DNA of 64,000 bases from Actinoplanes sp. NBRC 103695. GTDB lineage: Bacteria; Actinomycetota; Actinomycetes; Mycobacteriales; Micromonosporaceae. The notes below the pieces were generated by a model. That model ran no database searches. It was not told where the DNA came from and worked only from the letters and a program-made list of their open reading frames with translations. Numbering within the stretch: position 1 is the first letter of the stretch; every line of letters begins with the position of its first letter. The DNA lies in assembly GCF_030269485.1 (NCBI RefSeq), contig NZ_BSTL01000013.1, positions 124,001 through 188,000 of the forward strand, given 5' to 3'. Positions 1 through 64,000 of the stretch are shown here, piece by piece. A program made the translations under genes and the position numbers.

Positions 1-221
<221 letters not shown>

Positions 222-240
<19 letters not shown>

Positions 241-1451
241 ACGTCGACCACGGCCGGGCGGTCCCCGATGGGGGCCGCCCGGCGTGCGTTCCAGCCGCGG
301 CGGGTCGCCAGGGAACGGGCCAGCAGCAGCGCGAGGCAGGCGACCACGGCGGTCAGGAGGATGGGTACGGCGGGCGGACGGTTCACCGGCGCGGACGGGC
401 TGGGGGACGCCGCCGGCGGTACGGCTGCCGCCGGCGTGGTGACCAGGCCGTCGGTGACCGCACGGAACGGGTTGACCAGGCCGGCTCCGTACTCCTGGCT
501 GCCGCGGCCGCCGGGGGCGGGAGTGGCCGTCGCCAGGATGCGCTCGGTCACCTGGGGCGCGGTCAGCTCCGGCCAGGCCGAGCGGACCAGCGCGGCGGTG
601 GCCGCGACGAACGGCGCCGCGAAGCTGGTGCCCTGCCAGTACTGGTGGCCGCCGGCCCGGGTGGCGGCGAGCACGTTGCCGCCGGGGGCGACCAGGTCGA
701 CCTGCGGGCCGATCTGCGAGCCGGGGAGCCGCCGGCCGCTCTCGTCCACCGCGCCGACCCCGAGCACCCCGTCGTACCCGGCGGGATAGGACCGTTGCGG
801 CGTGAGGCCCTGCTGGCCGTTGCCCGCGGCGGCCACCACGAGCACGTCGCGCTGCACGGCGTAGGCCACGGCGTCCCGGATCCACCGGTCGTCGGCCGAC
901 CCGGCCAGGGACAGGTTCATCACCTTGGCGCCGTGGTCGGCCGCGTACCAGATGCCGCGGGCGAGCACCTTCGGGTCGATCATCTCCACGTCGCCGCGAT
1001 CGGTGACACCGCGGTCGCTCACCCGTACCGGCAGAATCGTCGACCCGGGCGCGAGACCCGCGAAACCCACCCCGCGCGCCGACCGGGCCGCGATGACGCT
1101 GGCCACCGCCGTGCCGTGCGAGTCGCAGTCGAACGTGCCCGGCAGGTCGCCGACCAGGTGGAAGTCCTGGCCGCGCAGGACCGCGCCGCGCGGCCGCAGC
1201 TGAGGGTGGTCGGAGTCGACGCCGGAGTCGACCACCGCGACCGTGACGCCCTTGCCGGTGCTGAACGGCCACACCGCGGCCGGGTCCAGGCTCAGCTGCG
1301 GCCACGGCAGCGCGGTGACCACCGGATGCGCCGGCGCCGGCCTCGAGCAGGCCCCGGCCGGCGGCGCCTGTCCGAGCGGCGCCTGCACGACCGGCGCCGC
1401 CAGCGCCAGCAGGGCGGCGAGCAGAAGATGACCCATGTACGGCATCGTCAC
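222..1451 (-). CDS. mycP: Type VII secretion mycosin, subtilisin-like protease MycP
   Basis: A membrane-anchored S8 serine protease of 409 residues, associated with ESX secretion, where mycosins stabilise the membrane complex and cleave substrates outside the membrane. The N-terminus has a hydrophobic signal (about residues 7-24). The triad is visible: Asp75 in VAVVDSGVDSDH, His112 in DSHGTAVASV and Ser276 in GTSFAAPFVAA, with the oxyanion Asn211 in AAAGNGQ. A Pro/Ala-rich linker is followed by a C-terminal TM (about 365-383) and a basic tail, the normal mycosin order. The start is a GTG; an ATG two codons later would also serve and no strong ribosome site decides. It belongs with the ESX genes that follow but is transcribed on the other strand from eccC. 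Confidence 0.9.
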
Positions 1452-1514
1452 GCGTGGCCGGCAGCGGATTAATTCGCTGACCGGATGCGGTCAGGGACAT
1501 TAGGGTCCGGCTCG

Positions 1515-2355
1515 ATGAACATCATCGGCCGCCACCCGATCCGGCCCGCCGCGGCGTACCTCTGGTTCGAGGGGACCTGGTCGCTGCTGCACCGGATGGC
1601 CTTCACGCTGCTGCTCGTCTACCAGGTGCAGACCGCGCACCTGAGCCCGTTCGAGCTGATCGTGGTCGGCACCGTGATGGAGGCGACCTGCTTCCTGGCC
1701 GAGGTGCCCACCGGCATCGTCGCCGACCTGTACTCGCGGCGGCTGTCCGTGCTGATCGGCGCCCTGGTGGTGGGCGCCGGCATCCTGGTGCAGGCGGCGT
1801 TCCCGGCGTTCTGGCCGATCGTGCTGGGCAACGTCATCTGGGGCGTCGGCTGGACGTTCATCTCCGGCGCTGTGGTTCACCGTGTTCGCGCTGATCAGCA
1901 CCGCGCTGGCGCTGATCACCAACCTGGCCGCCAACCGGTTCGCTGCGCGGCGGATCAACGCCGTGCACCCGGCCGGCCTGATGGCGGGGCTGGTCCTCGC
2001 CCAGGTCGCGGGGTATGTCGGTTTCGCGTTGCTCGGCTCGCTGTGGCCGGTGCTGGCGGCGATGTGGCTGCGCGACGCGGCCCGGTCCATCGCCGCCCCG
2101 ATCAGCAACGCGTGGCTCAACCGCAACGTCGGGTCCCGGGTGCGGGCCACCACGTTGTCGCTGGCCAGCCAGGCCGACGCGATCGGTCAGGTGGCCGGCG
2201 GCCCGCCGCTCGGCCTGCTCGCCACGCGGACCTCGATCCCGGTGGCCATGATCCTGGCGGCCGTCGTCTTCACACCGGCTGCCTGGGTTTTTGCCAGATT
2301 GAGACCGAATCCCACCGAGGCTGCGGTGCACAAACCCGGCGTGACACCCGTCTAA
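1515..2355 (+). pseudogene. MFS transporter, internally deleted and frameshifted
   Basis: From the ATG at 1515 the frame gives the first four MFS helices, including the loop motif EVPTGIVADLYSRR and the segment GWTFISGA. Near 1868 the similarity jumps to another frame (LWFTVFALISTALALITNLAA) that runs to TAA at 2353-2355 and carries the last helices. Together the parts make about 280 residues, against roughly 400 for drug/proton antiporters of this type. After GWTFISGA the family continues with the cytoplasmic end of helix 4 and helices 5-6, which are missing. About 120-130 codons are lost and the rest is out of frame, so a working transporter is unlikely. The original frame remains open through the next gene. 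Confidence 0.85.
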
Positions 2356-2360
2356 GAGGC

Positions 2361-2855
2361 GTGAAGCACGACGAGCAGCGGCTCCGCCGGGCGATGGAGG
2401 ACCACGAGTACCTCGCGCCCCACCCGGGTGCTGTTTATGCACGCGTCCAGCTGCTGGCCCAGATCTACCGGCGCCGGCGGTTCCTCGTGCATTCGACCAG
2501 CGGCGTCCTGCTGAGCGCGGGGCTGCTCGTCGGCCTGGTGCAGATGCACGGCTTCATCCAGGGCGAGATCGCGCCGCCACCGGTGGTGCCCGGCGCCGCC
2601 GAGTCCGCGCCACCGCCCGCACCCAGCGCACCCGGCGCTCCCAGCGCCGCCCGCCGCTCCCCGGAGGCCGAGGCGGGCGTGCCGATGCCGGACGACCCCG
2701 AGCTGGCCGCCTACTTCGGCGCCGGCTACGACTGGGACGACGCCGAACGACTGGCCCGCCTCTGGAACCTGGACGACCCGACCGACGCCAAGGTCAAGGC
2801 GGGCGCCCGCATCCTGGCCGGCCGGGACGTTCCCCTCCGGCCAGGCCGCGGCTGA
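2361..2855 (+). CDS. Single-TM protein with one YF-GYD-LW module
   Basis: A 164-residue protein read from GTG at 2361. Order: charged cytoplasmic N-terminus (1-40), one TM helix (about 41-62), a Pro/Ala/Ser linker (70-107), then a C-terminal module (111-162) with AAYFGAGYDWDDAERLARLW and ILAGRDVPLRPG. Two copies of the same module end the protein at 48839-49474, which has the same order of parts. I know no named family for it. Topology suggests the module lies outside the membrane. It sits between mycP and the WXG100 genes, so a link to the ESX machine is possible but is only inferred from position. The start is 5 nt after the stop of the broken MFS gene. Confidence 0.7.
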   Translation: MKHDEQRLRRAMEDHEYLAPHPGAVYARVQLLAQIYRRRRFLVHSTSGVLLSAGLLVGLVQMHGFIQGEIAPPPVVPGAAESAPPPAPSAPGAPSAARRSPEAEAGVPMPDDPELAAYFGAGYDWDDAERLARLWNLDDPTDAKVKAGARILAGRDVPLRPGRG

Positions 2856-2859
2856 GCGA

Positions 2860-3165
2860 TCAGCGGGCACCCAGGCTGGTGCTCTCCACCTGGGCCTGCG
2901 CCCGGGCCTTCGCCTCCATGTAGATGCGGATCGCGTCCTGCACCGCGATGTCCAGCTTGCGCAGCACATCCTCCTGGACCTGGACCAGGCCCGACCACGC
3001 GTTGCTGACCCCGGTGAACGCGCCACCGGCGGTGTCCAGCCAGTCCGCCTCGGTCTGCTTGGACTTCGAGCCCCACGCGTCCCGCTCGCCCTCGATCCGG
3101 TTGCCCGTCACCTTGATCAGATCGGCCAGCTCCTGCAGGACCTGGAAATTAGCCTTGACCTCCAC
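2860..3165 (-). CDS. WXG100-family ESX substrate (EsxA/EsxB-like), first of pair
   Basis: A small all-helical protein of 101 residues, as expected for WXG100 proteins, which are exported as dimers by the EccC ATPase. Trp42 lies at the hairpin turn (DWLDTAGGAFTG); the Gly of the classic W-X-G is replaced by Asp, so the motif is WLD. The C-terminal helix ends in a charged and small tail. The GTG start follows a GAGGAG ribosome site with good spacing, and only 2 nt separate it from the stop of the upstream partner gene, so the two are co-translated. Both face away from eccC. Confidence 0.8.
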   Translation of the reverse strand: MEVKANFQVLQELADLIKVTGNRIEGERDAWGSKSKQTEADWLDTAGGAFTGVSNAWSGLVQVQEDVLRKLDIAVQDAIRIYMEAKARAQAQVESTSLGAR

Positions 3166-3167
3166 GG

Positions 3168-3512
3168 TCAGCTCCTCACGGTCGTGCGGCCCTCGAAGGC
3201 CGGAACGTCGACACGGTTCACCGTGCTGGTCACGTCGTCGTTGGCGCCCAGGTAGCCGTCGGCCGACTGACCGACGCCGACCCCCAGGTCCGTGAGCGCG
3301 TCGCGCAGCCCGACGATGGCATCGGAGATCTCCCCCGCCACGCCCTCGAACGCCCCCCGCGCGGTGCCCTCCCACTGGCCGCGCAGGTTCGCGACCTCGG
3401 TCATCAGCGCGGTGTGGTGCCCGTTGATCGCGTCCGAGACCGAGCTCGCCATCTGGGCGGCGCTGCCCATGGTGTCGACTACGCCATGAATCTGTTCGTC
3501 CTCAGCCCCCAC
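3168..3512 (-). CDS. WXG100-family ESX substrate, second of pair
   Basis: A protein of 114 residues with a clear WXG turn (QWEGTARGAFEG, Trp47-Gly49) between two long helices. It forms a two-gene unit with the downstream WXG100 gene, fitting a heterodimer of the EsxA/EsxB kind. The GTG start at 3512 has a purine-rich GGGAAGA ahead of it; longer open reading upstream is low in helical character and was not used. The 128 bp between this start and the eccC start must hold divergent promoters. Confidence 0.8.
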   Translation of the reverse strand: MGAEDEQIHGVVDTMGSAAQMASSVSDAINGHHTALMTEVANLRGQWEGTARGAFEGVAGEISDAIVGLRDALTDLGVGVGQSADGYLGANDDVTSTVNRVDVPAFEGRTTVRS

Positions 3513-3640
3513 GGCCCTCTTCCCTTCGGTTGCCGGTGTGTACGGATCGAAGCTAGGTGGGTGCCGAGGCGCGCGGCCGCCGGTCGTCACCTTCCTGCCA
3601 GCGCGCGTCCGGCGCCCCGCCCCGCGGCGACGATCGGTGC

Positions 3641-6600
3641 ATGACAACCGTCATCGTGCGGCGACCGGCCCGGCGACCGGCACCCGAACCGCCCTCCGGC
3701 GACCTCCGGCTGGAGGCTCCGCCGGAGATCCCGCCGCCCGGCGAACGGCAGTGGACGCAGGCCCTCTACGTGCTGCCGATGGTCGGCATCCTGGCCGTGG
3801 TGCTGCTGACCTCGTCCGGCTCGTCGAACGGCAGCTCGCGGCTGCTGATCTACGGCGTGATCGCCGTCGGCGTACTGGCGATGGTGCTGGTCACGGTGTT
3901 CCGCGGCAGCGGGCCGAGCAGCGCCTCGATGGGCCATGCGCGGCGCCGCTACCTGCGCCGGCTGGCCCAGCACCGGAGCCGGATGCGCCGCGACATCGAG
4001 CGGCAGCGGGCGGCGACGGCGTTCCTGCACCCGGCGCCGGACACGCTGTGGGCGATGGCCGCCGGACCCCGGCTGTGGGAGCGGCGCGCCGACGACGAGG
4101 ACTTCGCGGTGGTACGGGTGGGCACCGGCCCGCAGTCACCGTCGACCACCCTGATCTCGCCCAGCACCAAGCCGCTGGAGCAGCTGGAGCCGTTGTCCGC
4201 GCTGGCGTTGCGGCGGTTCATCCGGGCACACGCGGCGGTGCCCGGGCTGCCCCTGGCGATGCCGCTGACCGGCTTCGCCCGGGTGCACGTCCAGGGCGAC
4301 CGGGACTGGGCCGCCGCGCTGGTCCGGGCCATGATCGGCCAGCTGGTCACGATGCACGCCCCGGACGACGTACGGATCGCGGTGTGCGCGCCGCCGGACC
4401 GGCTGCGCCACTGGGACTGGGTGAAGTGGCTGCCGCACGCCGGGCACCCGACCGTCAACGACGCGGCCGGTCCGGTCCGGCTGGTCGCCCCCGACCCGGA
4501 CGCGCTGGGCCAGTTGCTCGGCACGATGCTCGCCGACCGGCCGCGGTTCGACCCGGACGGACGGCACCCGGCCGCCGGCCCGCAGCTGGTCGTGGTCCGC
4601 GACGGCGCCGGCACCGAACTGCTCGGCGGGCTCGAGGGCGTGGTGGTGCTCGACCTCAGCGCGGCGCCGCTGCGCGGCCTGGACCGCGGGACGCTCGTCC
4701 TGGACGTCTCCCCCACCGGTGAGCTGGCCGTGGCCGGAGTGGACGGTCGCACCGTCCTGGGCGTCGCCGACGGGCTGGCCACGACCGCCGCCGAAGGACT
4801 GGCCCGGCAGCTCGCGCCGCTGCGGCTCGGCGGCGCGGCCACCGGCGGCGATCAGGCCCTCTCCGCCGACCTGGGCCTGGCCGACCTGCTCGGGCTCGGC
4901 GATCCGCGAGCTCACCGGCCGGAACTGGGCTGGCGGCCGCGGCCGCCACGGGACCGGCTGCGCGTGCGGTTCGGCGTCGGCGCGGACGGCGTACCCATCG
5001 AATTGGACCTGAAGGAGTCGGCACAGGACGGCATGGGCCCGCACGGCCTGCTGATCGGAGCGACCGGATCGGGCAAGTCGGAACTGCTGCGGACGCTGGT
5101 GCTCGCGCTCGCGGTGACCCATTCGCCCAGCGAGCTGAACTTCGCGCTGATCGACTTCAAGGGCGGCGCGACCTTCGCCCGGATGGACGCCCTCCCGCAC
5201 ACCAGCGCGGTGATCACCAACCTGGAGAACGCGCTGTCGCTGGTCGACCGGATGACCGACGCGCTGAACGGGGAATTGATCCGGCGGCAGGAACTGCTCG
5301 CGGCGGCCGGCAACTTCGCGTCGTTGCGGGACTACGAGCGCGCCCGGGCGGCCGGCGCGCCGCTGCCCGAGGTGCCGACGCTGCTGGTCGTCTGCGACGA
5401 GTTCAGTGAGCTGCTGTCCTTCAAGCCCGAGTTCATCGACACGTTCGTGCAGATCGGGCGGCTCGGGCGTTCGCTCGGCGTGCACCTGCTGCTGGCCAGT
5501 CAGCGGCTCGAGGAGGGCCGGCTGCGCGGGCTGGACGGGCACCTGTCCTACCGGATCGGGCTGCGCACCTTCTCGGCCATGGAGAGCCGGGCGGTGATCG
5601 GGGTGGCCGACGCGTTCCAGCTGCCCCGCGCGCCGGGGCACGGCTACTTCCAGAACGGGGACGAGCCGCTGGTGCGGTTCCGGTCGGCGTACGTGTCGGG
5701 TGTGCACGCCCGGCCCGGCCCCGCCTTCGCCGACAACGCGCCCGACGCCGACCTCGACCTGCTCGACTGGACCACCGCGTACCAGCCGCCCCGGATCGCC
5801 CCGGCCGCGCCCGAACCGGACCCGGAGAGCGGTGACAGCCTGCTCGACATCCTGGTCGGGCGCCTCGACGGGCACGGCGCGCCGGCACACCAGGTGTGGC
5901 TGCCGCCGCTCGCCGAACCGCCCACGCTGGACATGTTCGGCCCGCCCGCGATGCCGTTGCACGTCGCCGTCGGCATCGTGGACAAGCCGCTCGATCAGCG
6001 GCGAGACCCGTACCAGCTGGACCTGTCCGCGGGCGCCGGGCACGTCGTCGTCACCGGCGGGCCCCGCAGCGGCAAGAGCACCGCGCTGCGAACCGTCATG
6101 GCCTCGCTGGCGCTCAGCCACTCGCCGCGCGACGTGCAGTTCTACTGCCTCGACTTCGGCGGCGGCGGGCTCACCGCGCTGCGCGGGCTGCCGCACGTCG
6201 GCGGGATCGCGCACCGGCAGAACGCGGGCGCCGTCCGGCGCACCGTCGCGCAGGTGATCACGCTGCTCAACCAGCGCGAACGGTGGTTCGCCGAGAACGA
6301 GATCGACGGGATCGCCGCGTACCGCGCCGCACGCTCGGCCGGTGCGCACGCCGACCAGGAGTACGGCGACGTGTTCCTGGTCGTGGACGGCTGGCAGACC
6401 CTGCGCAAGGAGTACGAGGACCTGGAGGACCGGTTCGCCGACCTGGCCGCGCGCGGGCTGGCGTACGGGGTGCACCTGGCCGTCTCGTGCGCCCGCTCGT
6501 TCGAGATGCGACCGGCCCTGCGCGACCTCTTCGGCACCCGGATCGAGCTGCGGCTCGGCGACCCGGTCGACACCACGGTGGACCGGACCGCCGCCCAGCG

Positions 6601-7513
6601 AGTCCCCGACCGGGCGCCGGGGCGGGGCGTCGCGCCGACCAAGCACCAGATGCACCTGGCACTCCCCCGGATCGACGGTGTCCGCGCCGAGGCCGGGCTG
6701 CGGGACGCCACCGCCGCACTCGTGCAGGCCGTCGCCGAGCAGTGGCCGCGGGAGCGTGCTCCGCGCGTACGCCTGCTCCCGGCTCTGGTCCCGGAGACCG
6801 CCCTGCCGGCGGCCGACGACGGCCTGGCCCTGCCGATCGGCCTCGACGAACAGGACCTCGGGCCGGCCCGCGTCGACTTCGCCGCCGACCCGCACCTGAT
6901 GCTGATCGGCGACGGGAAATCCGGCAAGACCGGGTTCCTGCGGCTGCTCGCGCGGCGGCTCGTCGCCGGGCACACCCCCGAACAGGCACTGATCGTCATG
7001 ATCGACCACCGGCGCGGCATGCTCGGCGAAGTGCCCGCATCGCATCTGCTCGGCCACGGCGCCGACGGCACCGGCACCCGGCGGCTGATGGACGAGACGG
7101 CCAAGGCGATGCGGGAGCGCGCGCCCGGCCCCGACGTGACCCCCGACCAGCTGCGCAAACGGTCGTGGTGGCGCGGGCCGGAGCTGTTCGTGCTGATCGA
7201 TGACTACGACCTGGTGGTCAGCACGATGGACAACCCGCTGCAGCCGCTGCTCGAGTTCCTGCCCCAGGGCCGCGAGCTCGGCCTGCATGTGGTCGTCACC
7301 CGGCGCAGCGGCGGGGCCGGGCGGGCGCTGTTCGAGCCGTTCCTGGCGCGGCTCCGCGACATCGGATCGCCCGGGATCATGCTCAGCGGCGACCGCGGCG
7401 AAGGCCCCCTGCTCGGCGGGCTGCGGCCGGAGAACCTGCCGCCCGGACGCGGCCGGCTGCTCGCCCGGGGCGAGCCGCCCCGGATGGTTCAACTCGCTTG
7501 GCACCCTGTTTAG
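3641..7513 (+). CDS. eccC: Type VII secretion ATPase EccC (fused EccCa-EccCb)
   Basis: The motor of ESX secretion: a membrane-bound FtsK/SpoIIIE-type ATPase that recognises WXG100 substrates. Read from ATG 3641 it has 1290 residues, the length of a fused EccC. Two N-terminal TM helices (about 40-58 and 68-88) are followed by three ATPase domains with Walker A motifs GATGSGKSELL (about 472), GGPRSGKSTAL (about 805) and GDGKSGKTGFL (about 1089). Walker B-like segments are LLVVCDEFSELL, VFLVVDGW and LFVLIDDYD. An upstream in-frame extension of 28 codons is Arg/Pro-rich and was rejected. The gene is followed after 15 nt by another ESX-substrate-like gene with its own AGGAGAGG site. Confidence 0.95.
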   Translation: MTTVIVRRPARRPAPEPPSGDLRLEAPPEIPPPGERQWTQALYVLPMVGILAVVLLTSSGSSNGSSRLLIYGVIAVGVLAMVLVTVFRGSGPSSASMGHARRRYLRRLAQHRSRMRRDIERQRAATAFLHPAPDTLWAMAAGPRLWERRADDEDFAVVRVGTGPQSPSTTLISPSTKPLEQLEPLSALALRRFIRAHAAVPGLPLAMPLTGFARVHVQGDRDWAAALVRAMIGQLVTMHAPDDVRIAVCAPPDRLRHWDWVKWLPHAGHPTVNDAAGPVRLVAPDPDALGQLLGTMLADRPRFDPDGRHPAAGPQLVVVRDGAGTELLGGLEGVVVLDLSAAPLRGLDRGTLVLDVSPTGELAVAGVDGRTVLGVADGLATTAAEGLARQLAPLRLGGAATGGDQALSADLGLADLLGLGDPRAHRPELGWRPRPPRDRLRVRFGVGADGVPIELDLKESAQDGMGPHGLLIGATGSGKSELLRTLVLALAVTHSPSELNFALIDFKGGATFARMDALPHTSAVITNLENALSLVDRMTDALNGELIRRQELLAAAGNFASLRDYERARAAGAPLPEVPTLLVVCDEFSELLSFKPEFIDTFVQIGRLGRSLGVHLLLASQRLEEGRLRGLDGHLSYRIGLRTFSAMESRAVIGVADAFQLPRAPGHGYFQNGDEPLVRFRSAYVSGVHARPGPAFADNAPDADLDLLDWTTAYQPPRIAPAAPEPDPESGDSLLDILVGRLDGHGAPAHQVWLPPLAEPPTLDMFGPPAMPLHVAVGIVDKPLDQRRDPYQLDLSAGAGHVVVTGGPRSGKSTALRTVMASLALSHSPRDVQFYCLDFGGGGLTALRGLPHVGGIAHRQNAGAVRRTVAQVITLLNQRERWFAENEIDGIAAYRAARSAGAHADQEYGDVFLVVDGWQTLRKEYEDLEDRFADLAARGLAYGVHLAVSCARSFEMRPALRDLFGTRIELRLGDPVDTTVDRTAAQRVPDRAPGRGVAPTKHQMHLALPRIDGVRAEAGLRDATAALVQAVAEQWPRERAPRVRLLPALVPETALPAADDGLALPIGLDEQDLGPARVDFAADPHLMLIGDGKSGKTGFLRLLARRLVAGHTPEQALIVMIDHRRGMLGEVPASHLLGHGADGTGTRRLMDETAKAMRERAPGPDVTPDQLRKRSWWRGPELFVLIDDYDLVVSTMDNPLQPLLEFLPQGRELGLHVVVTRRSGGAGRALFEPFLARLRDIGSPGIMLSGDRGEGPLLGGLRPENLPPGRGRLLARGEPPRMVQLAWHPV

Positions 7514-7528
7514 GAGAGGCGCGACGAC

Positions 7529-7849
7529 ATGGCGAATTTCATGGAAGCGGACACCGGGCGGTTGACGGAGATCGCCGGGCGGCTCGACCCGGCGCCGGCC
7601 AAGGCCGCCCTGGACGCGGCCGGCGAGGCGAAGACGGCCGCGCTGGTCTGCGGCGACCCGATGCCCGGTTGCCAGGCGTTCAGCGAGGCGGTCGGGCGGG
7701 TCGCGGACGAGCTCATCGCGTTCCTCACCGACGCGTCGGCCGGGGTTCCGGCGTACGCGTCGGTGGTCCGGCAGGGCGCCGGGATCTACCACCAGGCGAA
7801 CGCCTCGGCCGAAGGCTTCATGCGGGGGGTGCACGATGGGCGTGCCTGA
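7529..7849 (+). CDS. Small helical ESX-associated protein
   Basis: A protein of 106 residues, predicted helical, with no signal peptide and the size of WXG100/ESX targets. A strict WXG is absent; the middle has a short turn region around CGDPMPGCQAF with two Cys residues. It is expressed from a strong AGGAGAGG site 15 nt after eccC and overlaps the next gene by 14 nt. Position and size suggest a secreted partner of the 423-residue protein that follows, as in PE/PPE-like or LXG-like pairs. Function is inferred from context. Confidence 0.65.
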   Translation: MANFMEADTGRLTEIAGRLDPAPAKAALDAAGEAKTAALVCGDPMPGCQAFSEAVGRVADELIAFLTDASAGVPAYASVVRQGAGIYHQANASAEGFMRGVHDGRA

Positions 7850-9107
7850 GCTGGTCACCGCGATGCAGGAGATCTACCGGCAGGCCGAGGCGCAGATGGC
7901 GCACGTGCCCGTGCTGGAACGCAGCCGCGGCGCGTGGCAGGCCGTGACGGACGGGCTTGCGGGCACCTCCGACCAGCTGCGGGAGACGTCGGCGGCGGTC
8001 GACCTGGAGTGGCCGGACGACGTCGGCGCGACCTGCACCGAGCGGCTGGAGACCAGCGCCACCACCGTGCGCGGCTGGCAGGAGACGCTCGCGGCGGCGG
8101 ATCTGCCCACCGTGGTCGCCGATCTCGCCACGGCGGTGCGGACCACGGTCGACGGGATTCGCGAGCTGTGGAACGTGTTCGTCCAGGCCGTCGGGCAGCT
8201 CGGCGTCGTCGGGATCGACGCCGCGGCGGTGGAAGAGGCCCTGACGGGGATCGTGGAAAGGGCGGCCGCGATGCTGCGGGAGCTCGATCAGCGGTTCGCG
8301 GAGGCGGCTTCGCGGGTGTCCGGCTCCTCCTCGGGTACGCCGTGGGACGGGCCGGCCGCTGACGGGGGCGGCGGCGAGTCCACCATGGCCGCCGCGGACG
8401 CCCCGGCCGCCGGCGGCGCCTCCCCCGACGCGGGTGGAGCCTCGCCCGCTGCCGGTGGGGCCTCGCCCAGCGCCGGTTCCCCGGCCGTCGCCGCTCCCTC
8501 CCCCGCCGGCGCCGGTGATCTCCCGTCGCCGGATCCCGTGGGTGCGGGCCCGCTCGCCCCTTATTCGCCGTCGCCCAGCCTCGCCGGATCCCTGCCGTCC
8601 CTGTCACCGGCCGGCTCGTCCTTCAGCCCTTCCCTCTCCGGAGGGCCTTCAGGTTCCGGGGGCCTCGGGGGCCTTTCACCGGCGGGCCTCGGTGGCGGTC
8701 TCGGCATGATTCCGCGGGCCGGGCGGACGCTCACCGGGGCGGCCCCGACGGCCGGCGGCGGTGGCGGGACTGCCGCGGGTCAGGCCGCGACTCGGACCTC
8801 GGCCGGTGGCGCCACCGGCCGAGGGCTGATCCCGCCCCTCTTCGGCGGCGGGATGAACGGCGCCGGCGGCGGCCACGGCTCCGACCCGAAACCCGGCGAC
8901 GAGGCCAGCGCCCACCGGGCCCGCCCGATCCAGGACGTGCCCGGCGTCCCCCCGGCGCTGCGCGGGCGCACCGGCACGATGGCCGAGACACCCGAGTTCC
9001 TCACCGGCGCCACGGCCGCGTCCACCGAGCCGGAACCGCTGCGCGAAGACCTGTGGCAGGCCGAACGCCCGCCGTCGCCGTTCAGCCGCCGACCCGGATC
9101 AGCGTGA
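7836..9107 (+). CDS. ESX substrate with helical head and Pro/Ala/Gly-rich tail
   Basis: A protein of 423 residues. The first 170 are helical and carry a WXG-like turn (LEWPDDVGATC) as in PPE-type or WXG-tailed effectors. Residues 175-330 are a Ser/Pro/Ala/Gly-rich low-complexity stretch with short repeats of the kind AGGASP. The end is polar and acidic with Trp near the C-terminus (EDLWQAERP). No enzymatic motif is visible. It overlaps the gene before it by 14 nt and its 3' end overlaps the convergent methyltransferase by 26 nt. Export by EccC is the likely fate, inferred from operon position. Confidence 0.65.
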   Translation: MGVPELVTAMQEIYRQAEAQMAHVPVLERSRGAWQAVTDGLAGTSDQLRETSAAVDLEWPDDVGATCTERLETSATTVRGWQETLAAADLPTVVADLATAVRTTVDGIRELWNVFVQAVGQLGVVGIDAAAVEEALTGIVERAAAMLRELDQRFAEAASRVSGSSSGTPWDGPAADGGGGESTMAAADAPAAGGASPDAGGASPAAGGASPSAGSPAVAAPSPAGAGDLPSPDPVGAGPLAPYSPSPSLAGSLPSLSPAGSSFSPSLSGGPSGSGGLGGLSPAGLGGGLGMIPRAGRTLTGAAPTAGGGGGTAAGQAATRTSAGGATGRGLIPPLFGGGMNGAGGGHGSDPKPGDEASAHRARPIQDVPGVPPALRGRTGTMAETPEFLTGATAASTEPEPLREDLWQAERPPSPFSRRPGSA

Positions 9108-9528
9108 ACCCGTCCCAGCCCTTCGACCCGACCGTCTGCAGGGCGGTGGCCTCCAGCCGGGGATCCGCCGCGATCATGTCGTGCACGGCCCGGACACCGC
9201 GGACCCGCTCGTCGGTGCTGTCCGGGTCGGCCACGGCGCCGTTGCGGACCACGTTGTCGATCACGATGACCGTGCCCGGCCGGCTCAGCCGCAGCGAGGC
9301 CTCCAGGTAGGCCGGGTTGCTCGGCTTGTCGGCGTCGATGAACACGAAGTCGTACGCGTCGGCGCCGCCCTCGGCCAACCTGCGCGCCGACGCGGCCGCC
9401 GGCCCGACGACCACCTCGACCCACCCGGCAACCCCGGCGCGGGCCGCCACCAGCGCGTCGTCCTCACCCACGAGCGTGTCGACGAAGTATCGGTCGACGT
9501 CGCGCCACAGTTCCTCGGACTCGTACAT
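9082..9528 (-). CDS. O-methyltransferase lacking its SAM-binding core (in-frame deletion)
   Basis: The reading frame encodes 148 residues that start with the typical helix of class I catechol-type O-methyltransferases (ELWRDVDRYFVDTLV) and end with their conserved C-terminal half (YDFVFIDADKPSNPAYLE, GTVIVIDNVV). The family is about 220 residues long. Here the sequence passes from DDALVAARA straight to GVAGWVEVVVGPA (residues 24-45), skipping about 70 residues that hold motif I (the Gly-rich E-x-G-T-x-G loop) and the acidic residue binding SAM ribose. The deletion is in frame, the start has a good site (AAGG), and no stop interrupts it. It probably makes a protein unable to bind SAM normally; it may be a decaying gene. 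Confidence 0.8.
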   Translation of the reverse strand: MYESEELWRDVDRYFVDTLVGEDDALVAARAGVAGWVEVVVGPAAASARRLAEGGADAYDFVFIDADKPSNPAYLEASLRLSRPGTVIVIDNVVRNGAVADPDSTDERVRGVRAVHDMIAADPRLEATALQTVGSKGWDGFTLIRVGG

Positions 9529-9754
9529 CGCCGTCCTTACCTCGCTTCAAGGTTCAAACAATCTGCCGCTATCGATGTGCGGGCACCGTTCGGGCGTCCT
9601 CATTCTCCACATCAGGGAGTCCACCGATGTCCCGTTCAGCTCCCCCGCGCCGCCCACCGCAGGTATTTTCCGGGCGGACCTTGTCGGATCGGGCCGGCGG
9701 CGTTCGTGGAGGAGGTAAGAGACGAACCGACCGCCCACACGTCAGGAGTACGAC

Positions 9755-10330
9755 ATGACCGCCACCTACACCTTCGACGTCTTCTCCAGCCTCGACGGCT
9801 TCGGCGCCGCCGGCGGCGACTGGACCGGCTACTGGGGCAAGCAGGGCCCCGAGCTGCTCGCCCACCGCCTCGCCCAGTACGACGCGGAACAGCGGATGGT
9901 CTTCGGGGCCACCACCTACCGGGAGTTCACCGGCATGCTGGCCGGCAGCACCGAGGATTCCGAGGTACGCGACCCGTGGGTCACCAAGATGTGGAACGCG
10001 CCGGCCACGGTGGTGTCGACGACGCTCACCGGCCCCCTCGACTGGCCGAACGCCACCGTCGCGAACGGTGACGCCGTCGACGTCGTCGCCCGGCTCAAGG
10101 AGGAGTCCGACGTCCCGTTGCGCTCGCACGGCAGCCTGTCGATGAACCGGGCGCTGATGGCCGCCGGCCTGGTCGACCGGGTACAGGTCACCCTGTTCCC
10201 GGTCGTCACCGGCCGGACCGGGCTGGCCCCGATCTTCCGGGGCGCGGCCGACTTCGACCTGGAGCTGATCGAGCACCGGACGCTGGACCGGGACATCCAG
10301 GAGCTCGTCTACCGGCCCACCCTTCACTGA
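9755..10330 (+). CDS. Dihydrofolate-reductase-like (RibD C-terminal) protein
   Basis: A protein of 191 residues with the fold marks of the RibD_C/DHFR family: N-terminal strand TFDVFSSLDGFGA, the segment VFGATTYREF, and C-terminal ADFDLELIEHRTLD. In Actinobacteria such stand-alone proteins are usually called dihydrofolate reductase family proteins; they probably bind NADPH but their substrates are unknown. The start has AGGAG 7 nt ahead. Its 3' end overlaps the convergent TetR gene by 7 nt. The 226-bp upstream gap is less GC-rich and probably holds the promoter. Confidence 0.8.
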   Translation: MTATYTFDVFSSLDGFGAAGGDWTGYWGKQGPELLAHRLAQYDAEQRMVFGATTYREFTGMLAGSTEDSEVRDPWVTKMWNAPATVVSTTLTGPLDWPNATVANGDAVDVVARLKEESDVPLRSHGSLSMNRALMAAGLVDRVQVTLFPVVTGRTGLAPIFRGAADFDLELIEHRTLDRDIQELVYRPTLH

Positions 10331-10920
10331 CCGCCCGGCGTTTCCGGGCCGAACACCAGGTCCAGGTGGTAACGCAGGACGGTGACCGCGGCGGCCCCGT
10401 CGCGTTGCCCGCCGAGAACGCTCGAGGTGAGCCCGTTGGTCAGCGCGAGCAGGCCCGCGGCGGTCAGCTCCGGCTCGGGGCGGTCCGCGGCCCGGAGCTG
10501 GGTGGCCAGCAGCCGTTCGAGGCGGTCCGGGTGGGGGACGCCGTGCCGGGTCAGCTCCGGCTCGGCGAGCCCCAGGCTGTAGAACGCCGCGAAGGTGCGG
10601 CTCAGGCGGACGCTCTCGGGGTCGAGGGGCAGCACGGCGAGCAGGGTCTCGGTGACGAACACCCGCGGCGGAGGCGGTGAGCCCAGGGCCACCAACCTTT
10701 CGCGTACGCGGTCGCCCAACTGCTCGGCGAGGTAACCGACGGCGGTGATCAGCAGCTCGTCCTTGGTGTTGAAGTAGTACTGCACCAGGCGGACGGAGAC
10801 CTCGGCGGCGGCGGCGACCTGCCGCATGCTCGCGTGCTGCAGTCCCTGCTCCTCGGCGATGCGCAGGAGAGCGCCGGCGATGTGCCGTTTGCGCTCGTCA
10901 TGATCCACCCGCTTCGGCAA
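10324..10920 (-). CDS. TetR-family repressor, divergent to an alpha/beta hydrolase
   Basis: A repressor of 198 residues: N-terminal TetR helix-turn-helix (residues 15-55, with SMRQVAAAAEVSVRLVQYYF) and a ligand-binding C-terminal domain. I use the TTG start at 10920 (protein begins MPKRVDHDERKR) because GGAGAGG lies 6 nt ahead of it; the ATG at 10941 would place the start inside the palindromic operator. The gene runs away from the hydrolase at 10956, and the 24-bp operator lies between them, so it very likely represses the hydrolase and itself. Confidence 0.85.
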   Translation of the reverse strand: MPKRVDHDERKRHIAGALLRIAEEQGLQHASMRQVAAAAEVSVRLVQYYFNTKDELLITAVGYLAEQLGDRVRERLVALGSPPPPRVFVTETLLAVLPLDPESVRLSRTFAAFYSLGLAEPELTRHGVPHPDRLERLLATQLRAADRPEPELTAAGLLALTNGLTSSVLGGQRDGAAAVTVLRYHLDLVFGPETPGGQ

Positions 10921-10936
10921 ACCGCACCTCTCCGCT

Positions 10937-10960
10937 TTCATGGTACGGTCGTACCATGAA
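10937..10960. promoter_or_regulatory. 24-bp palindromic TetR operator covering a leaderless start
   Basis: A perfect inverted repeat with 11-bp arms TTCATGGTACG and CGTACCATGAA around GT. It covers the ATG of the hydrolase (10956-10958). On the plus strand the TANNNT hexamer TACGGT (10944-10949) lies 6 nt before that ATG, as expected of a leaderless actinobacterial promoter. On the minus strand TACCAT could be the -10 of the tetR promoter. Binding of the TetR dimer would block both. Confidence 0.75.
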
Positions 10961-11831
10961 GCCTGTTCCTCGAATCGGCGACTTCACCAGCGACCGCGCC
11001 CGGCAACGATTCCACACCGCCCACCGCGATGCGATGACCCGGCTCTGGCCCGGGCCTGCGACCCCGGAACCCCTCACGACCAGCTACGGCGAGGCCGTCG
11101 CCTACCGGACCGGCCGGACCGGGGGCACACCGGTCGTGCTGGTTCCCGGCGCCGGCGGCAGCGCGGTCACCTGGTACCGCTACGTCGAACGGCTGGGCCG
11201 GCAGCACCCGGTCATCGCGCTCGACCCGGTCGGCGAACCCGGCGCCGCCCGCCAGACCCGGCCCGTCACCGGCGCGCACGACGCCGCCGCCCTGCTGTCC
11301 GAGACCCTTGCCGCGCTGGGCGAGGAGCGCGTCCACCTGGTCGGCATGTCCTACGGCGGATGGACACTGCTCCACCACGAACTGCAGTTCCCCGGCCGCG
11401 CCGCCAGCCTCACCCTGCTCGACCCCGGCGGCCTCGGCCGCCTCGGCGCCCGGTTCTGGGCCTGGCTCTTCGCCGGCGGGCTCGCCGGGCTCACCCCCGC
11501 GCCGGTGCGACGCCGGCTGGCCGGGCCGGTACGCAACGCGACGCTGCGCGAGGACGAGCTGATGCCGCTGCTGCCGTTGACCATGGCGTTCCGCCGCCGG
11601 CTGCCCCTGCCCGACGCGCTGACCGACGACCAGCTCGGCCGGATCACCACACCCACCCTGGTGCTGCTCGGCGAGCACAGCGTGCTCTACCCGGCCGGCG
11701 AGGTGGCGGCGCGCCTCACCCGGGCCATGCCGCACGCCCACGTCGAGATCGTCCCGGGCGCGTCACACGACCTGCCCGCCCACTCGCCGGCCCTGGTGTC
11801 GGACCGCATCGAGGCGTTCCTCGCCGCGTAG
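10956..11831 (+). CDS. Alpha/beta hydrolase
   Basis: A protein of 291 residues with the nucleophile elbow GMSYGGW (Ser in G-x-S-x-G), an oxyanion-type stretch VLVPGAGGSAVTWY and a late His in GASHDLPAHSP. No signal peptide. The substrate is unknown; the TetR partner suggests induction by a small lipophilic compound. There is no ribosome site before the ATG, which lies in the operator, so translation is probably leaderless. Its last codons (ctcgccgcgtag) are part of the 24-bp tandem repeat that follows. Confidence 0.85.
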   Translation: MKPVPRIGDFTSDRARQRFHTAHRDAMTRLWPGPATPEPLTTSYGEAVAYRTGRTGGTPVVLVPGAGGSAVTWYRYVERLGRQHPVIALDPVGEPGAARQTRPVTGAHDAAALLSETLAALGEERVHLVGMSYGGWTLLHHELQFPGRAASLTLLDPGGLGRLGARFWAWLFAGGLAGLTPAPVRRRLAGPVRNATLREDELMPLLPLTMAFRRRLPLPDALTDDQLGRITTPTLVLLGEHSVLYPAGEVAARLTRAMPHAHVEIVPGASHDLPAHSPALVSDRIEAFLAA

Positions 11832-11935
11832 CGTCACGCGCTCCTCGCCGCCTGGCGTCACGCGCTCCTCGCCGCGTAGCGTCACGCGCTCCTCGCCGCG
11901 TAGCGTCACGCGCTCCTCGCCGCCTGGCGTCACGC
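11831..11935. repeat. 24-bp tandem repeat at a convergent gene junction
   Basis: Four full 24-bp units start at 11831, 11855, 11879 and 11903, each beginning gcgtcacgcgctcctcgccg and ending either ctg or gta; a partial copy precedes (the hydrolase 3' end) and another follows (to about 11935). One unit unites the end of the hydrolase gene (ctcgccgcgtag) with the end of the convergent methyltransferase gene (minus-strand tga within gcgtcacgc). The array is therefore an amplified junction. No reading frame of interest crosses it. Confidence 0.9.
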
Positions 11936-12673
11936 CTGCTTGACGGCCACGCCACCCCAGAAGGCGTCCGGTACGTCCTCCGGGGTGTCGGCGTCCGGCA
12001 GCCAGCGCGCGACGGGCACGATGCCCTCGGCGGTCGGCGTCCACCGGCCCAGCAACGGCGCGAACGCGGCCGGCTCGCGCATATGGAACGCCGGGCCCAT
12101 CATCGCCAGCGCCTCCGGGTGGCCGGCCAGTTCGGTGGCGTCGAAGTCGAACAACAGCCGGCTGCCGGCCGGGACCGCGTCGTACAGGGCGTCGAGGGCC
12201 CCGGCGAGCGTCGCGTCGTCGAAGAACGCCGGAAGTCCGAACAGGACCACGCCGAGCGGTTGCCGCTTCCGGTCCGGCAGCACGCGGTCCAGGACGGCCG
12301 GGTCGATGCTGTTCGGGTCGGTGACATCGCCGAGCGCGTAGTCCACGCTGTCCAGCCCGTCGAGCAGCTCGCGTCCGACGGCGACGATCCGCGGGTCGAG
12401 ATCGGTATAGAGCACGCGAGCCCCCGGCGCGGTCTCGTGCACGTTGGCCTGTGTCGGAACGCCGGCGCCGAACACCAGGAACTGGCCGACGCCCTCGCCG
12501 ACGGCCTGCCGCACCGCGCGGCCGGAGAAGGCCCGCAACGACCGGAAGATGTCGGCGCACGGCCGGTACGCCGACTCGAACGCACCGGCGGCCGCGACAT
12601 CGATCGGGTGATGGTGGACCCCGCCGAGCCAGTAGTCGATCATGCGTGCCGTGCTGGGCGCCTGCGGTTCCAC
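11930..12673 (-). CDS. S-adenosyl methyltransferase, DUF574 family
   Basis: A protein of 247 residues of the actinobacterial family PF04672. It has the family signature PSTARMIDYWLGG at the N-terminus and FLVFGAGVPTQANVHE, the variant SAM-binding loop, near residue 88, then VLYTDLDPRIV (acidic residue after strand 2). The family has many paralogues in this group and no known substrate. The GTG start is 23 nt from the GTG of the divergent gene and has no ribosome site, which points to leaderless translation. Confidence 0.85.
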   Translation of the reverse strand: MEPQAPSTARMIDYWLGGVHHHPIDVAAAGAFESAYRPCADIFRSLRAFSGRAVRQAVGEGVGQFLVFGAGVPTQANVHETAPGARVLYTDLDPRIVAVGRELLDGLDSVDYALGDVTDPNSIDPAVLDRVLPDRKRQPLGVVLFGLPAFFDDATLAGALDALYDAVPAGSRLLFDFDATELAGHPEALAMMGPAFHMREPAAFAPLLGRWTPTAEGIVPVARWLPDADTPEDVPDAFWGGVAVKQA

Positions 12674-12679
12674 CCCGAC

Positions 12680-12689
12680 ACTCTAAGAT
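12680..12689. promoter_or_regulatory. Overlapping divergent -10 elements of two leaderless genes
   Basis: On the plus strand TAAGAT (12684-12689) lies 7 nt before the GTG at 12697. On the minus strand TAGAGT (12685-12680) lies 6 nt before the GTG at 12673. Both fit the TANNNT consensus and the spacing of leaderless transcripts. The two hexamers share two bases, so the two polymerases should exclude each other. Confidence 0.5.
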
Positions 12690-12696
12690 CTGTCCG

Positions 12697-13431
12697 GTGG
12701 GGTGGGAAGCGCTCGACCGGTGGGGTGACGACGTCACTCGCCTCGAACCGCTCACCGGCGGCGTCGCCAACGACGTGTGGAGCGTGCGCCTCGGCGGGCG
12801 CCTCGCGGTCGGTCGTCTCGGTTCCCGGAGCGACGCCGATCTCGCGTGGGAGACCGAGCTCCTCCAGCACCTCGACCGTTCGGGTCTGACCGTGCCGGTG
12901 CCGATCCCGGCCACCGACGGCAGGCTGTTCGCCGACGGCCTGGTGGTGATGACCTACCTGGACGGTGGACCGCCCGAGACGGACGCCGACTGGCGTCGGG
13001 TGGCCGGCACGCTCCGCGAGCTGCACCGGCTGACGCGCGGCCGGCCGCAGCGCCCCGGCTGGCGGTCGTCGACCGACCTCCTGCACGCCGGCACCGGGAC
13101 GAAGGTCGACCTCGGCGAGATGCCAGCCGAGGCCGTCGCCCGATGCCGGGCGGCATGGGCGCGGCTCGCCGGCCGTGAGACGTGCGTCGTGCACGGCAAC
13201 CCCACCAACCCGGGCAACATCCGGATGACCGCGGACAGGGTCGCGCTGATCGACTGGGACGAGTCGCACGTCGACGTCCCCGACCTCGACCTCGTGCTCC
13301 CCGGCAACGCCGCCGACCTGGCCGGCGCCACACACGACATCGCCGCGCAGGCGTCGGCCGCCTGGGAGGCCGCCGTCTGCTGGGACGACGCGTACGCGGT
13401 CAGGCGGCTCGCCGAGGTCCGGCCGCTCTGA
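12697..13431 (+). CDS. Aminoglycoside-phosphotransferase-like protein with altered catalytic loop
   Basis: A protein of 244 residues with the APH/choline-kinase-like fold: N-lobe LTGGVANDVWSVRLGGRLAV, and in the C-lobe VVHGNPTNPGNIRM followed by ALIDWDESHVDVPD. The second motif supplies the metal-binding Asp. In the first the usual H-G-D of the Brenner motif reads H-G-N, so the catalytic base Asp is Asn. The protein may be inactive or act on something other than a hydroxyl group. GTG start, leaderless promoter (see 12680). A role in resistance cannot be claimed. Confidence 0.75.
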   Translation: MGWEALDRWGDDVTRLEPLTGGVANDVWSVRLGGRLAVGRLGSRSDADLAWETELLQHLDRSGLTVPVPIPATDGRLFADGLVVMTYLDGGPPETDADWRRVAGTLRELHRLTRGRPQRPGWRSSTDLLHAGTGTKVDLGEMPAEAVARCRAAWARLAGRETCVVHGNPTNPGNIRMTADRVALIDWDESHVDVPDLDLVLPGNAADLAGATHDIAAQASAAWEAAVCWDDAYAVRRLAEVRPL

Positions 13432-13475
13432 GGAGGTCCGGTTGGGGCCCGCGGTGCCGAGCTTTCCGCCGTTTT

Positions 13476-13562
13476 CGCTGGGCGTGGGTCGGGCCCGGCT
13501 GCCATGGCGGCGGGGGTGCCTACTTGCTGTCGCTGCCGCCGCTCGCGGCGGTAGCCGGGCAC
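13476..13562. repeat. Left arm of an 87-bp inverted repeat
   Basis: This 87-bp stretch is, read on the other strand, about 85% identical with 13793-13879. It begins cgctgggcgtgggtcggg and ends gtagccgggcac. The two arms enclose about 230 bp with seven copies of a GTGGTAG heptamer. No gene is seen in it. Confidence 0.8.
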
Positions 13563-13792
13563 GCAGTGGTAGACCCCAGCGCGAGTGGTAGACCCAGCCA
13601 CCAGTGGTAGCCCTTGGCGGTATCCGTCCTCGAATACCGTCCTGCGCTACCACCATCCGCGATCGTGGCAGCCAGCAGCGGTATCGCGATCCTGAACAGC
13701 GTCCGGTCCTACCACTGCCCGCCCGAGTGGCAAGCCCGCGACGATCCGGCCCGCAGCCCACGAGGGGAATGCCGCCCCGGGCTACCACCCTC
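13563..13792. repeat. Spacer of the inverted repeat with GTGGTAG/CTACCAC heptamers
   Basis: The heptamer GTGGTAG occurs three times in the left part (near 13567, 13585 and 13603) and its complement CTACCAC three times in the right part (near 13648, 13710 and 13782), with a fourth at 13801 in the right arm. The sites on the left therefore point toward those on the right. No convincing reading frame is present: frames here have no ribosome site and no family resemblance. Confidence 0.65.
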
Positions 13793-13985
13793 GTGCCCGG
13801 CTACCACCGCGAGCGGCGGCAGCGACGGCGAGCAGGCACCCGGGGGGCCTGGCAGCCGGGCCCGACCCCACGCCCAGCGTAAGCGGCGGCACTGACGGCG
13901 AGCAGGCACCCGGGGGCCTGGCAGCCGGGCCCGACCCACACCGGGCGCAAGCAGCGACGGCGAGCAGGCACCCGGGGCCTGGCGA
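13793..13985. repeat. Right arm plus three tandem 62-70 bp repeats
   Basis: The right arm (13793-13879) is followed by two more, partly shortened copies of its second half. The core gacggcgagcaggcaccc recurs at 13824, 13894 and 13956, each followed by a ggcctgg-type stretch; the first two copies continue with cagccgggcccgaccc. The array ends 15 bp before the stop of the phzF-like gene. It is non-coding by all signs seen. Confidence 0.8.
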
Positions 13986-14000
13986 AGCGCTGGCGGCCTG

Positions 14001-14828
14001 TCAGGGCGTGCGGTGGAGGGTGCCGGTGAGGGTGGTCCTCGCACGGCCCCGGAGCTCGACCCGCCGGCCGTCGCCTGTGGATACATGGAGGTGGCCACCG
14101 CGGGGTGAGAGCTGGCGCGCCCCGAACTCGGTGCCGAGCTGGGCGCTCCAGTACGGGCCGACGGTGCAGTGCGCCGAGCCGGTCACCGGGTCCTCGGGGA
14201 TGCCGTACGCGGGCGCGAAGTACCGCGAGACGACATCGTCGCCGCCGGCTCCCCGCGCCGTCACGATCAGGCCGCCGGCGGGCAGCTGCTCGACCGCGCG
14301 CAGGTCCGGCGCCAGGCGGCGCACGGCGTCCTCGTCGGGCAGCACGGCCAGGATGTTGCGCTCGCCGACCTCCGGGTGGTCGGTGATTCCGGTCCACACC
14401 GTGTCGACCTGGCCGAGCGCCTGAGCGAGCCCGGCCGGCGGACTGAAGCTCCGGGCCGGGACGGCCGGGAAGTCCAGGAGGATGTCGTCGTAGTGGCGGC
14501 GGGCGGAGAGCCGGCCGCCGAGCGTGTCGAACTCGACGGGGCGGTCCGGGTCGGCGTGCCCGCTTTCCCACAACCAATGGGATGCGGCGAGAGTGGCGTG
14601 CCCGCACAACGCGACCTCCGTGGTCGGGGTGAACCAGCGCAGAGAAAAAGGCCCGTTCCCGGGTACGACGAACGCCGTTTCGGACTGGTGCAGTTCGTTG
14701 GCGACGCCCCGCATCCACGATTCGTCGGGAAAGGCGTCCAGCACCAGCACTCCGGCCGGGTTCCCGGAGAAGGGCGCCTCGGTGACGAACGCGTCGACCA
14801 CCGCGACAGCTTGATCGGAGAAGGACAT
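14001..14828 (-). CDS. PhzF-family isomerase/epimerase
   Basis: A protein of 275 residues with the PhzF/diaminopimelate-epimerase-like double fold. Marks: VVDAFVTEAPFSGNPAGV at the N-terminus, the catalytic Glu in LHQSETAFV (about residue 50), TPTTEVALCGHATLAA, and EDPVTGSAHCTVGPYW in the second half. The best-known member isomerises a phenazine precursor, but most members in bacteria have other, unknown substrates and there is no phenazine cluster here. Single gene; 33 bp separate its start from the divergent M15 peptidase. Confidence 0.85.
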   Translation of the reverse strand: MSFSDQAVAVVDAFVTEAPFSGNPAGVLVLDAFPDESWMRGVANELHQSETAFVVPGNGPFSLRWFTPTTEVALCGHATLAASHWLWESGHADPDRPVEFDTLGGRLSARRHYDDILLDFPAVPARSFSPPAGLAQALGQVDTVWTGITDHPEVGERNILAVLPDEDAVRRLAPDLRAVEQLPAGGLIVTARGAGGDDVVSRYFAPAYGIPEDPVTGSAHCTVGPYWSAQLGTEFGARQLSPRGGHLHVSTGDGRRVELRGRARTTLTGTLHRTP

Positions 14829-14861
14829 CGGCTACCCCCGGGGATGTGACAGGATCGGGAT

Positions 14862-15572
14862 GTGCGTCCCTTTTACGTTACTTCGTTCGCATCGGCGGTG
14901 ACCGGTGTGATTCTCGCAGCGACCGGGACCGCCGCCTCCTCCTCCGCCTCCTCCGCCTCCTCCGCCGCCTCCTCCGCCGCCGCTGCCGCTGCCGACGACG
15001 GCTATCGGGCCTCGATCCGGACCATCGACGCCGCCACGGCGAGGGCGATGACCGGGGTCTCCTGGCGGCCGGGCTGCCCGGTGCGCATCTCGGACCTGCG
15101 CCGGGTGGAGCTGACCCATTGGGGCTTCGACCGGATCCGGCACCGCGGCGAGCTGATCGTCCACAAGGATGTGGCCCGCTCCATGGTGACCGTCTTCCAC
15201 TCGTTGTATTCGATGCGGTTCCCGGTCAGGAAGATGCACCGCGTGGACCGCTTCCGTGCCGACGACAACGCGTCGATGGCCGCCGACAACACCTCGGCGT
15301 TCAACTGCCGGCCGGTCGCCGGCTCGACGCGCGGGTTCTCGCTTCACTCGTACGGCAGGACCATCGACGTCAATCCGCTGGAGAATCCGTACGTCAAGGG
15401 CCGGACCGTGTTGCCGCCGGCCGGCAAGGCGTTCACCAACCGCGCGAACGTCCGCCCGGGGATGATCAGGCGCGGCGACCGGGTCTGGAAGGCGTTCACC
15501 GCGCGCGGCTTCCGGTGGGGCGGGGACTGGAAGTCGCTCAAGGACTACCAGCATTTCGAGATCCCGAACTGA
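14862..15572 (+). CDS. Secreted M15-type D-Ala-D-Ala carboxypeptidase-like peptidase
   Basis: A protein of 236 residues. A signal sequence (about 1-25) leads into an Ala/Ser run coded by a tcc/gcc repeat. The enzyme domain has zinc ligands typical of M15 (VanY/M15D) peptidases: SLHSYGRTIDVNP (His and Asp) and DYQHFEIPN (His close to the end). These enzymes cut peptidoglycan cross-links or stem peptides outside the membrane. GTG start, chosen for the signal sequence that follows. Confidence 0.8.
   Translation: MRPFYVTSFASAVTGVILAATGTAASSSASSASSAASSAAAAAADDGYRASIRTIDAATARAMTGVSWRPGCPVRISDLRRVELTHWGFDRIRHRGELIVHKDVARSMVTVFHSLYSMRFPVRKMHRVDRFRADDNASMAADNTSAFNCRPVAGSTRGFSLHSYGRTIDVNPLENPYVKGRTVLPPAGKAFTNRANVRPGMIRRGDRVWKAFTARGFRWGGDWKSLKDYQHFEIPN
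14931..14993 (+). repeat. Trinucleotide-type repeat coding Ala/Ser run
   Basis: A run of gcc and tcc codons (units such as gcctcctcc) gives an Ala/Ser stretch right after the signal sequence of the M15 peptidase. Such runs change length easily by slippage in steps of three. Confidence 0.7.
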
Positions 15573-15578
15573 GCGACG

Positions 15579-17546
15579 TCAGGCGGGCGTGTCCGAAGCG
15601 CGCAGCCGGGCCACCATCTCGTCGTGCATGCTCGGCTCGAACACGGCTCGGCCGCCGGTGCGCCGGGACTTGGCCCAGTACATGGCCGTGTCCGCGTCCC
15701 GGACCAGCGACTCCGCGTCCGCGGCGGGCACGTCGTGGGCCAGCGCGACGCCGATGCTCGCGGTGACCACCAGGTTTTGCCCGGCCAGCCGGTGCGGGCG
15801 GTTGAGCGCCGATTGCAGCCGCTGGGCCATCGTCGTCGGGGTGTGGCCGTCGTCGAGAGCGTCCAGCAGGACCAGGAACTCGTCGCCGCCGAAGCGGGCC
15901 GCCGTGCCGTGGCCGCCGAGTTCGGCGCGCAGCCGCTCGGCGACCTCCACCAGGATCTGGTCGCCGACGGCGTGGCCGAACGTATCGTTGATCAGCTTGA
16001 ACCCGTCGAGGTCGACGAAGAGCACGGCCACGTCGGTCCGGCGTTCCGTCCCGGGCGCCACCGCCGCGGCCAGCAGCTGGACGAAGTGCGCCCGGTTCGG
16101 CAGCCCGGTGAGGTGGTCGTACAGGGCGCTCGCGCGCAGCTGTTCCTCCTGCTCGCGCAGGGTCCGCAGCACCGCCTGGTAGTCCAGCGCGACCGTGAGC
16201 AGCGCGGCCCATTGGTTGATCGGCTCACGCCCGGTGGCCGCCTGCAGGTCCACGCAGTCCACCGTCGCGAGCAAGCCCCAGTCGCGGTTGCCCACCCTCA
16301 CCGGTACGACGAACGTCAGCGAGCCGGGCTCGGCGCGGGCCGCGTCCAGGATCGCCACCGGCGGGAAACCGCTGGCCCGGACCGGCGGCAGCGACCCGAC
16401 CGGCAGGGACGACGCGCGATGGAACTGGCCGACGATGTCCAGGGGCTGGTCACCGGAGCCGGGCGTCTCGGTCCACAGTCCGAGGCAGCCGGCCCGTGCC
16501 GGGGTGCGGCGCAGCCAGCCCAGCTTGCGGGGATCCTCCTCGTGGCTGCGCAGCAGGTCGAGGCTGATGTCGTACTGGCTGCTCAGGGCGAGCTGGAGCC
16601 GGGTGCGCTCCCGGTACTGCGAGCGGCCCTGGGCGCGCAGCGTCTCGGGTGAGCGCACCGCGTCGTCGTGGCTGCCGGGGAACTCGTCCGCGGGGCAGCC
16701 GCACGACTCGCGGATCACCAGGTGCGTCGCGACCTCGTGGCGCGCGGGCGCCCCGCCGGTGCCGTCGATCGCTGACAGCAGCACCTCGGCCGCGGTGGCG
16801 CCGACCTTGAAGAGCGACTGCCGGACGGTGGTGAGGCGCGGCTCGGTGAACGACGAGTCGGAGAGGTCGTCGAAGCCGACGATGGCCTGGTCCTCGGGGA
16901 GCCGGCAGCCGGCGGCGGTGAGCACCTGGATCATGCCGATCGCGTTGAGGTCGGTGCCGGCCAGCACCGCGGTGGACGGCAGCCCGGCGGCGAGCATCGC
17001 GCGGGCGGCGCCCTCGCCTCCCGCTTTCTGGTTGTCGTGGGCCTCGAAGATCAGGTCCGGGTCCGGCGTGATGCCGTGCTCGATCAGCGTCTGCCGGTAG
17101 GTCTCACAGCGTTCCCGCTGGTCGAGAGCGCCCATGAAACCGGCGAACGCGATCCGCCGATGTCCGTGCCTGATCAGGTGCTCGACCGCGGCCCGCACCC
17201 CGACCCGGTTGTCCGGGAACACCGTCGGGCAGTCCAGCTCGGGGAACTCGTGGCTGACCACGACGACCGGCCGGCCGGTGGCCTGGATCTCGTTCAGGTA
17301 CTTGACGCTCGCCGCGTTCACGATCACGACGAACCCGGCGGCATGGTCCCAGGCCAGCGGGTGCGGCGGGTGCGGCGGCTCGGCCAGCTCCAGCTGATCG
17401 GTGCCCGCGTCCAGGGTCTGCACCGCCACCACTGCCGCGCCTGCGTCGGATGCGACCTGCGCGATCCCCTCGATCACGCCACCGAAATACCACCCACCGA
17501 GGAAGGGGGACAGAACACCAAGGACAGTTTCGCCACTTTCGTCCAT
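15579..17546 (-). CDS. LacI-type ligand-binding sensor fused to diguanylate cyclase (GGDEF)
   Basis: A 655-residue cytoplasmic protein. Residues 1-280 resemble the sugar-binding domain of LacI/GalR repressors (GVLSPFLGGWYFGGVIEGI; VPAF-like core FAGFMGALDQRER; AIVGFDDLSDSSF) but the DNA-binding helix-turn-helix is absent. A middle region of about 180 residues follows. The last 170 are a GGDEF domain with intact ARFGGDEFLV and DLDGFKLINDTFGH, so it should make cyclic di-GMP. The RxxD inhibitory site ahead of GGDEF is missing. It probably couples a small ligand to cyclic-di-GMP output. Confidence 0.85.
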   Translation of the reverse strand: MDESGETVLGVLSPFLGGWYFGGVIEGIAQVASDAGAAVVAVQTLDAGTDQLELAEPPHPPHPLAWDHAAGFVVIVNAASVKYLNEIQATGRPVVVVSHEFPELDCPTVFPDNRVGVRAAVEHLIRHGHRRIAFAGFMGALDQRERCETYRQTLIEHGITPDPDLIFEAHDNQKAGGEGAARAMLAAGLPSTAVLAGTDLNAIGMIQVLTAAGCRLPEDQAIVGFDDLSDSSFTEPRLTTVRQSLFKVGATAAEVLLSAIDGTGGAPARHEVATHLVIRESCGCPADEFPGSHDDAVRSPETLRAQGRSQYRERTRLQLALSSQYDISLDLLRSHEEDPRKLGWLRRTPARAGCLGLWTETPGSGDQPLDIVGQFHRASSLPVGSLPPVRASGFPPVAILDAARAEPGSLTFVVPVRVGNRDWGLLATVDCVDLQAATGREPINQWAALLTVALDYQAVLRTLREQEEQLRASALYDHLTGLPNRAHFVQLLAAAVAPGTERRTDVAVLFVDLDGFKLINDTFGHAVGDQILVEVAERLRAELGGHGTAARFGGDEFLVLLDALDDGHTPTTMAQRLQSALNRPHRLAGQNLVVTASIGVALAHDVPAADAESLVRDADTAMYWAKSRRTGGRAVFEPSMHDEMVARLRASDTPA

Positions 17547-17619
17547 TGTGCCCCTTCCGCGAGCGTGACGCTGAGGAGACGATACCGCTACAGACCCACA
17601 GATCCGACTGGCAACCCGA

Positions 17620-18219
17620 TCAACTGACGGGCGGAATCACCGTGACCCCGCGCCAGCGGGTCTCGGGGCTGTGGCGGGCCAGGCGAACGCGGGAGTGGTT
17701 CACGTCGACGCGGACGGGATTGCGGCGCCAGACGCCGTCGAGCAGATCGTCGAGGCCGTGCGGCGCGCAGATGTCGATCGTGCCCTCGCGCGTGGCGCGG
17801 ACGGCGACGGCGGTCGCGTACTCGGGCCAGGTGGCGACGGCCTCCGCCACGGACCGGAACGGTGGCGTCGGCGAGCCGCCGAACTTGTGGTGGTACCAGA
17901 GGTGGACGGCGGCCTGGTTGCGGGCCTCCCACGGCGGGCGGCGCCAGAGGCCGGCGAGCAGGGCCGTCGCGCGATCGTCGTCGGCACGTTCGGTGTGGAG
18001 CGGGTCGAAGTAGACGACGTCGACGTCGCGTACCGTCGAAGGGTCGAAACCGGGACCGTAGAGCTCGCCCCACACCAGGTCGCGCAGCGCGCCGGCACCC
18101 ACCCAGGCGTCGGGCAGGCCGGACCCGGCCACCGTGGCGAGAACCCGCGTCATCCAGCGGGACGCCGTGACGATTGCCCTCAGCCGCTCGGCCTGCGTGC
18201 TCATCCACGCATTGTTCAC
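17620..18219 (-). CDS. Nucleotidyltransferase-like protein (DUF925 family)
   Basis: A protein of 199 residues with the features of PF06042: DAWVGAGALRDLVW (G-x-G-x-x-R-N-like) followed by RDVDVVYFDP, the metal-binding D-x-D pair, and IDICAPHGLDDLLDGVWRRN near the end. Members are presumed nucleotidyltransferases with unknown targets. An ATG 15 nt inside the frame (18204) is an equally good start. 34 bp separate it from the divergent hydrolase. Confidence 0.75.
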   Translation of the reverse strand: MNNAWMSTQAERLRAIVTASRWMTRVLATVAGSGLPDAWVGAGALRDLVWGELYGPGFDPSTVRDVDVVYFDPLHTERADDDRATALLAGLWRRPPWEARNQAAVHLWYHHKFGGSPTPPFRSVAEAVATWPEYATAVAVRATREGTIDICAPHGLDDLLDGVWRRNPVRVDVNHSRVRLARHSPETRWRGVTVIPPVS

Positions 18220-18241
18220 CGTCCGGGCCGGCCGCGGCTTC

Positions 18242-18247
18242 TAGGGT
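18242..18247 (+). promoter_or_regulatory. -10 element of a leaderless hydrolase mRNA
   Basis: TAGGGT fits TANNNT and lies 6 nt before the ATG at 18254, with no ribosome site between, as in other leaderless genes of this window. Confidence 0.4.
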
Positions 18248-18253
18248 GGAATC

Positions 18254-19075
18254 ATGCGAATCGAGGCACGAGGACTCACCTTCGACGTGGCCGCCGGCGG
18301 ACCGGAGGACGGCACTCCGGTGCTGCTGCTGCACGGGTTCCCGCAGGACCACCGGGAGTTCGAGCTCATCCTGCCCGAGCTGCACGCGGCCGGATTGCGC
18401 ACTTTCGCGTACGACCAGCGCGGCTACGCCCCGGGCGCCCGCCCGGCCGACGTGGCCGCGTACACCGTCGTCGAGGCCGCGTCCGACGCCCTCGCGATCC
18501 TGGACGAGCTGGGTGTCGGGGAGTTCCACCTGGTCGGCCACGACTGGGGCGCCGTCGTTTCCTGGGTGATCGCGGCGCTGCACCCGCAGCGGGTGCGCAC
18601 CCTGACCGCGGTCTCCGTTCCGCACATCGGCGCGATGGCCGAGGCGTTGCGGACCGACGAGAGCCAGCGGGAACGCTTCGGCTACCAGGCCATGCTCGCC
18701 GCGCCGGACGGCGAGGACGCGGTCCGCGCCGACGACTTCGCGTGGCTGCGCCAGGTGCTCGCGCCGATCGGCGACCGGGCCGAGCTCTACATCGACGCGA
18801 TGCGCGACCCGGGCCGGCTGACCGGCGGCATCAACTGGTACCGGGCACGGGCCGCCGGCGGGCGCGGTGAGCTGCCCAAGGTCTCGGTGCCGACCACGTT
18901 CGTCTGGAGCGACCAGGACGCGGCGATCGGCGAGGCCGCCGCGCGGCTGTGCGCCGAGTGGGTGACCGGGGACTACGAGCTGGTCACCGTGGCGGGAGTC
19001 AGGCACTGGGTCCCGGAGGAGGCGCCCGGCGCCCTGGCCGACGCGGCCCTGGCCCGGATCGGCAAGACAGGCTGA
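18254..19075 (+). CDS. Alpha/beta hydrolase, epoxide-hydrolase-like
   Basis: A protein of 273 residues. LLLHGFPQDHREFE carries the HGFP oxyanion motif, GHDWGAVVSW carries the nucleophile Asp typical of epoxide hydrolases and dehalogenases (in place of Ser), and the catalytic His is in GVRHWVPEEAP near the end. Cytoplasmic. Likely hydrolyses an epoxide or similar xenobiotic; substrate not predictable. It stands between the DUF925 gene and eccB and ends 19 bp from the convergent eccB. Confidence 0.85.
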   Translation: MRIEARGLTFDVAAGGPEDGTPVLLLHGFPQDHREFELILPELHAAGLRTFAYDQRGYAPGARPADVAAYTVVEAASDALAILDELGVGEFHLVGHDWGAVVSWVIAALHPQRVRTLTAVSVPHIGAMAEALRTDESQRERFGYQAMLAAPDGEDAVRADDFAWLRQVLAPIGDRAELYIDAMRDPGRLTGGINWYRARAAGGRGELPKVSVPTTFVWSDQDAAIGEAAARLCAEWVTGDYELVTVAGVRHWVPEEAPGALADAALARIGKTG

Positions 19076-19094
19076 CCCGGAAAGCAAAGCGGGG

Positions 19095-20501
19095 CTAACC
19101 CGCGAAAACAGGGTCGCGGGCGTGCGCCGGGTCGAGGCCCGCGCCGAGCGGCACCCGGGACACCAGGCTCGCCGGGAGCCGGACCGGGCGGGCGGTGCCA
19201 TAGCCGAGCATGCCCGGCACGTCCGGCCCGGCCAGCGGGAACGCCCGGCCCTGGTCGGTGACCAGCATCAGGGTGCCGGCGCGAGCCTCCGCGCTGGGCA
19301 GCACCTCGGCGAGCACCGCACGCCCCGGCGGCACGTGCACCCGGTCGGCCAGAGGCAACCCCTCGGCGGTACGCCCGGCCGTCGGCACCGTGGTGGCCGG
19401 CAGTGTCCCGCCCACCTGAAGGCGCGGCACCGCGGCGCCGTCGTCGTAGGTGACACAGACCGGCCCGCTCGCGGACGCGAACCGCGGGCGCGTCGCGGGC
19501 ACGTCACTGTCGACGGGCGTGGAGAGAGTGGCCGCCGCGGCCGCCGACACCGCGAGCGGGATCGGCGCCGGCTCGTTGCCCGGGTAGGCCTTGGCGGTGC
19601 CCGGCGAGGCGAGCTGGATGGCGGACTGGAGTTCGCTGATCGCCCGCAGCCGGTTCTCCTCGGCCAGATAGTGCTGCCTCTGCCCGCCGGCCTCCGCCAC
19701 GAGCAACTGCCCGATGAGGATGCCGGGGCGGTTCGCCACCGCGTGCGACGGGCGGCCGGCATCGCGTACCGGAAGAGAAGCGATCGTGGCACCGGCCGGG
19801 AGGATGTCGACCAGCGCGTGCCCCACCTGGGCCAGGGGTTCGGCGCGCAGCGCGAGGCCGACCGTGACCGTGTCGCTCTGGCGGATCAGATGCCGGTGGC
19901 CGCGCCAGATCAGGTAATGGTCGCCGGACGCGGGCACGTCCACCAGCAGCGCCTCGTCGCCGAGCGGCCGCGCGCCCGCCGGTCCGGCCCCGGCCAGCAG
20001 CACCGACCGGTCGACCGCGGTCCCGGCCCCGTCCGAGACACGCTCCGAGCAGAGCGACCAGCCGCCGGTGAGCAGCTGTTTCGGGGCCGGCAGCGTGTCC
20101 GGGACGTCCGGTATGCCGATCGCCGGGCCGCGGGCGACGCCGACCAGCGACTCGCGGGAGATCGTCCGGGTGGGCGCGTTGCGGCCCAGCGCGAGCAGCG
20201 CGGACGTGTAGTTGAGCACCGGATGTAGCACGGCGTCGACGTACACGTAGCGGGCGCCGGTCTCCTTGACCACGATGACCGATTTGCCGTCTCGCCAGGC
20301 GGTGTTGCCGCCGGGCCGGAAGAAGCCGTACGCGCCGACGGCGACCAGCGCGATCACGGCGAGCGCGACGCTGCCCCACGCGGCGAGCGCCGGGCGGCGC
20401 AACGGCGGCTGTTCCGGATCGGTCTCGTGGATCACCAGCGCGGAATGCACCCGCCGGCCGAGGAAGCGGTGCGCCTGCAACAGGTCGCGACGGCTGGCCA
20501 T
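19095..20501 (-). CDS. eccB: Type VII secretion protein EccB
   Basis: A core part of the ESX membrane complex, 468 residues. A short cytoplasmic N-terminus with the family mark QAHRFLGRRVHSALV is followed by one TM helix (about 42-62) and a large extracytoplasmic domain made of repeated beta-rich units. It starts 1 nt after the stop of eccD and is thus coupled to it. It lies 11.6 kb from eccC, an uncommon split of the core genes. Confidence 0.9.
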   Translation of the reverse strand: MASRRDLLQAHRFLGRRVHSALVIHETDPEQPPLRRPALAAWGSVALAVIALVAVGAYGFFRPGGNTAWRDGKSVIVVKETGARYVYVDAVLHPVLNYTSALLALGRNAPTRTISRESLVGVARGPAIGIPDVPDTLPAPKQLLTGGWSLCSERVSDGAGTAVDRSVLLAGAGPAGARPLGDEALLVDVPASGDHYLIWRGHRHLIRQSDTVTVGLALRAEPLAQVGHALVDILPAGATIASLPVRDAGRPSHAVANRPGILIGQLLVAEAGGQRQHYLAEENRLRAISELQSAIQLASPGTAKAYPGNEPAPIPLAVSAAAAATLSTPVDSDVPATRPRFASASGPVCVTYDDGAAVPRLQVGGTLPATTVPTAGRTAEGLPLADRVHVPPGRAVLAEVLPSAEARAGTLMLVTDQGRAFPLAGPDVPGMLGYGTARPVRLPASLVSRVPLGAGLDPAHARDPVFAG

Positions 20502-20502
20502 G

Positions 20503-21822
20503 TCAGCCGCCCAGCCCGCGGACCAGGCCGAACAGGTTCAGCACCGCGCACAGCACCGGCACGCAGGCCAGCACCAGCAGGACCTCGAGGAGTTCGGCGT
20601 ACCGGGCGGGGGCCGCGCCGGGCGGGCGGCGGCTGTAGATCAGCCCGGCGGCCACGGCCAGCGCGGTCAGGGCGAGCAGGATCGGCACGGCCCGCCCCGG
20701 TGGGTGCAGCGCCGGCCAGGCGGTGGCCAGGGCCGCGGCGGTGGTCACGGCGGCGATCAGCAGCGGCAGGCGGTGGCGCACGGTGGGATAGATGCGGGCG
20801 CGTACGCCGAAGCCGGCCGCCAGCACGGCCAGCAGGATCACGGTGGACGCGCCGCGCGCGGTGCCGAGCAGCACGGCGGCGGCCGACGCGGTCAACGCCC
20901 CGCCCCACAGCATCCCGGTGAGCAGCGCGTCGGCCCGGAGCACCGCCGACCGCACCACCGACCGCGGCGGCTGGGGCTCGTCGCGTACCAGGTCGGCGGC
21001 GGTGCGGGGCAGCGTGGGCGCGGGCAGCCGGCCGAGCCGTACGGCGAGCGGCCCGAGCAGCGGCGAGAAGAGGAACACCACCGACGCGACGACCGCGGCC
21101 GCCCCCGGTGGCGTGGCCAGCCCGAGCAGGACGAACCCGGCCGCCGAGCCGCCGAGCAGCGCGGAGGTCGCCGCGGCGACGAAGACCGGCACCCGGTCGG
21201 CCACCCCGAGCGCCCCGGCCGTGGCCGCCACCAGCACCGCCGCGCATCCCCCGAGCAGCGGCCCGCCGATCGTCAGCTCCCCGCCGACGAACGCGGCGGG
21301 CAACGCCGACGCGGCGAGCACCGCCCCTGCGCCCGAGTCGCCACCGGCCCTGGCCAGCACCGTGCCGCCGGCCAGCAGGGCCACCGCGACCAGCAGCGCC
21401 GCCCGCCCGGCCCCGGCCTGACCGGCGGCGGCAAGCATCAGCGCGACCGCGGGAACGGCGGCCGCCAGCCCGGCGATCCGGGTGTGCCGCGGTCCCCACA
21501 GCCGCCCGCCGCGACCGGCGGCCGTGGCGATCGCGTCGACCAGGTCGTCGTACTCCAGCTCCGGCCACTCCACCGTCCCGGGCACCAGGTGCAGCACCTC
21601 GCCGTCCCGGACGTGCTGGCCGGTGAGCGTGCCCGCCGGGTCGATCCGGGTGCCGTCCGGCCGGCGCAGCACCCAGCCGCCGTCCGGGATGTCGTCCGCC
21701 GCGGCCGCCCGGCGCAGCAGGCCGGGCAGCATCTCGGCGACCGCCGCCCGGTCCGGCAGCGCCAGGTCGATCCGCCGGGTCGGCGCCGCCACGGTCACCC
21801 GGACCAGGCCGGTCGTGTCCAT
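20503..21822 (-). CDS. eccD: Type VII secretion integral membrane protein EccD
   Basis: A protein of 439 residues: an N-terminal ubiquitin-like domain (1-80; VRVTVAAPTRRIDLALPD) and then about eleven hydrophobic helices from about residue 125 on, which form the ESX channel-side membrane domain. The start has AAGGGA 6 nt ahead. The 130 bp to the divergent kinase-like gene must hold promoters for both. First gene of an eccD-eccB unit. Confidence 0.9.
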   Translation of the reverse strand: MDTTGLVRVTVAAPTRRIDLALPDRAAVAEMLPGLLRRAAAADDIPDGGWVLRRPDGTRIDPAGTLTGQHVRDGEVLHLVPGTVEWPELEYDDLVDAIATAAGRGGRLWGPRHTRIAGLAAAVPAVALMLAAAGQAGAGRAALLVAVALLAGGTVLARAGGDSGAGAVLAASALPAAFVGGELTIGGPLLGGCAAVLVAATAGALGVADRVPVFVAAATSALLGGSAAGFVLLGLATPPGAAAVVASVVFLFSPLLGPLAVRLGRLPAPTLPRTAADLVRDEPQPPRSVVRSAVLRADALLTGMLWGGALTASAAAVLLGTARGASTVILLAVLAAGFGVRARIYPTVRHRLPLLIAAVTTAAALATAWPALHPPGRAVPILLALTALAVAAGLIYSRRPPGAAPARYAELLEVLLVLACVPVLCAVLNLFGLVRGLGG

Positions 21823-21952
21823 AGGAGATCCCTTTGCGAAGAGGCAGCAACCTGCCGGGCCGTTGAGGTGCGGTGGTCCGCGTTCCTACGATGAGCGGGC
21901 CGTCGCCGTCATGGAACGTCAACGGCCGCTAGCGGACACGAGGATGAGTGTC

Positions 21953-23203
21953 ATGACGATCGACGACGAGTACCGCGAGCTGGTGCCGCTCGGCGACCCG
22001 CCGGGCTCGGTGCTGGCCGGGGTGCGGGCCGACGACGGGCAGGCGTGGGCGCTGAAGGTGCTGCCGGGGCGGCTGGATCGGCGTACCCGCACCGAGGTGG
22101 ACGGTGAGCTGCGCAAACTCGCCGGGCCCACCGCGACCGCGCCGATCGTGGCCGCGGACCGGGTCGTGGAGCTGCCGGACGGCCGCACGGCGCTGCGCCG
22201 GGAGTTGTGCGCGCAGTCGCTGCCGGAGCTGATCGAGGCGTTCGGGCCGCTGTCCGTCGCGGACACGGTCGCGCTGGCCGGGGCGCTCGCCGAGGCGCTG
22301 ACCGCCGCGGGCGTGGTGCACGGCGGCGTGACCCCGGGCAACGTGCTGTTCCGCGAGACCGGCGAGCCGGTGCTGACCGACTTCGGCGTGGCGGTGCGGC
22401 GGGCGTACCCGCCGGAGCACGACACCGGCTTCCGGGCGCCGGAGACGATCCGGGACGGCGTGCTGGACGAGCGCGCGGACCGCTACGGCCTGGGCGCGAT
22501 CCTGCATCTGGCGCTGGCCGGGACGCCGCCGTTCCCGGCCCGGCCCGGCGAGCCGGAGGGCGACCACCTGCTGCGCGTACTGACCGAGACCGCACCGGCG
22601 ATCGAGCGCGACGACCTGCCGGCCTGGCTGGCCGAGCTGGTGCGCGACCTGCTGGCGAAGGATCCCGAGCGGCGGCCGTCCGACGTCGCCGGGCGGCTGG
22701 CCCGACCGGAGGGCGACGGACCGCGACCCGCCGGCGCGCCGATCATCGAGTTCGGACCGGAGCGGCCGAGCCGTCTGCCGCGCCCCTCGCTACTGGCCGC
22801 CGTGGCCGTGTCCGCGCTGCTCGCAGTGGCGGCGGTGCTGTTCGTGCTGAACCGGCCACGGGACACACCCATGCCGCCGATGCCGCCTCCGGCCGCCGCC
22901 GCCTCCAGCGCCGCGCCCGGGCCGAGCGCTCCGGCCGTACGCCTGGAACTGGCCCCGCCGATCGACCAGGGCACCGTGGTCCAGCTGACCTGGACCAGCA
23001 GCCTCTCCGGCCTGGACTATTCGGTGACCGCGGCGGCGGACGACGGCACGAAGACGGACGAGCTGGTGGGCCGGGCCACCGAGTACCGCTTCGAGGTGGA
23101 TCCCGCGCGCCGCTACTGCTTCGAGGTGCGGGCCTCGAGCGACAGCGGCGGCCCGTGGGTCAGCCTGCCCAAGGCGATCCGCGGCGCCACCTGTAGCCAG
23201 TAG
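21953..23203 (+). CDS. Membrane-bound Ser/Thr-kinase-like protein, probable pseudokinase
   Basis: A protein of 416 residues. The kinase-like domain (1-250) keeps the ATP-binding Lys35 (WALKVLP) and the DFG motif (TDFGV, 143-145), but the catalytic loop reads VVHGGVTPGN: the Asp of HRD is Gly125. The Gly-rich loop is also weak. A TM helix (about 279-300) leads to a Pro/Ala linker and a C-terminal domain that resembles an fn3 fold (VVQLTWTSSLSGLDYSV). I use the ATG at 21953, which has GAGG 9 nt ahead; the ATG at 21944 is too close to it. Without the Asp, phosphotransfer is unlikely; it may bind nucleotide and act as a sensor or scaffold in the ESX locus. Confidence 0.8.
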   Translation: MTIDDEYRELVPLGDPPGSVLAGVRADDGQAWALKVLPGRLDRRTRTEVDGELRKLAGPTATAPIVAADRVVELPDGRTALRRELCAQSLPELIEAFGPLSVADTVALAGALAEALTAAGVVHGGVTPGNVLFRETGEPVLTDFGVAVRRAYPPEHDTGFRAPETIRDGVLDERADRYGLGAILHLALAGTPPFPARPGEPEGDHLLRVLTETAPAIERDDLPAWLAELVRDLLAKDPERRPSDVAGRLARPEGDGPRPAGAPIIEFGPERPSRLPRPSLLAAVAVSALLAVAAVLFVLNRPRDTPMPPMPPPAAAASSAAPGPSAPAVRLELAPPIDQGTVVQLTWTSSLSGLDYSVTAAADDGTKTDELVGRATEYRFEVDPARRYCFEVRASSDSGGPWVSLPKAIRGATCSQ

Positions 23204-25280
23204 GGAGCAGCGGGCGCGGGTCAAGCAGGGCGCGCACCCGGGCCACCCAGCCTTGCCGGGCCAGGCCGCGACGCACCACGCGGACCGACGTCCAGGACTG
23301 CGCGACGTCCTCGTCGGACGGCTGATCGCCGGACCACAGCGCCTGGTCGACGATGCCGGCCAGGGTACGGATCTCCCCCGTCGTCCCGTCGTCGCTGACC
23401 GGACCGGCGGCGGTGCTCAGGTCCCGCACCGTCATGCCGGGCGTGACCTCGACGCCGTACGCCCGCAGCCTGTCCCGCACCTCGGACCACGCGCCGAGCA
23501 CCGCGGCCGCGCCGGTCCTCCGCCGCCGCCACCAGTAGCGCACCGTCCACAGCGCCGGCACGCCGACCGGCCACCCGATCAGCGGCACCGCGATCAGCGC
23601 CGCCCACGGCAGATCGGTGCCCTCCGAGGCGGGCGCGGGGGCGGGCTTCACCGGCCTGATCGTCGCGTCGACCAGATCCTTCGGCCGCGGCAGCGCGTCC
23701 CGGGCGCGTGCCGCCTCGGCGGCCAGGCCGGTACCGGTGGCGGCGCCGGCGGCCGACGCGATCGGGTCCAGCGGCACCCAGCCGACGCCCTGCACGGCCA
23801 CCTCCGGCCAGGCCAGCACGTCGCGGTTGCGGACCACCACGACGCCGTCCTCGGGCGCGGGGGCGCGGAAGCCGACCACCAGCCGCGCCGGGATGCCGGC
23901 CATCCGGGCCAGCGCGACGTACGCCGCGGCGAACTGCTCGCTGGTGCCGCTGTGGGTGATCAGCAGGAACCTGTTGAGCTGCGCCCAGCCGTGCCCGGTC
24001 GGCCGGTCCGGGCCGGACGCCGCGTGGTAGTTGTCCCGCAGGTACTTCTCCAGCACCAGCGCGCCCTGGAACGACGCCCGCACGTCGCCCATCGCCGTGG
24101 CGAGGAGTTCCTCCACCGAGTCCGGCGGCTCGCCCACCCCGTTCAGGGCGCCCGGCGCGTTCGGGTCGATCGGCGCCTCACGCAGCGTCGTCGAGTCCAC
24201 CTCCGGCTGCCACCAGCTCAGCTCGTACTCCGTGGGCCCGGACGGCGCGTCCTGCCGCATCAGCATGCCGTAGTCCGGGATCACCAGCGGCGCCGGCCCG
24301 TCCACCGAGGCCGGCCACGTCTGGGTGGGCAGCCACGGCCCGCCGGTGTCGGCGACGGTCACCCGGGCCCGCTTCAGAGTCGCCCGGACCGTCACCTGCG
24401 GTCCCGGCGGCAGCAGCGTGCCCATCCGCCGGTACTCCTCGGTCGCGTTCCAGCTCACCCCGTCGAACTCGTCCAGCACCACCAGCGGCCACAGACCCGC
24501 GCCGGGCCCGTCGGTCACCCGGAACACCTCGGCCTCGGGATGCTCGAGCCGGTAGGCGATCTCGTCCAGCGGGTTGGCCGGCGCGCTCTGTTCCACCGCG
24601 GCGGGCCGGCCGTCCCGCAACGAGAACCGCGGCTCCGCGTCCGGCAGGAGGATCAAGGTCAATCCCGCGATGAGTACGCTCACCGCGCCGGACGCCGCCA
24701 GCCTCAGCAGCGTCGCGCCCGTGGCCAGCGTGACCGCCGCCGCGACCGCGTAGGCGAGCGCGGCCAGCACCGCCGGACCCGGACCCGGCACGGCGTAGAA
24801 CTGGCTCAGCACCACCACGGCGAGGCTCGGCAGCAGCGCGGCCGGGGCGGCCCGCAGCCGCAGCCGGAGCTCCGCGCCCGACACGGCGGCCACCACGACC
24901 AGCAGCGGAACGAAGATCAGCAGGTCCGGCTCGGGGCGCGCCGGCCAGGTCGACTCCAGCACGAGCTGCCAGGAATGGGTCGTCCCGTCGGCGAGGGCGG
25001 CGACCGTACGCCCGGTGGGCAGCCCGAACGCCGTCGTGCCGGACAGCAGCGTCTCGGCCACCGCCAGCAGACCGGCCAGTGAGGCCAGTAGCGGGCGCCA
25101 GTCGACCAGGCTCGGCCGCACTCCACACAGGATCGTCACGGCCAGCACGGTCAGCGCCGGCACGAGCACCGGGACGAGCAGCGGCACCAGCCCGAACACC
25201 GGCGCGAAGAGCAGCCCGGCGATGGCGGCGGCGAGCACCGGGCCCGCCGCGCGCCAGGTCAGCCGATCGAGTCGTTCCAC
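23160..25280 (-). CDS. TgpA-type transglutaminase-like membrane protein without catalytic Cys and His
   Basis: A protein of 706 residues with about seven hydrophobic helices (1-215), an extracytoplasmic part with a transglutaminase-like domain (about 415-510), a further TM (about 565) and a cytoplasmic DUF4129-like tail. In the active family the triad is in G-x-C-x-x-F-A, D-x-H-A-W-P-E and the later D-P. Here they read GTSEQFAAAY (Ser447 for Cys), DVLAWPEV (Leu489 for His) and VPLDP (Asp505 kept). The GTG start overlaps the DUF58 gene by 22 nt; the stop overlaps the convergent kinase gene. MoxR-DUF58-TgpA is a common conserved trio in bacteria. Confidence 0.85.
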   Translation of the reverse strand: MERLDRLTWRAAGPVLAAAIAGLLFAPVFGLVPLLVPVLVPALTVLAVTILCGVRPSLVDWRPLLASLAGLLAVAETLLSGTTAFGLPTGRTVAALADGTTHSWQLVLESTWPARPEPDLLIFVPLLVVVAAVSGAELRLRLRAAPAALLPSLAVVVLSQFYAVPGPGPAVLAALAYAVAAAVTLATGATLLRLAASGAVSVLIAGLTLILLPDAEPRFSLRDGRPAAVEQSAPANPLDEIAYRLEHPEAEVFRVTDGPGAGLWPLVVLDEFDGVSWNATEEYRRMGTLLPPGPQVTVRATLKRARVTVADTGGPWLPTQTWPASVDGPAPLVIPDYGMLMRQDAPSGPTEYELSWWQPEVDSTTLREAPIDPNAPGALNGVGEPPDSVEELLATAMGDVRASFQGALVLEKYLRDNYHAASGPDRPTGHGWAQLNRFLLITHSGTSEQFAAAYVALARMAGIPARLVVGFRAPAPEDGVVVVRNRDVLAWPEVAVQGVGWVPLDPIASAAGAATGTGLAAEAARARDALPRPKDLVDATIRPVKPAPAPASEGTDLPWAALIAVPLIGWPVGVPALWTVRYWWRRRRTGAAAVLGAWSEVRDRLRAYGVEVTPGMTVRDLSTAAGPVSDDGTTGEIRTLAGIVDQALWSGDQPSDEDVAQSWTSVRVVRRGLARQGWVARVRALLDPRPLLPTGYRWRRGSPWAG

Positions 25281-26365
25281 TGCCGCACCGCCTGAGCCGC
25301 ACCGAGCGCGCGGAGAACGCGTACGCCCGAAGGAACCTCGAGCCACCCGCCCACCGCGACCACCACCACCGCGGCGAACTCGGCCCGCCGGGCCAGCACC
25401 GCCTCGACCGCCGCGCCACCGCCGGTGACCAGCACCAATCCCCCGCCCGGGCGCAGCGCCGGGTCCTGCCGGGCGGCGTCCTGGCGCACCTCGCTCAGCT
25501 CGTCCAGCAACCGCCGGGTGGCCAGCGGGCCGCCCTGCACCGCCAGATCGCGGCCGGTCCAGGTGACCAGCCGGGTGTCCTGTGTCGCCCGGGCGGACGC
25601 GCACAGCAGCGACGCGGTCAGGTCCACCGCCTCCTCGAAGAACGCCGGGGTCAGCACGCCCGGCCGGTTGTCCAGCAGCACCGTGGTGCGGGCGCGGCGC
25701 GGGTCGGCGAGGTCCCGGACCATCAGCCGGCCGGTCCGCGCGGTCGCCTTCCAGTGCAGGTGGCGGACCTCGTCGCCGGGCACGTACTCGCGGACGTCGA
25801 GCTGCTCGACCGAGCCGCGCAGCGCGGCGTCCGGTGTCCCCTCATGATGATGCCGGGGCACGCCGGCGACCATCGCGCGGGCGGCGTGCCGGCGCGGATG
25901 CACCCACAGGGTGGCGGTCGCCGTGACCGGCAGGCGGCGCCGGGCCAGGTCGAACGGGTCGGCCCGGTGCAACGTCAGAGGTCCCACGGTCAGCTTGCCC
26001 CGCGTCGCGGTCGGCAGCTCGTAGGTGCGGGTCACCTCGACGCCCGGCAACAACCCGGGCAGCCGCACGTGGCGGCGCTCGCCACCGGCGGCGTCCTCCG
26101 CGCGGAAACCGGGCTGCCGGCGGTTGCCGGTGCTGCGTACCCGCAGGCGGGCCAGCGCCGGTCGGCCCCGCTCGACCCGGTCCGGGTGGACCACCCGGTG
26201 CACCTCGACCGCGAGCTGCGGCACGGTAAGCGCGATCGCGGCCAGCACCGCGGCGGCCGCGACCGCGCCCAGCGTGGTCAGCACCGCGAGACGCAGCCAC
26301 AGCCCGGCGGCGAGCAGCAGCACCGCGGCCACGGACACCGCGAGGCCACGGCCGGTGAGACGCAC
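25259..26365 (-). CDS. DUF58 membrane protein
   Basis: A protein of 368 residues with two N-terminal TM helices (about 7-48), a beta-rich extracytoplasmic-like region and the DUF58 signature VREYVPGDEVRHLHWKATAR (about residues 192-211), followed by a vWA-like fold (TTVLLDNRPG). Such proteins work with MoxR ATPases, probably in assembly of membrane or secreted complexes. It lies between moxR and the transglutaminase-like gene, with close spacing (3 nt after moxR, 22-nt overlap with the next gene). Confidence 0.85.
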   Translation of the reverse strand: MRLTGRGLAVSVAAVLLLAAGLWLRLAVLTTLGAVAAAAVLAAIALTVPQLAVEVHRVVHPDRVERGRPALARLRVRSTGNRRQPGFRAEDAAGGERRHVRLPGLLPGVEVTRTYELPTATRGKLTVGPLTLHRADPFDLARRRLPVTATATLWVHPRRHAARAMVAGVPRHHHEGTPDAALRGSVEQLDVREYVPGDEVRHLHWKATARTGRLMVRDLADPRRARTTVLLDNRPGVLTPAFFEEAVDLTASLLCASARATQDTRLVTWTGRDLAVQGGPLATRRLLDELSEVRQDAARQDPALRPGGGLVLVTGGGAAVEAVLARRAEFAAVVVVAVGGWLEVPSGVRVLRALGAAQAVRQWNDSIG

Positions 26366-26368
26366 GGG

Positions 26369-27310
26369 TCAGGCACTCGCGGTCGGGACCGGCACCGCGG
26401 ACAGCACCTCGGCGACGATGCCGTCGGTGGCGCGCAGGTTCAGCTCGGCCTCGGCGGTGCGCACCAGGCGATGCGCCAGCACCGGGACGGCCACATCCTT
26501 CACGTCGTCCGGCGTCACGTAGCCGCGGCCGTCGATCGCTGCGATCGCGCGGGCCGCCCGGACCAGGGCGATGCTGCCCCGGACGCTGGCGCCGTAACGC
26601 AGGGCGGCGTGCTCCCGGGTGGCCTCGGCGAGGCGGACCGCGTAGTCCGCCACCGCCGGGTCGACGTGCTGAGCGCGTACCTCATCGATCGCCTTTTGCA
26701 GTGTGGCCGTGTCCACGACCGCCGACAGGTCGTCGGGGCCCGCGCCGGCCGCGCTGCCCAGCACCACACCCACCTCGGACTTTCTATCCGGGTAGCCCAC
26801 CGACAGCCGCATCAGGAAGCGGTCCAGCTGCGCCTCCGGCAGGCGGTAGGTGCCCTCCAGCTCGATCGGGTTCTGCGTGGCCACCACCAGGAACGGGCGC
26901 GGCACCGGGTGCGCCTCGCCGTCCACCGTGACCCGCTGCTCCTCGAGCACCTCGAGCAGCGCCGACTGGGTTTTCGGCGTGCCCCGGTTGATCTCGTCGG
27001 CCACCACCACGTTGGCGAACACCGCACCCGGGTGGAAGACGAACTTCTCCTCCTTCTGCCGGTAGACGGTCACCCCCGTGATGTCGCCGGGCAGCAGGTC
27101 GGGGGTGAACTGGATGCGGCTCCAGCTGCCACCGATGCTGCGCGCGATCGCCCGGGCCAGGGTGGTCTTGCCGAGGCCGGGCACGTCCTCGATGAGCAGG
27201 TGCCCCTCGGCGAGCAGGCCGGCCACGGCCAGCCGGACCAGCTCGTCCTTGCCCTTGATCACCTCGCGCACGTTCGCCGCGATCGCCGCGGCGGTCTCGC
27301 CGGCGCTCAC
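26369..27310 (-). CDS. MoxR-family AAA+ ATPase
   Basis: A chaperone-like ATPase of 313 residues with Walker A VPGLGKTTLAR (about 51-60), Walker B VVVADEINR and sensor VVATQNPIE. MoxR proteins act on vWA/DUF58 partners to ripen protein complexes. The GTG start is in the GTGA overlap with the stop of the fn3 gene (27307-27310), which indicates coupled translation; one GTG directly upstream is a possible alternative. Confidence 0.9.
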   Translation of the reverse strand: MSAGETAAAIAANVREVIKGKDELVRLAVAGLLAEGHLLIEDVPGLGKTTLARAIARSIGGSWSRIQFTPDLLPGDITGVTVYRQKEEKFVFHPGAVFANVVVADEINRGTPKTQSALLEVLEEQRVTVDGEAHPVPRPFLVVATQNPIELEGTYRLPEAQLDRFLMRLSVGYPDRKSEVGVVLGSAAGAGPDDLSAVVDTATLQKAIDEVRAQHVDPAVADYAVRLAEATREHAALRYGASVRGSIALVRAARAIAAIDGRGYVTPDDVKDVAVPVLAHRLVRTAEAELNLRATDGIVAEVLSAVPVPTASA

Positions 27311-29211
27311 CACGACACGTGATTCGACTCGAGGCCGTTGGCTGTCACCCAGACGGCGCCACCCGTCCCGTTGTACGGAAACCTGTCGTCCACGGTCAGA
27401 TTGCCCTTGTCGTCGGTGTTGCGGTGGGCCCCCGGGTTGAAATCCCCCCAGTCCTCGCTGAAGACGTCGATGTCGACGTCGGTGTTCGGCGGGAACCCGC
27501 GGACCACCACCTTGATGAATCGGCAGTCCGGCGCCACGCAGTCGTCCCCGTGCTCCGCCGGTCCGCCCCGCGAGACCGTCACCGACCTGGTCGCCGCCGG
27601 CGCAGGGAGCCTGATGCTGGTCGAGGCGGCCGTGCCGCGCCCGGCCGAGTTCTGCGCGGCCACCGTGATCCGGTAGGTCTTGCCGCGGGTCAGCCCGGTC
27701 AGCTTGGTCTGCCGGCTGCCGCCGCCGACCGTGCGGCTGCCGCTCGACCCGCCCGACCAGGTCACCCGGTACCCGCCCACGGTGGCGCCGTTCGCGGTCG
27801 CCGCCTTCCAGCTCACCGTGATGGTGCTGCCCGACGCCGTGGCCCGCAGTCCGGGTGGGCGCCCCGGCGGGGACGGCGGATTGGCGGGCGGTCTGACGTC
27901 CCCGGACGTCCCCGACGGCGTCTGTGTCCGCGTCCTCTCCTCCGTCCGAGGCACGGCATTCGTGCCACCGGAGCCGCGCGACGGAGGGTCGGACGCCGGG
28001 CGCGGCGAACCGGTCGACGTTCCGCCGGTGGGCTGGTTCGTGGTCTCGGCGGGCGGCCGGACCGGCGGCCCGTCGTTCTTGTCGATCTTGCCGATCAGCG
28101 GCACGGCGTCCGCCCGCCCGTTCTCGCCGATCACCAGCACGCGCTTGCCCGCGCCGCCGGCGACGTAGACCCGCTGATCCTGGCCCCGGGTGAGCTCGGT
28201 GTCCTGGTTGCCCTCCTTCGGCACCTGGTGCGTGCCGCGCTGGCGGCCGTCCCGGTCGAAGGTCAGCACCTTGTTGTTGCTCCGGTCGAGCAGCACCACC
28301 GCGTCGCGGCCCGCGGCGGGCGCCGCGTAGTCGCCGGCCGGCAGAGGGATCGGCGGCGCGGCCGACAGCCGGCCGGCGGACAGCCCGGACGCGTCCAGCA
28401 GATGCAGCCGGTTGTTGGCGCCCGGCTCGACCACGGCCACCCGGCCGGCCAGGTCGGCCGCCCCGACCCTGGCCTCGGCGGTCAGGTCCCGGCCGATCCG
28501 CACCGGACGGCCCAGCCCGCCCTCGCCCACCGACGTGAACGTGTCGCTGTCGGTGTCCACGAAGACGGCCTGCCGGCCCACCACGGTCAACGCGCCGAGG
28601 TGACCCGCCGGGGCGTTCGCCCGGCAGTTCACGACCTCGGTGCCGGGCCTCAGGTAGCAGAGCCCGTTCGTGTCCTTGCGCAGCAGCCAGAGCGTGCCGT
28701 CCGAGGTGGCCACCGGGTCGCCCAGAGCGGCGCCGACCGCGATGCTGACCGGGTCCTCGCCGCCCATCCGCACCACCCGGCCCTGCTCGCGGTAGACCAG
28801 GTACGGCCCGCCCTTGACCTCCAGCGGCACCGCCCGTTCGCCGCTCGGCAGCGGGAAGGTCTCGTCGACCGTCAGCGTGGACTTGCCGAACCGGGCGCCG
28901 TCCTTCTTGCCGATCACATAGCCGCTGGTCTCGCCCTGGACGACCTGGGTGCCGGCCTCGTCCATGGCGTACAGCTTGACCTCGCCGTCCACCGCACCGG
29001 TGGACCCGTTGACGCGGAACACGCTGCCCTCGCCCTTGCCGTTCGACTGGGCGAACCAGTGCCCGGCCTGGGCGAAACGCAGGCCGCCGGTGGAGGCCGA
29101 GGCATCCGTGACAGCGGCGGTCACCCCGCCCGCCACGACCAGGGCGAGCAGGGCCAGCGGCAGCCGCCCGCCCCGCTGCGGCCGGAGCGCGCGCGTCATC
29201 TTTGCGAGCAT
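27307..29211 (-). CDS. Secreted or membrane-anchored beta-propeller protein with fn3 domain
   Basis: A protein of 634 residues. A basic start and a hydrophobic helix (about 18-35) are followed by 350 residues of repeated beta-rich units of propeller type (SVFRVNGSTGAVDGEVKL and similar), a Pro/Thr/Ser linker (about 380-450) and one fn3 domain (ATASGSTITVSWKAATANG). The last 90 residues have Cys-x4-Cys and an acidic stretch (TDVDIDVFSEDWGDF). I use the ATG at 29211 because GAAGG lies 8 nt ahead; the ATG at 29232 adds a repeat of the first seven residues (MLAKVTR/MLAKMTR). Such fn3 proteins are usual in ESX loci of this group; function not known. Confidence 0.75.
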   Translation of the reverse strand: MLAKMTRALRPQRGGRLPLALLALVVAGGVTAAVTDASASTGGLRFAQAGHWFAQSNGKGEGSVFRVNGSTGAVDGEVKLYAMDEAGTQVVQGETSGYVIGKKDGARFGKSTLTVDETFPLPSGERAVPLEVKGGPYLVYREQGRVVRMGGEDPVSIAVGAALGDPVATSDGTLWLLRKDTNGLCYLRPGTEVVNCRANAPAGHLGALTVVGRQAVFVDTDSDTFTSVGEGGLGRPVRIGRDLTAEARVGAADLAGRVAVVEPGANNRLHLLDASGLSAGRLSAAPPIPLPAGDYAAPAAGRDAVVLLDRSNNKVLTFDRDGRQRGTHQVPKEGNQDTELTRGQDQRVYVAGGAGKRVLVIGENGRADAVPLIGKIDKNDGPPVRPPAETTNQPTGGTSTGSPRPASDPPSRGSGGTNAVPRTEERTRTQTPSGTSGDVRPPANPPSPPGRPPGLRATASGSTITVSWKAATANGATVGGYRVTWSGGSSGSRTVGGGSRQTKLTGLTRGKTYRITVAAQNSAGRGTAASTSIRLPAPAATRSVTVSRGGPAEHGDDCVAPDCRFIKVVVRGFPPNTDVDIDVFSEDWGDFNPGAHRNTDDKGNLTVDDRFPYNGTGGAVWVTANGLESNHVSW

Positions 29212-29275
29212 TCTCGTCACCTTCGCGAGCATAGAAGAAGGCGTACATGATCGGTCCATTACGGATACGTAACCG

Positions 29276-30529
29276 TCAATCACCGGCCGCGGGCAGCGAC
29301 ATCTCGAAGATCGCCCCGCCGCCGTCCGAGTTGAAGACCCGCAGCGTGCCGCCGTGCGCCTGAGCCACCCAGCGCACGATGGACAGGCCCAGGCCGGTGG
29401 ACCCGCCCGCACTGGAGAACCGGTCGAACGTCTGCTTCGCCAGCGCCGGGTCGATACCCGGCCCCTGGTCGGCCACGATCACCCGGCCACCCGCCACAGT
29501 CACCTGCACGACCGCGGGCTTCCCCTCCACCCGGCCGTGCCGCAGCGCGTTGTTCAACAGGTTCGCGACGGCCCGCTGCACCAGCGTCGGATCGGCGTTC
29601 ACCTTGGTCGGCGCCGTGGTCACGGTGACCGTGGCACCCCCCGCCGGCGTCTCCTCGACCACGGCGGCGACCAGTTGGTCCAGCCACACCGGCTCGATCG
29701 CGAGCGGCTCCACCCCCGCGGCGAGGCGCGCACGCATCAGCACGCCCTCGATGATCGTGCCCATCCGGCGGGCCAGGTCGACCGTGCGGGGCAGCAGTTC
29801 CGCGCGCTCCCCCGGGTTCGCCACCGCCGCCTCGGCCAGCGCGCGCAGTGCCGCCACCGGAGTACGCAGATCGTGGGCGGTGTCGGCGAGCAGCACCTCC
29901 TGCTGCTCCAGGGCGACCGCGGCCGGCCGGATCGAGCGCACCGCCAGCCGGAAGGAGGCCGCGCCGACCGCGCCCAGCACCAGGAAGCCGCCGATCAGCA
30001 CGACCAGCGTGTACCCACGATGCCCGGCCAGCTGGCCGGACGGATCCGACACCGCGACGACAGCACCCGCGTACTTGCCGTTCTGCAGCCGGAACGGCTC
30101 CGCCCACACCCGGTACCGCTTGTCGTCGGCCACCCGGTAACCGGACTGGATCCGTCCGCTGGCCACCGCCGCCACCGCCAGCGAAGCCTTCAGCTCGTCC
30201 GGCGCCGGGACGCAGTCCCGGTCGCTCAGGTACCGCGGGAACTGCTCGGCCGGTCCCGGAAACACCCCGAACTCCGGACAGGACTGACTCATCGGGTCGT
30301 CGCCGACGAACGACGTGTCCACAGTGTCGCCGTTCTGCCCGATCAGCCGCTGCATGCTGCTGGTGACCCGGCTCAGTTCCGCGTCCATCCGCAGTTCCCG
30401 CTCCGCGGTGTCCGAGCGGACCAGGAGGGCCGCGCAGGCCAGGTAGCCGACCGCGCAGAACAGCGTCACCCACAGGACCAGCCGGCCGGGCAGCCCGCGC
30501 AGCTGGTCCAGCGCCGAAGCCCCGGTCAC
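29276..30529 (-). CDS. Sensor histidine kinase
   Basis: A membrane kinase of 417 residues. TM1 (about 16-37) and TM2 (about 172-192) frame an external sensor domain of 135 residues with two Cys (SQSCPEF, SDRDCVPAP) that could form a disulfide. The HisKA box is TAHDLRTPVAAL; the ATPase domain has NLLNNALRHG, DQGPGIDP and GLGLSIVRW. No HAMP domain is evident. The GTG start overlaps the stop of the response regulator gene (GTGA), so the pair is co-translated. It lies inside the ESX block and may sense envelope state. Confidence 0.9.
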   Translation of the reverse strand: MTGASALDQLRGLPGRLVLWVTLFCAVGYLACAALLVRSDTAERELRMDAELSRVTSSMQRLIGQNGDTVDTSFVGDDPMSQSCPEFGVFPGPAEQFPRYLSDRDCVPAPDELKASLAVAAVASGRIQSGYRVADDKRYRVWAEPFRLQNGKYAGAVVAVSDPSGQLAGHRGYTLVVLIGGFLVLGAVGAASFRLAVRSIRPAAVALEQQEVLLADTAHDLRTPVAALRALAEAAVANPGERAELLPRTVDLARRMGTIIEGVLMRARLAAGVEPLAIEPVWLDQLVAAVVEETPAGGATVTVTTAPTKVNADPTLVQRAVANLLNNALRHGRVEGKPAVVQVTVAGGRVIVADQGPGIDPALAKQTFDRFSSAGGSTGLGLSIVRWVAQAHGGTLRVFNSDGGGAIFEMSLPAAGD

Positions 30530-31191
30530 TCGTCACCGCCGATCCGGTAACCCCGCCCACGCACCGTGTGCAGCAGCTCCGGCTCGCCCAGCTTCCCGCG
30601 CAGCCGCTTGATCACCACGTCGACCACGTTGGACATCGGATCGGTGCTCGAATCCCAGCAGTGCTCGATCAGGTCGGTGCGGCTCACCGCCAGGCCCGTC
30701 CGGCTCATCAGAAACTCCAGCACGGCGAACTCCTTGCCGGTCAGCCCGAGCAGCACACCGGCCCGGCGAACCTGCCGGCGTGCCGAGTCCAGCTCCAGGT
30801 CGGCCAGCCGCAACACCGACGGCCGCCCCGAACCGGCGCGCCGCCCCAGCGTCAGCACCCGCGCGGTCATCTCGGCCACCGCGAACGGCTTCACCAGATA
30901 GTCGTCGCCGCCGTGCTCGAAGCCCGCCACCACGTCGGCGATGGTGTCCCGCGCGGTCAGGAACAACACCGGCACCGCCCAGCCCTCCTGCCGGCGCCGA
31001 TGCACGTAGTTGATCGCGTCGCCGTCCGGAAGCATCCGGTCGAACACGACACAGTCGAACCGCCCATCGGCCAGGACCAGGTCGGCCGCGGCGATGTCCG
31101 CCGCCTGAGCGACCTCCAGGCCCGCGCCCGCCAGCTCGGTCGTCACGGCAAGCCGCAGGTCGTCGTCGTCCTCGACCACCATCACCCGCAC
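30526..31191 (-). CDS. OmpR-family response regulator
   Basis: A regulator of 221 residues: receiver domain with acidic pocket EDDDD, phospho-Asp in VVFDRMLPDGD (about residue 51), and Lys in YLVKPF; C-terminal winged helix with ELLHTVRGRGYRIGG. Partner of the histidine kinase downstream by overlap. It is closely related to the orphan regulator at 34483. Only 62 bp separate its start from the divergent SARP gene, a likely target. Confidence 0.9.
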   Translation of the reverse strand: MRVMVVEDDDDLRLAVTTELAGAGLEVAQAADIAAADLVLADGRFDCVVFDRMLPDGDAINYVHRRRQEGWAVPVLFLTARDTIADVVAGFEHGGDDYLVKPFAVAEMTARVLTLGRRAGSGRPSVLRLADLELDSARRQVRRAGVLLGLTGKEFAVLEFLMSRTGLAVSRTDLIEHCWDSSTDPMSNVVDVVIKRLRGKLGEPELLHTVRGRGYRIGGDE

Positions 31192-31253
31192 CAGACGCCT
31201 CCCCGCACGGCCGTGTCATCGGAACTTCATGGACGCAGGCGGATGGTAGCCCC

Positions 31254-32531
31254 ATGCTGATTCGCACCCTCGGACCGATCGAGCTGCACACCCCCACGGC
31301 GGTGCACCAGCTCGGCGCGGGCAAACCGGCTGCCGTCCTGGCCACGCTGGTGCAGCAGCCTAACGCCTGGGTCACCGTGGACCAGCTCGCCGAAGCCACC
31401 TGGCCGGGAGCTGCCATGCCGGCGTCGGCGGCCGCCAACCTGAAGACGTACGTGTGGCAGCTCCGCCGGCTGCTGGGCGGCGCCGACCGCATCACCCGCC
31501 GCGCCGACGCCTACCGCCTGCGGGTCCTGCCCGGCGAGCTCGACGCCGACCAGGCCCGCTCCCTGGCCGCCGCCGCCCGCACGGCCGACCCGTCCACCGC
31601 CGCGGACCTCATCCGGGAGGCCCTCGCCCTCTGGCGCGGCCGGCCGTACAGCGGCGTCGAGTCGGCCGCCACGGCCGCCGACGTGCTGGAGGAGCTGCGG
31701 CTCGAGCTGAGCGAGCGGCTCGCCGCCCTGCGGCTCGAGCTGGGCGACACCGCAGAGGCCATCGGTACGCTGCGCGGGGTCGTCGCCGAGGCGCCCCTGC
31801 GCGAACCGGCGTGGGCCCTGCTGGTCCGCGCCCTGCACACCGCCGGCCAGCGCACCGAGGCCCTGCTGGCAAGCCGCCGGGCCGCCGCGATCCTGCGTAC
31901 CGAACTGGGTGTGGCGCCCGGCCCGCAGCTGACCGCTTACTCGGCCTCTTTCCCCGCCGCGCCGTCACTGGTCCGCCGGGAACTGCCCCGGGACGTCCGC
32001 CTGGTCGGCCGCGCCGCGGAGCTCGCCCACATCAGCCGGGCAGCCGCCGGACCAGCGCCGATCGTCCTGCTCTCCGGCCCCGCCGGCATCGGCAAGACCG
32101 CACTGGCCGTGCACGCCGCCCACCGGCTGGCGGCGGACTTCCCCGACGGCCAGTTCTTCATCCACCTGCGACAGCCCGCCGGCGCCCTGCTGGAGCGCCT
32201 CCTGCGCGGCCTCGGCCTGCGCCCCTGCGACATCCCCGCCGACCTCGACGAACGAGCGGCCCTCTGGCGCTCCGAAGTCAGCCGGCGCCGCGTCCTGCTG
32301 GTCCTCGACGACGCCCAGACCCGGGAACAGGTGTGGCCGCTGCTCCCCGCGACGAGCGGCAGCATGGCCCTGGTCACGGCACGTTCCCTGACCGGCCACC
32401 TGGACGGCGCGACCCACCTCCCGCTGGGGCCGGCCGGCATGCGACCGCTCACCGGAAGACCCGCCGTCCGCCGGGCCCCGCTCCGCAACACACCCACCAA
32501 CCCGGCACTGCACCGGAGGGCGGCGGTATGA
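31254..32531 (+). CDS. AfsR/SARP-type regulator, short form with ATPase part cut off
   Basis: A protein of 425 residues. An OmpR-like DNA-binding domain (1-85; AANLKTYVWQLRRLLGG), a bacterial transcriptional activator domain (90-235) and an NB-ARC-type ATPase part with GPAGIGKTALAVHA (Walker A) and RVLLVLDDAQT (Walker B). The family usually goes on with the rest of the ATPase and TPR repeats to 600-1000 residues; here the frame ends soon after the Walker B region with a Pro/Arg-rich tail. Its stop overlaps the start of eccE (ATGA), so it is in the ESX operon and probably regulates it, not an antibiotic cluster. Confidence 0.8.
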   Translation: MLIRTLGPIELHTPTAVHQLGAGKPAAVLATLVQQPNAWVTVDQLAEATWPGAAMPASAAANLKTYVWQLRRLLGGADRITRRADAYRLRVLPGELDADQARSLAAAARTADPSTAADLIREALALWRGRPYSGVESAATAADVLEELRLELSERLAALRLELGDTAEAIGTLRGVVAEAPLREPAWALLVRALHTAGQRTEALLASRRAAAILRTELGVAPGPQLTAYSASFPAAPSLVRRELPRDVRLVGRAAELAHISRAAAGPAPIVLLSGPAGIGKTALAVHAAHRLAADFPDGQFFIHLRQPAGALLERLLRGLGLRPCDIPADLDERAALWRSEVSRRRVLLVLDDAQTREQVWPLLPATSGSMALVTARSLTGHLDGATHLPLGPAGMRPLTGRPAVRRAPLRNTPTNPALHRRAAV

Positions 32532-33868
32532 CGACAGCACGCTTCGTGGTGACGGCGGCCCGGCGGCCGGCACCAGCCCGCCCGGCCGAGCCCGCCGTCG
32601 CACCCACGGGCCAGCCCGGCCTGCTCACGGACCAGCCCGCCGTGACCGAGCCTGTCCACCAGCCGGCCGCGACTGCTCCCGACGCCACCTTTTCGCCGCG
32701 CCTGTGGACAGACGCCGAAAATCGTCGTACCCCTCGCCTACATTCGGACCCACCCAGTGCCAGGGGCGGGGGAGGCGGCGGCGGCCAAGATCCACTTGGA
32801 TTCGCGGATTCGCGGCCGCGGATCGCCGCCGCGGAGCGGCAGCGGGGGCTGCCGGGGAACGCAGCCACCGAGCGGCAGCGAGAGCTGCCAGACGCGCTCG
32901 ACCGGGCGGCCTCCCCACGGCCGGGCGTCACCACACGGCAGCGCGAGCTGCCAAGCCCGCGAGAGACCGCGCCGCGCGTGCCCAGCGCCAAAAAGCTGCC
33001 GGTTCTCCGGATCGCCGTCTGGCAGGTGGCTCTGGTGCTCGGCTTCGCCGCGATCGGCCGGGACGACCTCGGCGCCGGCGTCGGGCTGGGGCTGGCCGCC
33101 GCCCTGACGCTCACGGTCAGCGCGTTGCGGCTGCGCGGCGAGTGGCTGTCCACTGTGGCGCTTCGGTGGGCCGGGTTCGTCCTGCGGCGGCGGCAGTGGG
33201 ACGGCGAGCATGTGCCGCTGCCACGGGACGCGGCCATCTCCTCGGCTGGCGTGCTCGGCTGGGCGGACGGCGTGACGGCAGTCGCGCGTACGTCCTCCTT
33301 CGGGTTTCCGGTGATCGAGGCCGACGGACCGCGACTGGACCTGCAGCTTGTCGCGCATCTCGGGCCGCGTCAGGCGCGGCCGGGCGGATGGCTGGCGATC
33401 ACCGCGCGCCGGGACGCCGACAATGCCACCGACGACGAGCTTCGCGTGCTGCTGGACAACGCGGTCCGGCGGCTGCGTAAGGCCGCGCCGACCGGCTTCG
33501 CGCTGTTGTCGGGCCGGGAGGTCCGGGCCGTGGTGAGCGGGATCGCGCACGCCGGGCCGTCGCGGGAGACCTGGCGGTACTGGCGGTCGGGCCCGATCAC
33601 CCACATCACTCTACGAGCGACGGGCCTGGCGGTCCCGGACCTGATCGAACGGTTGCTCGCGGAGGGGCGGGACGCCGCCGTCACGGTCGCGGTCCGGGCG
33701 GACGGCGGTGGCGTCGTCCGGGTGGCGGCGCCGGCCGTGATCTCGGCGGAACGTGCCGTCCGCCGCATCGCTGACATCTGCACCCGACGAGGGGTGCGTC
33801 TGGAACGGCTGGACGGGCGGCATGGGCCCGCCGTCCTCGCCTCACTGCCGATCGGGGGAGAGTTCTGA
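32528..33868 (+). CDS. eccE: Type VII secretion protein EccE
   Basis: A membrane component of ESX, 446 residues. A long Pro/Ala-rich cytoplasmic head (1-150) is followed by two TM helices (about 158-195; VLRIAVWQVALVLGFAAI and a second) and an extramembrane domain with the EccE-like segments WLSTVALRWAGFVLRRR and VIEADGPRLDLQLVAHLG. The head is unusual: it carries QRGLP/QRELP three times, and each is coded by an mRNA hairpin. ATGA overlap with the SARP gene and 1-nt overlap with the next gene show one operon. Confidence 0.8.
   Translation: MTTARFVVTAARRPAPARPAEPAVAPTGQPGLLTDQPAVTEPVHQPAATAPDATFSPRLWTDAENRRTPRLHSDPPSARGGGGGGGQDPLGFADSRPRIAAAERQRGLPGNAATERQRELPDALDRAASPRPGVTTRQRELPSPRETAPRVPSAKKLPVLRIAVWQVALVLGFAAIGRDDLGAGVGLGLAAALTLTVSALRLRGEWLSTVALRWAGFVLRRRQWDGEHVPLPRDAAISSAGVLGWADGVTAVARTSSFGFPVIEADGPRLDLQLVAHLGPRQARPGGWLAITARRDADNATDDELRVLLDNAVRRLRKAAPTGFALLSGREVRAVVSGIAHAGPSRETWRYWRSGPITHITLRATGLAVPDLIERLLAEGRDAAVTVAVRADGGGVVRVAAPAVISAERAVRRIADICTRRGVRLERLDGRHGPAVLASLPIGGEF
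32838..32952 (+). repeat. Three GGCAGC-N4-GCTGCC hairpins within eccE
   Basis: Perfect 6-bp stems with 4-nt loops occur at 32838-32853 (loop GGGG), 32874-32889 (GAGA) and 32937-32952 (GCGA). The last two loops fit the GNRA type, which is very stable in RNA. Distances of 36 and 63 nt keep all three in the same codon frame, each coding RQRxLP. They lie in the low-complexity head of EccE. Confidence 0.75.
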
Positions 33869-34467
33869 TGACCGTCCACGTCATGCCGCATGCCGGTGTC
33901 GATGCGGCGCTGGCCACCGCCTGCCGGGAGGTGCTGGTGGCGCGGGCCGCGGATCCTGGTGCGCCGCTGCGGCGGATCGACCATGACAATCTGCGGCGCG
34001 GGGTGCGTTACCGGATTCTGCTGCCGGAGGATGTGCGGGGCAATCCGGTGCTCGCGTTGCGGATGGGGCGGCTCGCGCCGGCGGGTGCCGAGGTGCGGAC
34101 GGTGGGCAATGTTCCCACCGACGCGACCGTGGTGGATGGCGCGCTGGCCATGCTGCCGGGGGCAACGGTGCGTCTGCCCAGCGTGGTGGGCACTGTGGTG
34201 GCGCTCTTCGAGCAGTTGTGGGTGTCCGCCGCGCCGCTGACGCCGTGCGAGGTGACCAACGGGGCGGGGCTGAGCATGCGGGAGCAGGAGTTGCTGGCGC
34301 TGCTGTCGGCGGGCTGCACCGATGAGACGGCGGCGGCCCGGCTGGGGATCTCGGTGCGTACGGTCCGGCGGATGATGGCCGCGATCATGACGCGGCTGGG
34401 CGCCCGCAGCCGTTTCCAGGCCGGACTGAAGGCGGCGGATCGGGGTCTGCTCGCCCGCACGGCTTAG
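33868..34467 (+). CDS. LuxR-type HTH protein in the ESX operon
   Basis: A protein of 199 residues. The last 65 form a LuxR/GerE-like helix-turn-helix (LSMREQELLALLSAGCTDET, then GISVRTVRRMMAAIMTRLGA). The first 120 residues show no known sensor domain; similar proteins pair a phospholipase-D-like remnant or unknown head with LuxR HTH. Its ATG overlaps the eccE stop by 1 nt. Likely a local regulator. Confidence 0.75.
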   Translation: MTVHVMPHAGVDAALATACREVLVARAADPGAPLRRIDHDNLRRGVRYRILLPEDVRGNPVLALRMGRLAPAGAEVRTVGNVPTDATVVDGALAMLPGATVRLPSVVGTVVALFEQLWVSAAPLTPCEVTNGAGLSMREQELLALLSAGCTDETAAARLGISVRTVRRMMAAIMTRLGARSRFQAGLKAADRGLLARTA

Positions 34468-34482
34468 GGCACTATGTGACGT

Positions 34483-35142
34483 GTGCGAGTTCTGGTCACC
34501 GAGGACGACGACAATCTGCGGGTCGCTGTCGACGCTTCGCTGCGCGGGGCCGGGTTCGCTGTGGACACCGCGGGTGATCTGCCCGAGGTCGATCTGGCGT
34601 TGAGTACGAACGTCTACGACTGCGCGGTGTTCGACCGGATGTTGCCGGCCGGCGACTCGCTGGACTATGTGGCGCGGCGGCGGCGGGCGGGCTGGACGGT
34701 TCCGGTGTTGTTCCTGACCGGACGCGGCGGCACCAGCGACCGGGTCGAGGGTCTCGCCTGGGGCGACGACTATCTGAGCAAGCCGTTCGCGGTGGCCGAG
34801 TTGGTCGTGCGGGTGCGGAGCCTGTGCCGGCGCGCGGGGGGCGGTCCGGCGCCGGCTCTGCGGCACGCGGGCTTGGAGATCGACCCCGAGAGGTACGAGG
34901 TACGCCGCGACGGCCGCCCGCTGACGGTGACCGCGAAGGAGTTCGTGGTCCTGGAACGTCTGGTGCGGGCGGCCGGGCGGCCGGTGCCGCGGGCCGAGCT
35001 GATCGCCGCGGCGTGGGACGAGATGGTGCCGCCGGCCTCGAACGTGCTGGACGTGCTGGTCGCCCAGCTGCGGCGCAAGCTCGGCAAGCCGGCCGTGCTG
35101 CACACCGTCCGAGGCGTCGGCTACCTCATCCGCGGAGGCTGA
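34483..35142 (+). CDS. Orphan OmpR-family response regulator
   Basis: A regulator of 219 residues: receiver with EDDDN, phospho-Asp in AVFDRMLPAGD (about 51), Lys in YLSKPF, and a C-terminal winged helix ending HTVRGVGYLIRGG. It is a paralogue of the regulator at 30526, from which it differs by a one-residue shortening before the DDYL motif (LAWGDDYL against EHGGDDYL). No kinase gene adjoins; it may be served by the kinase at 29276. GTG start. Its 3' end overlaps the convergent peptidase gene by 17 nt. Confidence 0.85.
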   Translation: MRVLVTEDDDNLRVAVDASLRGAGFAVDTAGDLPEVDLALSTNVYDCAVFDRMLPAGDSLDYVARRRRAGWTVPVLFLTGRGGTSDRVEGLAWGDDYLSKPFAVAELVVRVRSLCRRAGGGPAPALRHAGLEIDPERYEVRRDGRPLTVTAKEFVVLERLVRAAGRPVPRAELIAAAWDEMVPPASNVLDVLVAQLRRKLGKPAVLHTVRGVGYLIRGG

Positions 35143-36511
35143 ACCGGCGGTCCAGCGCCGGGTTGTAGCTGTCCACAGCGGACGTCTTCAAAGCGGGAAC
35201 AGTGGAAACTCCGGCCCAGCGCTGCACGGCCGACGTGGCGGTCGCTCCCTCGGCCGGCACCAGGGCGGCGATGGACGCACCGTGGTTGGCGCCGGGCGCG
35301 GTGAACGACAGCGAGTCGACGGTGCCACGCCCGAGCTCGAACGGCTCGGCGCCCCAGGGGTCGTTCTGGCCGTACACGAAGAGGAGCGTGCGCCCCGACC
35401 GCCGCACCCAATGGTCGATGTCGTCCATCGCGGCGGGACGGAATCGCGGCGCCAAGGCGGAGGGCACGTACGACTTGGCAGTGTCCTCACCCCGGTACTG
35501 CTGGTAGCGGGCCAGGTGGCGCAGCTTGGGCACCGGGTAGCCGAGCTCGGTGGCCGCCTGGTAGTAGTACGGCACGTAGCCGGTGATGCCCTGGTCGGTG
35601 TTGGAGTCCAGCCCGTAGACCTGGTTGATCCAGTTGAGCAGCGTGTCGTCGGTGGCGCTGACCGGTGGCACCTGCGGGCACTGGCTGAGCCCGCTGTACT
35701 GCCAGAACGCCCAGGTCGTGCCGTTCACCATGAACTCGAACGCCCGGTTCGCGCTGTGCACGATCGTGAAGGTCCGGTTGTTGGCGGCGGCCCACGCCTC
35801 GTACTTCGCGACCAGTGCCGACCGGCGTTTCAGCGCCTCGACCTGGATGTCGTCGAGCGCCTTGCGGCAGGATTCGGTGCCGACCCTGGTGAAGAACTTG
35901 TCGTACGCCGAGTCTTCCTGCTCGTCGACGTCCTGCGGCGCCACGTACGCCACCGTGCCGTCGACGTCGGCCGGGTAGAACCGGCGGTGGTAGATCGAGG
36001 TCATGCCGCCCTTGCTGGCCCCGGTGGAGATCCACTTCAGGGAGTAGACCGCCTTGAGGGCGAGCACGATCCGGTGGTGGTCGGTGGCCGCCTGCCAGAT
36101 GGTCAGGTCGGTCCAGTCGGCCGGTTCGGGCCGGGACGGCGTGAAGAACCGTTGCTCGACGGAGAGCTGGTTGCCGTCGATGAGCCGGGTGGGTTCGCTG
36201 CGGAAGGCGCCGGTGGGTACGCCGTACCCGGTGGTGTGCAGGACCGTGGGCCGGTCGGCGCCGCGGTGCAGCAGGGTCATCCGTTGCTGGAAGGTTCCGG
36301 CGGCCTGGTCCCGGTGGTCCACCTCCTGTGTGAACGTGAGGTTAAAGAATCGGTAGCCGGTCGGCGCCGTCCCCTCGGACACGACGGTCAGACCGGGTAC
36401 GCGGCGCAGTTGTTCGAGAATGTCCGGCGGCGCCGCGGCGTGCGCCGGAGCGGCTCCGACCAGCAAAGATGCGCAGAGAATCAGGGTGGACAGCAGAGCG
36501 GTGCGTCTCAT
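35126..36511 (-). CDS. Secreted S37-type tripeptidyl aminopeptidase
   Basis: A protein of 461 residues. A signal peptide (about 1-25, LILCASLLVGAAPAHA) precedes a domain like that of the Streptomyces prolyl tri/tetrapeptidyl aminopeptidases (PS-10/S37 family). The nucleophile Ser is in WISTGASKGGMTSIY (about residue 180), an Asp in VYGQNDPWGAEP and the His in APGANHGASIA. It frees tripeptides from proteins outside the cell. The start at 36511 has GGGAG ahead and gives a proper signal peptide. Confidence 0.8.
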   Translation of the reverse strand: MRRTALLSTLILCASLLVGAAPAHAAAPPDILEQLRRVPGLTVVSEGTAPTGYRFFNLTFTQEVDHRDQAAGTFQQRMTLLHRGADRPTVLHTTGYGVPTGAFRSEPTRLIDGNQLSVEQRFFTPSRPEPADWTDLTIWQAATDHHRIVLALKAVYSLKWISTGASKGGMTSIYHRRFYPADVDGTVAYVAPQDVDEQEDSAYDKFFTRVGTESCRKALDDIQVEALKRRSALVAKYEAWAAANNRTFTIVHSANRAFEFMVNGTTWAFWQYSGLSQCPQVPPVSATDDTLLNWINQVYGLDSNTDQGITGYVPYYYQAATELGYPVPKLRHLARYQQYRGEDTAKSYVPSALAPRFRPAAMDDIDHWVRRSGRTLLFVYGQNDPWGAEPFELGRGTVDSLSFTAPGANHGASIAALVPAEGATATSAVQRWAGVSTVPALKTSAVDSYNPALDRRFSLRG

Positions 36512-36587
36512 CACACTCCCGGAGTGCCTGGGATATCGATGCCTGACCATATCCCGCGTTCGGTTAACCGCGGGTGCACCGCACGGC

Positions 36588-36593
36588 TATCGT
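36588..36593 (+). promoter_or_regulatory. -10 element of a leaderless glycosyltransferase mRNA
   Basis: TATCGT fits TANNNT and ends 7 nt before the GTG at 36601. A TTAACC about 18 bp further up (36564) could be the -35 element. Confidence 0.4.
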
Positions 36594-36600
36594 GTGCCGC

Positions 36601-37767
36601 GTGAAAATCCGCTACGTGCTCAACAACGCCTACGGCGCCGGCGGCACCATTCGCACGGTCATCAACCAGGCGAACGCCATGTGCGTCGAGCACGACGTGG
36701 AGATCGCGAGCGTTCTCCGCACCCGGGAGAAGACGGTCTTCGCGCTCGACCCGCGGGTGCGGCTGGTGTCCCTGACCGGTCTGCGGGACGACGGCTCCCG
36801 GTTCACCGACCCGCAGGGCGGCAACTCGCGTGTCTGGCGCAAGACGCGGCGCTTCCGCAACCGGTTCCCGCACGGGCGGGACTACCGGTTCAAGCGCTGG
36901 GATCCCCTGCTGGACCTGGCGGTCATCCGGTATTTCCGGCGCCAGAAGGACGGCGTGCTGATCACCACGCGCCCGGGCCTCAATCTCCTGGCCGCCTGGA
37001 CCGCGCCGCGGCGGCTGCTCCGGATCGCCCAGGACCACATGAACCTGGGCACCTACAAGCCGGCGTTGCGCGCCGAGCTGGTGCGGGCCTATCCGCGGCT
37101 GGACGCCGTCGCCGTGCTGACCGAGCACGACCTGGCCGACTGGCGGGCCGCGCTGGGCGACCGGGTCCGGCTGGAGCGGATCCCGAACGGGATCCCGCCG
37201 GTCGCCGAGCCGGGCTCGTCGCCGGAGGCGAAGACGGTGGTGGCGGCCGGCCGGTTCGCCCCGCAGAAGGGCTTCGACCTGCTGGTCGAGGCGTGGGCGG
37301 CGGTGCACGCCAAGCACCCGGACTGGGTGCTGAAGATCTTCGGCAACGGGCCGATGCGCGAGCAGCTCATCGCCCGGGCGGACGAGCTGGGGCTGGGCGG
37401 GTCGGTGACCATGCCCGGCATCACCCGGCAGCTGGACAAGGAGCTCGCCGCCGCCTCCCTCTACGTGCTGAGCTCCCGTTTCGAGGGGTTGCCGATGGTG
37501 CTCCTGGAGGCGATGAGCGCGGGCCTGCCGGCGGTCGCCTTCGACTGCCCGACCGGGCCGGCGGAGGTCGTCGAGGACGGGGTGAACGGCCGGCTGGTGC
37601 CCGCGGAGGACGTGGACGGCCTGGCCGCGGCGCTGTGCGAGCTGATCGAGGACCCGGAGCGGCTGCGCGAGATGGGTGCCGGCGCGGTGAAGAGCAGCGA
37701 GCCCTTCTCCATGCCGGCGGTTTCCGCCCACTGGACCCGTTTCCTGACGGAGCTCAGCCGGACTTAA
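36601..37767 (+). CDS. GT4-family glycosyltransferase
   Basis: A cytoplasmic GT-B glycosyltransferase of 388 residues. N-terminal domain opens with KIRYVLNNAYGAGGTIRTV (Gly-rich acceptor loop). The second domain has VVAAGRFAPQKGFDLLVEAW and the nucleotide-sugar-binding E-x7-E motif in RFEGLPMVLLEAMSAGLP. It transfers a sugar from a nucleotide donor; acceptor unknown, wall polymer or glycolipid being common in the family. Start GTG at 36601 with a leaderless promoter; the longer frame upstream was rejected. Confidence 0.85.
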   Translation: MKIRYVLNNAYGAGGTIRTVINQANAMCVEHDVEIASVLRTREKTVFALDPRVRLVSLTGLRDDGSRFTDPQGGNSRVWRKTRRFRNRFPHGRDYRFKRWDPLLDLAVIRYFRRQKDGVLITTRPGLNLLAAWTAPRRLLRIAQDHMNLGTYKPALRAELVRAYPRLDAVAVLTEHDLADWRAALGDRVRLERIPNGIPPVAEPGSSPEAKTVVAAGRFAPQKGFDLLVEAWAAVHAKHPDWVLKIFGNGPMREQLIARADELGLGGSVTMPGITRQLDKELAAASLYVLSSRFEGLPMVLLEAMSAGLPAVAFDCPTGPAEVVEDGVNGRLVPAEDVDGLAAALCELIEDPERLREMGAGAVKSSEPFSMPAVSAHWTRFLTELSRT

Positions 37768-37837
37768 GCCGAGCGTGAGGCAGGCCACTGGCGGCTGCCC
37801 GATTCTTCCCCTCTGTGCTGACCCCGATAGGAGTCCC

Positions 37838-39964
37838 ATGAGGAGAACGCTCAGCCGCCTCGGCGTCACGGCCGGTGTCATGGTGGCGGTCATCGCCCCG
37901 GTGGCCACGACCGCCTTCGCCGTCGCCATCACCCCACCCACCCCGCGTACGGGCAAGCTGGTGCAGGTCGGCCCGACCGCCGAACACGGCTTCCCGGCCT
38001 GGTACCGGGACAGCAACAACGTACGCCTGGAGGCCTGCGTCTCCGACGACCCGCTGTGCCCCGTGCTCCTGGACGAGGTTCCGGACCCGGATGCGCCGAT
38101 CTCGTATCCGGACAACTTCCCGGGTGAGTTCTTCTACCAGCTGGCCGGCTCGACCGTGACGCTGACCAACGGCGTGAACGCCACCATCGGCATGGACCTC
38201 GAGGGCGCCTGGGCCCGCGAGGAGGTGATCGACGGCGACCAGATGGTGTTCGGCCGGGTCCGCATCCGCTTCGCCGCGCCGGAGGGCGACCGGTTCCGGA
38301 TCACCCACCCGTACGGCATCGACGACATCGTGGCGACCGACCGGGGCGTCAACATGACCGAGGACATCGGGACCACGCCGCTGGCCTTCGGCGGGGCCTT
38401 CAACAGCCGGATCGGCCCGTTCCTGAAGTGGGATCCGGCGGTGCTGCCGGCCGCCCCGGCGGGCTACATCGGCGACCCGGGCGTCGACCACAAGATCGTC
38501 GGCAGCCCGTACAACACGAACTTCATCCGGATCGAGCAGCTCGACCCGGCCTCCGGGGCGGTGATCGGCCAGCTCGGCTTCTCCGATCTGTTCAGCGTCC
38601 AGGGCCGGTACGCGACCAACGCCGGCGTCGACATCGACCAGGCCACGTACACCACCGACGCGGACGGCACCGGCTTCGTCGAGGTCTTCGCCAGCAGCGA
38701 GCCCGGCCAGGCCATCGAGGTCGCCTCGAACCCGGCGCTCGGCTTCCGCGGCACCCGGCTGCGCGGTCAGAACGGCAGGTACTACGGCCGTTTCCCGGTG
38801 ACCGGCTCGGTGCCGGACGGCGCGACCATCGAGGTGATCAACAACAGCGACCGCCCGGTGGCACGCAAGACCGCGAAGCTGGTGGACGTCGTGCGCGTCA
38901 CGAACGTCCAGTACAACGCGGACAACGGCAGGCTGCAGGTCGCCGCCACCTCCTCGGACGGCGACACCAGCCCCGGCGTGCTGTCCGTCGACGGCTTCGG
39001 CCCGATCACCGGCTCGCCGTTCACCGGCGTGCAGGCGCCCCCGCCGTCGATCACCGTGCGCTCCTCGGGCGGCGGCTCGGCGACGGCGGCGGTGACCGGC
39101 AGCGGCCACCTGTTCCTGCCGGACCGACCGGTCGCGGCGGGCACCACGGGCAACCCGGTGGTGGTCGGCCAGAACGTCCAGCTGGACGGTTCGGGGTCCA
39201 CGGGCGAGATCGACTCGTACGCCTGGACGCAGGTGTCCGGCCCGGCGGTGACGCTCACCAACGCGGACCAGGCGACGGCGTCGTTCGTGCCCACCGCGGT
39301 CGGCACCTACGCGTTCACCCTGGTGGCGACCGGTCCGGGCGGCGTGAGCCCACCGGTGACGGTGACGACCCAGGTGATCGGCGTGCAGGCGCCGACGGCC
39401 GACGCGGGTGTCGACCAGACGGTGGTGCGGGGACGTGCGGTGGCCCTGGACGGCACCCGGTCCCGCGCGGTGGAGACGTACTCCTGGCGGCAGGTGTCCG
39501 GCCCGGCGGTGACGCTGACCGGGGCGACCAGCGCCCGGCCGACCTTCACCTACCCGGTGCAGGCGCTGCCGGCCACGCCCGGCCCGAACGCGGCGTTCGT
39601 CTACAACAACGCGCCGGTCGTGCTGGAGCTGACGGTCCGCAACCCGGCCGGCATCGCGACCGACCAGATCGTCGTCCGGCCGTCGGCGGACGCCTTCATC
39701 GGTGGCATCACCACCCGCTACCGCACCGGTAACAACGAGTGGCGGATCTCCGGCACCAACAGCCTGCTCGCCGGGCAGCGGGTGCAGGTGGTCCTGGGCA
39801 GCACGCTCACCGGCCGGACCATCGGCTCGGCGGTCGCGGTGGACGCGGCCGGAGCGTGGAGCGTCCGGGTGACCGGCCCGGCGCCGGGCACGATCCGCAC
39901 GGTCAGCGTGGTCTCCTCGACCGGAGCGATCGCCCTGGCCGCACCGGTGACCGTCACCAACTGA
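37838..39964 (+). CDS. Exported protein with PKD-like domains
   Basis: A protein of 708 residues. Signal peptide (about 1-29) cleaved near TTAFA. The first 430 residues form a beta-rich domain that I do not recognise (AWYRDSNNVRLEACVSDDPLC; FRITHPYGIDDIVATD); fungal and actinobacterial exported proteins have like segments. Two PKD/REJ-like Ig domains follow (VQLDGSGSTGEIDSYAWTQV and VALDGTRSRAVETYSWRQV), then a last beta domain. Start with AGGAG. Likely cell-surface or secreted; function unknown. A strong terminator hairpin follows. Confidence 0.75.
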   Translation: MRRTLSRLGVTAGVMVAVIAPVATTAFAVAITPPTPRTGKLVQVGPTAEHGFPAWYRDSNNVRLEACVSDDPLCPVLLDEVPDPDAPISYPDNFPGEFFYQLAGSTVTLTNGVNATIGMDLEGAWAREEVIDGDQMVFGRVRIRFAAPEGDRFRITHPYGIDDIVATDRGVNMTEDIGTTPLAFGGAFNSRIGPFLKWDPAVLPAAPAGYIGDPGVDHKIVGSPYNTNFIRIEQLDPASGAVIGQLGFSDLFSVQGRYATNAGVDIDQATYTTDADGTGFVEVFASSEPGQAIEVASNPALGFRGTRLRGQNGRYYGRFPVTGSVPDGATIEVINNSDRPVARKTAKLVDVVRVTNVQYNADNGRLQVAATSSDGDTSPGVLSVDGFGPITGSPFTGVQAPPPSITVRSSGGGSATAAVTGSGHLFLPDRPVAAGTTGNPVVVGQNVQLDGSGSTGEIDSYAWTQVSGPAVTLTNADQATASFVPTAVGTYAFTLVATGPGGVSPPVTVTTQVIGVQAPTADAGVDQTVVRGRAVALDGTRSRAVETYSWRQVSGPAVTLTGATSARPTFTYPVQALPATPGPNAAFVYNNAPVVLELTVRNPAGIATDQIVVRPSADAFIGGITTRYRTGNNEWRISGTNSLLAGQRVQVVLGSTLTGRTIGSAVAVDAAGAWSVRVTGPAPGTIRTVSVVSSTGAIALAAPVTVTN

Positions 39965-39975
39965 CGCGGTTCATG

Positions 39976-40022
39976 AAGAGAACGAACGTTCTTTACCTGA
40001 CGGAAAGAACGTTCGTTCTCTT
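39976..40022. terminator. Bidirectional terminator hairpin, 19-bp perfect stem
   Basis: AAGAGAACGAACGTTCTTT (39976-39994) and its exact complement (40004-40022) enclose a 9-nt loop. It lies between the convergent ends of the PKD gene (39964) and the SARP-AAA gene (40033) and is far less GC-rich than its surroundings. Each arm also contains GAACGTTC, a small palindrome. Confidence 0.85.
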
Positions 40023-40032
40023 TGTGACCGGA

Positions 40033-41766
40033 CTAGGCGCTCGTCAGCTGTGAGCGCAGATGCCGGCTGGAGGCACTGGACACCTGCTCGGCCACCGCGT
40101 CGCGGATCAGCGAGCTGCGATGCCGCACATGCCCGTCGGCGTCCTCCGCCAGCAGGTGGGCGTGCACCAGCCCGTCGATGCAGCCCAGCACGTCGATGAC
40201 CGGCCGACCGGTGAGCCGCGCCAGGTCGTCCACGGTGAGCTCGCCGAGCGCCGCGCACAGCCGCAGCACCTCCCAGCCGGGCTCGGGCATCCAGCCGGTC
40301 CGGGTGCGGGCCACCTGCATGGCCACCGCGGCGGTCACCTCGGGGCTCCGGTCGGCGACCGCGACCAGCGCGGCGATGCCTCCGGTCCGTTCGTTCAGCT
40401 TCTCGCCGAGCGGGTCCAGGTCGGTCTCGGTGAGCGGGCCCAGGCGGAGCACCAGCGGGCTGCCCAGGCCGGCGATCGGCCGGTCCCGGATCTCCGACGG
40501 GTAGCGGTACGTCAGCACCACCCGCAGCCGCGCGCAGTGCCCGCCCAGCCAGGCCAGCTCGGCCACGCTCACCTCGTCCAGGGCCTGGGCGTCGTCGACC
40601 GCGATCAGCAGCGGCTCCGGGCCGCACAGCGCGTCAGCGACGGCGGCCAGTTCCTCGCGGCGCAGCGGACGCTGTTCGGTCATCGCCGCCTCGACGGTGG
40701 CCGGTACGACGCCGCGGACGCCCAGGTCGGCGAGGGCGCTGTGCAGCCAGGTGAGCCGTAGCGCACCGGCCGAGGCCGAGCCGTGCCCGACGCCGACCCG
40801 GGAGGGCGACCGGCGGCGCAGCTCGTCCAGCAGCGCGGTCTTGCCCACGCCGCTGGGCCCGACCAGGTGCACGACCGGGATGTGGTCATCGCTGAGCAGC
40901 AGCTCGATCTCGGCGGGCCGGCCGAGGAAGTGGCGCCGGAGGGGCGCGGGGGCGGGATTCGGGGCGCTGCGTGGCTCCTCGGTGAAGGCCGAGGACGCTG
41001 GCGCGGGCGTTGGTGTGGACTGCCGGCTGAGCAGCACGTTGCGCTGGAGTTCGGCGGTCCGGGCGGACGGCGCGACGCCCAGTTCGTCGTCGAGGGCCTT
41101 GCGGCAGCGCTCGTAGAGGCGCAGCGCGTCGTCCGGCCGGCCGAGCGCGGCGGCGGCGGTCATGCCGGTCTGGTAGGCGGCCTCGAGGAACGGGTCCAGT
41201 TCGATGGCGGCGAGTGCAAGGCGCAGCGCCCGGGCGGGGTCGCGGTCCATGATCCCGTCGGCGATCTCCAGGTGGGCGTTCTGCAGCGCGACGCGGACCT
41301 CGTTGCGGACCGGTTCGGCCCAGTCCGCGTACGGGTCGTCGGCGAACGGCAGCTCGTGCGCCAGTGCGGAGATCTCCTGCTGGAGGCCGAGGCGCTCGGC
41401 CGTGCCGGAGGTGGTGAGGTCCAGCCCGCGGATCCGGTGGTGCAGGTCGGCGAGGTCGAGCCAGGCGCGGCCGGTGTCGAAGAGGTATCCGCCGGCCCGG
41501 GTGACGATGAACTGGGTGGCGGCGTTGCCGTCGGGCTGGAGGCGGCGGCGGATCACCGAGACGTAGTGCTCGAGCGCGGCCACGTGGTTGCCGGGCAGGT
41601 CACGGCCCCAGACGGCGTCGGCCAGCGCGTCCTTGGACTGGATCCGGTCGTACCGGGCGGCGAGCACGCTGAGTACCTGCCGGGCCCGGCGGGGCAGCCC
41701 GGTGGCGGGCAGGCTGACGCCGTCGTCTCCGGCCACGTCGAGCCGGCCGAGCACACGTACCCGCAT
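40033..41766 (-). CDS. SARP-family regulator with AAA ATPase domain
   Basis: A protein of 577 residues. OmpR-like DNA-binding domain (1-95), BTAD (100-250; AYQTGMTAAAALGRPDDALR), linker, then an AAA part with GPSGVGKTALLDELRR (Walker A) and LLIAVDDAQALDE (Walker B), ending in a winged-helix-like stretch. Unlike the regulator at 31254 the ATPase part is complete; TPR repeats are lacking. The start has GGAGG 4 nt ahead. Possible targets are the divergent secreted-protein genes at 41959 and beyond. Confidence 0.85.
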   Translation of the reverse strand: MRVRVLGRLDVAGDDGVSLPATGLPRRARQVLSVLAARYDRIQSKDALADAVWGRDLPGNHVAALEHYVSVIRRRLQPDGNAATQFIVTRAGGYLFDTGRAWLDLADLHHRIRGLDLTTSGTAERLGLQQEISALAHELPFADDPYADWAEPVRNEVRVALQNAHLEIADGIMDRDPARALRLALAAIELDPFLEAAYQTGMTAAAALGRPDDALRLYERCRKALDDELGVAPSARTAELQRNVLLSRQSTPTPAPASSAFTEEPRSAPNPAPAPLRRHFLGRPAEIELLLSDDHIPVVHLVGPSGVGKTALLDELRRRSPSRVGVGHGSASAGALRLTWLHSALADLGVRGVVPATVEAAMTEQRPLRREELAAVADALCGPEPLLIAVDDAQALDEVSVAELAWLGGHCARLRVVLTYRYPSEIRDRPIAGLGSPLVLRLGPLTETDLDPLGEKLNERTGGIAALVAVADRSPEVTAAVAMQVARTRTGWMPEPGWEVLRLCAALGELTVDDLARLTGRPVIDVLGCIDGLVHAHLLAEDADGHVRHRSSLIRDAVAEQVSSASSRHLRSQLTSA

Positions 41767-41881
41767 GGGACCTCCAAACCGCGGTCTGAGTACAGCTCAC
41801 ATCGGCATCCGCCGCCCGACCTGAAGGCTTTGGCCCGGGTAACCGCTTCACCATTGAGAGCCATCTTTATGCAGATGCAGC

Positions 41882-41916
41882 ACATTGACGTGCATTGACA
41901 GCGAGAAAGCGCTTCC
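41882..41916. promoter_or_regulatory. Palindrome and short direct repeat upstream of a secreted-protein gene
   Basis: A direct repeat of cattgac (41883 and 41893) is followed by gaaagcgcttcc (41905-41916), whose core AAGCGCTT is a perfect palindrome like the centre of LacI-family operators. It lies 43 bp ahead of the DUF1996 gene within a 192-bp divergent gap. Role as an operator is a guess. Confidence 0.3.
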
Positions 41917-41958
41917 CCACGCGAGATACTCCCGGCACCCGTTCCCGCGGAGGTAAAA

Positions 41959-43287
41959 ATGAAGAGAACAGCCCTGCTGGCGATCTCCCTGCTCGTCAGC
42001 GTCACCGTGGTCACCGCCGCATCCCCGGCGTCGGCGGCCACCCGCACGGTCCAGGCCGAGGCGTACGCCGCACAGTCCGGCGTCGTGCTGGAGCAGACCG
42101 CCGACACCGGCGGCGGCCAGAACGTCTCCTATCTCGCCAACGGCGACTGGATGCGGTACGACAACGTCGACCTCGGCGCGGCCGGCAGCCTGACGATTCA
42201 GGCCCGGATCGCATCGGTGCCCGGCGGCGGCTCGATCGAGCTGCGCACCGGGTCGGCCACCGGCCCGCTGCTCACCCAGTTCACGGTCGCCGGCACCGGC
42301 GGCTGGCAGGCCTGGACCACGCTGAGCACCTCGGTGGCCAGCCATCCGACCGGCGCGCAGACGGTGTTCGCGCTGCTGCGCAACGGCGGCGGCGACTTCG
42401 TCAACATCAACTGGTTCTCGTTCGGCGACGGCCAGCCCGGCGGCGCCGGCTGGGTCGTCATGGACCAGGGCGTCTGGCAGCAGCAGCTGGCCCAGTTCGA
42501 CGCCATCCCCAACCGGACCATCCCGCCGGGCGCGGTCCGCGTGCCGGAGTTCAACGCCACCTGCTCGTACAGCCACTCCAGGCCGGACGACCCGATCGTG
42601 TTCCCGAACATGCCGGGCGCCTCGCACATGCACAGCTTCCTCGGCAACCCCAGCACCAACGCCGCCACCACGACGCAGACGCTCCTGCAGAACGCCGGCA
42701 CCACCTGCCGGCCGGGACAGGACCTGTCGGCGTACTGGATCCCCAGCCTCTACGAGCGCGGCCAGGTGGTCGAGCCCAAGGACGTGGTGGTCTACTACGG
42801 ATCGCGGCTGGCCGACCCGACCCGGACGAAGCCGTTCCCGCAGGGCTTCCGGTACATCGCCGGCGACGCCCGGCTGCAGACACCGACCCCGGCCGGTTCG
42901 GTGAACGCGTTCTACTGCGCCGGACCGGGCGGCGAGATCGGCCGGAGCACGGACGGCAACTGGCCGCGTTGCGCGCCGGGCGCCACGCTGATGTTCCAGC
43001 TGGTCTTCCCGGACTGCTGGGACGGCATCCACCTGGACAGCCCGTCGCACAAGGAACACGTGGCGTACGGCAACTGCGGTGGCCAGTTCCCGGTGGCCAT
43101 CCCGTCGGTGTCGTTCCTCATCGCCTACCCCACCGCGGGCAGCGCGGACGGCTTCCAGCTGGCCTCCGGCATGGCGTCCTCGATGCACGGCGACTCGTGG
43201 ATGGCGTGGGACAACGCGGCTCTGGGCCAGCGCGTGAAGAACTGCGTGGTCCAGAACGCAAAATGTAACTCGGCCGGTAACTACTAG
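41959..43287 (+). CDS. Secreted CBM6-DUF1996 protein
   Basis: A protein of 442 residues. Signal peptide (about 1-27), a CBM6-like sugar-binding domain (30-155; VQAEAYAAQSGVVLEQTADT, and GDWMRYDNVDLG), then DUF1996 (175-435) with HMHSFLGNPSTNA, CWDGIHLDSPSHKEHVAY and paired Cys residues. DUF1996 is common in fungi and actinomycetes and has no known activity, though its conserved His residues suggest metal or sugar binding. Start with GAGG. Followed by a GH97 gene, which suggests work on polysaccharide outside the cell. Confidence 0.8.
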   Translation: MKRTALLAISLLVSVTVVTAASPASAATRTVQAEAYAAQSGVVLEQTADTGGGQNVSYLANGDWMRYDNVDLGAAGSLTIQARIASVPGGGSIELRTGSATGPLLTQFTVAGTGGWQAWTTLSTSVASHPTGAQTVFALLRNGGGDFVNINWFSFGDGQPGGAGWVVMDQGVWQQQLAQFDAIPNRTIPPGAVRVPEFNATCSYSHSRPDDPIVFPNMPGASHMHSFLGNPSTNAATTTQTLLQNAGTTCRPGQDLSAYWIPSLYERGQVVEPKDVVVYYGSRLADPTRTKPFPQGFRYIAGDARLQTPTPAGSVNAFYCAGPGGEIGRSTDGNWPRCAPGATLMFQLVFPDCWDGIHLDSPSHKEHVAYGNCGGQFPVAIPSVSFLIAYPTAGSADGFQLASGMASSMHGDSWMAWDNAALGQRVKNCVVQNAKCNSAGNY

Positions 43288-43394
43288 AAATCAGGGCGGC
43301 GGTCCGCACAACGGCTAGCTCTGCCTTAAGTCTTGTCAAGGGCGGCGGTGGGGCTGAGGATGGTCATCGACGTACATCGTTGGAGGCTTTTCCT

Positions 43395-45920
43395 GTGCAC
43401 GTGCTGCTGACCGCCGCCCTTCTCCTCCCCATGACCTCCGTTCCAGCAGCAACACCACACGATTGGGAGATCGGGGCGGCACGGCTCACCCTCGACAGCG
43501 GACGGCTGAGCTTCGGCGTCGGCCCGCTCGCCCCCGCGCCGATCGGCATCCGCACGACGGCGGCCGACCTCAGCAGCGGCCTCACCTTCACCAAGCGCAC
43601 CAACCGCACGGTGCGTGAGAAGTACACGATGACCACGGGCAAGCAGCTCAAGCGCGACACCACGCTGCGCGAGTCGGCCTTCGACTTCACCGGCGCGGGC
43701 GGCGCGAAACTCCAGGTGGTCGTGCGGGTCTCGGCCGAGGGCGCGGCTTACCGGTACGTGCTGCCGGACGGCGGCACGGTCACCGGCGAGGCCTCCTCCT
43801 GGAGCATCCCCCCGGACGCGAGCGCATGGCTGCTGCCGTACTCCCCCAACTACGAGGAGACCCGGATCCAGACGACGGCCGGGGCCGCACCCGCCGCGGA
43901 CTACGGATACCCGTCGCTGTTCCGGATCGGCGACACCTACGCCATGCTCAGCGAGTCCGACGTGGACGGCCGCTACGACGGCAGCCGGCTCACGCACGCG
44001 GGCGGTGGCTCGTACCAGATCAGGCTGGCCGACCCGACGATCACCGCGACCGGACCGCTGAGCACCCCGTGGCGGGTCGCCGTCGTCGGCGACCTCGCCA
44101 CCATCACCGAGAGCACCCTCACCGACGACCTGGCCCCACCCTCCAAGATCAACGACCTTTCCTGGGTACGCCCGGGCGTCGTCGCGTGGTCCTGGCTCTC
44201 CGAGCACTCCAGCCCCGCCGACCCCGTGCGCCAGAAGCAGTACATCGACTTCGCCGCCCGTAACCGCTGGCCCTACGTGCTGATCGACGAGGGCTGGAAC
44301 GCGTCCTGGGTGCCCGAGGTGGTCCGCTACGCGCGGGCCCGTGGTGTCGATGTGCTGCTGTGGTTCCACTGGACCGCGCTCGACACCGAGCAGGAACGCG
44401 ACACCATGCTGCCGCTGGTCAAGTCGTGGGGCGTGGCCGGCGTGAAGATCGACTTCATGGATTCGGACAGCCAGGCCCGGTTCCGCTGGTACGACGAGAT
44501 CCTGCCGGCCACCGCCGCGCGGCAGCTGATGGTCAACTTCCACGGCGCCACGATCCCGCGCGGCATCCAGCGCACCTGGCCGCACGTGATGACGCTGGAG
44601 GCGGTCCGCGGCGCCGAGCAGTTCCGCACCCGCGCGGCGACCAACACGATCTTCCCGTTCACCCGCAACGTGACCGGCGGCATGGACTACACGCCGGTCA
44701 CCTGGGCGGTCACCGACCGGGACACGACGGACGCGCACGAGGTGGCGCTCGCCGTGGTCTACGAGTCCGGCTGGCAGCACCTCGCGGACCGGCCCGAGAC
44801 GTACGAGGCCCACCCCGAGGCCTTGCGCACACTGAGCCAGATCCCGACCGTGTGGGACGAGACGCGGCTGCTGTCCGGCTCACCCGGCGCTTCGACCGTG
44901 CTGGCGCGGCGATCCGGAGACCGTTGGTGGGTCGCGGGGATCTCCGCCGAGCCCGCACGGGGCGAGCCGGTCGATCTCGGCTTCCTGCAACCCGGCCGCT
45001 GGCTCGCCGAGACGCTGCGGGACGGCGACCACGGGCTGATCCGGGAGAGCCGCATCGTCCGGCGGACCGACACGCTGACCGTTCCACTCGCCACCAACGG
45101 CGGTTTCGTGACGGCGCTGTGCCCGTACACCGGGTCGGCGACCTGTGACCGAGCCATCGAGCAGGTGCCCGCGACGGTCCTGACCGTCGACCCGGCCACC
45201 GCCGAGGCACGCCCGGGCGACACGATCGACGTCGAGGCGACCTTCACCCTCCCGGCCGGCGGCCCGATCGCCGACGTCCGCCTCGGCCCGCCGGGCCAGG
45301 AGCCGGTGACCGCGGCCCGGCTGCGCGGCGGCCAGTCGCTCACCGGCTCGTGGCGGCTCGTGGTGCCGGCCGGCACCACCGGGACGATCGAGCTGCCGAT
45401 CGTGGCGACCTACCGCTGGAAGGGCGAGACCGTGCACGTCGAGCAGGTGGTGCGGGTGTTCGTGCCGCCGCCCGCCCCGGCCGGCGACGCGTGGGTCAGC
45501 GACCTGCCGTTCCTGTCCGAGTCCAACGGCTACGGCCCGGTGGAACGCGACCTCTCGAACGGCGAGCAGTCGGCCGGCGACGGCAACCCGATCACCCTGC
45601 GCGGCACGGCGTACCCGAAAGGTCTGGGCACGCACGCGCCCGCCGAGGTCACGGTCTGGCTGGGCGGGGCCTGCACGTCGTTCTCGGCGCTGGCCGGCAT
45701 CGACGACGAGGTGACCTCGCCGGGATCGGCCGGCTTCGAGGTGCTCGGCGACGGCCGCCCGCTCGCGAGCACCGGTGTCCTGCGCAGCGCCGACCCGGCC
45801 CGGCCGGTCACCGCCGACGTCACCGGCGTCCGCATCCTCACGCTGCGGGTCACCGACGGCGGCGACAACAAGAACTTCGACCACGCCGACTGGGCGGAGG
45901 CACGCGTCACCTGCGCCTGA
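43395..45920 (+). CDS. Secreted GH97 glycosidase with NPCBM domain
   Basis: A protein of 841 residues. Signal peptide, N-terminal beta-sandwich (25-270), (alpha/beta)8 barrel (275-560) with YVLIDEGWN, VLLWFHWTA and GVKIDFMDSDSQ, then a beta domain, an Ig-like domain and a C-terminal NPCBM galactose-binding-like domain (about 700-840; GLGTHAPAEVTVWLGG). GH97 contains inverting alpha-glucosidases and retaining alpha-galactosidases; the Asp in KIDFMD is where the retaining type has its nucleophile, so alpha-galactosidase is my guess. The GTG at 43395 has GGAGG 8 nt ahead; a TTG 15 nt earlier was rejected. Confidence 0.85.
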   Translation: MHVLLTAALLLPMTSVPAATPHDWEIGAARLTLDSGRLSFGVGPLAPAPIGIRTTAADLSSGLTFTKRTNRTVREKYTMTTGKQLKRDTTLRESAFDFTGAGGAKLQVVVRVSAEGAAYRYVLPDGGTVTGEASSWSIPPDASAWLLPYSPNYEETRIQTTAGAAPAADYGYPSLFRIGDTYAMLSESDVDGRYDGSRLTHAGGGSYQIRLADPTITATGPLSTPWRVAVVGDLATITESTLTDDLAPPSKINDLSWVRPGVVAWSWLSEHSSPADPVRQKQYIDFAARNRWPYVLIDEGWNASWVPEVVRYARARGVDVLLWFHWTALDTEQERDTMLPLVKSWGVAGVKIDFMDSDSQARFRWYDEILPATAARQLMVNFHGATIPRGIQRTWPHVMTLEAVRGAEQFRTRAATNTIFPFTRNVTGGMDYTPVTWAVTDRDTTDAHEVALAVVYESGWQHLADRPETYEAHPEALRTLSQIPTVWDETRLLSGSPGASTVLARRSGDRWWVAGISAEPARGEPVDLGFLQPGRWLAETLRDGDHGLIRESRIVRRTDTLTVPLATNGGFVTALCPYTGSATCDRAIEQVPATVLTVDPATAEARPGDTIDVEATFTLPAGGPIADVRLGPPGQEPVTAARLRGGQSLTGSWRLVVPAGTTGTIELPIVATYRWKGETVHVEQVVRVFVPPPAPAGDAWVSDLPFLSESNGYGPVERDLSNGEQSAGDGNPITLRGTAYPKGLGTHAPAEVTVWLGGACTSFSALAGIDDEVTSPGSAGFEVLGDGRPLASTGVLRSADPARPVTADVTGVRILTLRVTDGGDNKNFDHADWAEARVTCA

Positions 45921-45961
45921 AAATCCTCAGGAAGGGCGGGGTCGCGTCGATCTGACGCTTC

Positions 45962-47194
45962 GTGATCCCCCCGCCCGTACCCTCGCTGATCCCCGGCACC
46001 CGACTGGTGCACGTGGCTCGCCAGCCCATCTTCGATGCGGCTGGTGACGTCGTGGCGTACGAGCTGCTGTTCCGCGGCCGGATGGACGCCGTCGACGCCG
46101 AGCGGCGGGACGCCTACGCGACCAGCCAGGTGATCCTCAACGCGTTCGCCGAGTTCGGCGTGGACGAGGTGGTCGGCGACCGCACCTGCTTCATCAACGT
46201 GACCCGGGAGTTCCTGGTCGGCGAGCTCACGCTGCCGTTCGGGCCGGAGGGCGTGGTGCTGGAGGTGCTGGAGACCATCGAGGTGGACGACGAGGTGGTG
46301 GCCGGCGTGACCGCGCTCGCCGAGGCCGGCTACGAGATCGCGCTGGACGACTTCGAGCTCGGGACCGCCCACGAGCGGCTGCTCCCGCTGGCCTCGTACG
46401 TGAAACTCGATCTGCTGAAGTCCGGCGCCGAGCTGGACGAGGTCGTCCACCGCTGCCGTGCCTACCCCGGGATCGTGCTGGTCGCCGAGGGTCTGGAGAC
46501 CGGTGAGCAGCTCGCGCTGACCAACCGCCACGGTATCGAGCTGCGGCAGGGCTACGTGCTCAGCCGCCCGCAGGTGCTCACCGCGACCGCGCTGACCCCG
46601 TCCCGGATGCGCAGCCTGCAGCTGATGGGCGAGCTCAGCACCACCGACGGCGACCTGGACAAGGTGCTGGAGATCGTCGCCGGCGATCCGGCGCTGACCC
46701 TGCGGCTGCTGCGCGCCACCAACTCGGCCGCGGTGGGAATCCCGGGCCGGGTGTCCTCGGTGCGGCAGGCGGTGGTCCTGGTGGGTCTTTCCCAGGTACG
46801 CCGCTGGGCGATGCTGATGGCCGTCGAGGAGGCCGCCGATGTCAACGGTGTGCAGCTGGCCGAAGCCCTGACCAAGGCGCGTCTGTGCGAGAACATCGCC
46901 CCGTCGTTCCGGGTGAGCCCGGACGCCGCGTTCATGGCCGGCCTGATCGCCGCCGTGGCCGGGCTGCTCGGCACCACGCCCGCCGCGCTCGCCCGCCAGC
47001 TGCCGCTGAGCCTGGAGATCGACAGCGCGCTGAGCCGCGGCGCCGGCCCGCTCGGCCAGGTGTTGCGGGTGGTCAACGCGTACGAGCACGGCGACCTGAC
47101 CGAGGCGGCCACCGCCTACCGCGGCGACGACCTGGTCGGCAGCGTGATGGCCGCGATGCGCTGGTCGACGCTGACCCTGGGAGCGGCGCTGTGA
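45962..47194 (+). CDS. YuxH-like protein with degenerate EAL and HDOD domains
   Basis: A protein of 410 residues. The first 200 resemble an EAL domain (VARQPIFD, YELLFRG in place of EAL, LDDFELG, LVAEGLET) but lack key acidic residues for cyclic-di-GMP hydrolysis. The second half is an HDOD domain (GDPALTLRLLRATNSAAVG, SSVRQAVVLVGLSQVRRWAM). Such proteins usually act as signal-binding scaffolds. Its stop overlaps the GTG of the TPR-GGDEF gene (GTGA), so the two are made together. Confidence 0.85.
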   Translation: MIPPPVPSLIPGTRLVHVARQPIFDAAGDVVAYELLFRGRMDAVDAERRDAYATSQVILNAFAEFGVDEVVGDRTCFINVTREFLVGELTLPFGPEGVVLEVLETIEVDDEVVAGVTALAEAGYEIALDDFELGTAHERLLPLASYVKLDLLKSGAELDEVVHRCRAYPGIVLVAEGLETGEQLALTNRHGIELRQGYVLSRPQVLTATALTPSRMRSLQLMGELSTTDGDLDKVLEIVAGDPALTLRLLRATNSAAVGIPGRVSSVRQAVVLVGLSQVRRWAMLMAVEEAADVNGVQLAEALTKARLCENIAPSFRVSPDAAFMAGLIAAVAGLLGTTPAALARQLPLSLEIDSALSRGAGPLGQVLRVVNAYEHGDLTEAATAYRGDDLVGSVMAAMRWSTLTLGAAL

Positions 47195-48807
47195 CCGCCG
47201 CCGCGGTTGCCTCGTCCGGGGGGCTCGGGTTCTCCGCGCCGTCCGAAGGACCAGGCATCGGTGACAGCACTGAGCGGGAGATCCTGCTCAAGGCCGTCAC
47301 CGAGCTCGAGCTGCGACCCGTGTCCGCGGTGCGCACGCTGGCCGAGCCGGCGACCGCGATCCGCGCCCGTGCCGAGGAGCTCGGCGAGACCGAGATCGCC
47401 CAGCGCGCCCGCCTGCTCGTGATGAGCGCGCGGCTGCGCGAGGGCAAGATCGTGGAGAGCGGCCGCGAGGCGCACCAGGTGCTCGCCTGGGCGCAGCAGC
47501 ACGGCCGCTCCTACCTGGTCGCCCGCGCGCACCAGGAACTCAGCATGTTCTACCGCCTGGTCGGCGACCTGGCCTCCGCGCACACGCACGGCATGGAGTG
47601 CGTCTCCAACCTGCCCGACGACGCGCCGCCGAACATCCTGGCCCGGCACCTGCTGCGGATGGCCGTGGCGGTGGACGAGAACGGCCACCACGCCGAGGGC
47701 GACCGCCGGTTCCAGGAGGCTCTGGAGCTGGCCACCGCGGTCGGCGACGGCGAGCTGATCGCGCACATCCTCAACAACATGGCCTACACCGAGTACGAGC
47801 GGGAGAACGAGGAACGCGCCCTCCAGCTGGTGCAGCGGATGCGCGACATCGAGGCGAAGAGCTCGTTCTCGTTCAGCGCCGGCCAGCTCGACACGATCGC
47901 CCGCATCGAGATGATGGCCGGCGACTACGACCGTGCGACGCGCACGTTGCAGGCGGTGCTGGACCCGGCGTCGGCGGTGGCCGGCAACGAGGGCGACGCG
48001 TACGCCACCTGCCTGCTCACCCTGGCCCTCGCGCTGCGGCTGGGCGGCCGGTACGCCGAGGCCCAGGAGGCGCTGAACGGCTGCCTGAAGCAGTCGGACG
48101 AGCGCAGCCTGCGCCGGATCCGGGCGATGGCCCGCGAGGAGCAGGCCGCCCTGTACTCGGCGATCGGCGAGTTCGAGAAGGCGTACGAGGAGCACCGCGA
48201 GTTCCACGCCGAGATGAACGCGCTGCACTCACTGGACCGGGAGGCCCGGGCGCACGCGTTGCAGGCGGTCTACGACGCGGAGGAGGCCCGCCGGGTCGGC
48301 GAGCACTTCCGCGAGATGGCTCACCGGGACGCCCTGACCGGCCTCTACAACCGCCGGTACGTGAACGAGCGGATGCCGGCGCTGCTCGGCGAGGTGGCCT
48401 TCGACGGCACCCCGCTGTCGCTGGCGCTGATCGACCTGGACCACTTCAAGCGGGTCAACGACACGCTCTCGCACAACACCGGCGACACCGTGCTCCAGCA
48501 CCTCGGCCAGCTGCTGAACGAGGCGGCCTCGGGCCGGGAGATCGTGGCCCGGATGGGCGGCGAGGAGTTCGTGCTGATCTTCCCGGGCATGGACACGGCC
48601 GAGGCGGAGCGGCGCTGCGAGCGTCTGCGCCGGCGGATCGCCGAGTACGCCTGGCCGGCGATCACCGGGACGCTGCCGGTGACGGCCAGCATCGGCATCA
48701 CGACCGTGTTCGACGGGGAACTCTCCCCGTCGGCCGTGTTGTCCCGTGCCGACCGCAACCTCTACGCCGCGAAGCACAGAGGCCGTAACCGCGTCGTCGC
48801 TGACTGA
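47191..48807 (+). CDS. TPR-containing diguanylate cyclase (GGEEF)
   Basis: A cytoplasmic protein of 538 residues. TPR-like helical repeats (60-360; GDRRFQEALELATAVGDGEL, GGRYAEAQEALNGCLKQ) lead to a coiled linker and a GGDEF domain with intact ARMGGEEFVLIF and DLDHFKRVNDTLSHNTGD. It should make cyclic di-GMP; the RxxD inhibitory site is absent. Coupled to the YuxH-like gene by a 4-nt overlap; the two probably form one signalling unit. Confidence 0.9.
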   Translation: MTAAAVASSGGLGFSAPSEGPGIGDSTEREILLKAVTELELRPVSAVRTLAEPATAIRARAEELGETEIAQRARLLVMSARLREGKIVESGREAHQVLAWAQQHGRSYLVARAHQELSMFYRLVGDLASAHTHGMECVSNLPDDAPPNILARHLLRMAVAVDENGHHAEGDRRFQEALELATAVGDGELIAHILNNMAYTEYERENEERALQLVQRMRDIEAKSSFSFSAGQLDTIARIEMMAGDYDRATRTLQAVLDPASAVAGNEGDAYATCLLTLALALRLGGRYAEAQEALNGCLKQSDERSLRRIRAMAREEQAALYSAIGEFEKAYEEHREFHAEMNALHSLDREARAHALQAVYDAEEARRVGEHFREMAHRDALTGLYNRRYVNERMPALLGEVAFDGTPLSLALIDLDHFKRVNDTLSHNTGDTVLQHLGQLLNEAASGREIVARMGGEEFVLIFPGMDTAEAERRCERLRRRIAEYAWPAITGTLPVTASIGITTVFDGELSPSAVLSRADRNLYAAKHRGRNRVVAD

Positions 48808-48829
48808 ACCTGGACGCGGTCACGGCCTC
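48779..48829. terminator. Hairpin between convergent genes
   Basis: GAGGCCGTAACCGCGTC (48779-48795) pairs with GACGCGGTCACGGCCTC (48813-48829) with one mismatch over 17 bp and a 17-nt loop. The left arm includes the last codons of the GGDEF gene. It stands between that gene and the convergent gene ending at 48839 and can serve both directions. Confidence 0.65.
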
Positions 48830-48838
48830 CGGTGCGAA

Positions 48839-49474
48839 CTAAGGCTTGACCGGCAGGGTCTGGCCGGCGAGCAGCCGCTTGCCGCCCTCGACCTTGGCGT
48901 CGTAGGGGGTCGGCTTCTTCCACAGCTTCGCCAGCTTCGCGGCGTCGTCGTAGTCGTAGCCCTCCTCGAAGAACTTTGCGACCTGCTTCGACTCGGCGTC
49001 GCTCTGCTCGACGGGCGGGGAGCCGGGCTTGACCGGCAGCTTCTCGCCGTCCAGCAGTTTCTGCCCGGCGATGGCCTTGACCTGGATGAGCTCCTTGTCC
49101 TCCATCTTCCAGAGCTTGGCCAGCTTCCTGCCCTCGTTCAGGTCGTATCCGGAGGCGAAGTACTTGTCGAGCGCCTTCTCCTGCTTGTCGGAGATGCCCG
49201 GGCCCTGGTTCGGCCGCTGCGGCGCGGGCTCGGCCGGGGCGCTGCTCGCCGGTGCGGCGGCCGGCACGACGGCTAGCCCGCCGCTGCCGGCGGAGACGGC
49301 CTCGTCCTGGGAGAACAGGCCCGGCAACACCGTGAAGGCGCCGGTGATGACGACGGCGCCGAGCATGGCGCCGGCCGCGGTCTGCGCGATGAGGCGCTTG
49401 CGGCGGGACTTCGACTGCTCGGCGGACACCAGGGCGTCGCCAAGTTCGATCGTGGCGGGATTCTCGTTGGTCAC
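48839..49474 (-). CDS. Single-TM protein with two YF-GYD-LW modules
   Basis: A protein of 211 residues: charged cytoplasmic start (1-29), one TM helix (about 30-53), Ala/Pro/Ser linker (62-92), then two modules of about 55 residues (95-151 and 157-211). Module 1 has DKYFASGYDLNEGRKLAKLW and KLLDGEKLPVKPG; module 2 has AKFFEEGYDYDDAAKLAKLW and RLLAGQTLPVKP. The protein at 2361 has the same plan with one module. I know no name for the module. GTG start at 49474; the longer frame upstream runs through a terminator and was rejected. Confidence 0.75.
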   Translation of the reverse strand: MTNENPATIELGDALVSAEQSKSRRKRLIAQTAAGAMLGAVVITGAFTVLPGLFSQDEAVSAGSGGLAVVPAAAPASSAPAEPAPQRPNQGPGISDKQEKALDKYFASGYDLNEGRKLAKLWKMEDKELIQVKAIAGQKLLDGEKLPVKPGSPPVEQSDAESKQVAKFFEEGYDYDDAAKLAKLWKKPTPYDAKVEGGKRLLAGQTLPVKP

Positions 49475-49509
49475 ATCAGCAAGGACGCGACAGCGCTCGG
49501 TTCTGTGCA

Positions 49510-49552
49510 CTCCCGGGGAGAAAATCTTGCCGGACGATTGTCTCCCCGGGAG
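49510..49552. terminator. Hairpin after the M14 peptidase gene
   Basis: CTCCCGGGGAGA (49510-49521) and its exact complement (49541-49552) form a 12-bp stem with a 19-nt loop. It lies 9 bp beyond the stop of the M14 gene on the minus strand and ahead of the gene starting at 49474. No T-run follows, as usual in this GC-rich group. Confidence 0.6.
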
Positions 49553-49560
49553 CGGACCCG

Positions 49561-52038
49561 TTAGCCTGCGGTCCAGTACAGCGCCCGAGCGACCTGGGCG
49601 TACAGGCCCTTGGGGTGGGCGCGGAAGAGCGGCTCGGTGCCGAACAGCACCGCCCGGCCGCCGCGGGCCGTGGCCCCGGAGATCACCGACGCCTGCCCGG
49701 CCGCCTCGGTGGAGGACGGCAGCCAGTGCCCGGCCACCAGCGGGGTCGCGGCGTAACGCTGCTCGACCGTGAACCCGGTGCCGGTGAACCACAGCGGCGA
49801 GTAGACGAACGAGTGCTGCAGCGAGCCCGCGCCCACCACCGGGCCGGTGTTCTCCACCGCCACGACGCCGTTCGCGTCGCCGCGCCCGGCCACCGCGGTC
49901 GCCGGGAGCAGGCCGGCCGCCGCGTTGAACGCCGCACCGGTCGCGCCCCGGGTGACCACGCCGCCGCGGGCCAGCAGCTCGTCGACCTCGGCCCTGCCGG
50001 TCGCGTTCAGGGCCGCGTACGACAGCCCCGACGAGACGACGAGGGTGTCCACATCAGACAGGTCGGCACCGGCGTTGAGCAGGGCCGTCGACACGGTCCG
50101 CGGCTCGAAGCCCATGTCCCGCAACACGAACAGCTCGTCGGCGCTCACCGCGGCCGCGATGGTGGGCTTGGTGAGCGGGCTGCCGCCGGTGCCTCGCGGC
50201 GCGGCTGCGAAGCGTACGCCGAACCGGTCTGCCACCACCGTGGCCGCATCGCGCGCCGCGGCCGGGACCACCACCGTGGCCGCGTCGGTCTGCCGCACCG
50301 CGACGCCCAGGTCGAGCAGCGTGTTGACCGCGCGCACGTCGCTGCCGTCCCGCACGGAGAGCAGCAGGTCGCGCGACCCACCGGGCACGTGACCGGTCGG
50401 ACCGGCCGCGACCACCGGCCGGGTGCTGACGCGCGGCGCGGCGGTCCGGCTGATGTCCACCCGCGCGCCCCAGAGCAGCCGGTGGCTCCAGCCCGAGATG
50501 TCGTACATCTGCGGCACCAGCTGGGAGATGTCCCGGCCGGCCTCGAGCAGCACGTTGGCCAGCCCGCGCTTGGGCTGATGCATGTCGACGAGGTAGGCGC
50601 CGCGCGAGTAGGAACGCCCGGCCAGGGTGAAGTCGTGCGTCGCCCGGGTCACCCGCACGTCGTTGGCGACCAGATGGTCGACCAGCCGGGCGGACGCGGG
50701 GCCGTCGTCCGGGATCACGTAGGCGCGCGGGAACGTCGTCGAGTAGCGGTCCTCCGGTCCGAAGCCCTCCACGTAGCCGTCCGGGATCTCCGGCGACGGC
50801 TCGCCCGCCCAGCCACGGCGGAACTGCTCGATCTGGTCGGCAAGGAGGCTCTTTCTGGAACCGTCGGCGTACGAGATCGCCGCGGTGATCGTCGCCGCCG
50901 CCACGTCGGTGTTCACGGCCGACCGGCGGCGCAGCTCCTCGACCGGCAGCGAGTCGTAGACGCCCCGGTTGACCTGCCACGGGATCTCCACGGTGTGGCC
51001 GACGGCGCCCTGGTAGATCGCGTACATCGGGGTGAAGATCGGCGGCCAGTCGTCCCAGTCACCGGGCGCGTAGTCGCGGAACGGGATGTCGGCGCGGGCC
51101 GTCTCCGGGTAGCCGAGCCGCCCGATCGCGGCCTCCATGCCGAGCGCGTTCGGCAGCGCGTGCTTGATGTAGAGGTCGTATTCGTAGTTCTGCCCGTGCG
51201 GCGGCGTGGCCGGCTCGATCAGCGTGGTGCCGGTGTAGCCGTGCTCGTCCAGCATGACGAACGGCTGCGTGCCGATCACCACGTCGCGGACCGCCCGCGA
51301 CTCGGGCTGGGCGCCGGTGGCGTGGTCGCGGTTGATGTCGAAGCCCGCGCCGTTGGCGCGGGTGCCGGCGATGCGGCCGTCCGGGTTGTTGGTCACGGTC
51401 ACATACACGCGGGTACGCGCGAGCAGCCGTGCCGTGGCCGCGTCGGTCGCACCGGCCAGCCGCTCGATGACCCGCAGCGCGCCGTCGGTGCCCTCCCACT
51501 CGTCACCGTGGATGTTCGCGTTGATCCAGATCGGAGTCTTGTAACCGGTTCGCAGAGACGCGTCCCGCTTCGCGGCCCTGGGGTCGTCCTCGATGAGCGC
51601 CCGCCATCGGTCCTGCCTCGCGGCCTGGGCGGCGGTCTCCGGCGCGGTCACGGTCACCAGGTAGAGGTCGCGTCCCAGCGCGGAATGGCCGATGACCTCG
51701 GCGGACACCCGGTCGGAGGAGGCCTGCAGCGCGTTCAGCCTCGGCGCGATCCCATGGTAGGGAACGAGTCCCAGCTTGATCGACTTGTCGGCGGGGTTGT
51801 CGGGGTAAACGGAAAGAACGTTCTTTCTCGGGTAGCCCGTGTTCGCGGGCGCGATCTTGAAGGCGTCCGCGGTCTGCTCGATCGGCGGGAAGGCCGCGGC
51901 GACACCATTGCGCTCCGGGCCGTTGCCGAAGTCGCGAGTGGAGTTGTCGTCATCGGGTGCGGCCTGCACGGGATTACCGAGCAGACCCATCGTCAACAGT
52001 GCGGCAGCGAAGCCGGTGAGGGTGCGCTTGAGGTCCAC
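49561..52038 (-). CDS. Secreted M14 zinc carboxypeptidase
   Basis: A protein of 825 residues. Signal peptide (about 1-26), then an M14 domain with the zinc ligands in INANIHGDEWEG (His and Glu, about 174-177) and LDEHGYTGT (His), substrate Arg in TNNPDGRIAGTRANG and the catalytic Glu in GHTVEIPWQ. The second half (about 430-825) is a long extension with Rossmann-like strands of unknown role. It removes C-terminal residues or cell-wall peptides outside the cell. GTG start. A palindrome with rare codons lies near its 5' end (51812). Confidence 0.85.
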   Translation of the reverse strand: MDLKRTLTGFAAALLTMGLLGNPVQAAPDDDNSTRDFGNGPERNGVAAAFPPIEQTADAFKIAPANTGYPRKNVLSVYPDNPADKSIKLGLVPYHGIAPRLNALQASSDRVSAEVIGHSALGRDLYLVTVTAPETAAQAARQDRWRALIEDDPRAAKRDASLRTGYKTPIWINANIHGDEWEGTDGALRVIERLAGATDAATARLLARTRVYVTVTNNPDGRIAGTRANGAGFDINRDHATGAQPESRAVRDVVIGTQPFVMLDEHGYTGTTLIEPATPPHGQNYEYDLYIKHALPNALGMEAAIGRLGYPETARADIPFRDYAPGDWDDWPPIFTPMYAIYQGAVGHTVEIPWQVNRGVYDSLPVEELRRRSAVNTDVAAATITAAISYADGSRKSLLADQIEQFRRGWAGEPSPEIPDGYVEGFGPEDRYSTTFPRAYVIPDDGPASARLVDHLVANDVRVTRATHDFTLAGRSYSRGAYLVDMHQPKRGLANVLLEAGRDISQLVPQMYDISGWSHRLLWGARVDISRTAAPRVSTRPVVAAGPTGHVPGGSRDLLLSVRDGSDVRAVNTLLDLGVAVRQTDAATVVVPAAARDAATVVADRFGVRFAAAPRGTGGSPLTKPTIAAAVSADELFVLRDMGFEPRTVSTALLNAGADLSDVDTLVVSSGLSYAALNATGRAEVDELLARGGVVTRGATGAAFNAAAGLLPATAVAGRGDANGVVAVENTGPVVGAGSLQHSFVYSPLWFTGTGFTVEQRYAATPLVAGHWLPSSTEAAGQASVISGATARGGRAVLFGTEPLFRAHPKGLYAQVARALYWTAG
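51812..51827. promoter_or_regulatory. 16-bp perfect palindrome inside the M14 gene
   Basis: GAAAGAACGTTCTTTC is a perfect palindrome in the part of the gene that codes RKNVLS just after the signal peptide. On the minus strand it uses AGA, GTT and CTT, codons that are rare in this GC-rich genome. Its core AAAGAACGTT also occurs in the terminator at 39976. It may be a protein-binding site. Confidence 0.35.
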
Positions 52039-52069
52039 GAGCCGACCCTACGCAAAGACGACCGTGAAT

Positions 52070-54331
52070 TTAAGGCGTCGTGGCAGCTCGCAGCCGCTGC
52101 TCCAGCACCTCGCCGGGCAGCGGCCGGAAGTAGTGGAAGCCCTGTCCGACCCCGCAGCCCATCCCCCGCAACGCCGTCGCCTGCGCCTCGGTCTCGATGC
52201 CCTCGGCCACCACGACCAGCCCGAATGCGGCGCCCAGCCGGACCACCGCGGCGGCCACCTCACGCGCCTGCTCGTCGTCGGCGAGCCCGGTGATGAACGA
52301 GCGGTCGATCTTCAGCACGCTCACCGGCAGCCGGCGCAGGTAGGACAGGGCGGCGTACCCGGTGCCGAAGTCGTCCACCGCGAACCGCACGCCCATGTCC
52401 CGCAGCGTCTCCAGCCGGGCCACGGTCAGCGCGTCCGGCTCCAGCACCACACTCTCGGTCAGCTCCAGCACCAGGTGGTCCGGCGGGAACCCGGTCTCCT
52501 CCAGGATCTCCCGGATCACCTCGACCAGCCGGGCCTGCACCACCTGGCGCGGCGACAGGTTGACGCTGAGCAGCAGATGCTCGGCTGACGGGATCGCGGC
52601 GCGCCACCGGGCCGCCTCCTGGCACGCGGCGCGCAGCACCCACTCGCCCAGCGGCACGATCGCCCCGGTCTCCTCGGCCAGGTCGATGAACTCGCCCGGG
52701 AAGAGCAGCCCCCGGGTGGGGTGCTGCCAGCGGACCAGCGCCTCCACCGCGATCGGGCGGCCGGTGTCCAGGCGTACCGCCGGTTGGAAGTTGACCACCA
52801 GCTCGTCGTCGCGGATCGCCCGGCGCAGCTCGGCGTCCCGGGACCGGGTGTCCAGCTCGGCCGAGTAGACCGTGCAGCCGCCCGACCGCTTCGCCGCCGC
52901 GGTGGCGGTCTCCGCGTGGTGCAGCAGCAGCTCGCCGCCGGTCGCGTCGCCGTCCCGCACCGCCAGCCCGATGCTCGCCTCGACGGCCAGGAGCTGATCA
53001 CCGAAGATCACCGGGGTACGCAGCGCGTCCGACAGCCGCTCGGCGATGGCGAGCGCGGCGCGCGTGGTCGGCAGATTGTTGATGATCACGGCGAACTCGT
53101 CGCCGCCCAGCCGCCCGGCGGTGTCCCCGGCCCGGATCATTCCCCGCAGCGCGGTCGCCACGGCCAGCAGGACCGCGTCGCCGGCGTCGTGGCCGTACGT
53201 GTCATTGATCGGTTTGAACCGCACCAGGTCGATCACCAGCACCGCGGTGTGTTTGCCGTCCCGCAGCGGCTGGTTGCTGAGCTGGGCCAGCCGCTCGGTG
53301 ATCAGGGTGCGGTTGGCCAGACCGGTCAGGCTGTCCGTGACGGCCAGGTCGCGGTTCTCCCGCATCGAGTGCATCTGGCGGGCCACCACCAGGAAGGTGA
53401 GCAGCACCGCGCCGACGATCATCCCGCCCAGCGTGTTGTCCGAGACCCGGCCGGCCAGGGCCGCCAGCATCGCGTACGCGAGGCCGACCCCGGCGTACGG
53501 CAGCCAGCTCACCACCGAGCGCGACGTGCGCATGGCCGGCTCCGGCTCGACAGCCTCCCGGTGGGCGTGCCACGCGGCCAGCACCATCAGGTAGTACCCG
53601 GTCGCCCAGGCGAGGTGCGACCAGTTCGCGCCCTCGTACCCACCCTTCAGCGCCGACCAGGTGTACGCGGTGTCGCCCATCACCTGGAGAACCACCGCCC
53701 CGGCGAGCAGGCCCAGGGATCGGGGCCGCCGCCGGCCCGGTCGCCGGAGCACCGCCGCGGCGACGGCCAGCACGAGCAGCACATCCCCGACCGGCATCGC
53801 GGCCGAGTAGAGGAAGGGGAGCCCGGTGCCCTCGGTCGCCAGGAGCGGGCCGAGCGCCAGGTACCAGAGCACCATGAAGGCGCTGACCCCGACGATCAGA
53901 GCGTCCAGCATCAGCCGGACCCGATCCTGGTGGCTGCGCTCCGCCCCCGGCATCATCAGCAGGCCGGCGAGCATGAACGGGATGAAGGCCAGGAACCAGT
54001 AGTCGGCGAAGGCCGGGAAGGCGTCCCGGTGCAGCACCACGCTCTCGACGAACCAGGACACGTTGGCGATCAACTGGCAGAGCATCGCCCCGAGGATCAC
54101 GCGCCACGCCCGCCGGGTGGCGGGATCCTGCTCCGGCTGCCGGGCGACCCGTATGCCGAAGACGGTCAGGGTGATCGACACCGGCAGGTTGATCCCCGCG
54201 GCGAGGGTGTCCCGCAACGGCGGGGAGCCCCAGCCGCCCAGATGGAAGACCAGGTAGACGGCAAGTAGCGCGCCGCAGCCGACAACAGCGCTCGCGGCCA
54301 GGCGGTCCGCCCGGAACCATCCGAACCTCAC
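52070..54331 (-). CDS. Membrane GGDEF-EAL protein
   Basis: A protein of 753 residues. About nine hydrophobic helices (10-310) are followed by GGDEF (325-485) with GRLGGDEFAVII and a RAGD inhibitory site just ahead, then EAL (495-750) with VEALVRWQHP, ELTESVVLE, DDFGTGYAALSYL and AEGIETEAQ. Both domains keep their key residues, so the protein may both make and break cyclic di-GMP. It stands alone and is convergent with no neighbour; the cyclase gene at 54387 diverges from it. Confidence 0.9.
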   Translation of the reverse strand: MRFGWFRADRLAASAVVGCGALLAVYLVFHLGGWGSPPLRDTLAAGINLPVSITLTVFGIRVARQPEQDPATRRAWRVILGAMLCQLIANVSWFVESVVLHRDAFPAFADYWFLAFIPFMLAGLLMMPGAERSHQDRVRLMLDALIVGVSAFMVLWYLALGPLLATEGTGLPFLYSAAMPVGDVLLVLAVAAAVLRRPGRRRPRSLGLLAGAVVLQVMGDTAYTWSALKGGYEGANWSHLAWATGYYLMVLAAWHAHREAVEPEPAMRTSRSVVSWLPYAGVGLAYAMLAALAGRVSDNTLGGMIVGAVLLTFLVVARQMHSMRENRDLAVTDSLTGLANRTLITERLAQLSNQPLRDGKHTAVLVIDLVRFKPINDTYGHDAGDAVLLAVATALRGMIRAGDTAGRLGGDEFAVIINNLPTTRAALAIAERLSDALRTPVIFGDQLLAVEASIGLAVRDGDATGGELLLHHAETATAAAKRSGGCTVYSAELDTRSRDAELRRAIRDDELVVNFQPAVRLDTGRPIAVEALVRWQHPTRGLLFPGEFIDLAEETGAIVPLGEWVLRAACQEAARWRAAIPSAEHLLLSVNLSPRQVVQARLVEVIREILEETGFPPDHLVLELTESVVLEPDALTVARLETLRDMGVRFAVDDFGTGYAALSYLRRLPVSVLKIDRSFITGLADDEQAREVAAAVVRLGAAFGLVVVAEGIETEAQATALRGMGCGVGQGFHYFRPLPGEVLEQRLRAATTP

Positions 54332-54386
54332 GTCTCACTCTTCGGCGACTGTTCGCGGTTCTTGAGCCGCAAGCCGGTCCAATGGG

Positions 54387-55190
54387 ATGCTACTTACCAT
54401 GTGCACCGAGAAGTCTTCCCAGCTCACCCGCCGTGCGGCGGTCTTCGGAGCGGCCGCGGCCGTGACCACTGCGGCGCTGGGGACGGACGCGGCCTCCGCT
54501 TCCGCGCGCCACACCGCGCTGCTGGGCCGTCGCCTCCAGGACCTCACGTACCCGTACACCACTTCCTTCCCCGCGTTCGAGCCGGACGAGGCGCCGCGGC
54601 GGGAGACGTTCACGTCGATCGAGGACGACGGCTACTACATGCAGGAGTGGCGGATCATCGAGCACACCGGCACGCACGTCGACGCGCCGGGCCACTTCAT
54701 CGCCGGCGGGCGCCTCTCCACCGAGCTGCCGTTGTCCGAGCTGATCACCCCCGCGGTGGTCGTCGACATCGCGGCCCGGGCGGCGCGCGAGCCGGACACG
54801 ACGGTCACCGTCGACGACCTTCAGCGGTACGAGCGGCGCCACGGCCGCATCCCCGACGGCGCGGCGGTGCTCATGCACTCCGGCTGGGGCGCCAAGACCG
54901 GCGATGCGACGGCGTACCGCTCGCATTTCCCGGGTTTCTCGGTCGAGGCGTGCGAGTGGCTGCTCCGCAAGCGCCGCATCCGCTCCCTGGGCGTGGACAC
55001 GCTGAGCATCGACCCGGCGCCGTCGGAGACCTTCGACACCCACCTGGCCCTGCTGGGCGCCGACCGCTACGGCCTGGAAAACCTCGCCAACCTGCACCGC
55101 GTCCCGCCGTCGGGCGCCACGATCGTGGTCGGCCTGATGCCCTACGAGCAGGGCTCCGGCGGTCAGGCCCGCATCTTCGCTACCTGGTGA
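54387..55190 (+). CDS. Exported cyclase-family (kynurenine-formamidase-like) hydrolase
   Basis: A protein of 267 residues with a twin-arginine-like signal (TRRAAVFGAAAAV, about 15-30). The cyclase signature H-x-G-T-H-x-D-x-P is seen as EHTGTHVDAPGHF (about residue 95), which binds a divalent metal. Family members open amide or ester bonds of small cyclic compounds; substrate unknown. Two ATGs, 54387 and 54399, are possible starts. It ends 3 bp from the convergent UbiA gene. Confidence 0.8.
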   Translation: MLLTMCTEKSSQLTRRAAVFGAAAAVTTAALGTDAASASARHTALLGRRLQDLTYPYTTSFPAFEPDEAPRRETFTSIEDDGYYMQEWRIIEHTGTHVDAPGHFIAGGRLSTELPLSELITPAVVVDIAARAAREPDTTVTVDDLQRYERRHGRIPDGAAVLMHSGWGAKTGDATAYRSHFPGFSVEACEWLLRKRRIRSLGVDTLSIDPAPSETFDTHLALLGADRYGLENLANLHRVPPSGATIVVGLMPYEQGSGGQARIFATW

Positions 55191-55193
55191 CGC

Positions 55194-56060
55194 TCAACCG
55201 GCTATGACACTCAGGAGAAAGTCGGTGGCCGGCACGGCGAAGACGATCACGACGCCGGCCATCCGCGGGATCGACGGCCGGTGCGCCAGCACGGCGTAGG
55301 ACAGCACCACCACCGGCGCCATCCCCCACTGCACGGCCGTCGCCCACCCGTTCACCGCGCAGAATCCCAGCCACAGCGCGGTCGCCGCCGCCCACATCGC
55401 CAGCCCCGCCGCGTAACACCGCTCCGCCCGCCACCGCACCGCCGAGGTCACCGTCCCCGCCGCCCGATCGGCCGCGACGTCGATCACCGTCGTCGGCAGA
55501 TAGAGGGCCGCGGCCAGCAACAACCCCAAGATCAACATCATGCTGGGGTACGCCGTGACGGGCCGGTGCAGAGCCCATCCCGCGACGGGCGCCAGCACCC
55601 CGACCACGAGCGCGTTCACCACGACGTCCGCGCCCGCCCGAGCCTTCAGCCGCAGTGGCGGTACGCTGTAGACCCACCCGAGCCCCAGCACCAGCACCGC
55701 CCCGGCCAGGAAGACCGGCCCGAGCACCGCCGCCACGCCGAGCGTGGCGGCGGCACTCCCCCGGTGCCAGCGCCGCAGCAGTTCCGGGCTGAGCGCTCCC
55801 GTGACCAGCGGCGCCGTGGCCTTGCGCGGATTGATCCGGTCGCTGGGCAGGTCGTACAGATCGTTCTGTGCCAGCACGGCCGTCCAGACCAGCGGCCCGA
55901 GCAGCAAGGCGAGCCCGCCGGCCCGGGCCGGCGGCACCAGCTGCCCGCTGCCCAGCACCGACCCGAGGAACGCCCCACCCCAGCCCAACGGCCAGAACCA
56001 GGGCCGCGCCAGCCGGACCAGCGCTCCCGCCGTCGTCTCCCGCGCGGCAACAACCACCAT
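55194..56060 (-). CDS. UbiA-family prenyltransferase
   Basis: An integral membrane protein of 288 residues with about eight helices. The first Asp-rich motif is NDLYDLPSDRINPRK (about 66-80) and the second DVAADRAAGT (about 191). Such enzymes move a prenyl chain from a diphosphate to an aromatic or sugar acceptor. The neighbours give no hint of a quinone or other pathway. Start ATG with two Val-Val codons following; no strong ribosome site. Confidence 0.8.
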   Translation of the reverse strand: MVVVAARETTAGALVRLARPWFWPLGWGGAFLGSVLGSGQLVPPARAGGLALLLGPLVWTAVLAQNDLYDLPSDRINPRKATAPLVTGALSPELLRRWHRGSAAATLGVAAVLGPVFLAGAVLVLGLGWVYSVPPLRLKARAGADVVVNALVVGVLAPVAGWALHRPVTAYPSMMLILGLLLAAALYLPTTVIDVAADRAAGTVTSAVRWRAERCYAAGLAMWAAATALWLGFCAVNGWATAVQWGMAPVVVLSYAVLAHRPSIPRMAGVVIVFAVPATDFLLSVIAG

Positions 56061-56476
56061 GCGTTCGACGCTAGGAGCCGGGCGGCCCCGGGAACTCCCG
56101 CGCGAGCGCGAACCGGCTCCCCCTCACGAGGGACCCGCGTGACCTCGATGCCCTCGTCGCGACCTTCGCCGACGACTTCACCCGCCCATGGCCCGCCCAT
56201 CCGGCCCGCTCGTTCGACGGCCCCGAACAGGTCCGCCGCAACTGGGCGTCCGTCTTCGCCCAGTTCCCGGAGATCCGCATCTCGCCTTTGGCAGGATCTG
56301 TCCGGCCACGAGGACGGCCTCGACCGCCTGCACGTCCCCGACGGCCACGGCGGCCGCACACTCTTCGACAAGGACGTCCTGACCCTCGGCGACGTGCGCG
56401 TGGTCGTCTTCACCGAGCCGCCGCTACGAGGATTTACTCCGGGGCGGGCGGAGGACGCCCGTGGGAAGCTGGCTCG
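56061..56476 (+). pseudogene. Remnants of a SnoaL-like gene and an unknown gene
   Basis: About 56120-56285 reads DLDALVATFADDFTRPW and SFDGPEQVRRNWASVFAQF, typical of the start of SnoaL/NTF2-like proteins. No start codon with context is seen. The similarity stops near 56285 and the sequence then makes better sense in another frame (GGRTLFDKDVLTLGDVRVVV, stop at 56480), a fragment I do not recognise. I see no intact gene in this 416-bp stretch. It is the first of several decayed pieces ahead of the integrated element. Confidence 0.55.
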
Positions 56477-56779
56477 GTGATCGTGGAGTTCGAGTCGGAG
56501 CTGTGGGTGTGGGAGGCGCGGCGGGATGACAGCTGGACGTTTGTCAGCCTGCCCGTGGACGAGTCGGAGGAGATCCGGGAGCTGGTCGGCGGGCTGACGC
56601 GCGGCTTCGGGTCGGTGCGGGTGCGGGCGGCCATCGGCGGCAGCACCTGGCGTACGTCGATCTTCCCGGACGCCGGCCGCAAGTGTTACGTGCTGCCGGT
56701 GAAGAGGGCGATCCGCAAGTCTGAGCGGCTCGACCCGGGCGACACCACCCAGATCATGGTCGAGACGATCGATGTTTGA
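56477..56779 (+). CDS. DUF1905 protein
   Basis: A protein of 100 residues that fits DUF1905 over its full length: FESELWVWEARRDDSWTFVS, GFGSVRVRAAIGGSTWRTSI and YVLPVKRAIRKSERLDPGD. A small beta-rich cytoplasmic protein without known function. Read from GTG 56477. Its end overlaps the start of the nucleotidyltransferase by 8 nt, so the two are likely expressed together. Confidence 0.75.
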   Translation: MIVEFESELWVWEARRDDSWTFVSLPVDESEEIRELVGGLTRGFGSVRVRAAIGGSTWRTSIFPDAGRKCYVLPVKRAIRKSERLDPGDTTQIMVETIDV

Positions 56780-57440
56780 CGAGATCGTCGCGGAGATCGC
56801 CGCGGACCCTCTGGTGGTGGGCATCGTGCTGACCGGCTCGCATGCCCGTGGCACCGCTACCGCGCACTCCGACATCGACCTGTGCGTGGTGACCACCGGG
56901 GAGCGGCCGCGCAAGCGGACCCGCCACGTCGACGAGTTCGCGTGCACCCCGGCGCGGCTCGCCGACACCAGCGACATCTGGGGGCGGTACGCCTTCCGCG
57001 GCGCCAGGATCCTGCTCGACCACGGCGGCGTCCAGGAGCTGGTGGACAAGCAGGCCACGCCGACCGCCGAGGAGGCCCGGCGCTGGTCGCGGGAGGGACT
57101 GGACGGGTACGCCAACTTCCTCTACCGCGCGGCGAAGAGCCGGCGGGACGGGCACGTCACCGCGGCCGCCCTGGACGAGGCCGAGAGTGTCTCCTGGCTG
57201 CTCCTGACGATCTTCGCGCTGCACGGGCGGGTGCGGCCGTACAACAAGTATCTGCGCTGGGAGCTGGAGACCTTTCCGCTGGGCGAGCCGTGGGCCGACC
57301 TGCCGGAGCGTGCGCTGCGCGAGCCGGCCGCGCTCTTCCCGCATGTGGAACGCCTGGCCCGCGAGCGGGGGCACGGTGACGTCCTCGACGAGTGGGGCGA
57401 CGATCTGCAGCTGATGCGTCAGCCGCCCGGGCCGGCCTGA
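56772..57440 (+). CDS. MNT-like nucleotidyltransferase
   Basis: A protein of 222 residues. The N-terminus carries the pol-beta-like nucleotidyltransferase signature LTGSHARGTATAHSDIDLCV, i.e. G-S-x10-D-x-D, and a helical C-terminal half. The set resembles aminoglycoside or other small-molecule adenylyltransferases and also stand-alone MNT proteins; target unknown. It overlaps the DUF1905 gene. It is intact although both flanks are decayed. Confidence 0.75.
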   Translation: MFDEIVAEIAADPLVVGIVLTGSHARGTATAHSDIDLCVVTTGERPRKRTRHVDEFACTPARLADTSDIWGRYAFRGARILLDHGGVQELVDKQATPTAEEARRWSREGLDGYANFLYRAAKSRRDGHVTAAALDEAESVSWLLLTIFALHGRVRPYNKYLRWELETFPLGEPWADLPERALREPAALFPHVERLARERGHGDVLDEWGDDLQLMRQPPGPA

Positions 57441-57716
57441 TACGCGAGCCGACGATGCTCAGCACCGGCCGCACCGATCCGAAGAAACCCGGCCCGATGG
57501 CAAGTCGCAGTTTCATACCGCCGACACTAGGAAACCCGGCCCGCCCCCGAATCCCGCAGATGTCGGCAACCGCCGCCAACATCCGACGTAAGGATCTCCG
57601 TTCGAAGAAGGCCTGCGTCGAGCAGGGCAAGGCACACGCCGCGCCGGTGATGGACGGCGACGAGGCGTGACGGAGCTGCCGATCACCGGCGCGCTCGACC
57701 TCATCCCGCGGGTCGG
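57441..57716. other. Non-coding stretch with a lone 5' gene fragment
   Basis: On the minus strand TAGTGT (57529-57524) lies 7 nt before an ATG at 57516 that opens MKLRLAIGPGFFGSVRPVLS; the fragment runs out within 30 codons where it meets the nucleotidyltransferase gene. It looks like the promoter and first codons of a lost gene. Nothing else is supported in this stretch. Confidence 0.35.
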
Positions 57717-57900
57717 CGGCGAGCCGGCGGCGAGCGGGCCGAGAGCTATCCCCACAACCTGACCGACCAGACCAAGAAGGTGTCGTCATCGTTCCTGTAC
57801 AACGGCACCCGACGGCTCTACGAGCGGCTCGGCTTCACCTATGACCGGCCCAAGGGGTCGGTAGAACCGCGTCATGGTGAAGACGGTCGAGCCCGCCTAA
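57717..57900 (+). pseudogene. GNAT acetyltransferase, 3' remnant with frameshift
   Basis: The frame YPHNLTDQTKKVSSSFLYNG-TRRLYERLGFTYDRPKG matches the last strands of GNAT acetyltransferases (the stretch with L-Y-x-x-L-G-F). After DRPKG the expected ending (VMVKTVEPA, stop TAA 57898-57900) is in another frame. The acetyl-CoA-binding part is absent, so this is a fragment. Confidence 0.65.
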
Positions 57901-58078
57901 GTCCCGACAAGGTCGTCGACCGTGATGATGTTGGTTGCCGTCATCCTGGCGATGTACCGGGTGATGAGCCGGTGCGAGCCGGTGAGGATGAGGGTTCCAC
58001 CGCCGTGTACGCCACTGCACCGGGCAGGTGCAGGAGTCCGGTGCGCTGAAAGTCGCTGAGCTGATCATCGGTGAGCAT
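57897..58078 (-). pseudogene. Phytanoyl-CoA dioxygenase (PhyH), ends kept, middle lost
   Basis: The ATG at 58078 has GGAGG 4 nt ahead and opens MLTDDQLSDFQRTGLLHLPG, the usual start of PhyH-type 2-oxoglutarate dioxygenases. Within 25 codons it jumps, with a frame change, to GGTLILTGSHRLITRYIA, a motif from the C-terminal half, and stops at TAG 57899-57897. The Fe-binding H-x-D and about 180 codons are missing. The stop overlaps that of the convergent GNAT remnant. Confidence 0.7.
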
Positions 58079-58190
58079 GGGACCTCCGATGCCGTCTCGA
58101 CGTTCTCCCCATGGTGAAGCAAACGGGTCGGATCGGCGTGGGCATTTCGGTCCCGTGGAGCGCGACGGACGAGTCGGCCTGTACGCCGGA

Positions 58191-59468
58191 CTATGTGCCC
58201 CGTGTCGGGGTTGAGCTGCGGAAACGGCGGTGAATCACCCTGTTAGGGCGTCGCCAGGGCGTGGGAGCCCTTTTGGTTGCCCCGAACAGGGCGTCGATCG
58301 CTGCGCGGGTGCGTTCCTCGCTGGCCGGCATCAGGTGCGTGTAGGTCCTCAGGGTGAAGCCGGGGTCAGCGTGGCCGAGGTACGCGGCGAGTGCCTTGAC
58401 TGTTTCGCCCGCGTCCAGCAGGGCGGAGGCGTAGAAGTGACGTAGCGCGTGCATTCCGGCCGCGCGGCTCCTCTCGATGCCAGCCCGCGCGACTGCGGGG
58501 TGCCAGATGTCAGGGTTGAAGTCGCTCCGGTTGATAGCGTTGTTTCGCGTCGTGGTGAATAGCAGATTTGCGGTAATTCGCGTCCTCGATCCCGGATCTT
58601 CCCAGGGCAGGGTCACCGTGATGGGCGGGACCTCGTCGATGTGTTTCGCCAGTCTTTCTGCCACGGCGTCCGACAGCGGCACCCGGCGTTCCTTGTTGTT
58701 CTTAGGTAGGCCGTAGACGAGACGGGAGCGCACCCGTTTTACCTGTCTGCGAACGTGCAGCCAGCCGCCGATTAGGTCGAGGTCTTCCACGGCCAGGCCG
58801 AAGATTTCCCCCTGTCGTAGCCCGCACCCGCTACCGAGGTCGACGATCGGCTGATAGCGGTTGGGGATGGACTCGCGGATGGTGCGGACTTGTTCCCACG
58901 TCCAGGGCACGATCTTCCGTTCGTCCGGCCGGGGACGGTCGACCGATTTCGCGGAGCACGGATTCTTGGCGATACGTTCGTCGTCGACGGCCGCGCCGAG
59001 AATCGATCGCAGATGCGCGAAGGTGACTGCCCGTGTCGCTGCGGCGATGAGGTTGACCAGCTGGGCGTCCCACTCTCGGATATGCCCCGGCTTAATTCCT
59101 GATAGTTGTCGATGGCCGAAGAAGGGGTACAGGTGCCGACGAACTCTGATTTCGACGCTCTCGCGGGTGGAGGCGTCAAAGCGCCGGGTGCGGAGCCATT
59201 GTTCGGCGAAGTCGCGGAACAGGATTCGGCCGGCGGCAGGGTCGATATAGGTGCCGCGTAGCTTGTCCGACTCGATCGAGATGAGGAAGTCCTCGGCGGC
59301 ACTCTTGGCCCGGTCGGGAAACGACTTCTTGCGTTCCCGGCCCGTGGTGGGGTCGATGTAGCGGACCCGGTAGCGCTTGCCGATGCCGTGCAAGGCTGTC
59401 TTCACGCGGGTGGTTTTGCGTCCTGGGCCGGGGACGGTGTTGTACCAGCGGTCTTCGATGTGGGCCAT
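58191..59468 (-). CDS. int: Tyrosine recombinase integrase of an AICE
   Basis: A site-specific recombinase of 425 residues that inserts and removes the element. An arm-binding/AP2-like head (GKRYRVRYIDPTTGRERKKS), a SAM-like core-binding domain (about 85-165) and the catalytic domain with Arg in GCGLRQGEIFGL (about 217), HALRHFYAS (H-x-x-R, about 338) and the Tyr in GFTLRTYTHL (about 372). The ATG at 59468 overlaps the xis stop by 1 nt. It is the last gene of the element; its stop is 113 bp from the PhyH remnant, so one att site should lie in 58080-58190. Codon use is less GC-rich than in the host genes. Confidence 0.9.
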   Translation of the reverse strand: MAHIEDRWYNTVPGPGRKTTRVKTALHGIGKRYRVRYIDPTTGRERKKSFPDRAKSAAEDFLISIESDKLRGTYIDPAAGRILFRDFAEQWLRTRRFDASTRESVEIRVRRHLYPFFGHRQLSGIKPGHIREWDAQLVNLIAAATRAVTFAHLRSILGAAVDDERIAKNPCSAKSVDRPRPDERKIVPWTWEQVRTIRESIPNRYQPIVDLGSGCGLRQGEIFGLAVEDLDLIGGWLHVRRQVKRVRSRLVYGLPKNNKERRVPLSDAVAERLAKHIDEVPPITVTLPWEDPGSRTRITANLLFTTTRNNAINRSDFNPDIWHPAVARAGIERSRAAGMHALRHFYASALLDAGETVKALAAYLGHADPGFTLRTYTHLMPASEERTRAAIDALFGATKRAPTPWRRPNRVIHRRFRSSTPTRGT

Positions 59469-59659
59469 CAGGCCGCCGACCGTTGCTGGTCGCGGAACCA
59501 CTGGCGAACGTCGTCAGGGTCATAGCGGAGGTGTTTGCCGACGCGGCCAGCAGGTGGTCCGTACTTGCGTTTCCTCCAGGCGTAGAGGGTCTGGACGGGA
59601 ACGCCGAGGTAGTCAGCGACCTGGTGTACCTCCCAGAGCGCTTCGTCTGAATTGGGCAT
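59468..59659 (-). CDS. xis: Excisionase/MerR-like HTH protein
   Basis: A protein of 63 residues that is a single winged-helix of the HTH_17 type: LWEVHQVADYLGVPVQTLYA-WRKRKYGPP and RYDPDDVRQWF. In AICEs this gene lies directly ahead of int and is needed for excision. AAGGAGAA 2 nt ahead of the ATG is a strong ribosome site. Overlaps int by 1 nt (TGATG). Confidence 0.85.
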   Translation of the reverse strand: MPNSDEALWEVHQVADYLGVPVQTLYAWRKRKYGPPAGRVGKHLRYDPDDVRQWFRDQQRSAA

Positions 59660-59908
59660 GGTTCTCCTTGGGACTCACTGTTATGTACACGCGGATCTCT
59701 CCGGCGTGACGTGCGGAATGTGTGCTGCTGCGGATGGTCACGGTGTCGCCGAGGCAGTCCGTGATCCGGGCGATCAGGTGCGACAGTCGCGGCCGGGCCG
59801 ATGAGCCGGACCGCGAGCAAGGGTCGAACGGTGGGCACGGTGAGCTCCTTCGAGTTCGGATAAAGGCACTGTGGAGTTGTCAAAGAACGCGGTTTTGACA
59901 CGTACGTG
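59660..59908. other. Gap between rep and xis
   Basis: 249 bp without a supported gene. A short minus-strand frame (about 59820-59660, RLIARITDCLGD-like) has no clear start. The region should hold a promoter for xis-int. The 18-bp palindrome at its right edge is listed on its own. Confidence 0.4.
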
Positions 59909-59912
59909 TCAA
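59895..59912. promoter_or_regulatory. 18-bp perfect palindrome at the rep stop codon
   Basis: TTGACACGTACGTGTCAA is a perfect palindrome that includes the rep stop codon (TGA, 59911-59909). With no loop it is a poor terminator and looks like a binding site for a dimeric protein, such as the element's own repressor acting on xis-int. Confidence 0.45.
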
Positions 59913-61486
59913 GCGGCGGCAGGGAGGGCGGGCGCGGCGGCGGCGAAGTCGTCCTCGGCTGCCTCGCGGGCGGCCTGGTCGCGGCGGCGGGCGGCGTCGG
60001 CGGCGGAGTTGGCGAGCAGAGCGTCACCCGTGCTGATCCAGCCGGTGGCGTGATAGCCGAGCCGGGTGACGACCAGGTCGGCCTGGTCGTCGTCCCAAAG
60101 TTGCGGGAAGCCCTGGGTGCGTCGCCAGATGGTGCGTTGCATGCGCAGGAAGCCGTAGGTGACGGAGAAGCCCCGGCTTTTGGTGGTGATGTGGCCGCCG
60201 CAGCCGAACATGTGGGCGTAGCGGCGCAGTCGGTGCCAACCGTCGGCGGTCCCGAGGTTCCAGCAGGCACGGATGAGCCGGCCGACGTGGGTGTCCGGGG
60301 TGGCGTGCAGCTCGATGGTGAGTTCGTCGATGCGGCGGAAGATCTGACCGGTGGCCTCGGTGCTCTTGGTGACGTACTTAGCGAGGTAGCCGGTCAGTTT
60401 GGCGAGGTTGTCGTCACCACCGGGCGCGTTGATGTGTTTGAGGTCGAGGCCGTGCTGGCCCCACGCGATGTGCCAGCCGTTGCCGCCGTTGGCCGGGTGC
60501 GGGGCGCTGATGCAGCTGGTTTTGCGGAAGGCGGTTTCCAGGACGGAGGCGACCATGGCGCGGGTGACGATCTGGTCGGGTGGGACGATCGCGCCGGGGC
60601 AGTCGGGGTGATAGCCGTCGAACCGGATCGCGGCGTGGTAGTGCAGAGCGCCGCGTGCTTGTAGTTCGTAGACCTTGACGTAGCGGCGGCGCAGGGTGAC
60701 TCCGAGGCGCTTGCCGAGTCGTTGTAGTTCGCGGTCGGCTTCCTGGATGGTGCGTCGCCACAGTTCGGGTGCTTCGTGGTTCCACACGACCTGGGCATCG
60801 TGGTCGTAGCAGTCCAGGCACAGCGGCTGGCCGAGGGCGGGATCGGTGGCCTTGTGCCGGGCGGTGCACTGCGTCGGCTGGCCGTGCTCGCAGGGTTTGC
60901 CGAACGGGTGGCAGGGGTTCGGCCGGCAGGTGCAGGTGTCCTTGGTCCGGCAGTCGGCAGCGTGGGTTTTGACGACGCGGTGGTGGACCTGCCCGAAGCT
61001 GGGGGCGGTGGCGGTGAGGAACACGGCGAGGTGCTGGCCGAGTGGCGGCAGGCCCCATCGGTCGCCGCGGAGTCCGGCGGCGATCAGGTGGTAGGTGTCG
61101 CGGCGGTAGACCTCGGCGCAGGACGGGCAGACGGCGGCGCGGCGGTTTCCGCAGGGGGTGTAGATGGCGCCGTCGGGCATGTCGGCGGTGTCGATGGTGT
61201 GCAGGAGTGTGCCGTCGGGGTTGTTGACGTCGATCTGCCCGGTGAGCCGGATCGGGTGGCGGCAGGCGGCGGCGGCCTGGACGTGGCCGAGCCAGTCGCC
61301 GAAGTCGCCGGAGCGGACCCGGGCGCGGGCGGCGGCGACCTCGGCGGTGTCGAAACCCAGCTCGGTGTCCGGGTGCGCGGTACGGGGTGCGGTGGGGGTG
61401 GCCCAGGGCCAGAATTTCTCGGCGTTCTCCCCCGTGCCCACAACCGTGGTGGTTGTGGACGCGAGAGGCAGCGACGAGCTGCTCAT
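59909..61486 (-). CDS. RepSA-like replication initiator of an AICE
   Basis: A protein of 525 residues of the type found in pSAM2-like elements, where it starts rolling-circle-type replication before transfer. Seen: CGNRRAAVCPSCAEVYRRDT (zinc-like Cys pairs, about 110-130), a second Cys-rich part (CTCRPNPCHPFGKPCEHG), and LHYHAAIRF (H-x-H, HUH-like metal site, about 280), with TGYLAKYVTKSTE after it. The ATG overlaps the stop of the DUF2637 gene by 1 nt. Confidence 0.85.
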   Translation of the reverse strand: MSSSSLPLASTTTTVVGTGENAEKFWPWATPTAPRTAHPDTELGFDTAEVAAARARVRSGDFGDWLGHVQAAAACRHPIRLTGQIDVNNPDGTLLHTIDTADMPDGAIYTPCGNRRAAVCPSCAEVYRRDTYHLIAAGLRGDRWGLPPLGQHLAVFLTATAPSFGQVHHRVVKTHAADCRTKDTCTCRPNPCHPFGKPCEHGQPTQCTARHKATDPALGQPLCLDCYDHDAQVVWNHEAPELWRRTIQEADRELQRLGKRLGVTLRRRYVKVYELQARGALHYHAAIRFDGYHPDCPGAIVPPDQIVTRAMVASVLETAFRKTSCISAPHPANGGNGWHIAWGQHGLDLKHINAPGGDDNLAKLTGYLAKYVTKSTEATGQIFRRIDELTIELHATPDTHVGRLIRACWNLGTADGWHRLRRYAHMFGCGGHITTKSRGFSVTYGFLRMQRTIWRRTQGFPQLWDDDQADLVVTRLGYHATGWISTGDALLANSAADAARRRDQAAREAAEDDFAAAAPALPAAA

Positions 61487-62409
61487 TAGGCGTTGGCTCC
61501 TGCCATGGTGCTGCCGTTGCGGGCGGTGGTGTCTGCCTGCTTGGGCGGGTTGGTTTCGAGGTAGAGAAGGATCGCTTCGGCGGTTGCGGTGTCGACGCGC
61601 AGCCGCACAGCCATCTTGTTGGTGCTGATCGGTTCGCCGGTGCTGTCGAGGTGCGAGGCCGCGATCGCGCGGGCGTTGTCCAGCAGCGCTTGCGGGTATC
61701 GCGGAGCGTCCTCAGCGGGCGCCGGGGCGGGTGCCGCTTCCGGTACGGCCGGGGTGGGCGTCGCCTGCTCCGGTGCGGTCTTCTTCGCGGGCGGTCGGTT
61801 GCTCGGTGTCTTCTTCGCCGCCGCCGTCTTCTTGGCGGGGGTGGCCCTGGTCGTGGATGCGGCAGCCGGGCGGGCCTTCGCGCGCGTTTCGCCGGAGGGG
61901 CTGGCGGGCGAGGCGGCCGGCTTTGTGGCCGCGACCGGTTTGGTGGTGGGCCGAGGTGCGGTGGCGGTTGCGGTGAAGACGAGCTTGGACAGTCCGAGGA
62001 AGGCCAGCGCCGGGAGGGCGGAGACCACCCAGCCGGACAGGCCGGGCTTGGCCACGGCGAGCTGTGCGGTCAGCGAGAACAGGACAGCGCCGATGAGCAG
62101 TGCCATCGGGTATCCGACCTTCGCGTTCTGCTTGTCACGGCGGCGTCGGCGGCCGATCTCGATGATGGCTGCGGTCGGGATGAGTTCGGAGATGACCGCG
62201 TTGGCCCAGCCGAACCATTCGTCGGTTCCTGCGGGGCTGTTGTCGAGGGTCCACTCTTTGACGTGGTTGAACGAGGCAGCTCCGGCCATGAGGCCGACGA
62301 ACAGGACGATGACGACCAGGACCGCTGCTTGTCCGGTGTCCGCCGTGAAGCGGCGGCGCGGCGCGGGTCGGGTGGTCTTCTTGGTGGGCGCGGGTGCGGT
62401 CGTCATCAT
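61486..62409 (-). CDS. DUF2637/Spd-like membrane protein of an AICE
   Basis: A protein of 307 residues. Four hydrophobic helices (about 27-45, 65-85, 99-115, 122-140) make up the DUF2637 part found next to rep genes in actinomycete plasmids and AICEs, where such proteins are linked to spread within mycelium. A Lys/Ala/Pro-rich, histone-like linker (KKTAAAKKTPSNRPPAKKTA) leads to a C-terminal helical domain like a winged helix (STNKMAVRLRVDTATAEAIL). It overlaps genes on both sides (1 and 4 nt). Confidence 0.8.
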   Translation of the reverse strand: MMTTAPAPTKKTTRPAPRRRFTADTGQAAVLVVIVLFVGLMAGAASFNHVKEWTLDNSPAGTDEWFGWANAVISELIPTAAIIEIGRRRRRDKQNAKVGYPMALLIGAVLFSLTAQLAVAKPGLSGWVVSALPALAFLGLSKLVFTATATAPRPTTKPVAATKPAASPASPSGETRAKARPAAASTTRATPAKKTAAAKKTPSNRPPAKKTAPEQATPTPAVPEAAPAPAPAEDAPRYPQALLDNARAIAASHLDSTGEPISTNKMAVRLRVDTATAEAILLYLETNPPKQADTTARNGSTMAGANA

Positions 62410-62597
62410 GACCGCCGCTCGCGGCTGGTCCAGTGGGCCGGGTCGATGTGGATGCCTCTGGCGGCCAGGATCTCTAGGGCGTGGGCGCGGTCGCGGGCCC
62501 CGTGCACGGTGATCCGGCGACTGACGAAGCGCTCGGTTGTGGTCACCTTCCGAGTGGTGACGTCGGTGGTTTTGGCAGCCTGCTTGTCGTTCGGCAT
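62406..62597 (-). CDS. Small basic protein of the element
   Basis: A protein of 63 residues, basic, with KVTTTERFVSRRITVHGARD and a short end WTSRERRS. No family recognised. It overlaps the DUF2637 gene by 4 nt (ATGA) and lies 13 nt after the Pycsar-type gene, so it is part of the element's operon. Confidence 0.6.
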   Translation of the reverse strand: MPNDKQAAKTTDVTTRKVTTTERFVSRRITVHGARDRAHALEILAARGIHIDPAHWTSRERRS

Positions 62598-62610
62598 GGA
62601 AGGTCTCCGT

Positions 62611-63081
62611 TCAGATGAGAGCGAATAGGAAAGCGGTCAGCAGGGCGATGACCAGGGCTGCTCGCAGCAGGTCGGTGGCGAGCTGAACCAGCCGGTACTT
62701 GTGGCGCACCATGCGCGACAAGGCCATGAGGCGCTGAGCGAGGTAAGCCGCGTTCTCGCGGTCGGTCTGGCTGAAGTCGGCCAGGACTTCGCCGAGGCTG
62801 CTGGTGCTGGCCCAGCGCATGAAGCCGTGGTTGCCGCCGAGGGTCGGCCGTACGGCAGTGATGAGCACGGCTACGGCGACGGCGACGAGCGCGACGGTCA
62901 GCAGCGCGCCGGCGGTCACGGGTGCGGGGAGCTTGGTCTTGGCCAGCAGGGCGACGCTGACGGAGACGGACGTGAGCGCTCCCGCCAGCAGCATTGATGC
63001 CTTGATGTCGACGCGGGCGATCTGGCCGCTGGTCTCGGTGATTGCGTCGGAAATGGTCTTCGGGTCAGGGGTGCGGTTCAT
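62611..63081 (-). CDS. Pycsar-effector-type transmembrane protein (PycTM family)
   Basis: A protein of 156 residues. It has the plan of the PycTM/DUF5706 family: a short head with ARVDIKASMLLAG (D-x-K-A-S, about 22-34), two TM helices (about 30-48 and 54-77), a linker with FSQTDRENAAYLAQRLMALS and KYRLVQLATDLLRAALVI, and a last TM (137-156). In Pycsar phage defence such proteins open the membrane when a cyclase makes cCMP or cUMP. No cyclase gene is seen in this window. The start has GGAGG 7 nt ahead and overlaps the next gene upstream by 4 nt. Confidence 0.75.
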   Translation of the reverse strand: MNRTPDPKTISDAITETSGQIARVDIKASMLLAGALTSVSVSVALLAKTKLPAPVTAGALLTVALVAVAVAVLITAVRPTLGGNHGFMRWASTSSLGEVLADFSQTDRENAAYLAQRLMALSRMVRHKYRLVQLATDLLRAALVIALLTAFLFALI

Positions 63082-63512
63082 GAGATGGCCTCCGGATCCA
63101 GAGGGATGAGGGAGATGACCCCGGCGCAGCCGGGGCAGAAGATCGGGCCGAGCCCGAAGACGGTCAGGTCCGCGCTGAGTTCGGACGGGGTGTTGTAGTT
63201 GGCGGGGTAGACGGCGAGGCCGTCGCAGCCCTTGCAGACGGGCTGGCACAGCGGGCAGCGCTCGAACAGCTCGCCCATGTAGTCGCAGCGCCCGGCCGGT
63301 TTCTGGGTTTCGATGCAGTAGCGGCAGTGGTAGTGCCGCAGGTGGTTGTCGGCCTTCGTGATGGCCTCAGTCCATGTGGCTGATACGCCGTGCGCCTCGG
63401 CAAGGCCGAGGTCGGAACAGCGTGGGCAGAACGTGTCCCACGGCCGTTCCGGGCCGAAGAAGCTCTGGGGGTTGTAGGAGACGCGGATGCGTTGTTGGTG
63501 AAGGACGCTCAT
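63078..63512 (-). CDS. Cys-rich zinc-ribbon-like protein of the element
   Basis: A protein of 144 residues with several C-x-x-C pairs: FCPRCSDLG (about 29), YHCRYCIE (about 63), CPLCQPVCKGCDG (about 88) and FCPGCAGV (about 128). Such sets hold zinc. No known family; no enzyme motif. Read from ATG 63512 with GGAGG 7 nt ahead. It overlaps the Pycsar-type gene and the small gene upstream by 4 nt each, so all three are made together. Confidence 0.65.
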   Translation of the reverse strand: MSVLHQQRIRVSYNPQSFFGPERPWDTFCPRCSDLGLAEAHGVSATWTEAITKADNHLRHYHCRYCIETQKPAGRCDYMGELFERCPLCQPVCKGCDGLAVYPANYNTPSELSADLTVFGLGPIFCPGCAGVISLIPLDPEAIS

Positions 63513-63691
63513 CGGTTGGCCTCCTGGCAGCGGCCGGTGAAGAAGAACAGGGCGACGCCCTCCGGCACGGGAGTGCTCGTGTTGCCGTTGTCGATCGGCC
63601 GGCTGTAGCCGAGCCCGGTGTCCGGGCGGCAGACGCGGGTGATGTGCCAGCGGACAGCCGGACGGCGGCGCCGACGCTTGAGATCGGTCAT
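63509..63691 (-). CDS. Small basic protein of the element
   Basis: A protein of 60 residues with a basic start (LKRRRRRPAVRWHITRVC) and a later hydrophobic stretch (GVALFFFTG). No family recognised. It overlaps the Cys-rich gene and the two-TM gene by 4 nt each, which supports it as a real gene. Confidence 0.6.
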   Translation of the reverse strand: MTDLKRRRRRPAVRWHITRVCRPDTGLGYSRPIDNGNTSTPVPEGVALFFFTGRCQEANR

Positions 63692-64000
63692 CGGTCGTCA
63701 CCCGCCGATGCGGGTGTGAGGTCGGCGTAGGCGACCAGTTGCCATGCCGAGATCAGCACAGCGGTGGCCTCCAGGATTGAGACCAAGAGCAGCAGCGCGT
63801 GGGACGGGCCGTTCACCCAGTAGCCGATGAGGGCCGCTGCGGCGGGCAGGACGAACACCGTCAGGTCGACGGCGAGCTGGATGCCCTTGCGCTGGCGGCG
63901 GCGCCGGTCGTTGCGGTGGGCGGTTTCCCAGCGGAGCACGTCGGTGCCGACCAGGGCGCCGATGCGGATGGCGAGGTCGGTACGCAGGTAGCGGCCGATC
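63688..64000 (-). CDS. Two-TM protein of the element, 5' end beyond the window
   Basis: The frame is open from the window edge (LRTDLAIRIGALVGTDVLRW) to the stop at 63690-63688. A basic stretch (RNDRRRRQRKG) is followed by two TM helices (AVDLTVFVLPAAAALIGYW and LLLLVSILEATAVLISAW). A GTG inside the frame could start a shorter form, but the code upstream keeps the same character, so I treat the gene as partial. No function is predicted. Confidence 0.6.
   Translation of the reverse strand, partial: IGRYLRTDLAIRIGALVGTDVLRWETAHRNDRRRRQRKGIQLAVDLTVFVLPAAAALIGYWVNGPSHALLLLVSILEATAVLISAWQLVAYADLTPASAGDDR

Follow-up and report, generated by a model that had tools for sequence, protein, structure and literature searches.

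A probable end-worn member of a MITE-like, foldback transposon family with arrays of a slowly changing heptamer between two convergent genes of Actinoplanes sp. NBRC 103695

The window analysed here is a 64-kb stretch of the genome (G000:C13:124001-188000), which is available as a draft of 10.8 Mb in 180 contigs. Region 13432-14000 of this window is filled by a repeat element flanked by two convergent stop codons. In NCBIfam the product of the left flanking gene matches only APH(9)-Ib, weakly (E 1e-4), and a Pfam search gave nothing. The features of the locus are as follows.

12550-13431, plus strand: phosphotransferase-like gene on the left flank, with an uncertain start codon (open reading frame 12451-13431); its stop TGA (13429-13431) abuts the element
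13432-13441, plus strand: GGAGGTCCGG, probably a vestige of the left terminal inverted repeat (GAGACTCTTCGCGGTGGAGGTCCGG), from comparison with young-copy ends
13466-13563, plus strand: left arm of the inverted repeat, of the tandem ~70-bp unit type (98 nt, 79% complementary); similarity to other copies starts here
13566-13572, plus strand: heptamer GTGGTAG, iteron 1
13585-13591, plus strand: heptamer GTGGTAG, iteron 2, 19 bp after iteron 1
13604-13653, no strand: core dyad 1, GTGGTAG (13604-13610) facing CTACCAC (13647-13653), spaced 43 bp
13665-13715, no strand: core dyad 2, GTGGCAG (13665-13671, one mismatch) facing CTACCAC (13709-13715), spaced 44 bp
13782-13788, minus strand: inverted iteron heptamer, 73 bp after dyad 2
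13801-13807, minus strand: inverted iteron heptamer, 19 bp beyond the one at 13782
13792-13889, minus strand: right arm of the inverted repeat, pairing with 13466-13563
13874-13978, no strand: two extra tandem arm-unit copies, 13874-13916 (88% identity) and 13936-13978 (84%)
14001-14828, minus strand: right flanking gene, PhzF family isomerase (Pfam PhzC-PhzF, E 1.5e-52; NCBIfam TIGR00654); its stop TGA faces the element

The arms, separated by 228 nt, had been described in a sequence-only reading of this DNA as 87 bp long and about 85% complementary; those 87 bp are their inner part. The same reading had correctly placed two further tandem copies after the right arm and three GTGGTAG heptamers on the left (13566, 13585 and 13604); on the right there are four CTACCAC copies (13647, 13709, 13782 and 13801) and not three. 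Dyad 1 encloses an inner palindrome, GCGGTAT/ATACCGT, and dyad 2 starts 18 bp after its second heptamer. The window as a whole contains 13 heptamers versus 2.8 expected, a number reached in none of 100 shuffles.

The repeat is far beyond chance, as had been claimed from the sequence, and it belongs to a dispersed, high-copy family. A blastn search of its own genome returned 219 matches in about 40 places, the nearest relative being C8:161059-161585 (94%). The core-centre motif CYACCAC-N11-GTGGTRG occurs 83 times in this genome versus 6 times for a reversed control. The 19-bp heptamer pair was counted 246 times here, whereas each of 67 congeners has none or one. Allowing for imperfect copies, we estimate the family at 80-100 members, a figure that is not a full count; about 80 copies, most of them found with the window copy as query, were read together with their flanks. 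Copy number is underestimated, since contigs begin or end inside element copies (L299, L300, L301 and L302, on C11, C60, C13 and C17, respectively), and these repeats thereby break the draft and limit its assembly. A scan of other genomes' contigs for triple iterons (own genome excluded) found five stretches in unrelated taxa, the same scan of viral contigs found none, and a search of plasmids and phages for the element gave no match.

Comparison of copies reveals a fixed core surrounded by variable layers. The core consists of a heptamer, 43-44 bp, an inverted heptamer, 18 bp, a heptamer, 43-44 bp and an inverted heptamer, and 37 of the first 40 copies conform to this '> 43 < 18 > 44 <' geometry (with at most two mismatches per heptamer). 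Outside the core, heptamers recur every 19 bp, in direct orientation to the left and in inverted orientation to the right, in numbers from one to nine, the left and right counts varying independently among copies. The copies read contain 627 heptamer sites, including 243 iterons and 223 dyad members. Dyad sites extend as GTGGTAG-n2-CaG-n-GCGgtATc, whereas iterons show little conservation past the heptamer. The iterons are bordered by inverted arms built from ~70-bp tandem units, then by additional inverted tandem layers, and the ends come last; such long inverted arms built of tandem repeats, whose units visibly expand and shrink locally, are characteristic of foldback-like elements. No gene was called inside the element copies examined.

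The outermost inverted motif led to a young subfamily of seven copies (L164, L186, L187 and L294-L297) of 0.78-1.24 kb, GC-rich and with unrelated flanks. They share terminal inverted repeats of about 22 bp (GAGACYCTTCGNGGTKGAGGTC; family ends GAGACTCTTCGCGG). All seven start with C-TA-GAGACTCTTCGCGGTGGAGGTC, with the variants GACACTC in L296 and TGG for TAG in L294, and finish with GACCTCAACCTCGAAGGGTCTC-TA-G, with small variants in L187, L296 and L297. An eighth copy, L082, has similar ends and is more diverged; most older copies, including that of the window, have no recognisable ends. The window copy is an old, end-worn and truncated member of the family: its left end is probably reduced to the ten bases directly after the stop codon, and comparison with the young copies reveals no recognisable right end.

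Of the 14 borders of the young copies, 13 carry the tetranucleotide CTAG. These borders are equally compatible with duplication of TA, as by an IS630-like mover, and with duplication of CTAG, as in MITEPsy1. The sequence-only reading had proposed a search for flanking target duplications, and no empty site was found for comparison: at L161 (a symporter/PD40 pair) the neighbour was not conserved in 29 congener loci, and for the window locus the closest PhzF among the congeners has only ~55% identity. The duplication is suggested by the two borders of the copies and is not proved. A second CTAG precedes three young copies in the form CTAG-T-CTAGAGAC or CTAG-A-CTAGAGAC (L164, 3720-3745; L187, 3360-3380; L295, 2450-2470), possibly as a relic of a former insertion that was excised, or of an older copy next to them. 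Unrelated insertion sequences, of the IS630 type and of a 1.5-kb PF01609 type, also lie at or beside CTAG (L316, L317, L354, L355, L356 and L358), which indicates that several mobile elements of these genomes share this target.

The window contains only 12 CTAG versus 159 expected from base composition, a 13-fold depletion. In L093, L164, L187, L294 and L297 the TAG of the border CTAG is the stop codon of the flanking gene, and the stop directly before an element end is TAG in 15 of 20 cases versus 112 of 442 other stops (p = 8e-6). The orientation of the flanking genes is also biased. According to simple GC-frame gene calls, which miss some genes, the 66 element-bearing gaps comprise 31 convergent, 31 tandem and 4 divergent pairs versus 88, 229 and 110 among 427 other adjacent gene pairs (convergent excess, p = 2e-5; divergent deficit, p = 1e-4). 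On these calls, the elements favour the 3' ends of genes and avoid divergent promoters. The pneumococcal BOX, RUP, SPRITE and IS elements show a convergent bias too (PMC3049150), and placement alone therefore shows no function.

The search of related genomes proposed at the outset revealed relatives in one congener, G021. It has an element family of its own with the ends CTAGAGATCTTTCGTGGTCGAGGTCCG, likewise located at stop codons, and 36 matches to the end pattern allowing up to three mismatches; no comparable excess of the end motif was found in the other congeners. The G021 arms are similar enough for blastn detection and the core differs. Repeated GTCACGC sequences in G021 were considered as an iteron array and rejected, since they belong to the 70-bp arm units and form no 19-bp array. 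The heptamer core is absent from all 67 congeners. Recurrence of ends and arms in G021, with the heptamer core confined to the species of the window, suggests that the ends and arms are probably older than the heptamer core. In another congener, G002, L031 (976-1673) contains an array of roughly nine tandem units of 71 bp, similar to those of the arms, without a recognised end or heptamer core.

Neither end-pattern searches nor the Y1, DDE_3 and DDE_Tnp_1 transposases of the draft assembly yielded an autonomous partner with the element's ends. The IS630 (PF13358) and DDE_Tnp_1 (PF01609) transposases of both genomes were rejected as partners because their ends differ: the resident IS630 ends (GTGCGTTG...) are unlike those of the element, and matches to element ends near IS630 and PF01609 transposases are at chance level. 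No partner bounded by such ends came to light either: the remaining end-pattern hits that were examined are element copies, contig ends or isolated occurrences. A REP/REPIN-RAYT system was likewise discarded, with zero matches to PF01797 (Y1 transposase) in the genome.

The family can be placed among known repeats by its individual traits. The seven young copies share terminal inverted repeats, and the family is gene-less and of high copy number, as are MITEs. MITEs are usually short (under ~600 bp) and AT-rich, which is typical of them but not strictly required; this GC-rich element of 0.78-1.24 kb is neither. Like the element, REP and REPIN sequences are interspersed intergenic palindromes with a GTAG-containing motif; they are mobilised by RAYT (Y1) transposases, and the element differs from them in its inverted ends, its CTAG borders and a genome without Y1 transposase. 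The pneumococcal RUP is a derivative of IS630/Tc1-mariner elements. Unlike such derivatives, the element has ends that do not resemble the IS630 ends of either genome. Its CTAG borders recall the preference of IS630 for TA inside CTAG (Tenzen and Ohtsubo 1991, cited in PMC2170065), and the resident IS630 copies L316 and L317 also begin at CTAG. In Pseudomonas syringae, MITEPsy1 generates a four-base duplication, CTAG or YTAA (PMC3189936), and it resembles the element in its inverted ends, lack of a gene and CTAG insertion; however, it is 100 nt long with 18-nt ends and has a related insertion sequence (PMC3189936), whereas the element is 0.8-1.2 kb, repeat-rich and has no partner found. Like BOX, the element is modular and interspersed, with a variable number of internal repeats, and is over-represented between convergent genes (PMC3049150). 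BOX elements are 67-637 bp with predicted RNA folding (PMC3049150), whereas the element has a palindromic heptamer array, inverted tandem arms and a different sequence. Long inverted tandem-repeat arms and many copies of a short internal site, here predicted to be bound, recall foldback-like transposons such as Drosophila Galileo, which has many transposase sites in its tandem-repeat arms (PMC3688188). Galileo is, however, eukaryotic, with a P-superfamily transposase and sites in the arms, whereas the heptamers are central and their binding is putative. The family is ordinary in kind (MITE/foldback) and unusual in architecture; a limited search of the open literature found no description of a bacterial foldback architecture around a regularly spaced site array.

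Taken together, the inverted ends, CTAG borders, unrelated flanks, numerous copies and gene-less interior strongly support the small non-autonomous mobile element that the sequence-only reading had listed among its possibilities. With a probability of roughly 0.85, the locus carries an old, end-worn copy of a non-autonomous, MITE-like DNA transposon family with foldback architecture. Against this stand the failure to find an autonomous partner among the transposase families searched, the absence of an empty site from the loci compared, the lack of recognisable ends in most older copies, and a length and GC content above those of typical MITEs. A transposase supplied in trans would cut at the ends and join the element into CTAG, with duplication of TA or of CTAG. 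Given the scarcity of CTAG elsewhere and its frequent overlap with TAG stops, insertions would land on stop codons or between them, and the family would be an example of a repeat that reaches stop codons through a CTAG preference. Slippage may change the number of tandem units, and copies such as that of the window would have lost their ends and retained their heptamer sites.

Two rival explanations fare poorly against the same data. The element could be transcribed and function either as a structured RNA or, between convergent genes, as a bidirectional terminator of transcription. The window element folds very stably on both strands (z = -11.1 on the plus strand and -10.5 on the minus strand relative to shuffles), convergent placement would suit a terminator, and one heptamer pair shows G-T in 14 copies and A-C in 2, a weak hint of RNA. 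However, the folding energy of the core is equal on the two strands (-77.7 and -77.3 kcal/mol), two-sided change affects only 2 of 24 consensus pairs and there is no Rfam match, so that the structured RNA proposed from the sequence is not supported; half of the copies are found between tandem genes, and the iterons need no pairing, their left and right numbers varying independently. We regard such a function as very unlikely, and incidental transcription termination by the element as possible. A local duplication without function, the outcome foreseen for an element that occurs only here with nothing kept in relatives, would fit the local expansion and shrinkage of tandem units, but the scattered copies, which share ends and CTAG borders in unrelated flanks, refute it, as do the ends and arms of G021; its probability is close to nil.

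The heptamer itself is constrained. It changes about 4-fold more slowly than other core columns. On a maximum-likelihood tree of 46 core sequences, parsimony assigns each heptamer column 0.94 changes on terminal branches versus 4.09 for other non-stem columns, and 0.29 versus 2.35 on internal branches; the tree is limited to 144 columns, and most copies were retrieved with the window copy as query. Across 15 independent sister pairs, differences amount to 3.2% at heptamers versus 12.0% at other non-stem positions (p = 1e-9). On long terminal branches the values are 0.66 versus 3.06, and for G/C columns alone 0.29 versus 3.2, which excludes base composition as the cause. The heptamers are probable protein-binding sites, of a transposase or of a host protein. 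For a transposase, many short sites would give specificity, as proposed for Drosophila Galileo. A cluster of protein-binding sites had also been suggested from the sequence; in view of the 627 sites, the strict spacing and the slow change it is plausible and compatible with mobility, whereas nothing shows the organisation of DNA with which it had been coupled.

The present role of the arrays is a separate question from their mobile origin. It is possible, if rather unlikely, that the host now retains these transposon-derived arrays because a DNA-binding protein of the chromosome uses the heptamer clusters, with selection maintaining the sites in immobile copies; they could then organise the chromosome or separate convergent transcription units. 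The slow change on long terminal branches points in this direction, as does the strict 19-bp and 43/18/44-bp spacing, which extends to diverged copies. In copies without recognisable ends, departures from consensus are 4.6% at heptamers versus 23.6% elsewhere, in a class that is approximate, as some copies scored 0 on one side where the script left a minus-strand core unlocated; this perhaps reflects retention after mobility was lost. Some of this divergence may, however, date from a time when the lineages were still mobile, and the two youngest informative end-less pairs (W/L060 and L071/L072), with too few changes to decide, do not show heptamers visibly spared. The confinement of the core to one species also argues against host retention, and convergent gaps are also where parasitic repeats are usually tolerated (PMC3049150). 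The bolder proposal, that the 80-100 transposon-derived arrays have been recruited as dispersed landing platforms for a species-specific DNA-binding protein that acts on the chromosome, with selection keeping the sites after the ends decay, is speculative and in our judgement unlikely. The family offers a test case for host retention of transposon-borne sites, and its more than 600 natural heptamer sites are a resource for finding the putative DNA-binding protein. At L298 (2619-2670), a lone core dyad (GTGGTAG...CCACCAC) lies within the final part of a 304-aa reading frame, shortly upstream of a complete copy of the element.

Follow-up and report, generated by a model that had tools for sequence, protein, structure and literature searches.

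Membrane-anchored pseudokinases without a catalytic Asp beside MoxR-DUF58-transglutaminase modules and type VII secretion genes

The locus described here raises the question of what a kinase fold does once phosphorylation stops. It lies in the window, the whole stretch of 64,000 nucleotides of Actinoplanes sp. NBRC 103695 DNA that we analysed, and it offers a natural experiment on this question in a setting, type VII secretion, from which a pseudokinase, EssB/YukC of the T7SSb, is already known.

The pseudokinase and its outer domain

The gene at 21953..23203 (+) is a single frame of 416 amino acids with no inner stops, and its product combines a kinase-fold domain, a predicted transmembrane (TM) helix and an outer domain. 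The Pfam Pkinase profile matches residues 18-243 (E 6.7e-19). The model of the whole protein, for which the alignment consisted of five distant kinases and the mean pLDDT is 68.8, has a two-lobed kinase, a helix at residues 277-299 (22781..22849, +) and six beta strands at residues 328-395. Comparison of the model with M. tuberculosis PknB gave a Z score of 25.5 over 235 residues with an rmsd of 2.6, which identifies the fold as a PknB-like kinase fold. The confidence of the model is low at the putative membrane helix and the first strands, with pLDDT blocks of 35-59 over residues 271-350 and of 72-79 over residues 351-400. From this arrangement we infer a cytoplasmic kinase domain, one TM helix and a C-terminal domain that would lie on the outer side of the membrane.

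The Asp of the HRD motif is the mark of active Hanks-type Ser/Thr kinases. In the window protein this residue is missing and Gly125 takes its place. The catalytic loop HGGVTPGN (residues 123-130; 22319..22342, +) reads V-V-H123-G124-G125-V-T-P-G-N130 in the translation and is placed in the same way by the family alignment, so that the earlier note, which had read HGG for HRD and a lost Asp base from this loop, was correct. Asn130 is kept, and the two other elements that the note had listed as remaining, the beta-3 lysine Lys35 (22055..22057, +) and the DFG motif (residues 143-145; 22379..22387, +), are both present. The glycine-rich loop is degenerate, so that ATP binding by the window protein may be weak or lost.

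The outer domain (22922..23200, +) was delimited from the model and from an alignment of 18 sequences, in all of which Cys389 and Cys414 are invariant; these two residues may form a disulfide. Beta strands and zero helix are predicted for it in both models (mean pLDDT 68.8 for the whole protein and 66.1 for the other). The resemblance to an fn3 fold that had been proposed for this domain held only in part. A profile search against solved structures placed a fibronectin type III protein at the top (E 0.027), followed by chitinase A1, tissue factor and KIAA0343 (E 0.058-0.073), all of which we take to be fn3 domains. These matches are weak, the Pfam fn3 score of 14.5 bits (E 0.042) is below the cut-off of 25, and Foldseek, run with the outer domain alone, returned zero matches at E <= 0.001, its weak matches including subtilase, FlgD, GOLD and fn3 domains. 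We regard an fn3 fold as likely. The domain is also fast-evolving, with a dN of 0.352 and a dS of 0.353 between the window gene and its nearest orthologue.

Loss of the catalytic Asp in the family

A protein search of 60 genomes found an orthologue from the same genus that is 69% identical to the window protein, the closest found, and four further orthologues at 48-51% identity, two from the same genus and two from other families. The first has HGG, as the window protein does, although the earlier note had allowed that close orthologues might have HGD; the others have HGG or HGA. In the window's taxonomic family, 354 genomes were searched with a profile, and clear Asp-less orthologues came from 16 of them, namely the window's own, 14 in which the gene reads through and one (G346) in which it is frameshifted, and it gave an HRD relative in one genome (G098). 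A search of the genome contigs for relatives of the window protein found only one distant kinase, and a search of the viral collection with A2 gave no relative.

Family members were collected with a profile of the outer domain, A3, made from 18 sequences of which 17 are Asp-less, and the sample therefore consists of kinases bearing this outer domain; Asp-less kinases that do not carry it fall outside. Of 397 genomes of the order searched with this profile, 31 have the outer domain, and 26 of these belong to one other family (f15). At the level of the class, 394 genomes yielded, besides the window's own, only four matches, all weak (26-34 bits), and these are kinases with HRD or HGD. The four were excluded from the family and are shown separately, and two weak places of the 47 listed (G119, and the third of G669, E 7.7e-5) were excluded as well. 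The resulting family has 61 genes with the outer domain. The kinase domain is readable in 59 of them, the frameshifted L075 and L126 being left out of the residue counts.

Among the readable members, position 125 is Gly in 43, Ala in 8, Ser in 3, Arg in 3 and Asp in 2. The Asp is thus absent from 57 of 59 genes, and the 57 come from 42 genomes. A sequencing error or a mutation of a single strain would leave relatives of the window gene with an ordinary motif; given these counts and the HGG of the nearest orthologue, we rejected this explanation, in whose favour nothing came to light and which has next to no probability. Lys35, Asn130 and Asp143 are each present in 59/59, the alpha-C Glu in 55/59, Phe144 in 55/59 and Gly145 in 54/59. 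Variants of DFG include DFE in three members besides L077 and Ala or Gly for Phe in four. At two loci, L129 (8581-11162) and L137 (9831-12599), pseudokinase genes stand in tandem, one with HGS and the other with HGR.

The 57 Asp-less domains are set apart from the rest by one branch, with a support of 100/100, in a tree of 88 kinase domains; when the motif was masked, a quick tree gave this clade a support of 99 (SH-aLRT). For the 88-domain tree, 29 ordinary kinases were chosen, from 31 loci tried, by a pattern that requires the Asp, and the tree therefore bears on the unity of the Asp-less group and not on its frequency. The branches within the clade sum to 25.7 substitutions per site, and across the 57 rows K35, H123, N130, D143 and D176 are unchanged, 10 of 251 columns being fully conserved. 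The dN/dS of the kinase domain ranged from 0.13 to 0.34 with a median of 0.18 in 24 pairs, 21 of them within seven close genes. We conclude from the sequences that the window gene belongs to a conserved family of membrane-anchored pseudokinases with a single origin, that the catalytic Asp was lost once while the Lys, the catalytic-loop Asn and the DFG Asp were kept, and the alpha-C Glu in most members, and that purifying selection acts on the kinase domain in the pairs compared. This pattern of retention and selection is what would be expected for a domain kept for ATP binding or for its shape, and not for the usual phosphotransfer.

The activation segment and much or most of the C lobe are missing from two members, L076 and L077; the latter in addition carries Arg in place of the alpha-C Glu and reads DFA at the DFG position. 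Their genes (L076 9416-10504, L077 9466-10416) encode near-minimal kinase remnants in which the Lys, HGA, the Asn and Asp143 are kept together with a juxtamembrane PI-x-EF and the outer domain. Such truncation under an outer domain that stays, as well as the degenerate glycine-rich loop, would fit a vestigial kinase domain, a decaying fold in a protein whose function would depend on its membrane helix and outer domain only. This explanation does not agree with the Lys, Asn and DFG Asp, which are invariant in 57/57 over the whole divergence of the clade and are found even in the two shortened proteins, nor with the low dN/dS of the kinase domain, and we consider it rather unlikely.

The complete set of Lys, Asn and DFG Asp is also compatible with a protein that is still a protein kinase, either because another residue or a partner serves as the base or because it works slowly without one, and some kinases without the catalytic Asp do keep low activity. 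A compensating acidic residue was sought in the conservation analysis, and among the 24 best conserved columns none is special to the clade: the only acidic ones, D143 and D176, are shared by all ordinary kinases compared. The variation between Gly, Ala, Ser and Arg at position 125 also speaks against retained activity, which we think unlikely. Arg149 (22397-22399), four residues past the DFG Gly, is found in 56 of the 57 pseudokinases, whereas in the ordinary kinases Leu is the most frequent residue at this position, at 39%.

Neighbouring genes and a proposed role

The gene that faces the pseudokinase encodes a TgpA-like membrane protein (23160..25604, -; start perhaps nearer 25280) with the Pfam domains TgpA_N and Transglut_core. 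Its open frame overlaps the 3' end of the pseudokinase gene by 44 bases on the opposite strand, and the two genes thus face each other at their 3' ends, as had been noted. At its active site, Ser occupies the position of the Cys (23940-23942, -) and Leu that of the His (23814-23816, -): the window's TgpA has GTSEQF and DVLAWPEV where an intact paralogue of the same genome, L159, has GYCQQY and NAHAWTEV. We read these positions in 41 genes, 40 aligned over the core, including that of the window, and L066 by motif, leaving out genes cut at stretch ends. The Cys position holds Ser in 38, Thr in 2, Arg in 1 and Cys in 0, and the His position holds Leu in 31, Phe in 4, Val in 3, Thr in 2, Glu in 1 and His in 0. 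Of the Cys-His-Asp triad of active TgpA, the Cys and the His are therefore absent in 41/41; for Pseudomonas TgpA, the available text of PMC3507681 describes both the triad and activity. The description of the transglutaminase as inactive-looking, and of the two proteins as a pair of membrane-bound pseudoenzymes, is borne out by the loss of the Asp in 57 of 59 kinases and of both transglutaminase residues in every gene read. This suggests that the two proteins may now be signalling or scaffold parts and not enzymes. A second fn3-MoxR-DUF58-TgpA cluster in the window's genome (L169, G000:C24:82000-101900) also has a TgpA with Ser for Cys, and no match to the window pseudokinase was found in that stretch.

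Beyond TgpA on the same strand lie genes for a DUF58 protein (25259..26365, -; Pfam), for a MoxR AAA+ ATPase that occupies the 3' part of a longer open frame (26369..27346, -; Pfam AAA_3) and for a protein with a fibronectin type III (FN3) domain (27307..29265, -; Pfam fn3 E 1e-12), whose stop is at 27307 and whose start is placed tentatively. By eye the MoxR protein reads as intact, with PGLGKT and VVVADE, although strict motif patterns matched nothing. A histidine kinase and a response regulator are encoded beside this module (29276..31191, -; Pfam). On the other side of the pseudokinase, eccD (20503..21822, -; Pfam), which includes a YukD domain, is divergent from it at a distance of 130 bases from its start, and eccB (19095..20501, -; Pfam) follows. 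The window also contains an eccC-type ATPase gene (3557..7513, +) for which Pfam reports FtsK/SpoIIIE domains and no FHA, and a subtilase gene (222..1451, -; Pfam Peptidase_S8) that is presumably mycP, the name being assigned by inference. The ESX genes are split, and the ~10 kb between eccC and eccB (7850-19094) hold genes of the RibD_C, TetR, hydrolase, PhzF, M15 peptidase and GGDEF-plus-periplasmic-binding families.

Neighbours within ~10 kb were counted for all 61 family genes, and since some stretches end at contig ends the counts are lower bounds. The earlier note had called the pseudokinase ESX-linked. This link stands for the 24/61 genes that have eccB or eccD nearby, and the set of partners proved to be wider, with at least two of TgpA, DUF58 and MoxR at 44/61 genes; ESX as the sole partner was rejected on this comparison. 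Near 43/61 genes there is a sequence related to residues 1-400 of the window FN3 protein. For 16/61, eccB/eccD occurs together with two or more of the three module genes, and 57/61 have eccB/eccD or at least one of the three. The remaining 4/61 have neither; for one of these, the stretch is truncated at the end of its contig. Seventeen control stretches around other kinase matches of the window's genome, taken irrespective of whether these have the Asp, gave eccB/eccD in 0 and two of the three module genes in 0, with one moxR and one mycP match. Three genomes have one copy of the pseudokinase at an ESX locus and another at a module (L112/L139, L135/L136 and L142/L143), and the last of these genomes has a third copy, L124.

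The window's genome encodes four EccDs. When the 30 EccDs nearest to that of the window in 387 genomes are ranked, the pseudokinase adjoins 13 of the first 15 and none of the other 15. The EccD tree covered three paralogues only and was made by a quick method. In the two exceptions among the top 15, the pseudokinase is ~18 kb off (G619) or on another contig (G495).

The two Asp-bearing members of the family, L078 (HRD) and L140 (HGD), are found in the same module and adjoin an FHA-bearing FtsK-type ATPase (Pfam E for FHA 5.2e-12 and 1.2e-8, respectively); L078 is also near a WXG100 gene. At these two loci, where the kinase still has its Asp, the transglutaminase is likewise without its catalytic Cys and His, and the loss of the transglutaminase residues therefore probably preceded that of the kinase Asp. 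A tblastn search with the FHA part found nothing at E <= 1e-5 in the stretches analysed for the Asp-less loci, many of which do not contain the whole ATPase gene, and a Pfam scan of three EccCs from Asp-less loci (window, L071 and L142) reported no FHA. At the locus of a more distant HGD relative in G703, no FHA was detected in the 978-residue ATPase stretch. FHA as a marker of Asp-bearing loci rests on L078 and L140, and two loci are few. In G703, the HGD kinase gene is separated from that of the FtsK-type ATPase by a gene for a 1489-residue RHS-repeat protein (L162, 3998-8464), which is perhaps a secreted substrate of that system.

The explanation that we favour, and judge to be probable, is that the window protein is a nucleotide-binding, non-phosphorylating membrane adaptor that joins the FN3-MoxR-DUF58-TgpA module to one ESX subtype, with a possible effect on secretion. 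Its ancestor would have been an Asp-bearing kinase already in the same module. ATP-Mg would still be bound and be used to switch the protein or to hold its shape, and no phosphorylation would take place by the usual route. The outer domain might contact a partner in the envelope, the candidates being the FN3 protein or the disarmed TgpA, and the cytoplasmic domain might contact MoxR/DUF58 and/or the EccC-EccD-EccB complex. We count in favour of an adaptor the residue counts, the single well-supported clade with its conserved ATP-site residues, the low dN/dS, the neighbour counts with their controls, the genomes with one copy at each kind of locus, the EccD ranking, the presence of the Asp-bearing L078 and L140 in the same module and, by analogy, the active Pkb2 and the hub role of YukC described below. 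We count against it the degenerate glycine-rich loop, the truncation of L076 and L077, the DFG variants, the 4/61 genes without either set of neighbours and the fast outer domain.

The value of this family as an experiment lies in one clean loss, in the main ATP-site residues that were kept, in the Asp-bearing relatives within the module and in the disarmed transglutaminase that adjoins it. The family also links type VII secretion with the MoxR-DUF58-TgpA module, which is poorly understood.

Comparison with known systems

The literature search, with subscription papers outside its scope, found no paper on this pseudokinase family, and the available parts of PMC11217815 and PMC9600267 mention no kinase-like part of ESX/T7SSa. 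As described in the available text of PMC9600267, YukC is a T7SSb pseudokinase that acts as an interaction hub, has partly missing motifs and an all-helical outer domain, and does not bind ATP in vitro. The window protein is like EssB/YukC in having a cytoplasmic pseudokinase, one TM helix and an extracytoplasmic C-terminal domain at a type VII locus, its own topology being predicted and its helix of low confidence. Unlike EssB/YukC, it has an outer domain that is predicted to be beta-rich and not all-helical, it keeps Lys35, Asn130 and Asp143, and the neighbouring ATPase shows no FHA. EssB/YukC was not among the best 50-60 structure matches listed for the window protein, an absence that speaks neither for nor against a relation. 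We would take EssB/YukC as a parallel showing that such a topology can be a type VII hub and not as a shown relative.

The kinases TscD, TsdD and TseD of T7SSc-e are likewise membrane proteins with an N-terminal cytoplasmic kinase domain at T7SS loci (PMC11217815, available parts). According to the same source, TscD has a conserved active site, and both it and TsdD have extensively helical outer regions. The window protein, by contrast, has no Asp, and its gene has EccB/EccD-type (T7SSa) neighbours. In T7SSd, the ATPases carry FHA domains in which a phosphothreonine site is conserved, and a kinase is encoded next to them (PMC11217815). By analogy, this arrangement fits the L078 and L140 loci, where an FHA-bearing TsxC-type ATPase adjoins the kinase as at TsdD; in the window's EccC no FHA was reported.

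A 2025 review describes seven families of bacterial pseudokinases, ActPs1-3, GLW, CP1, DYD and DLHK, which are conserved, several of them actinobacterial and several with TM segments (PMC12599244). The window family shares these features. In the parts of the review available to us, all three motifs are degraded in ActPs1-3 and GLW, the Lys also being lost in ActPs1, ActPs2 and GLW, whereas the window family loses the Asp only; in DYD the Lys is replaced by Arg, in DLHK the Asp of HRD is retained, and we met no membrane family defined by loss of the base alone. CP1 has no TM regions and carries a COG3899 domain, and some of its members have one degraded motif. One CP1 protein, VLIK / Hkslcpgn / DFS, has lost the base and kept the Lys, Asn and Asp, which is the same pattern of loss and retention as in the window pseudokinase.

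The motif table of the review lists SelO as WHLK / Hgvmntdn / DYG (PMC12599244). Compared by these motifs only, SelO is like the window protein in that the catalytic Asp is lost and the Lys, the Asn and the DFG-type Asp are kept. To our knowledge, SelO is not a membrane protein of secretion loci. The shared pattern could mean that the window protein uses ATP in another reaction, such as the AMPylation carried out by SelO. By itself the pattern is a weak indication of this, as the CP1 pseudokinase shows the same one, and we consider such chemistry very unlikely. We would attach a similarly small probability to the proposal, again by analogy, of a membrane receptor enzyme that modifies MoxR, DUF58 or an ESX component with AMP or a different group and thereby controls type VII secretion.

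For the favoured adaptor, the PFNA operon of Bifidobacterium provides a comparison at the level of the whole module. In the available parts of PMC8430577 and PMC6803598, this operon consists of pkb2, fn3, aaa-atp/MoxR, duf58 and tgm, and Pkb2 is an active kinase that phosphorylates MoxR; the mycobacterial moxR operon has been likened to PFNA (PMC12067865, available parts). As in PFNA, genes for a membrane kinase-like protein, FN3, MoxR, DUF58 and a transglutaminase-like protein are found together in the window, a likeness in gene types. Unlike in PFNA, where Pkb2 is active, both the kinase and the transglutaminase of the window are without catalytic residues, the kinase gene (+) converges on the module (-) and does not lead it in one operon, and an ESX locus adjoins the module.
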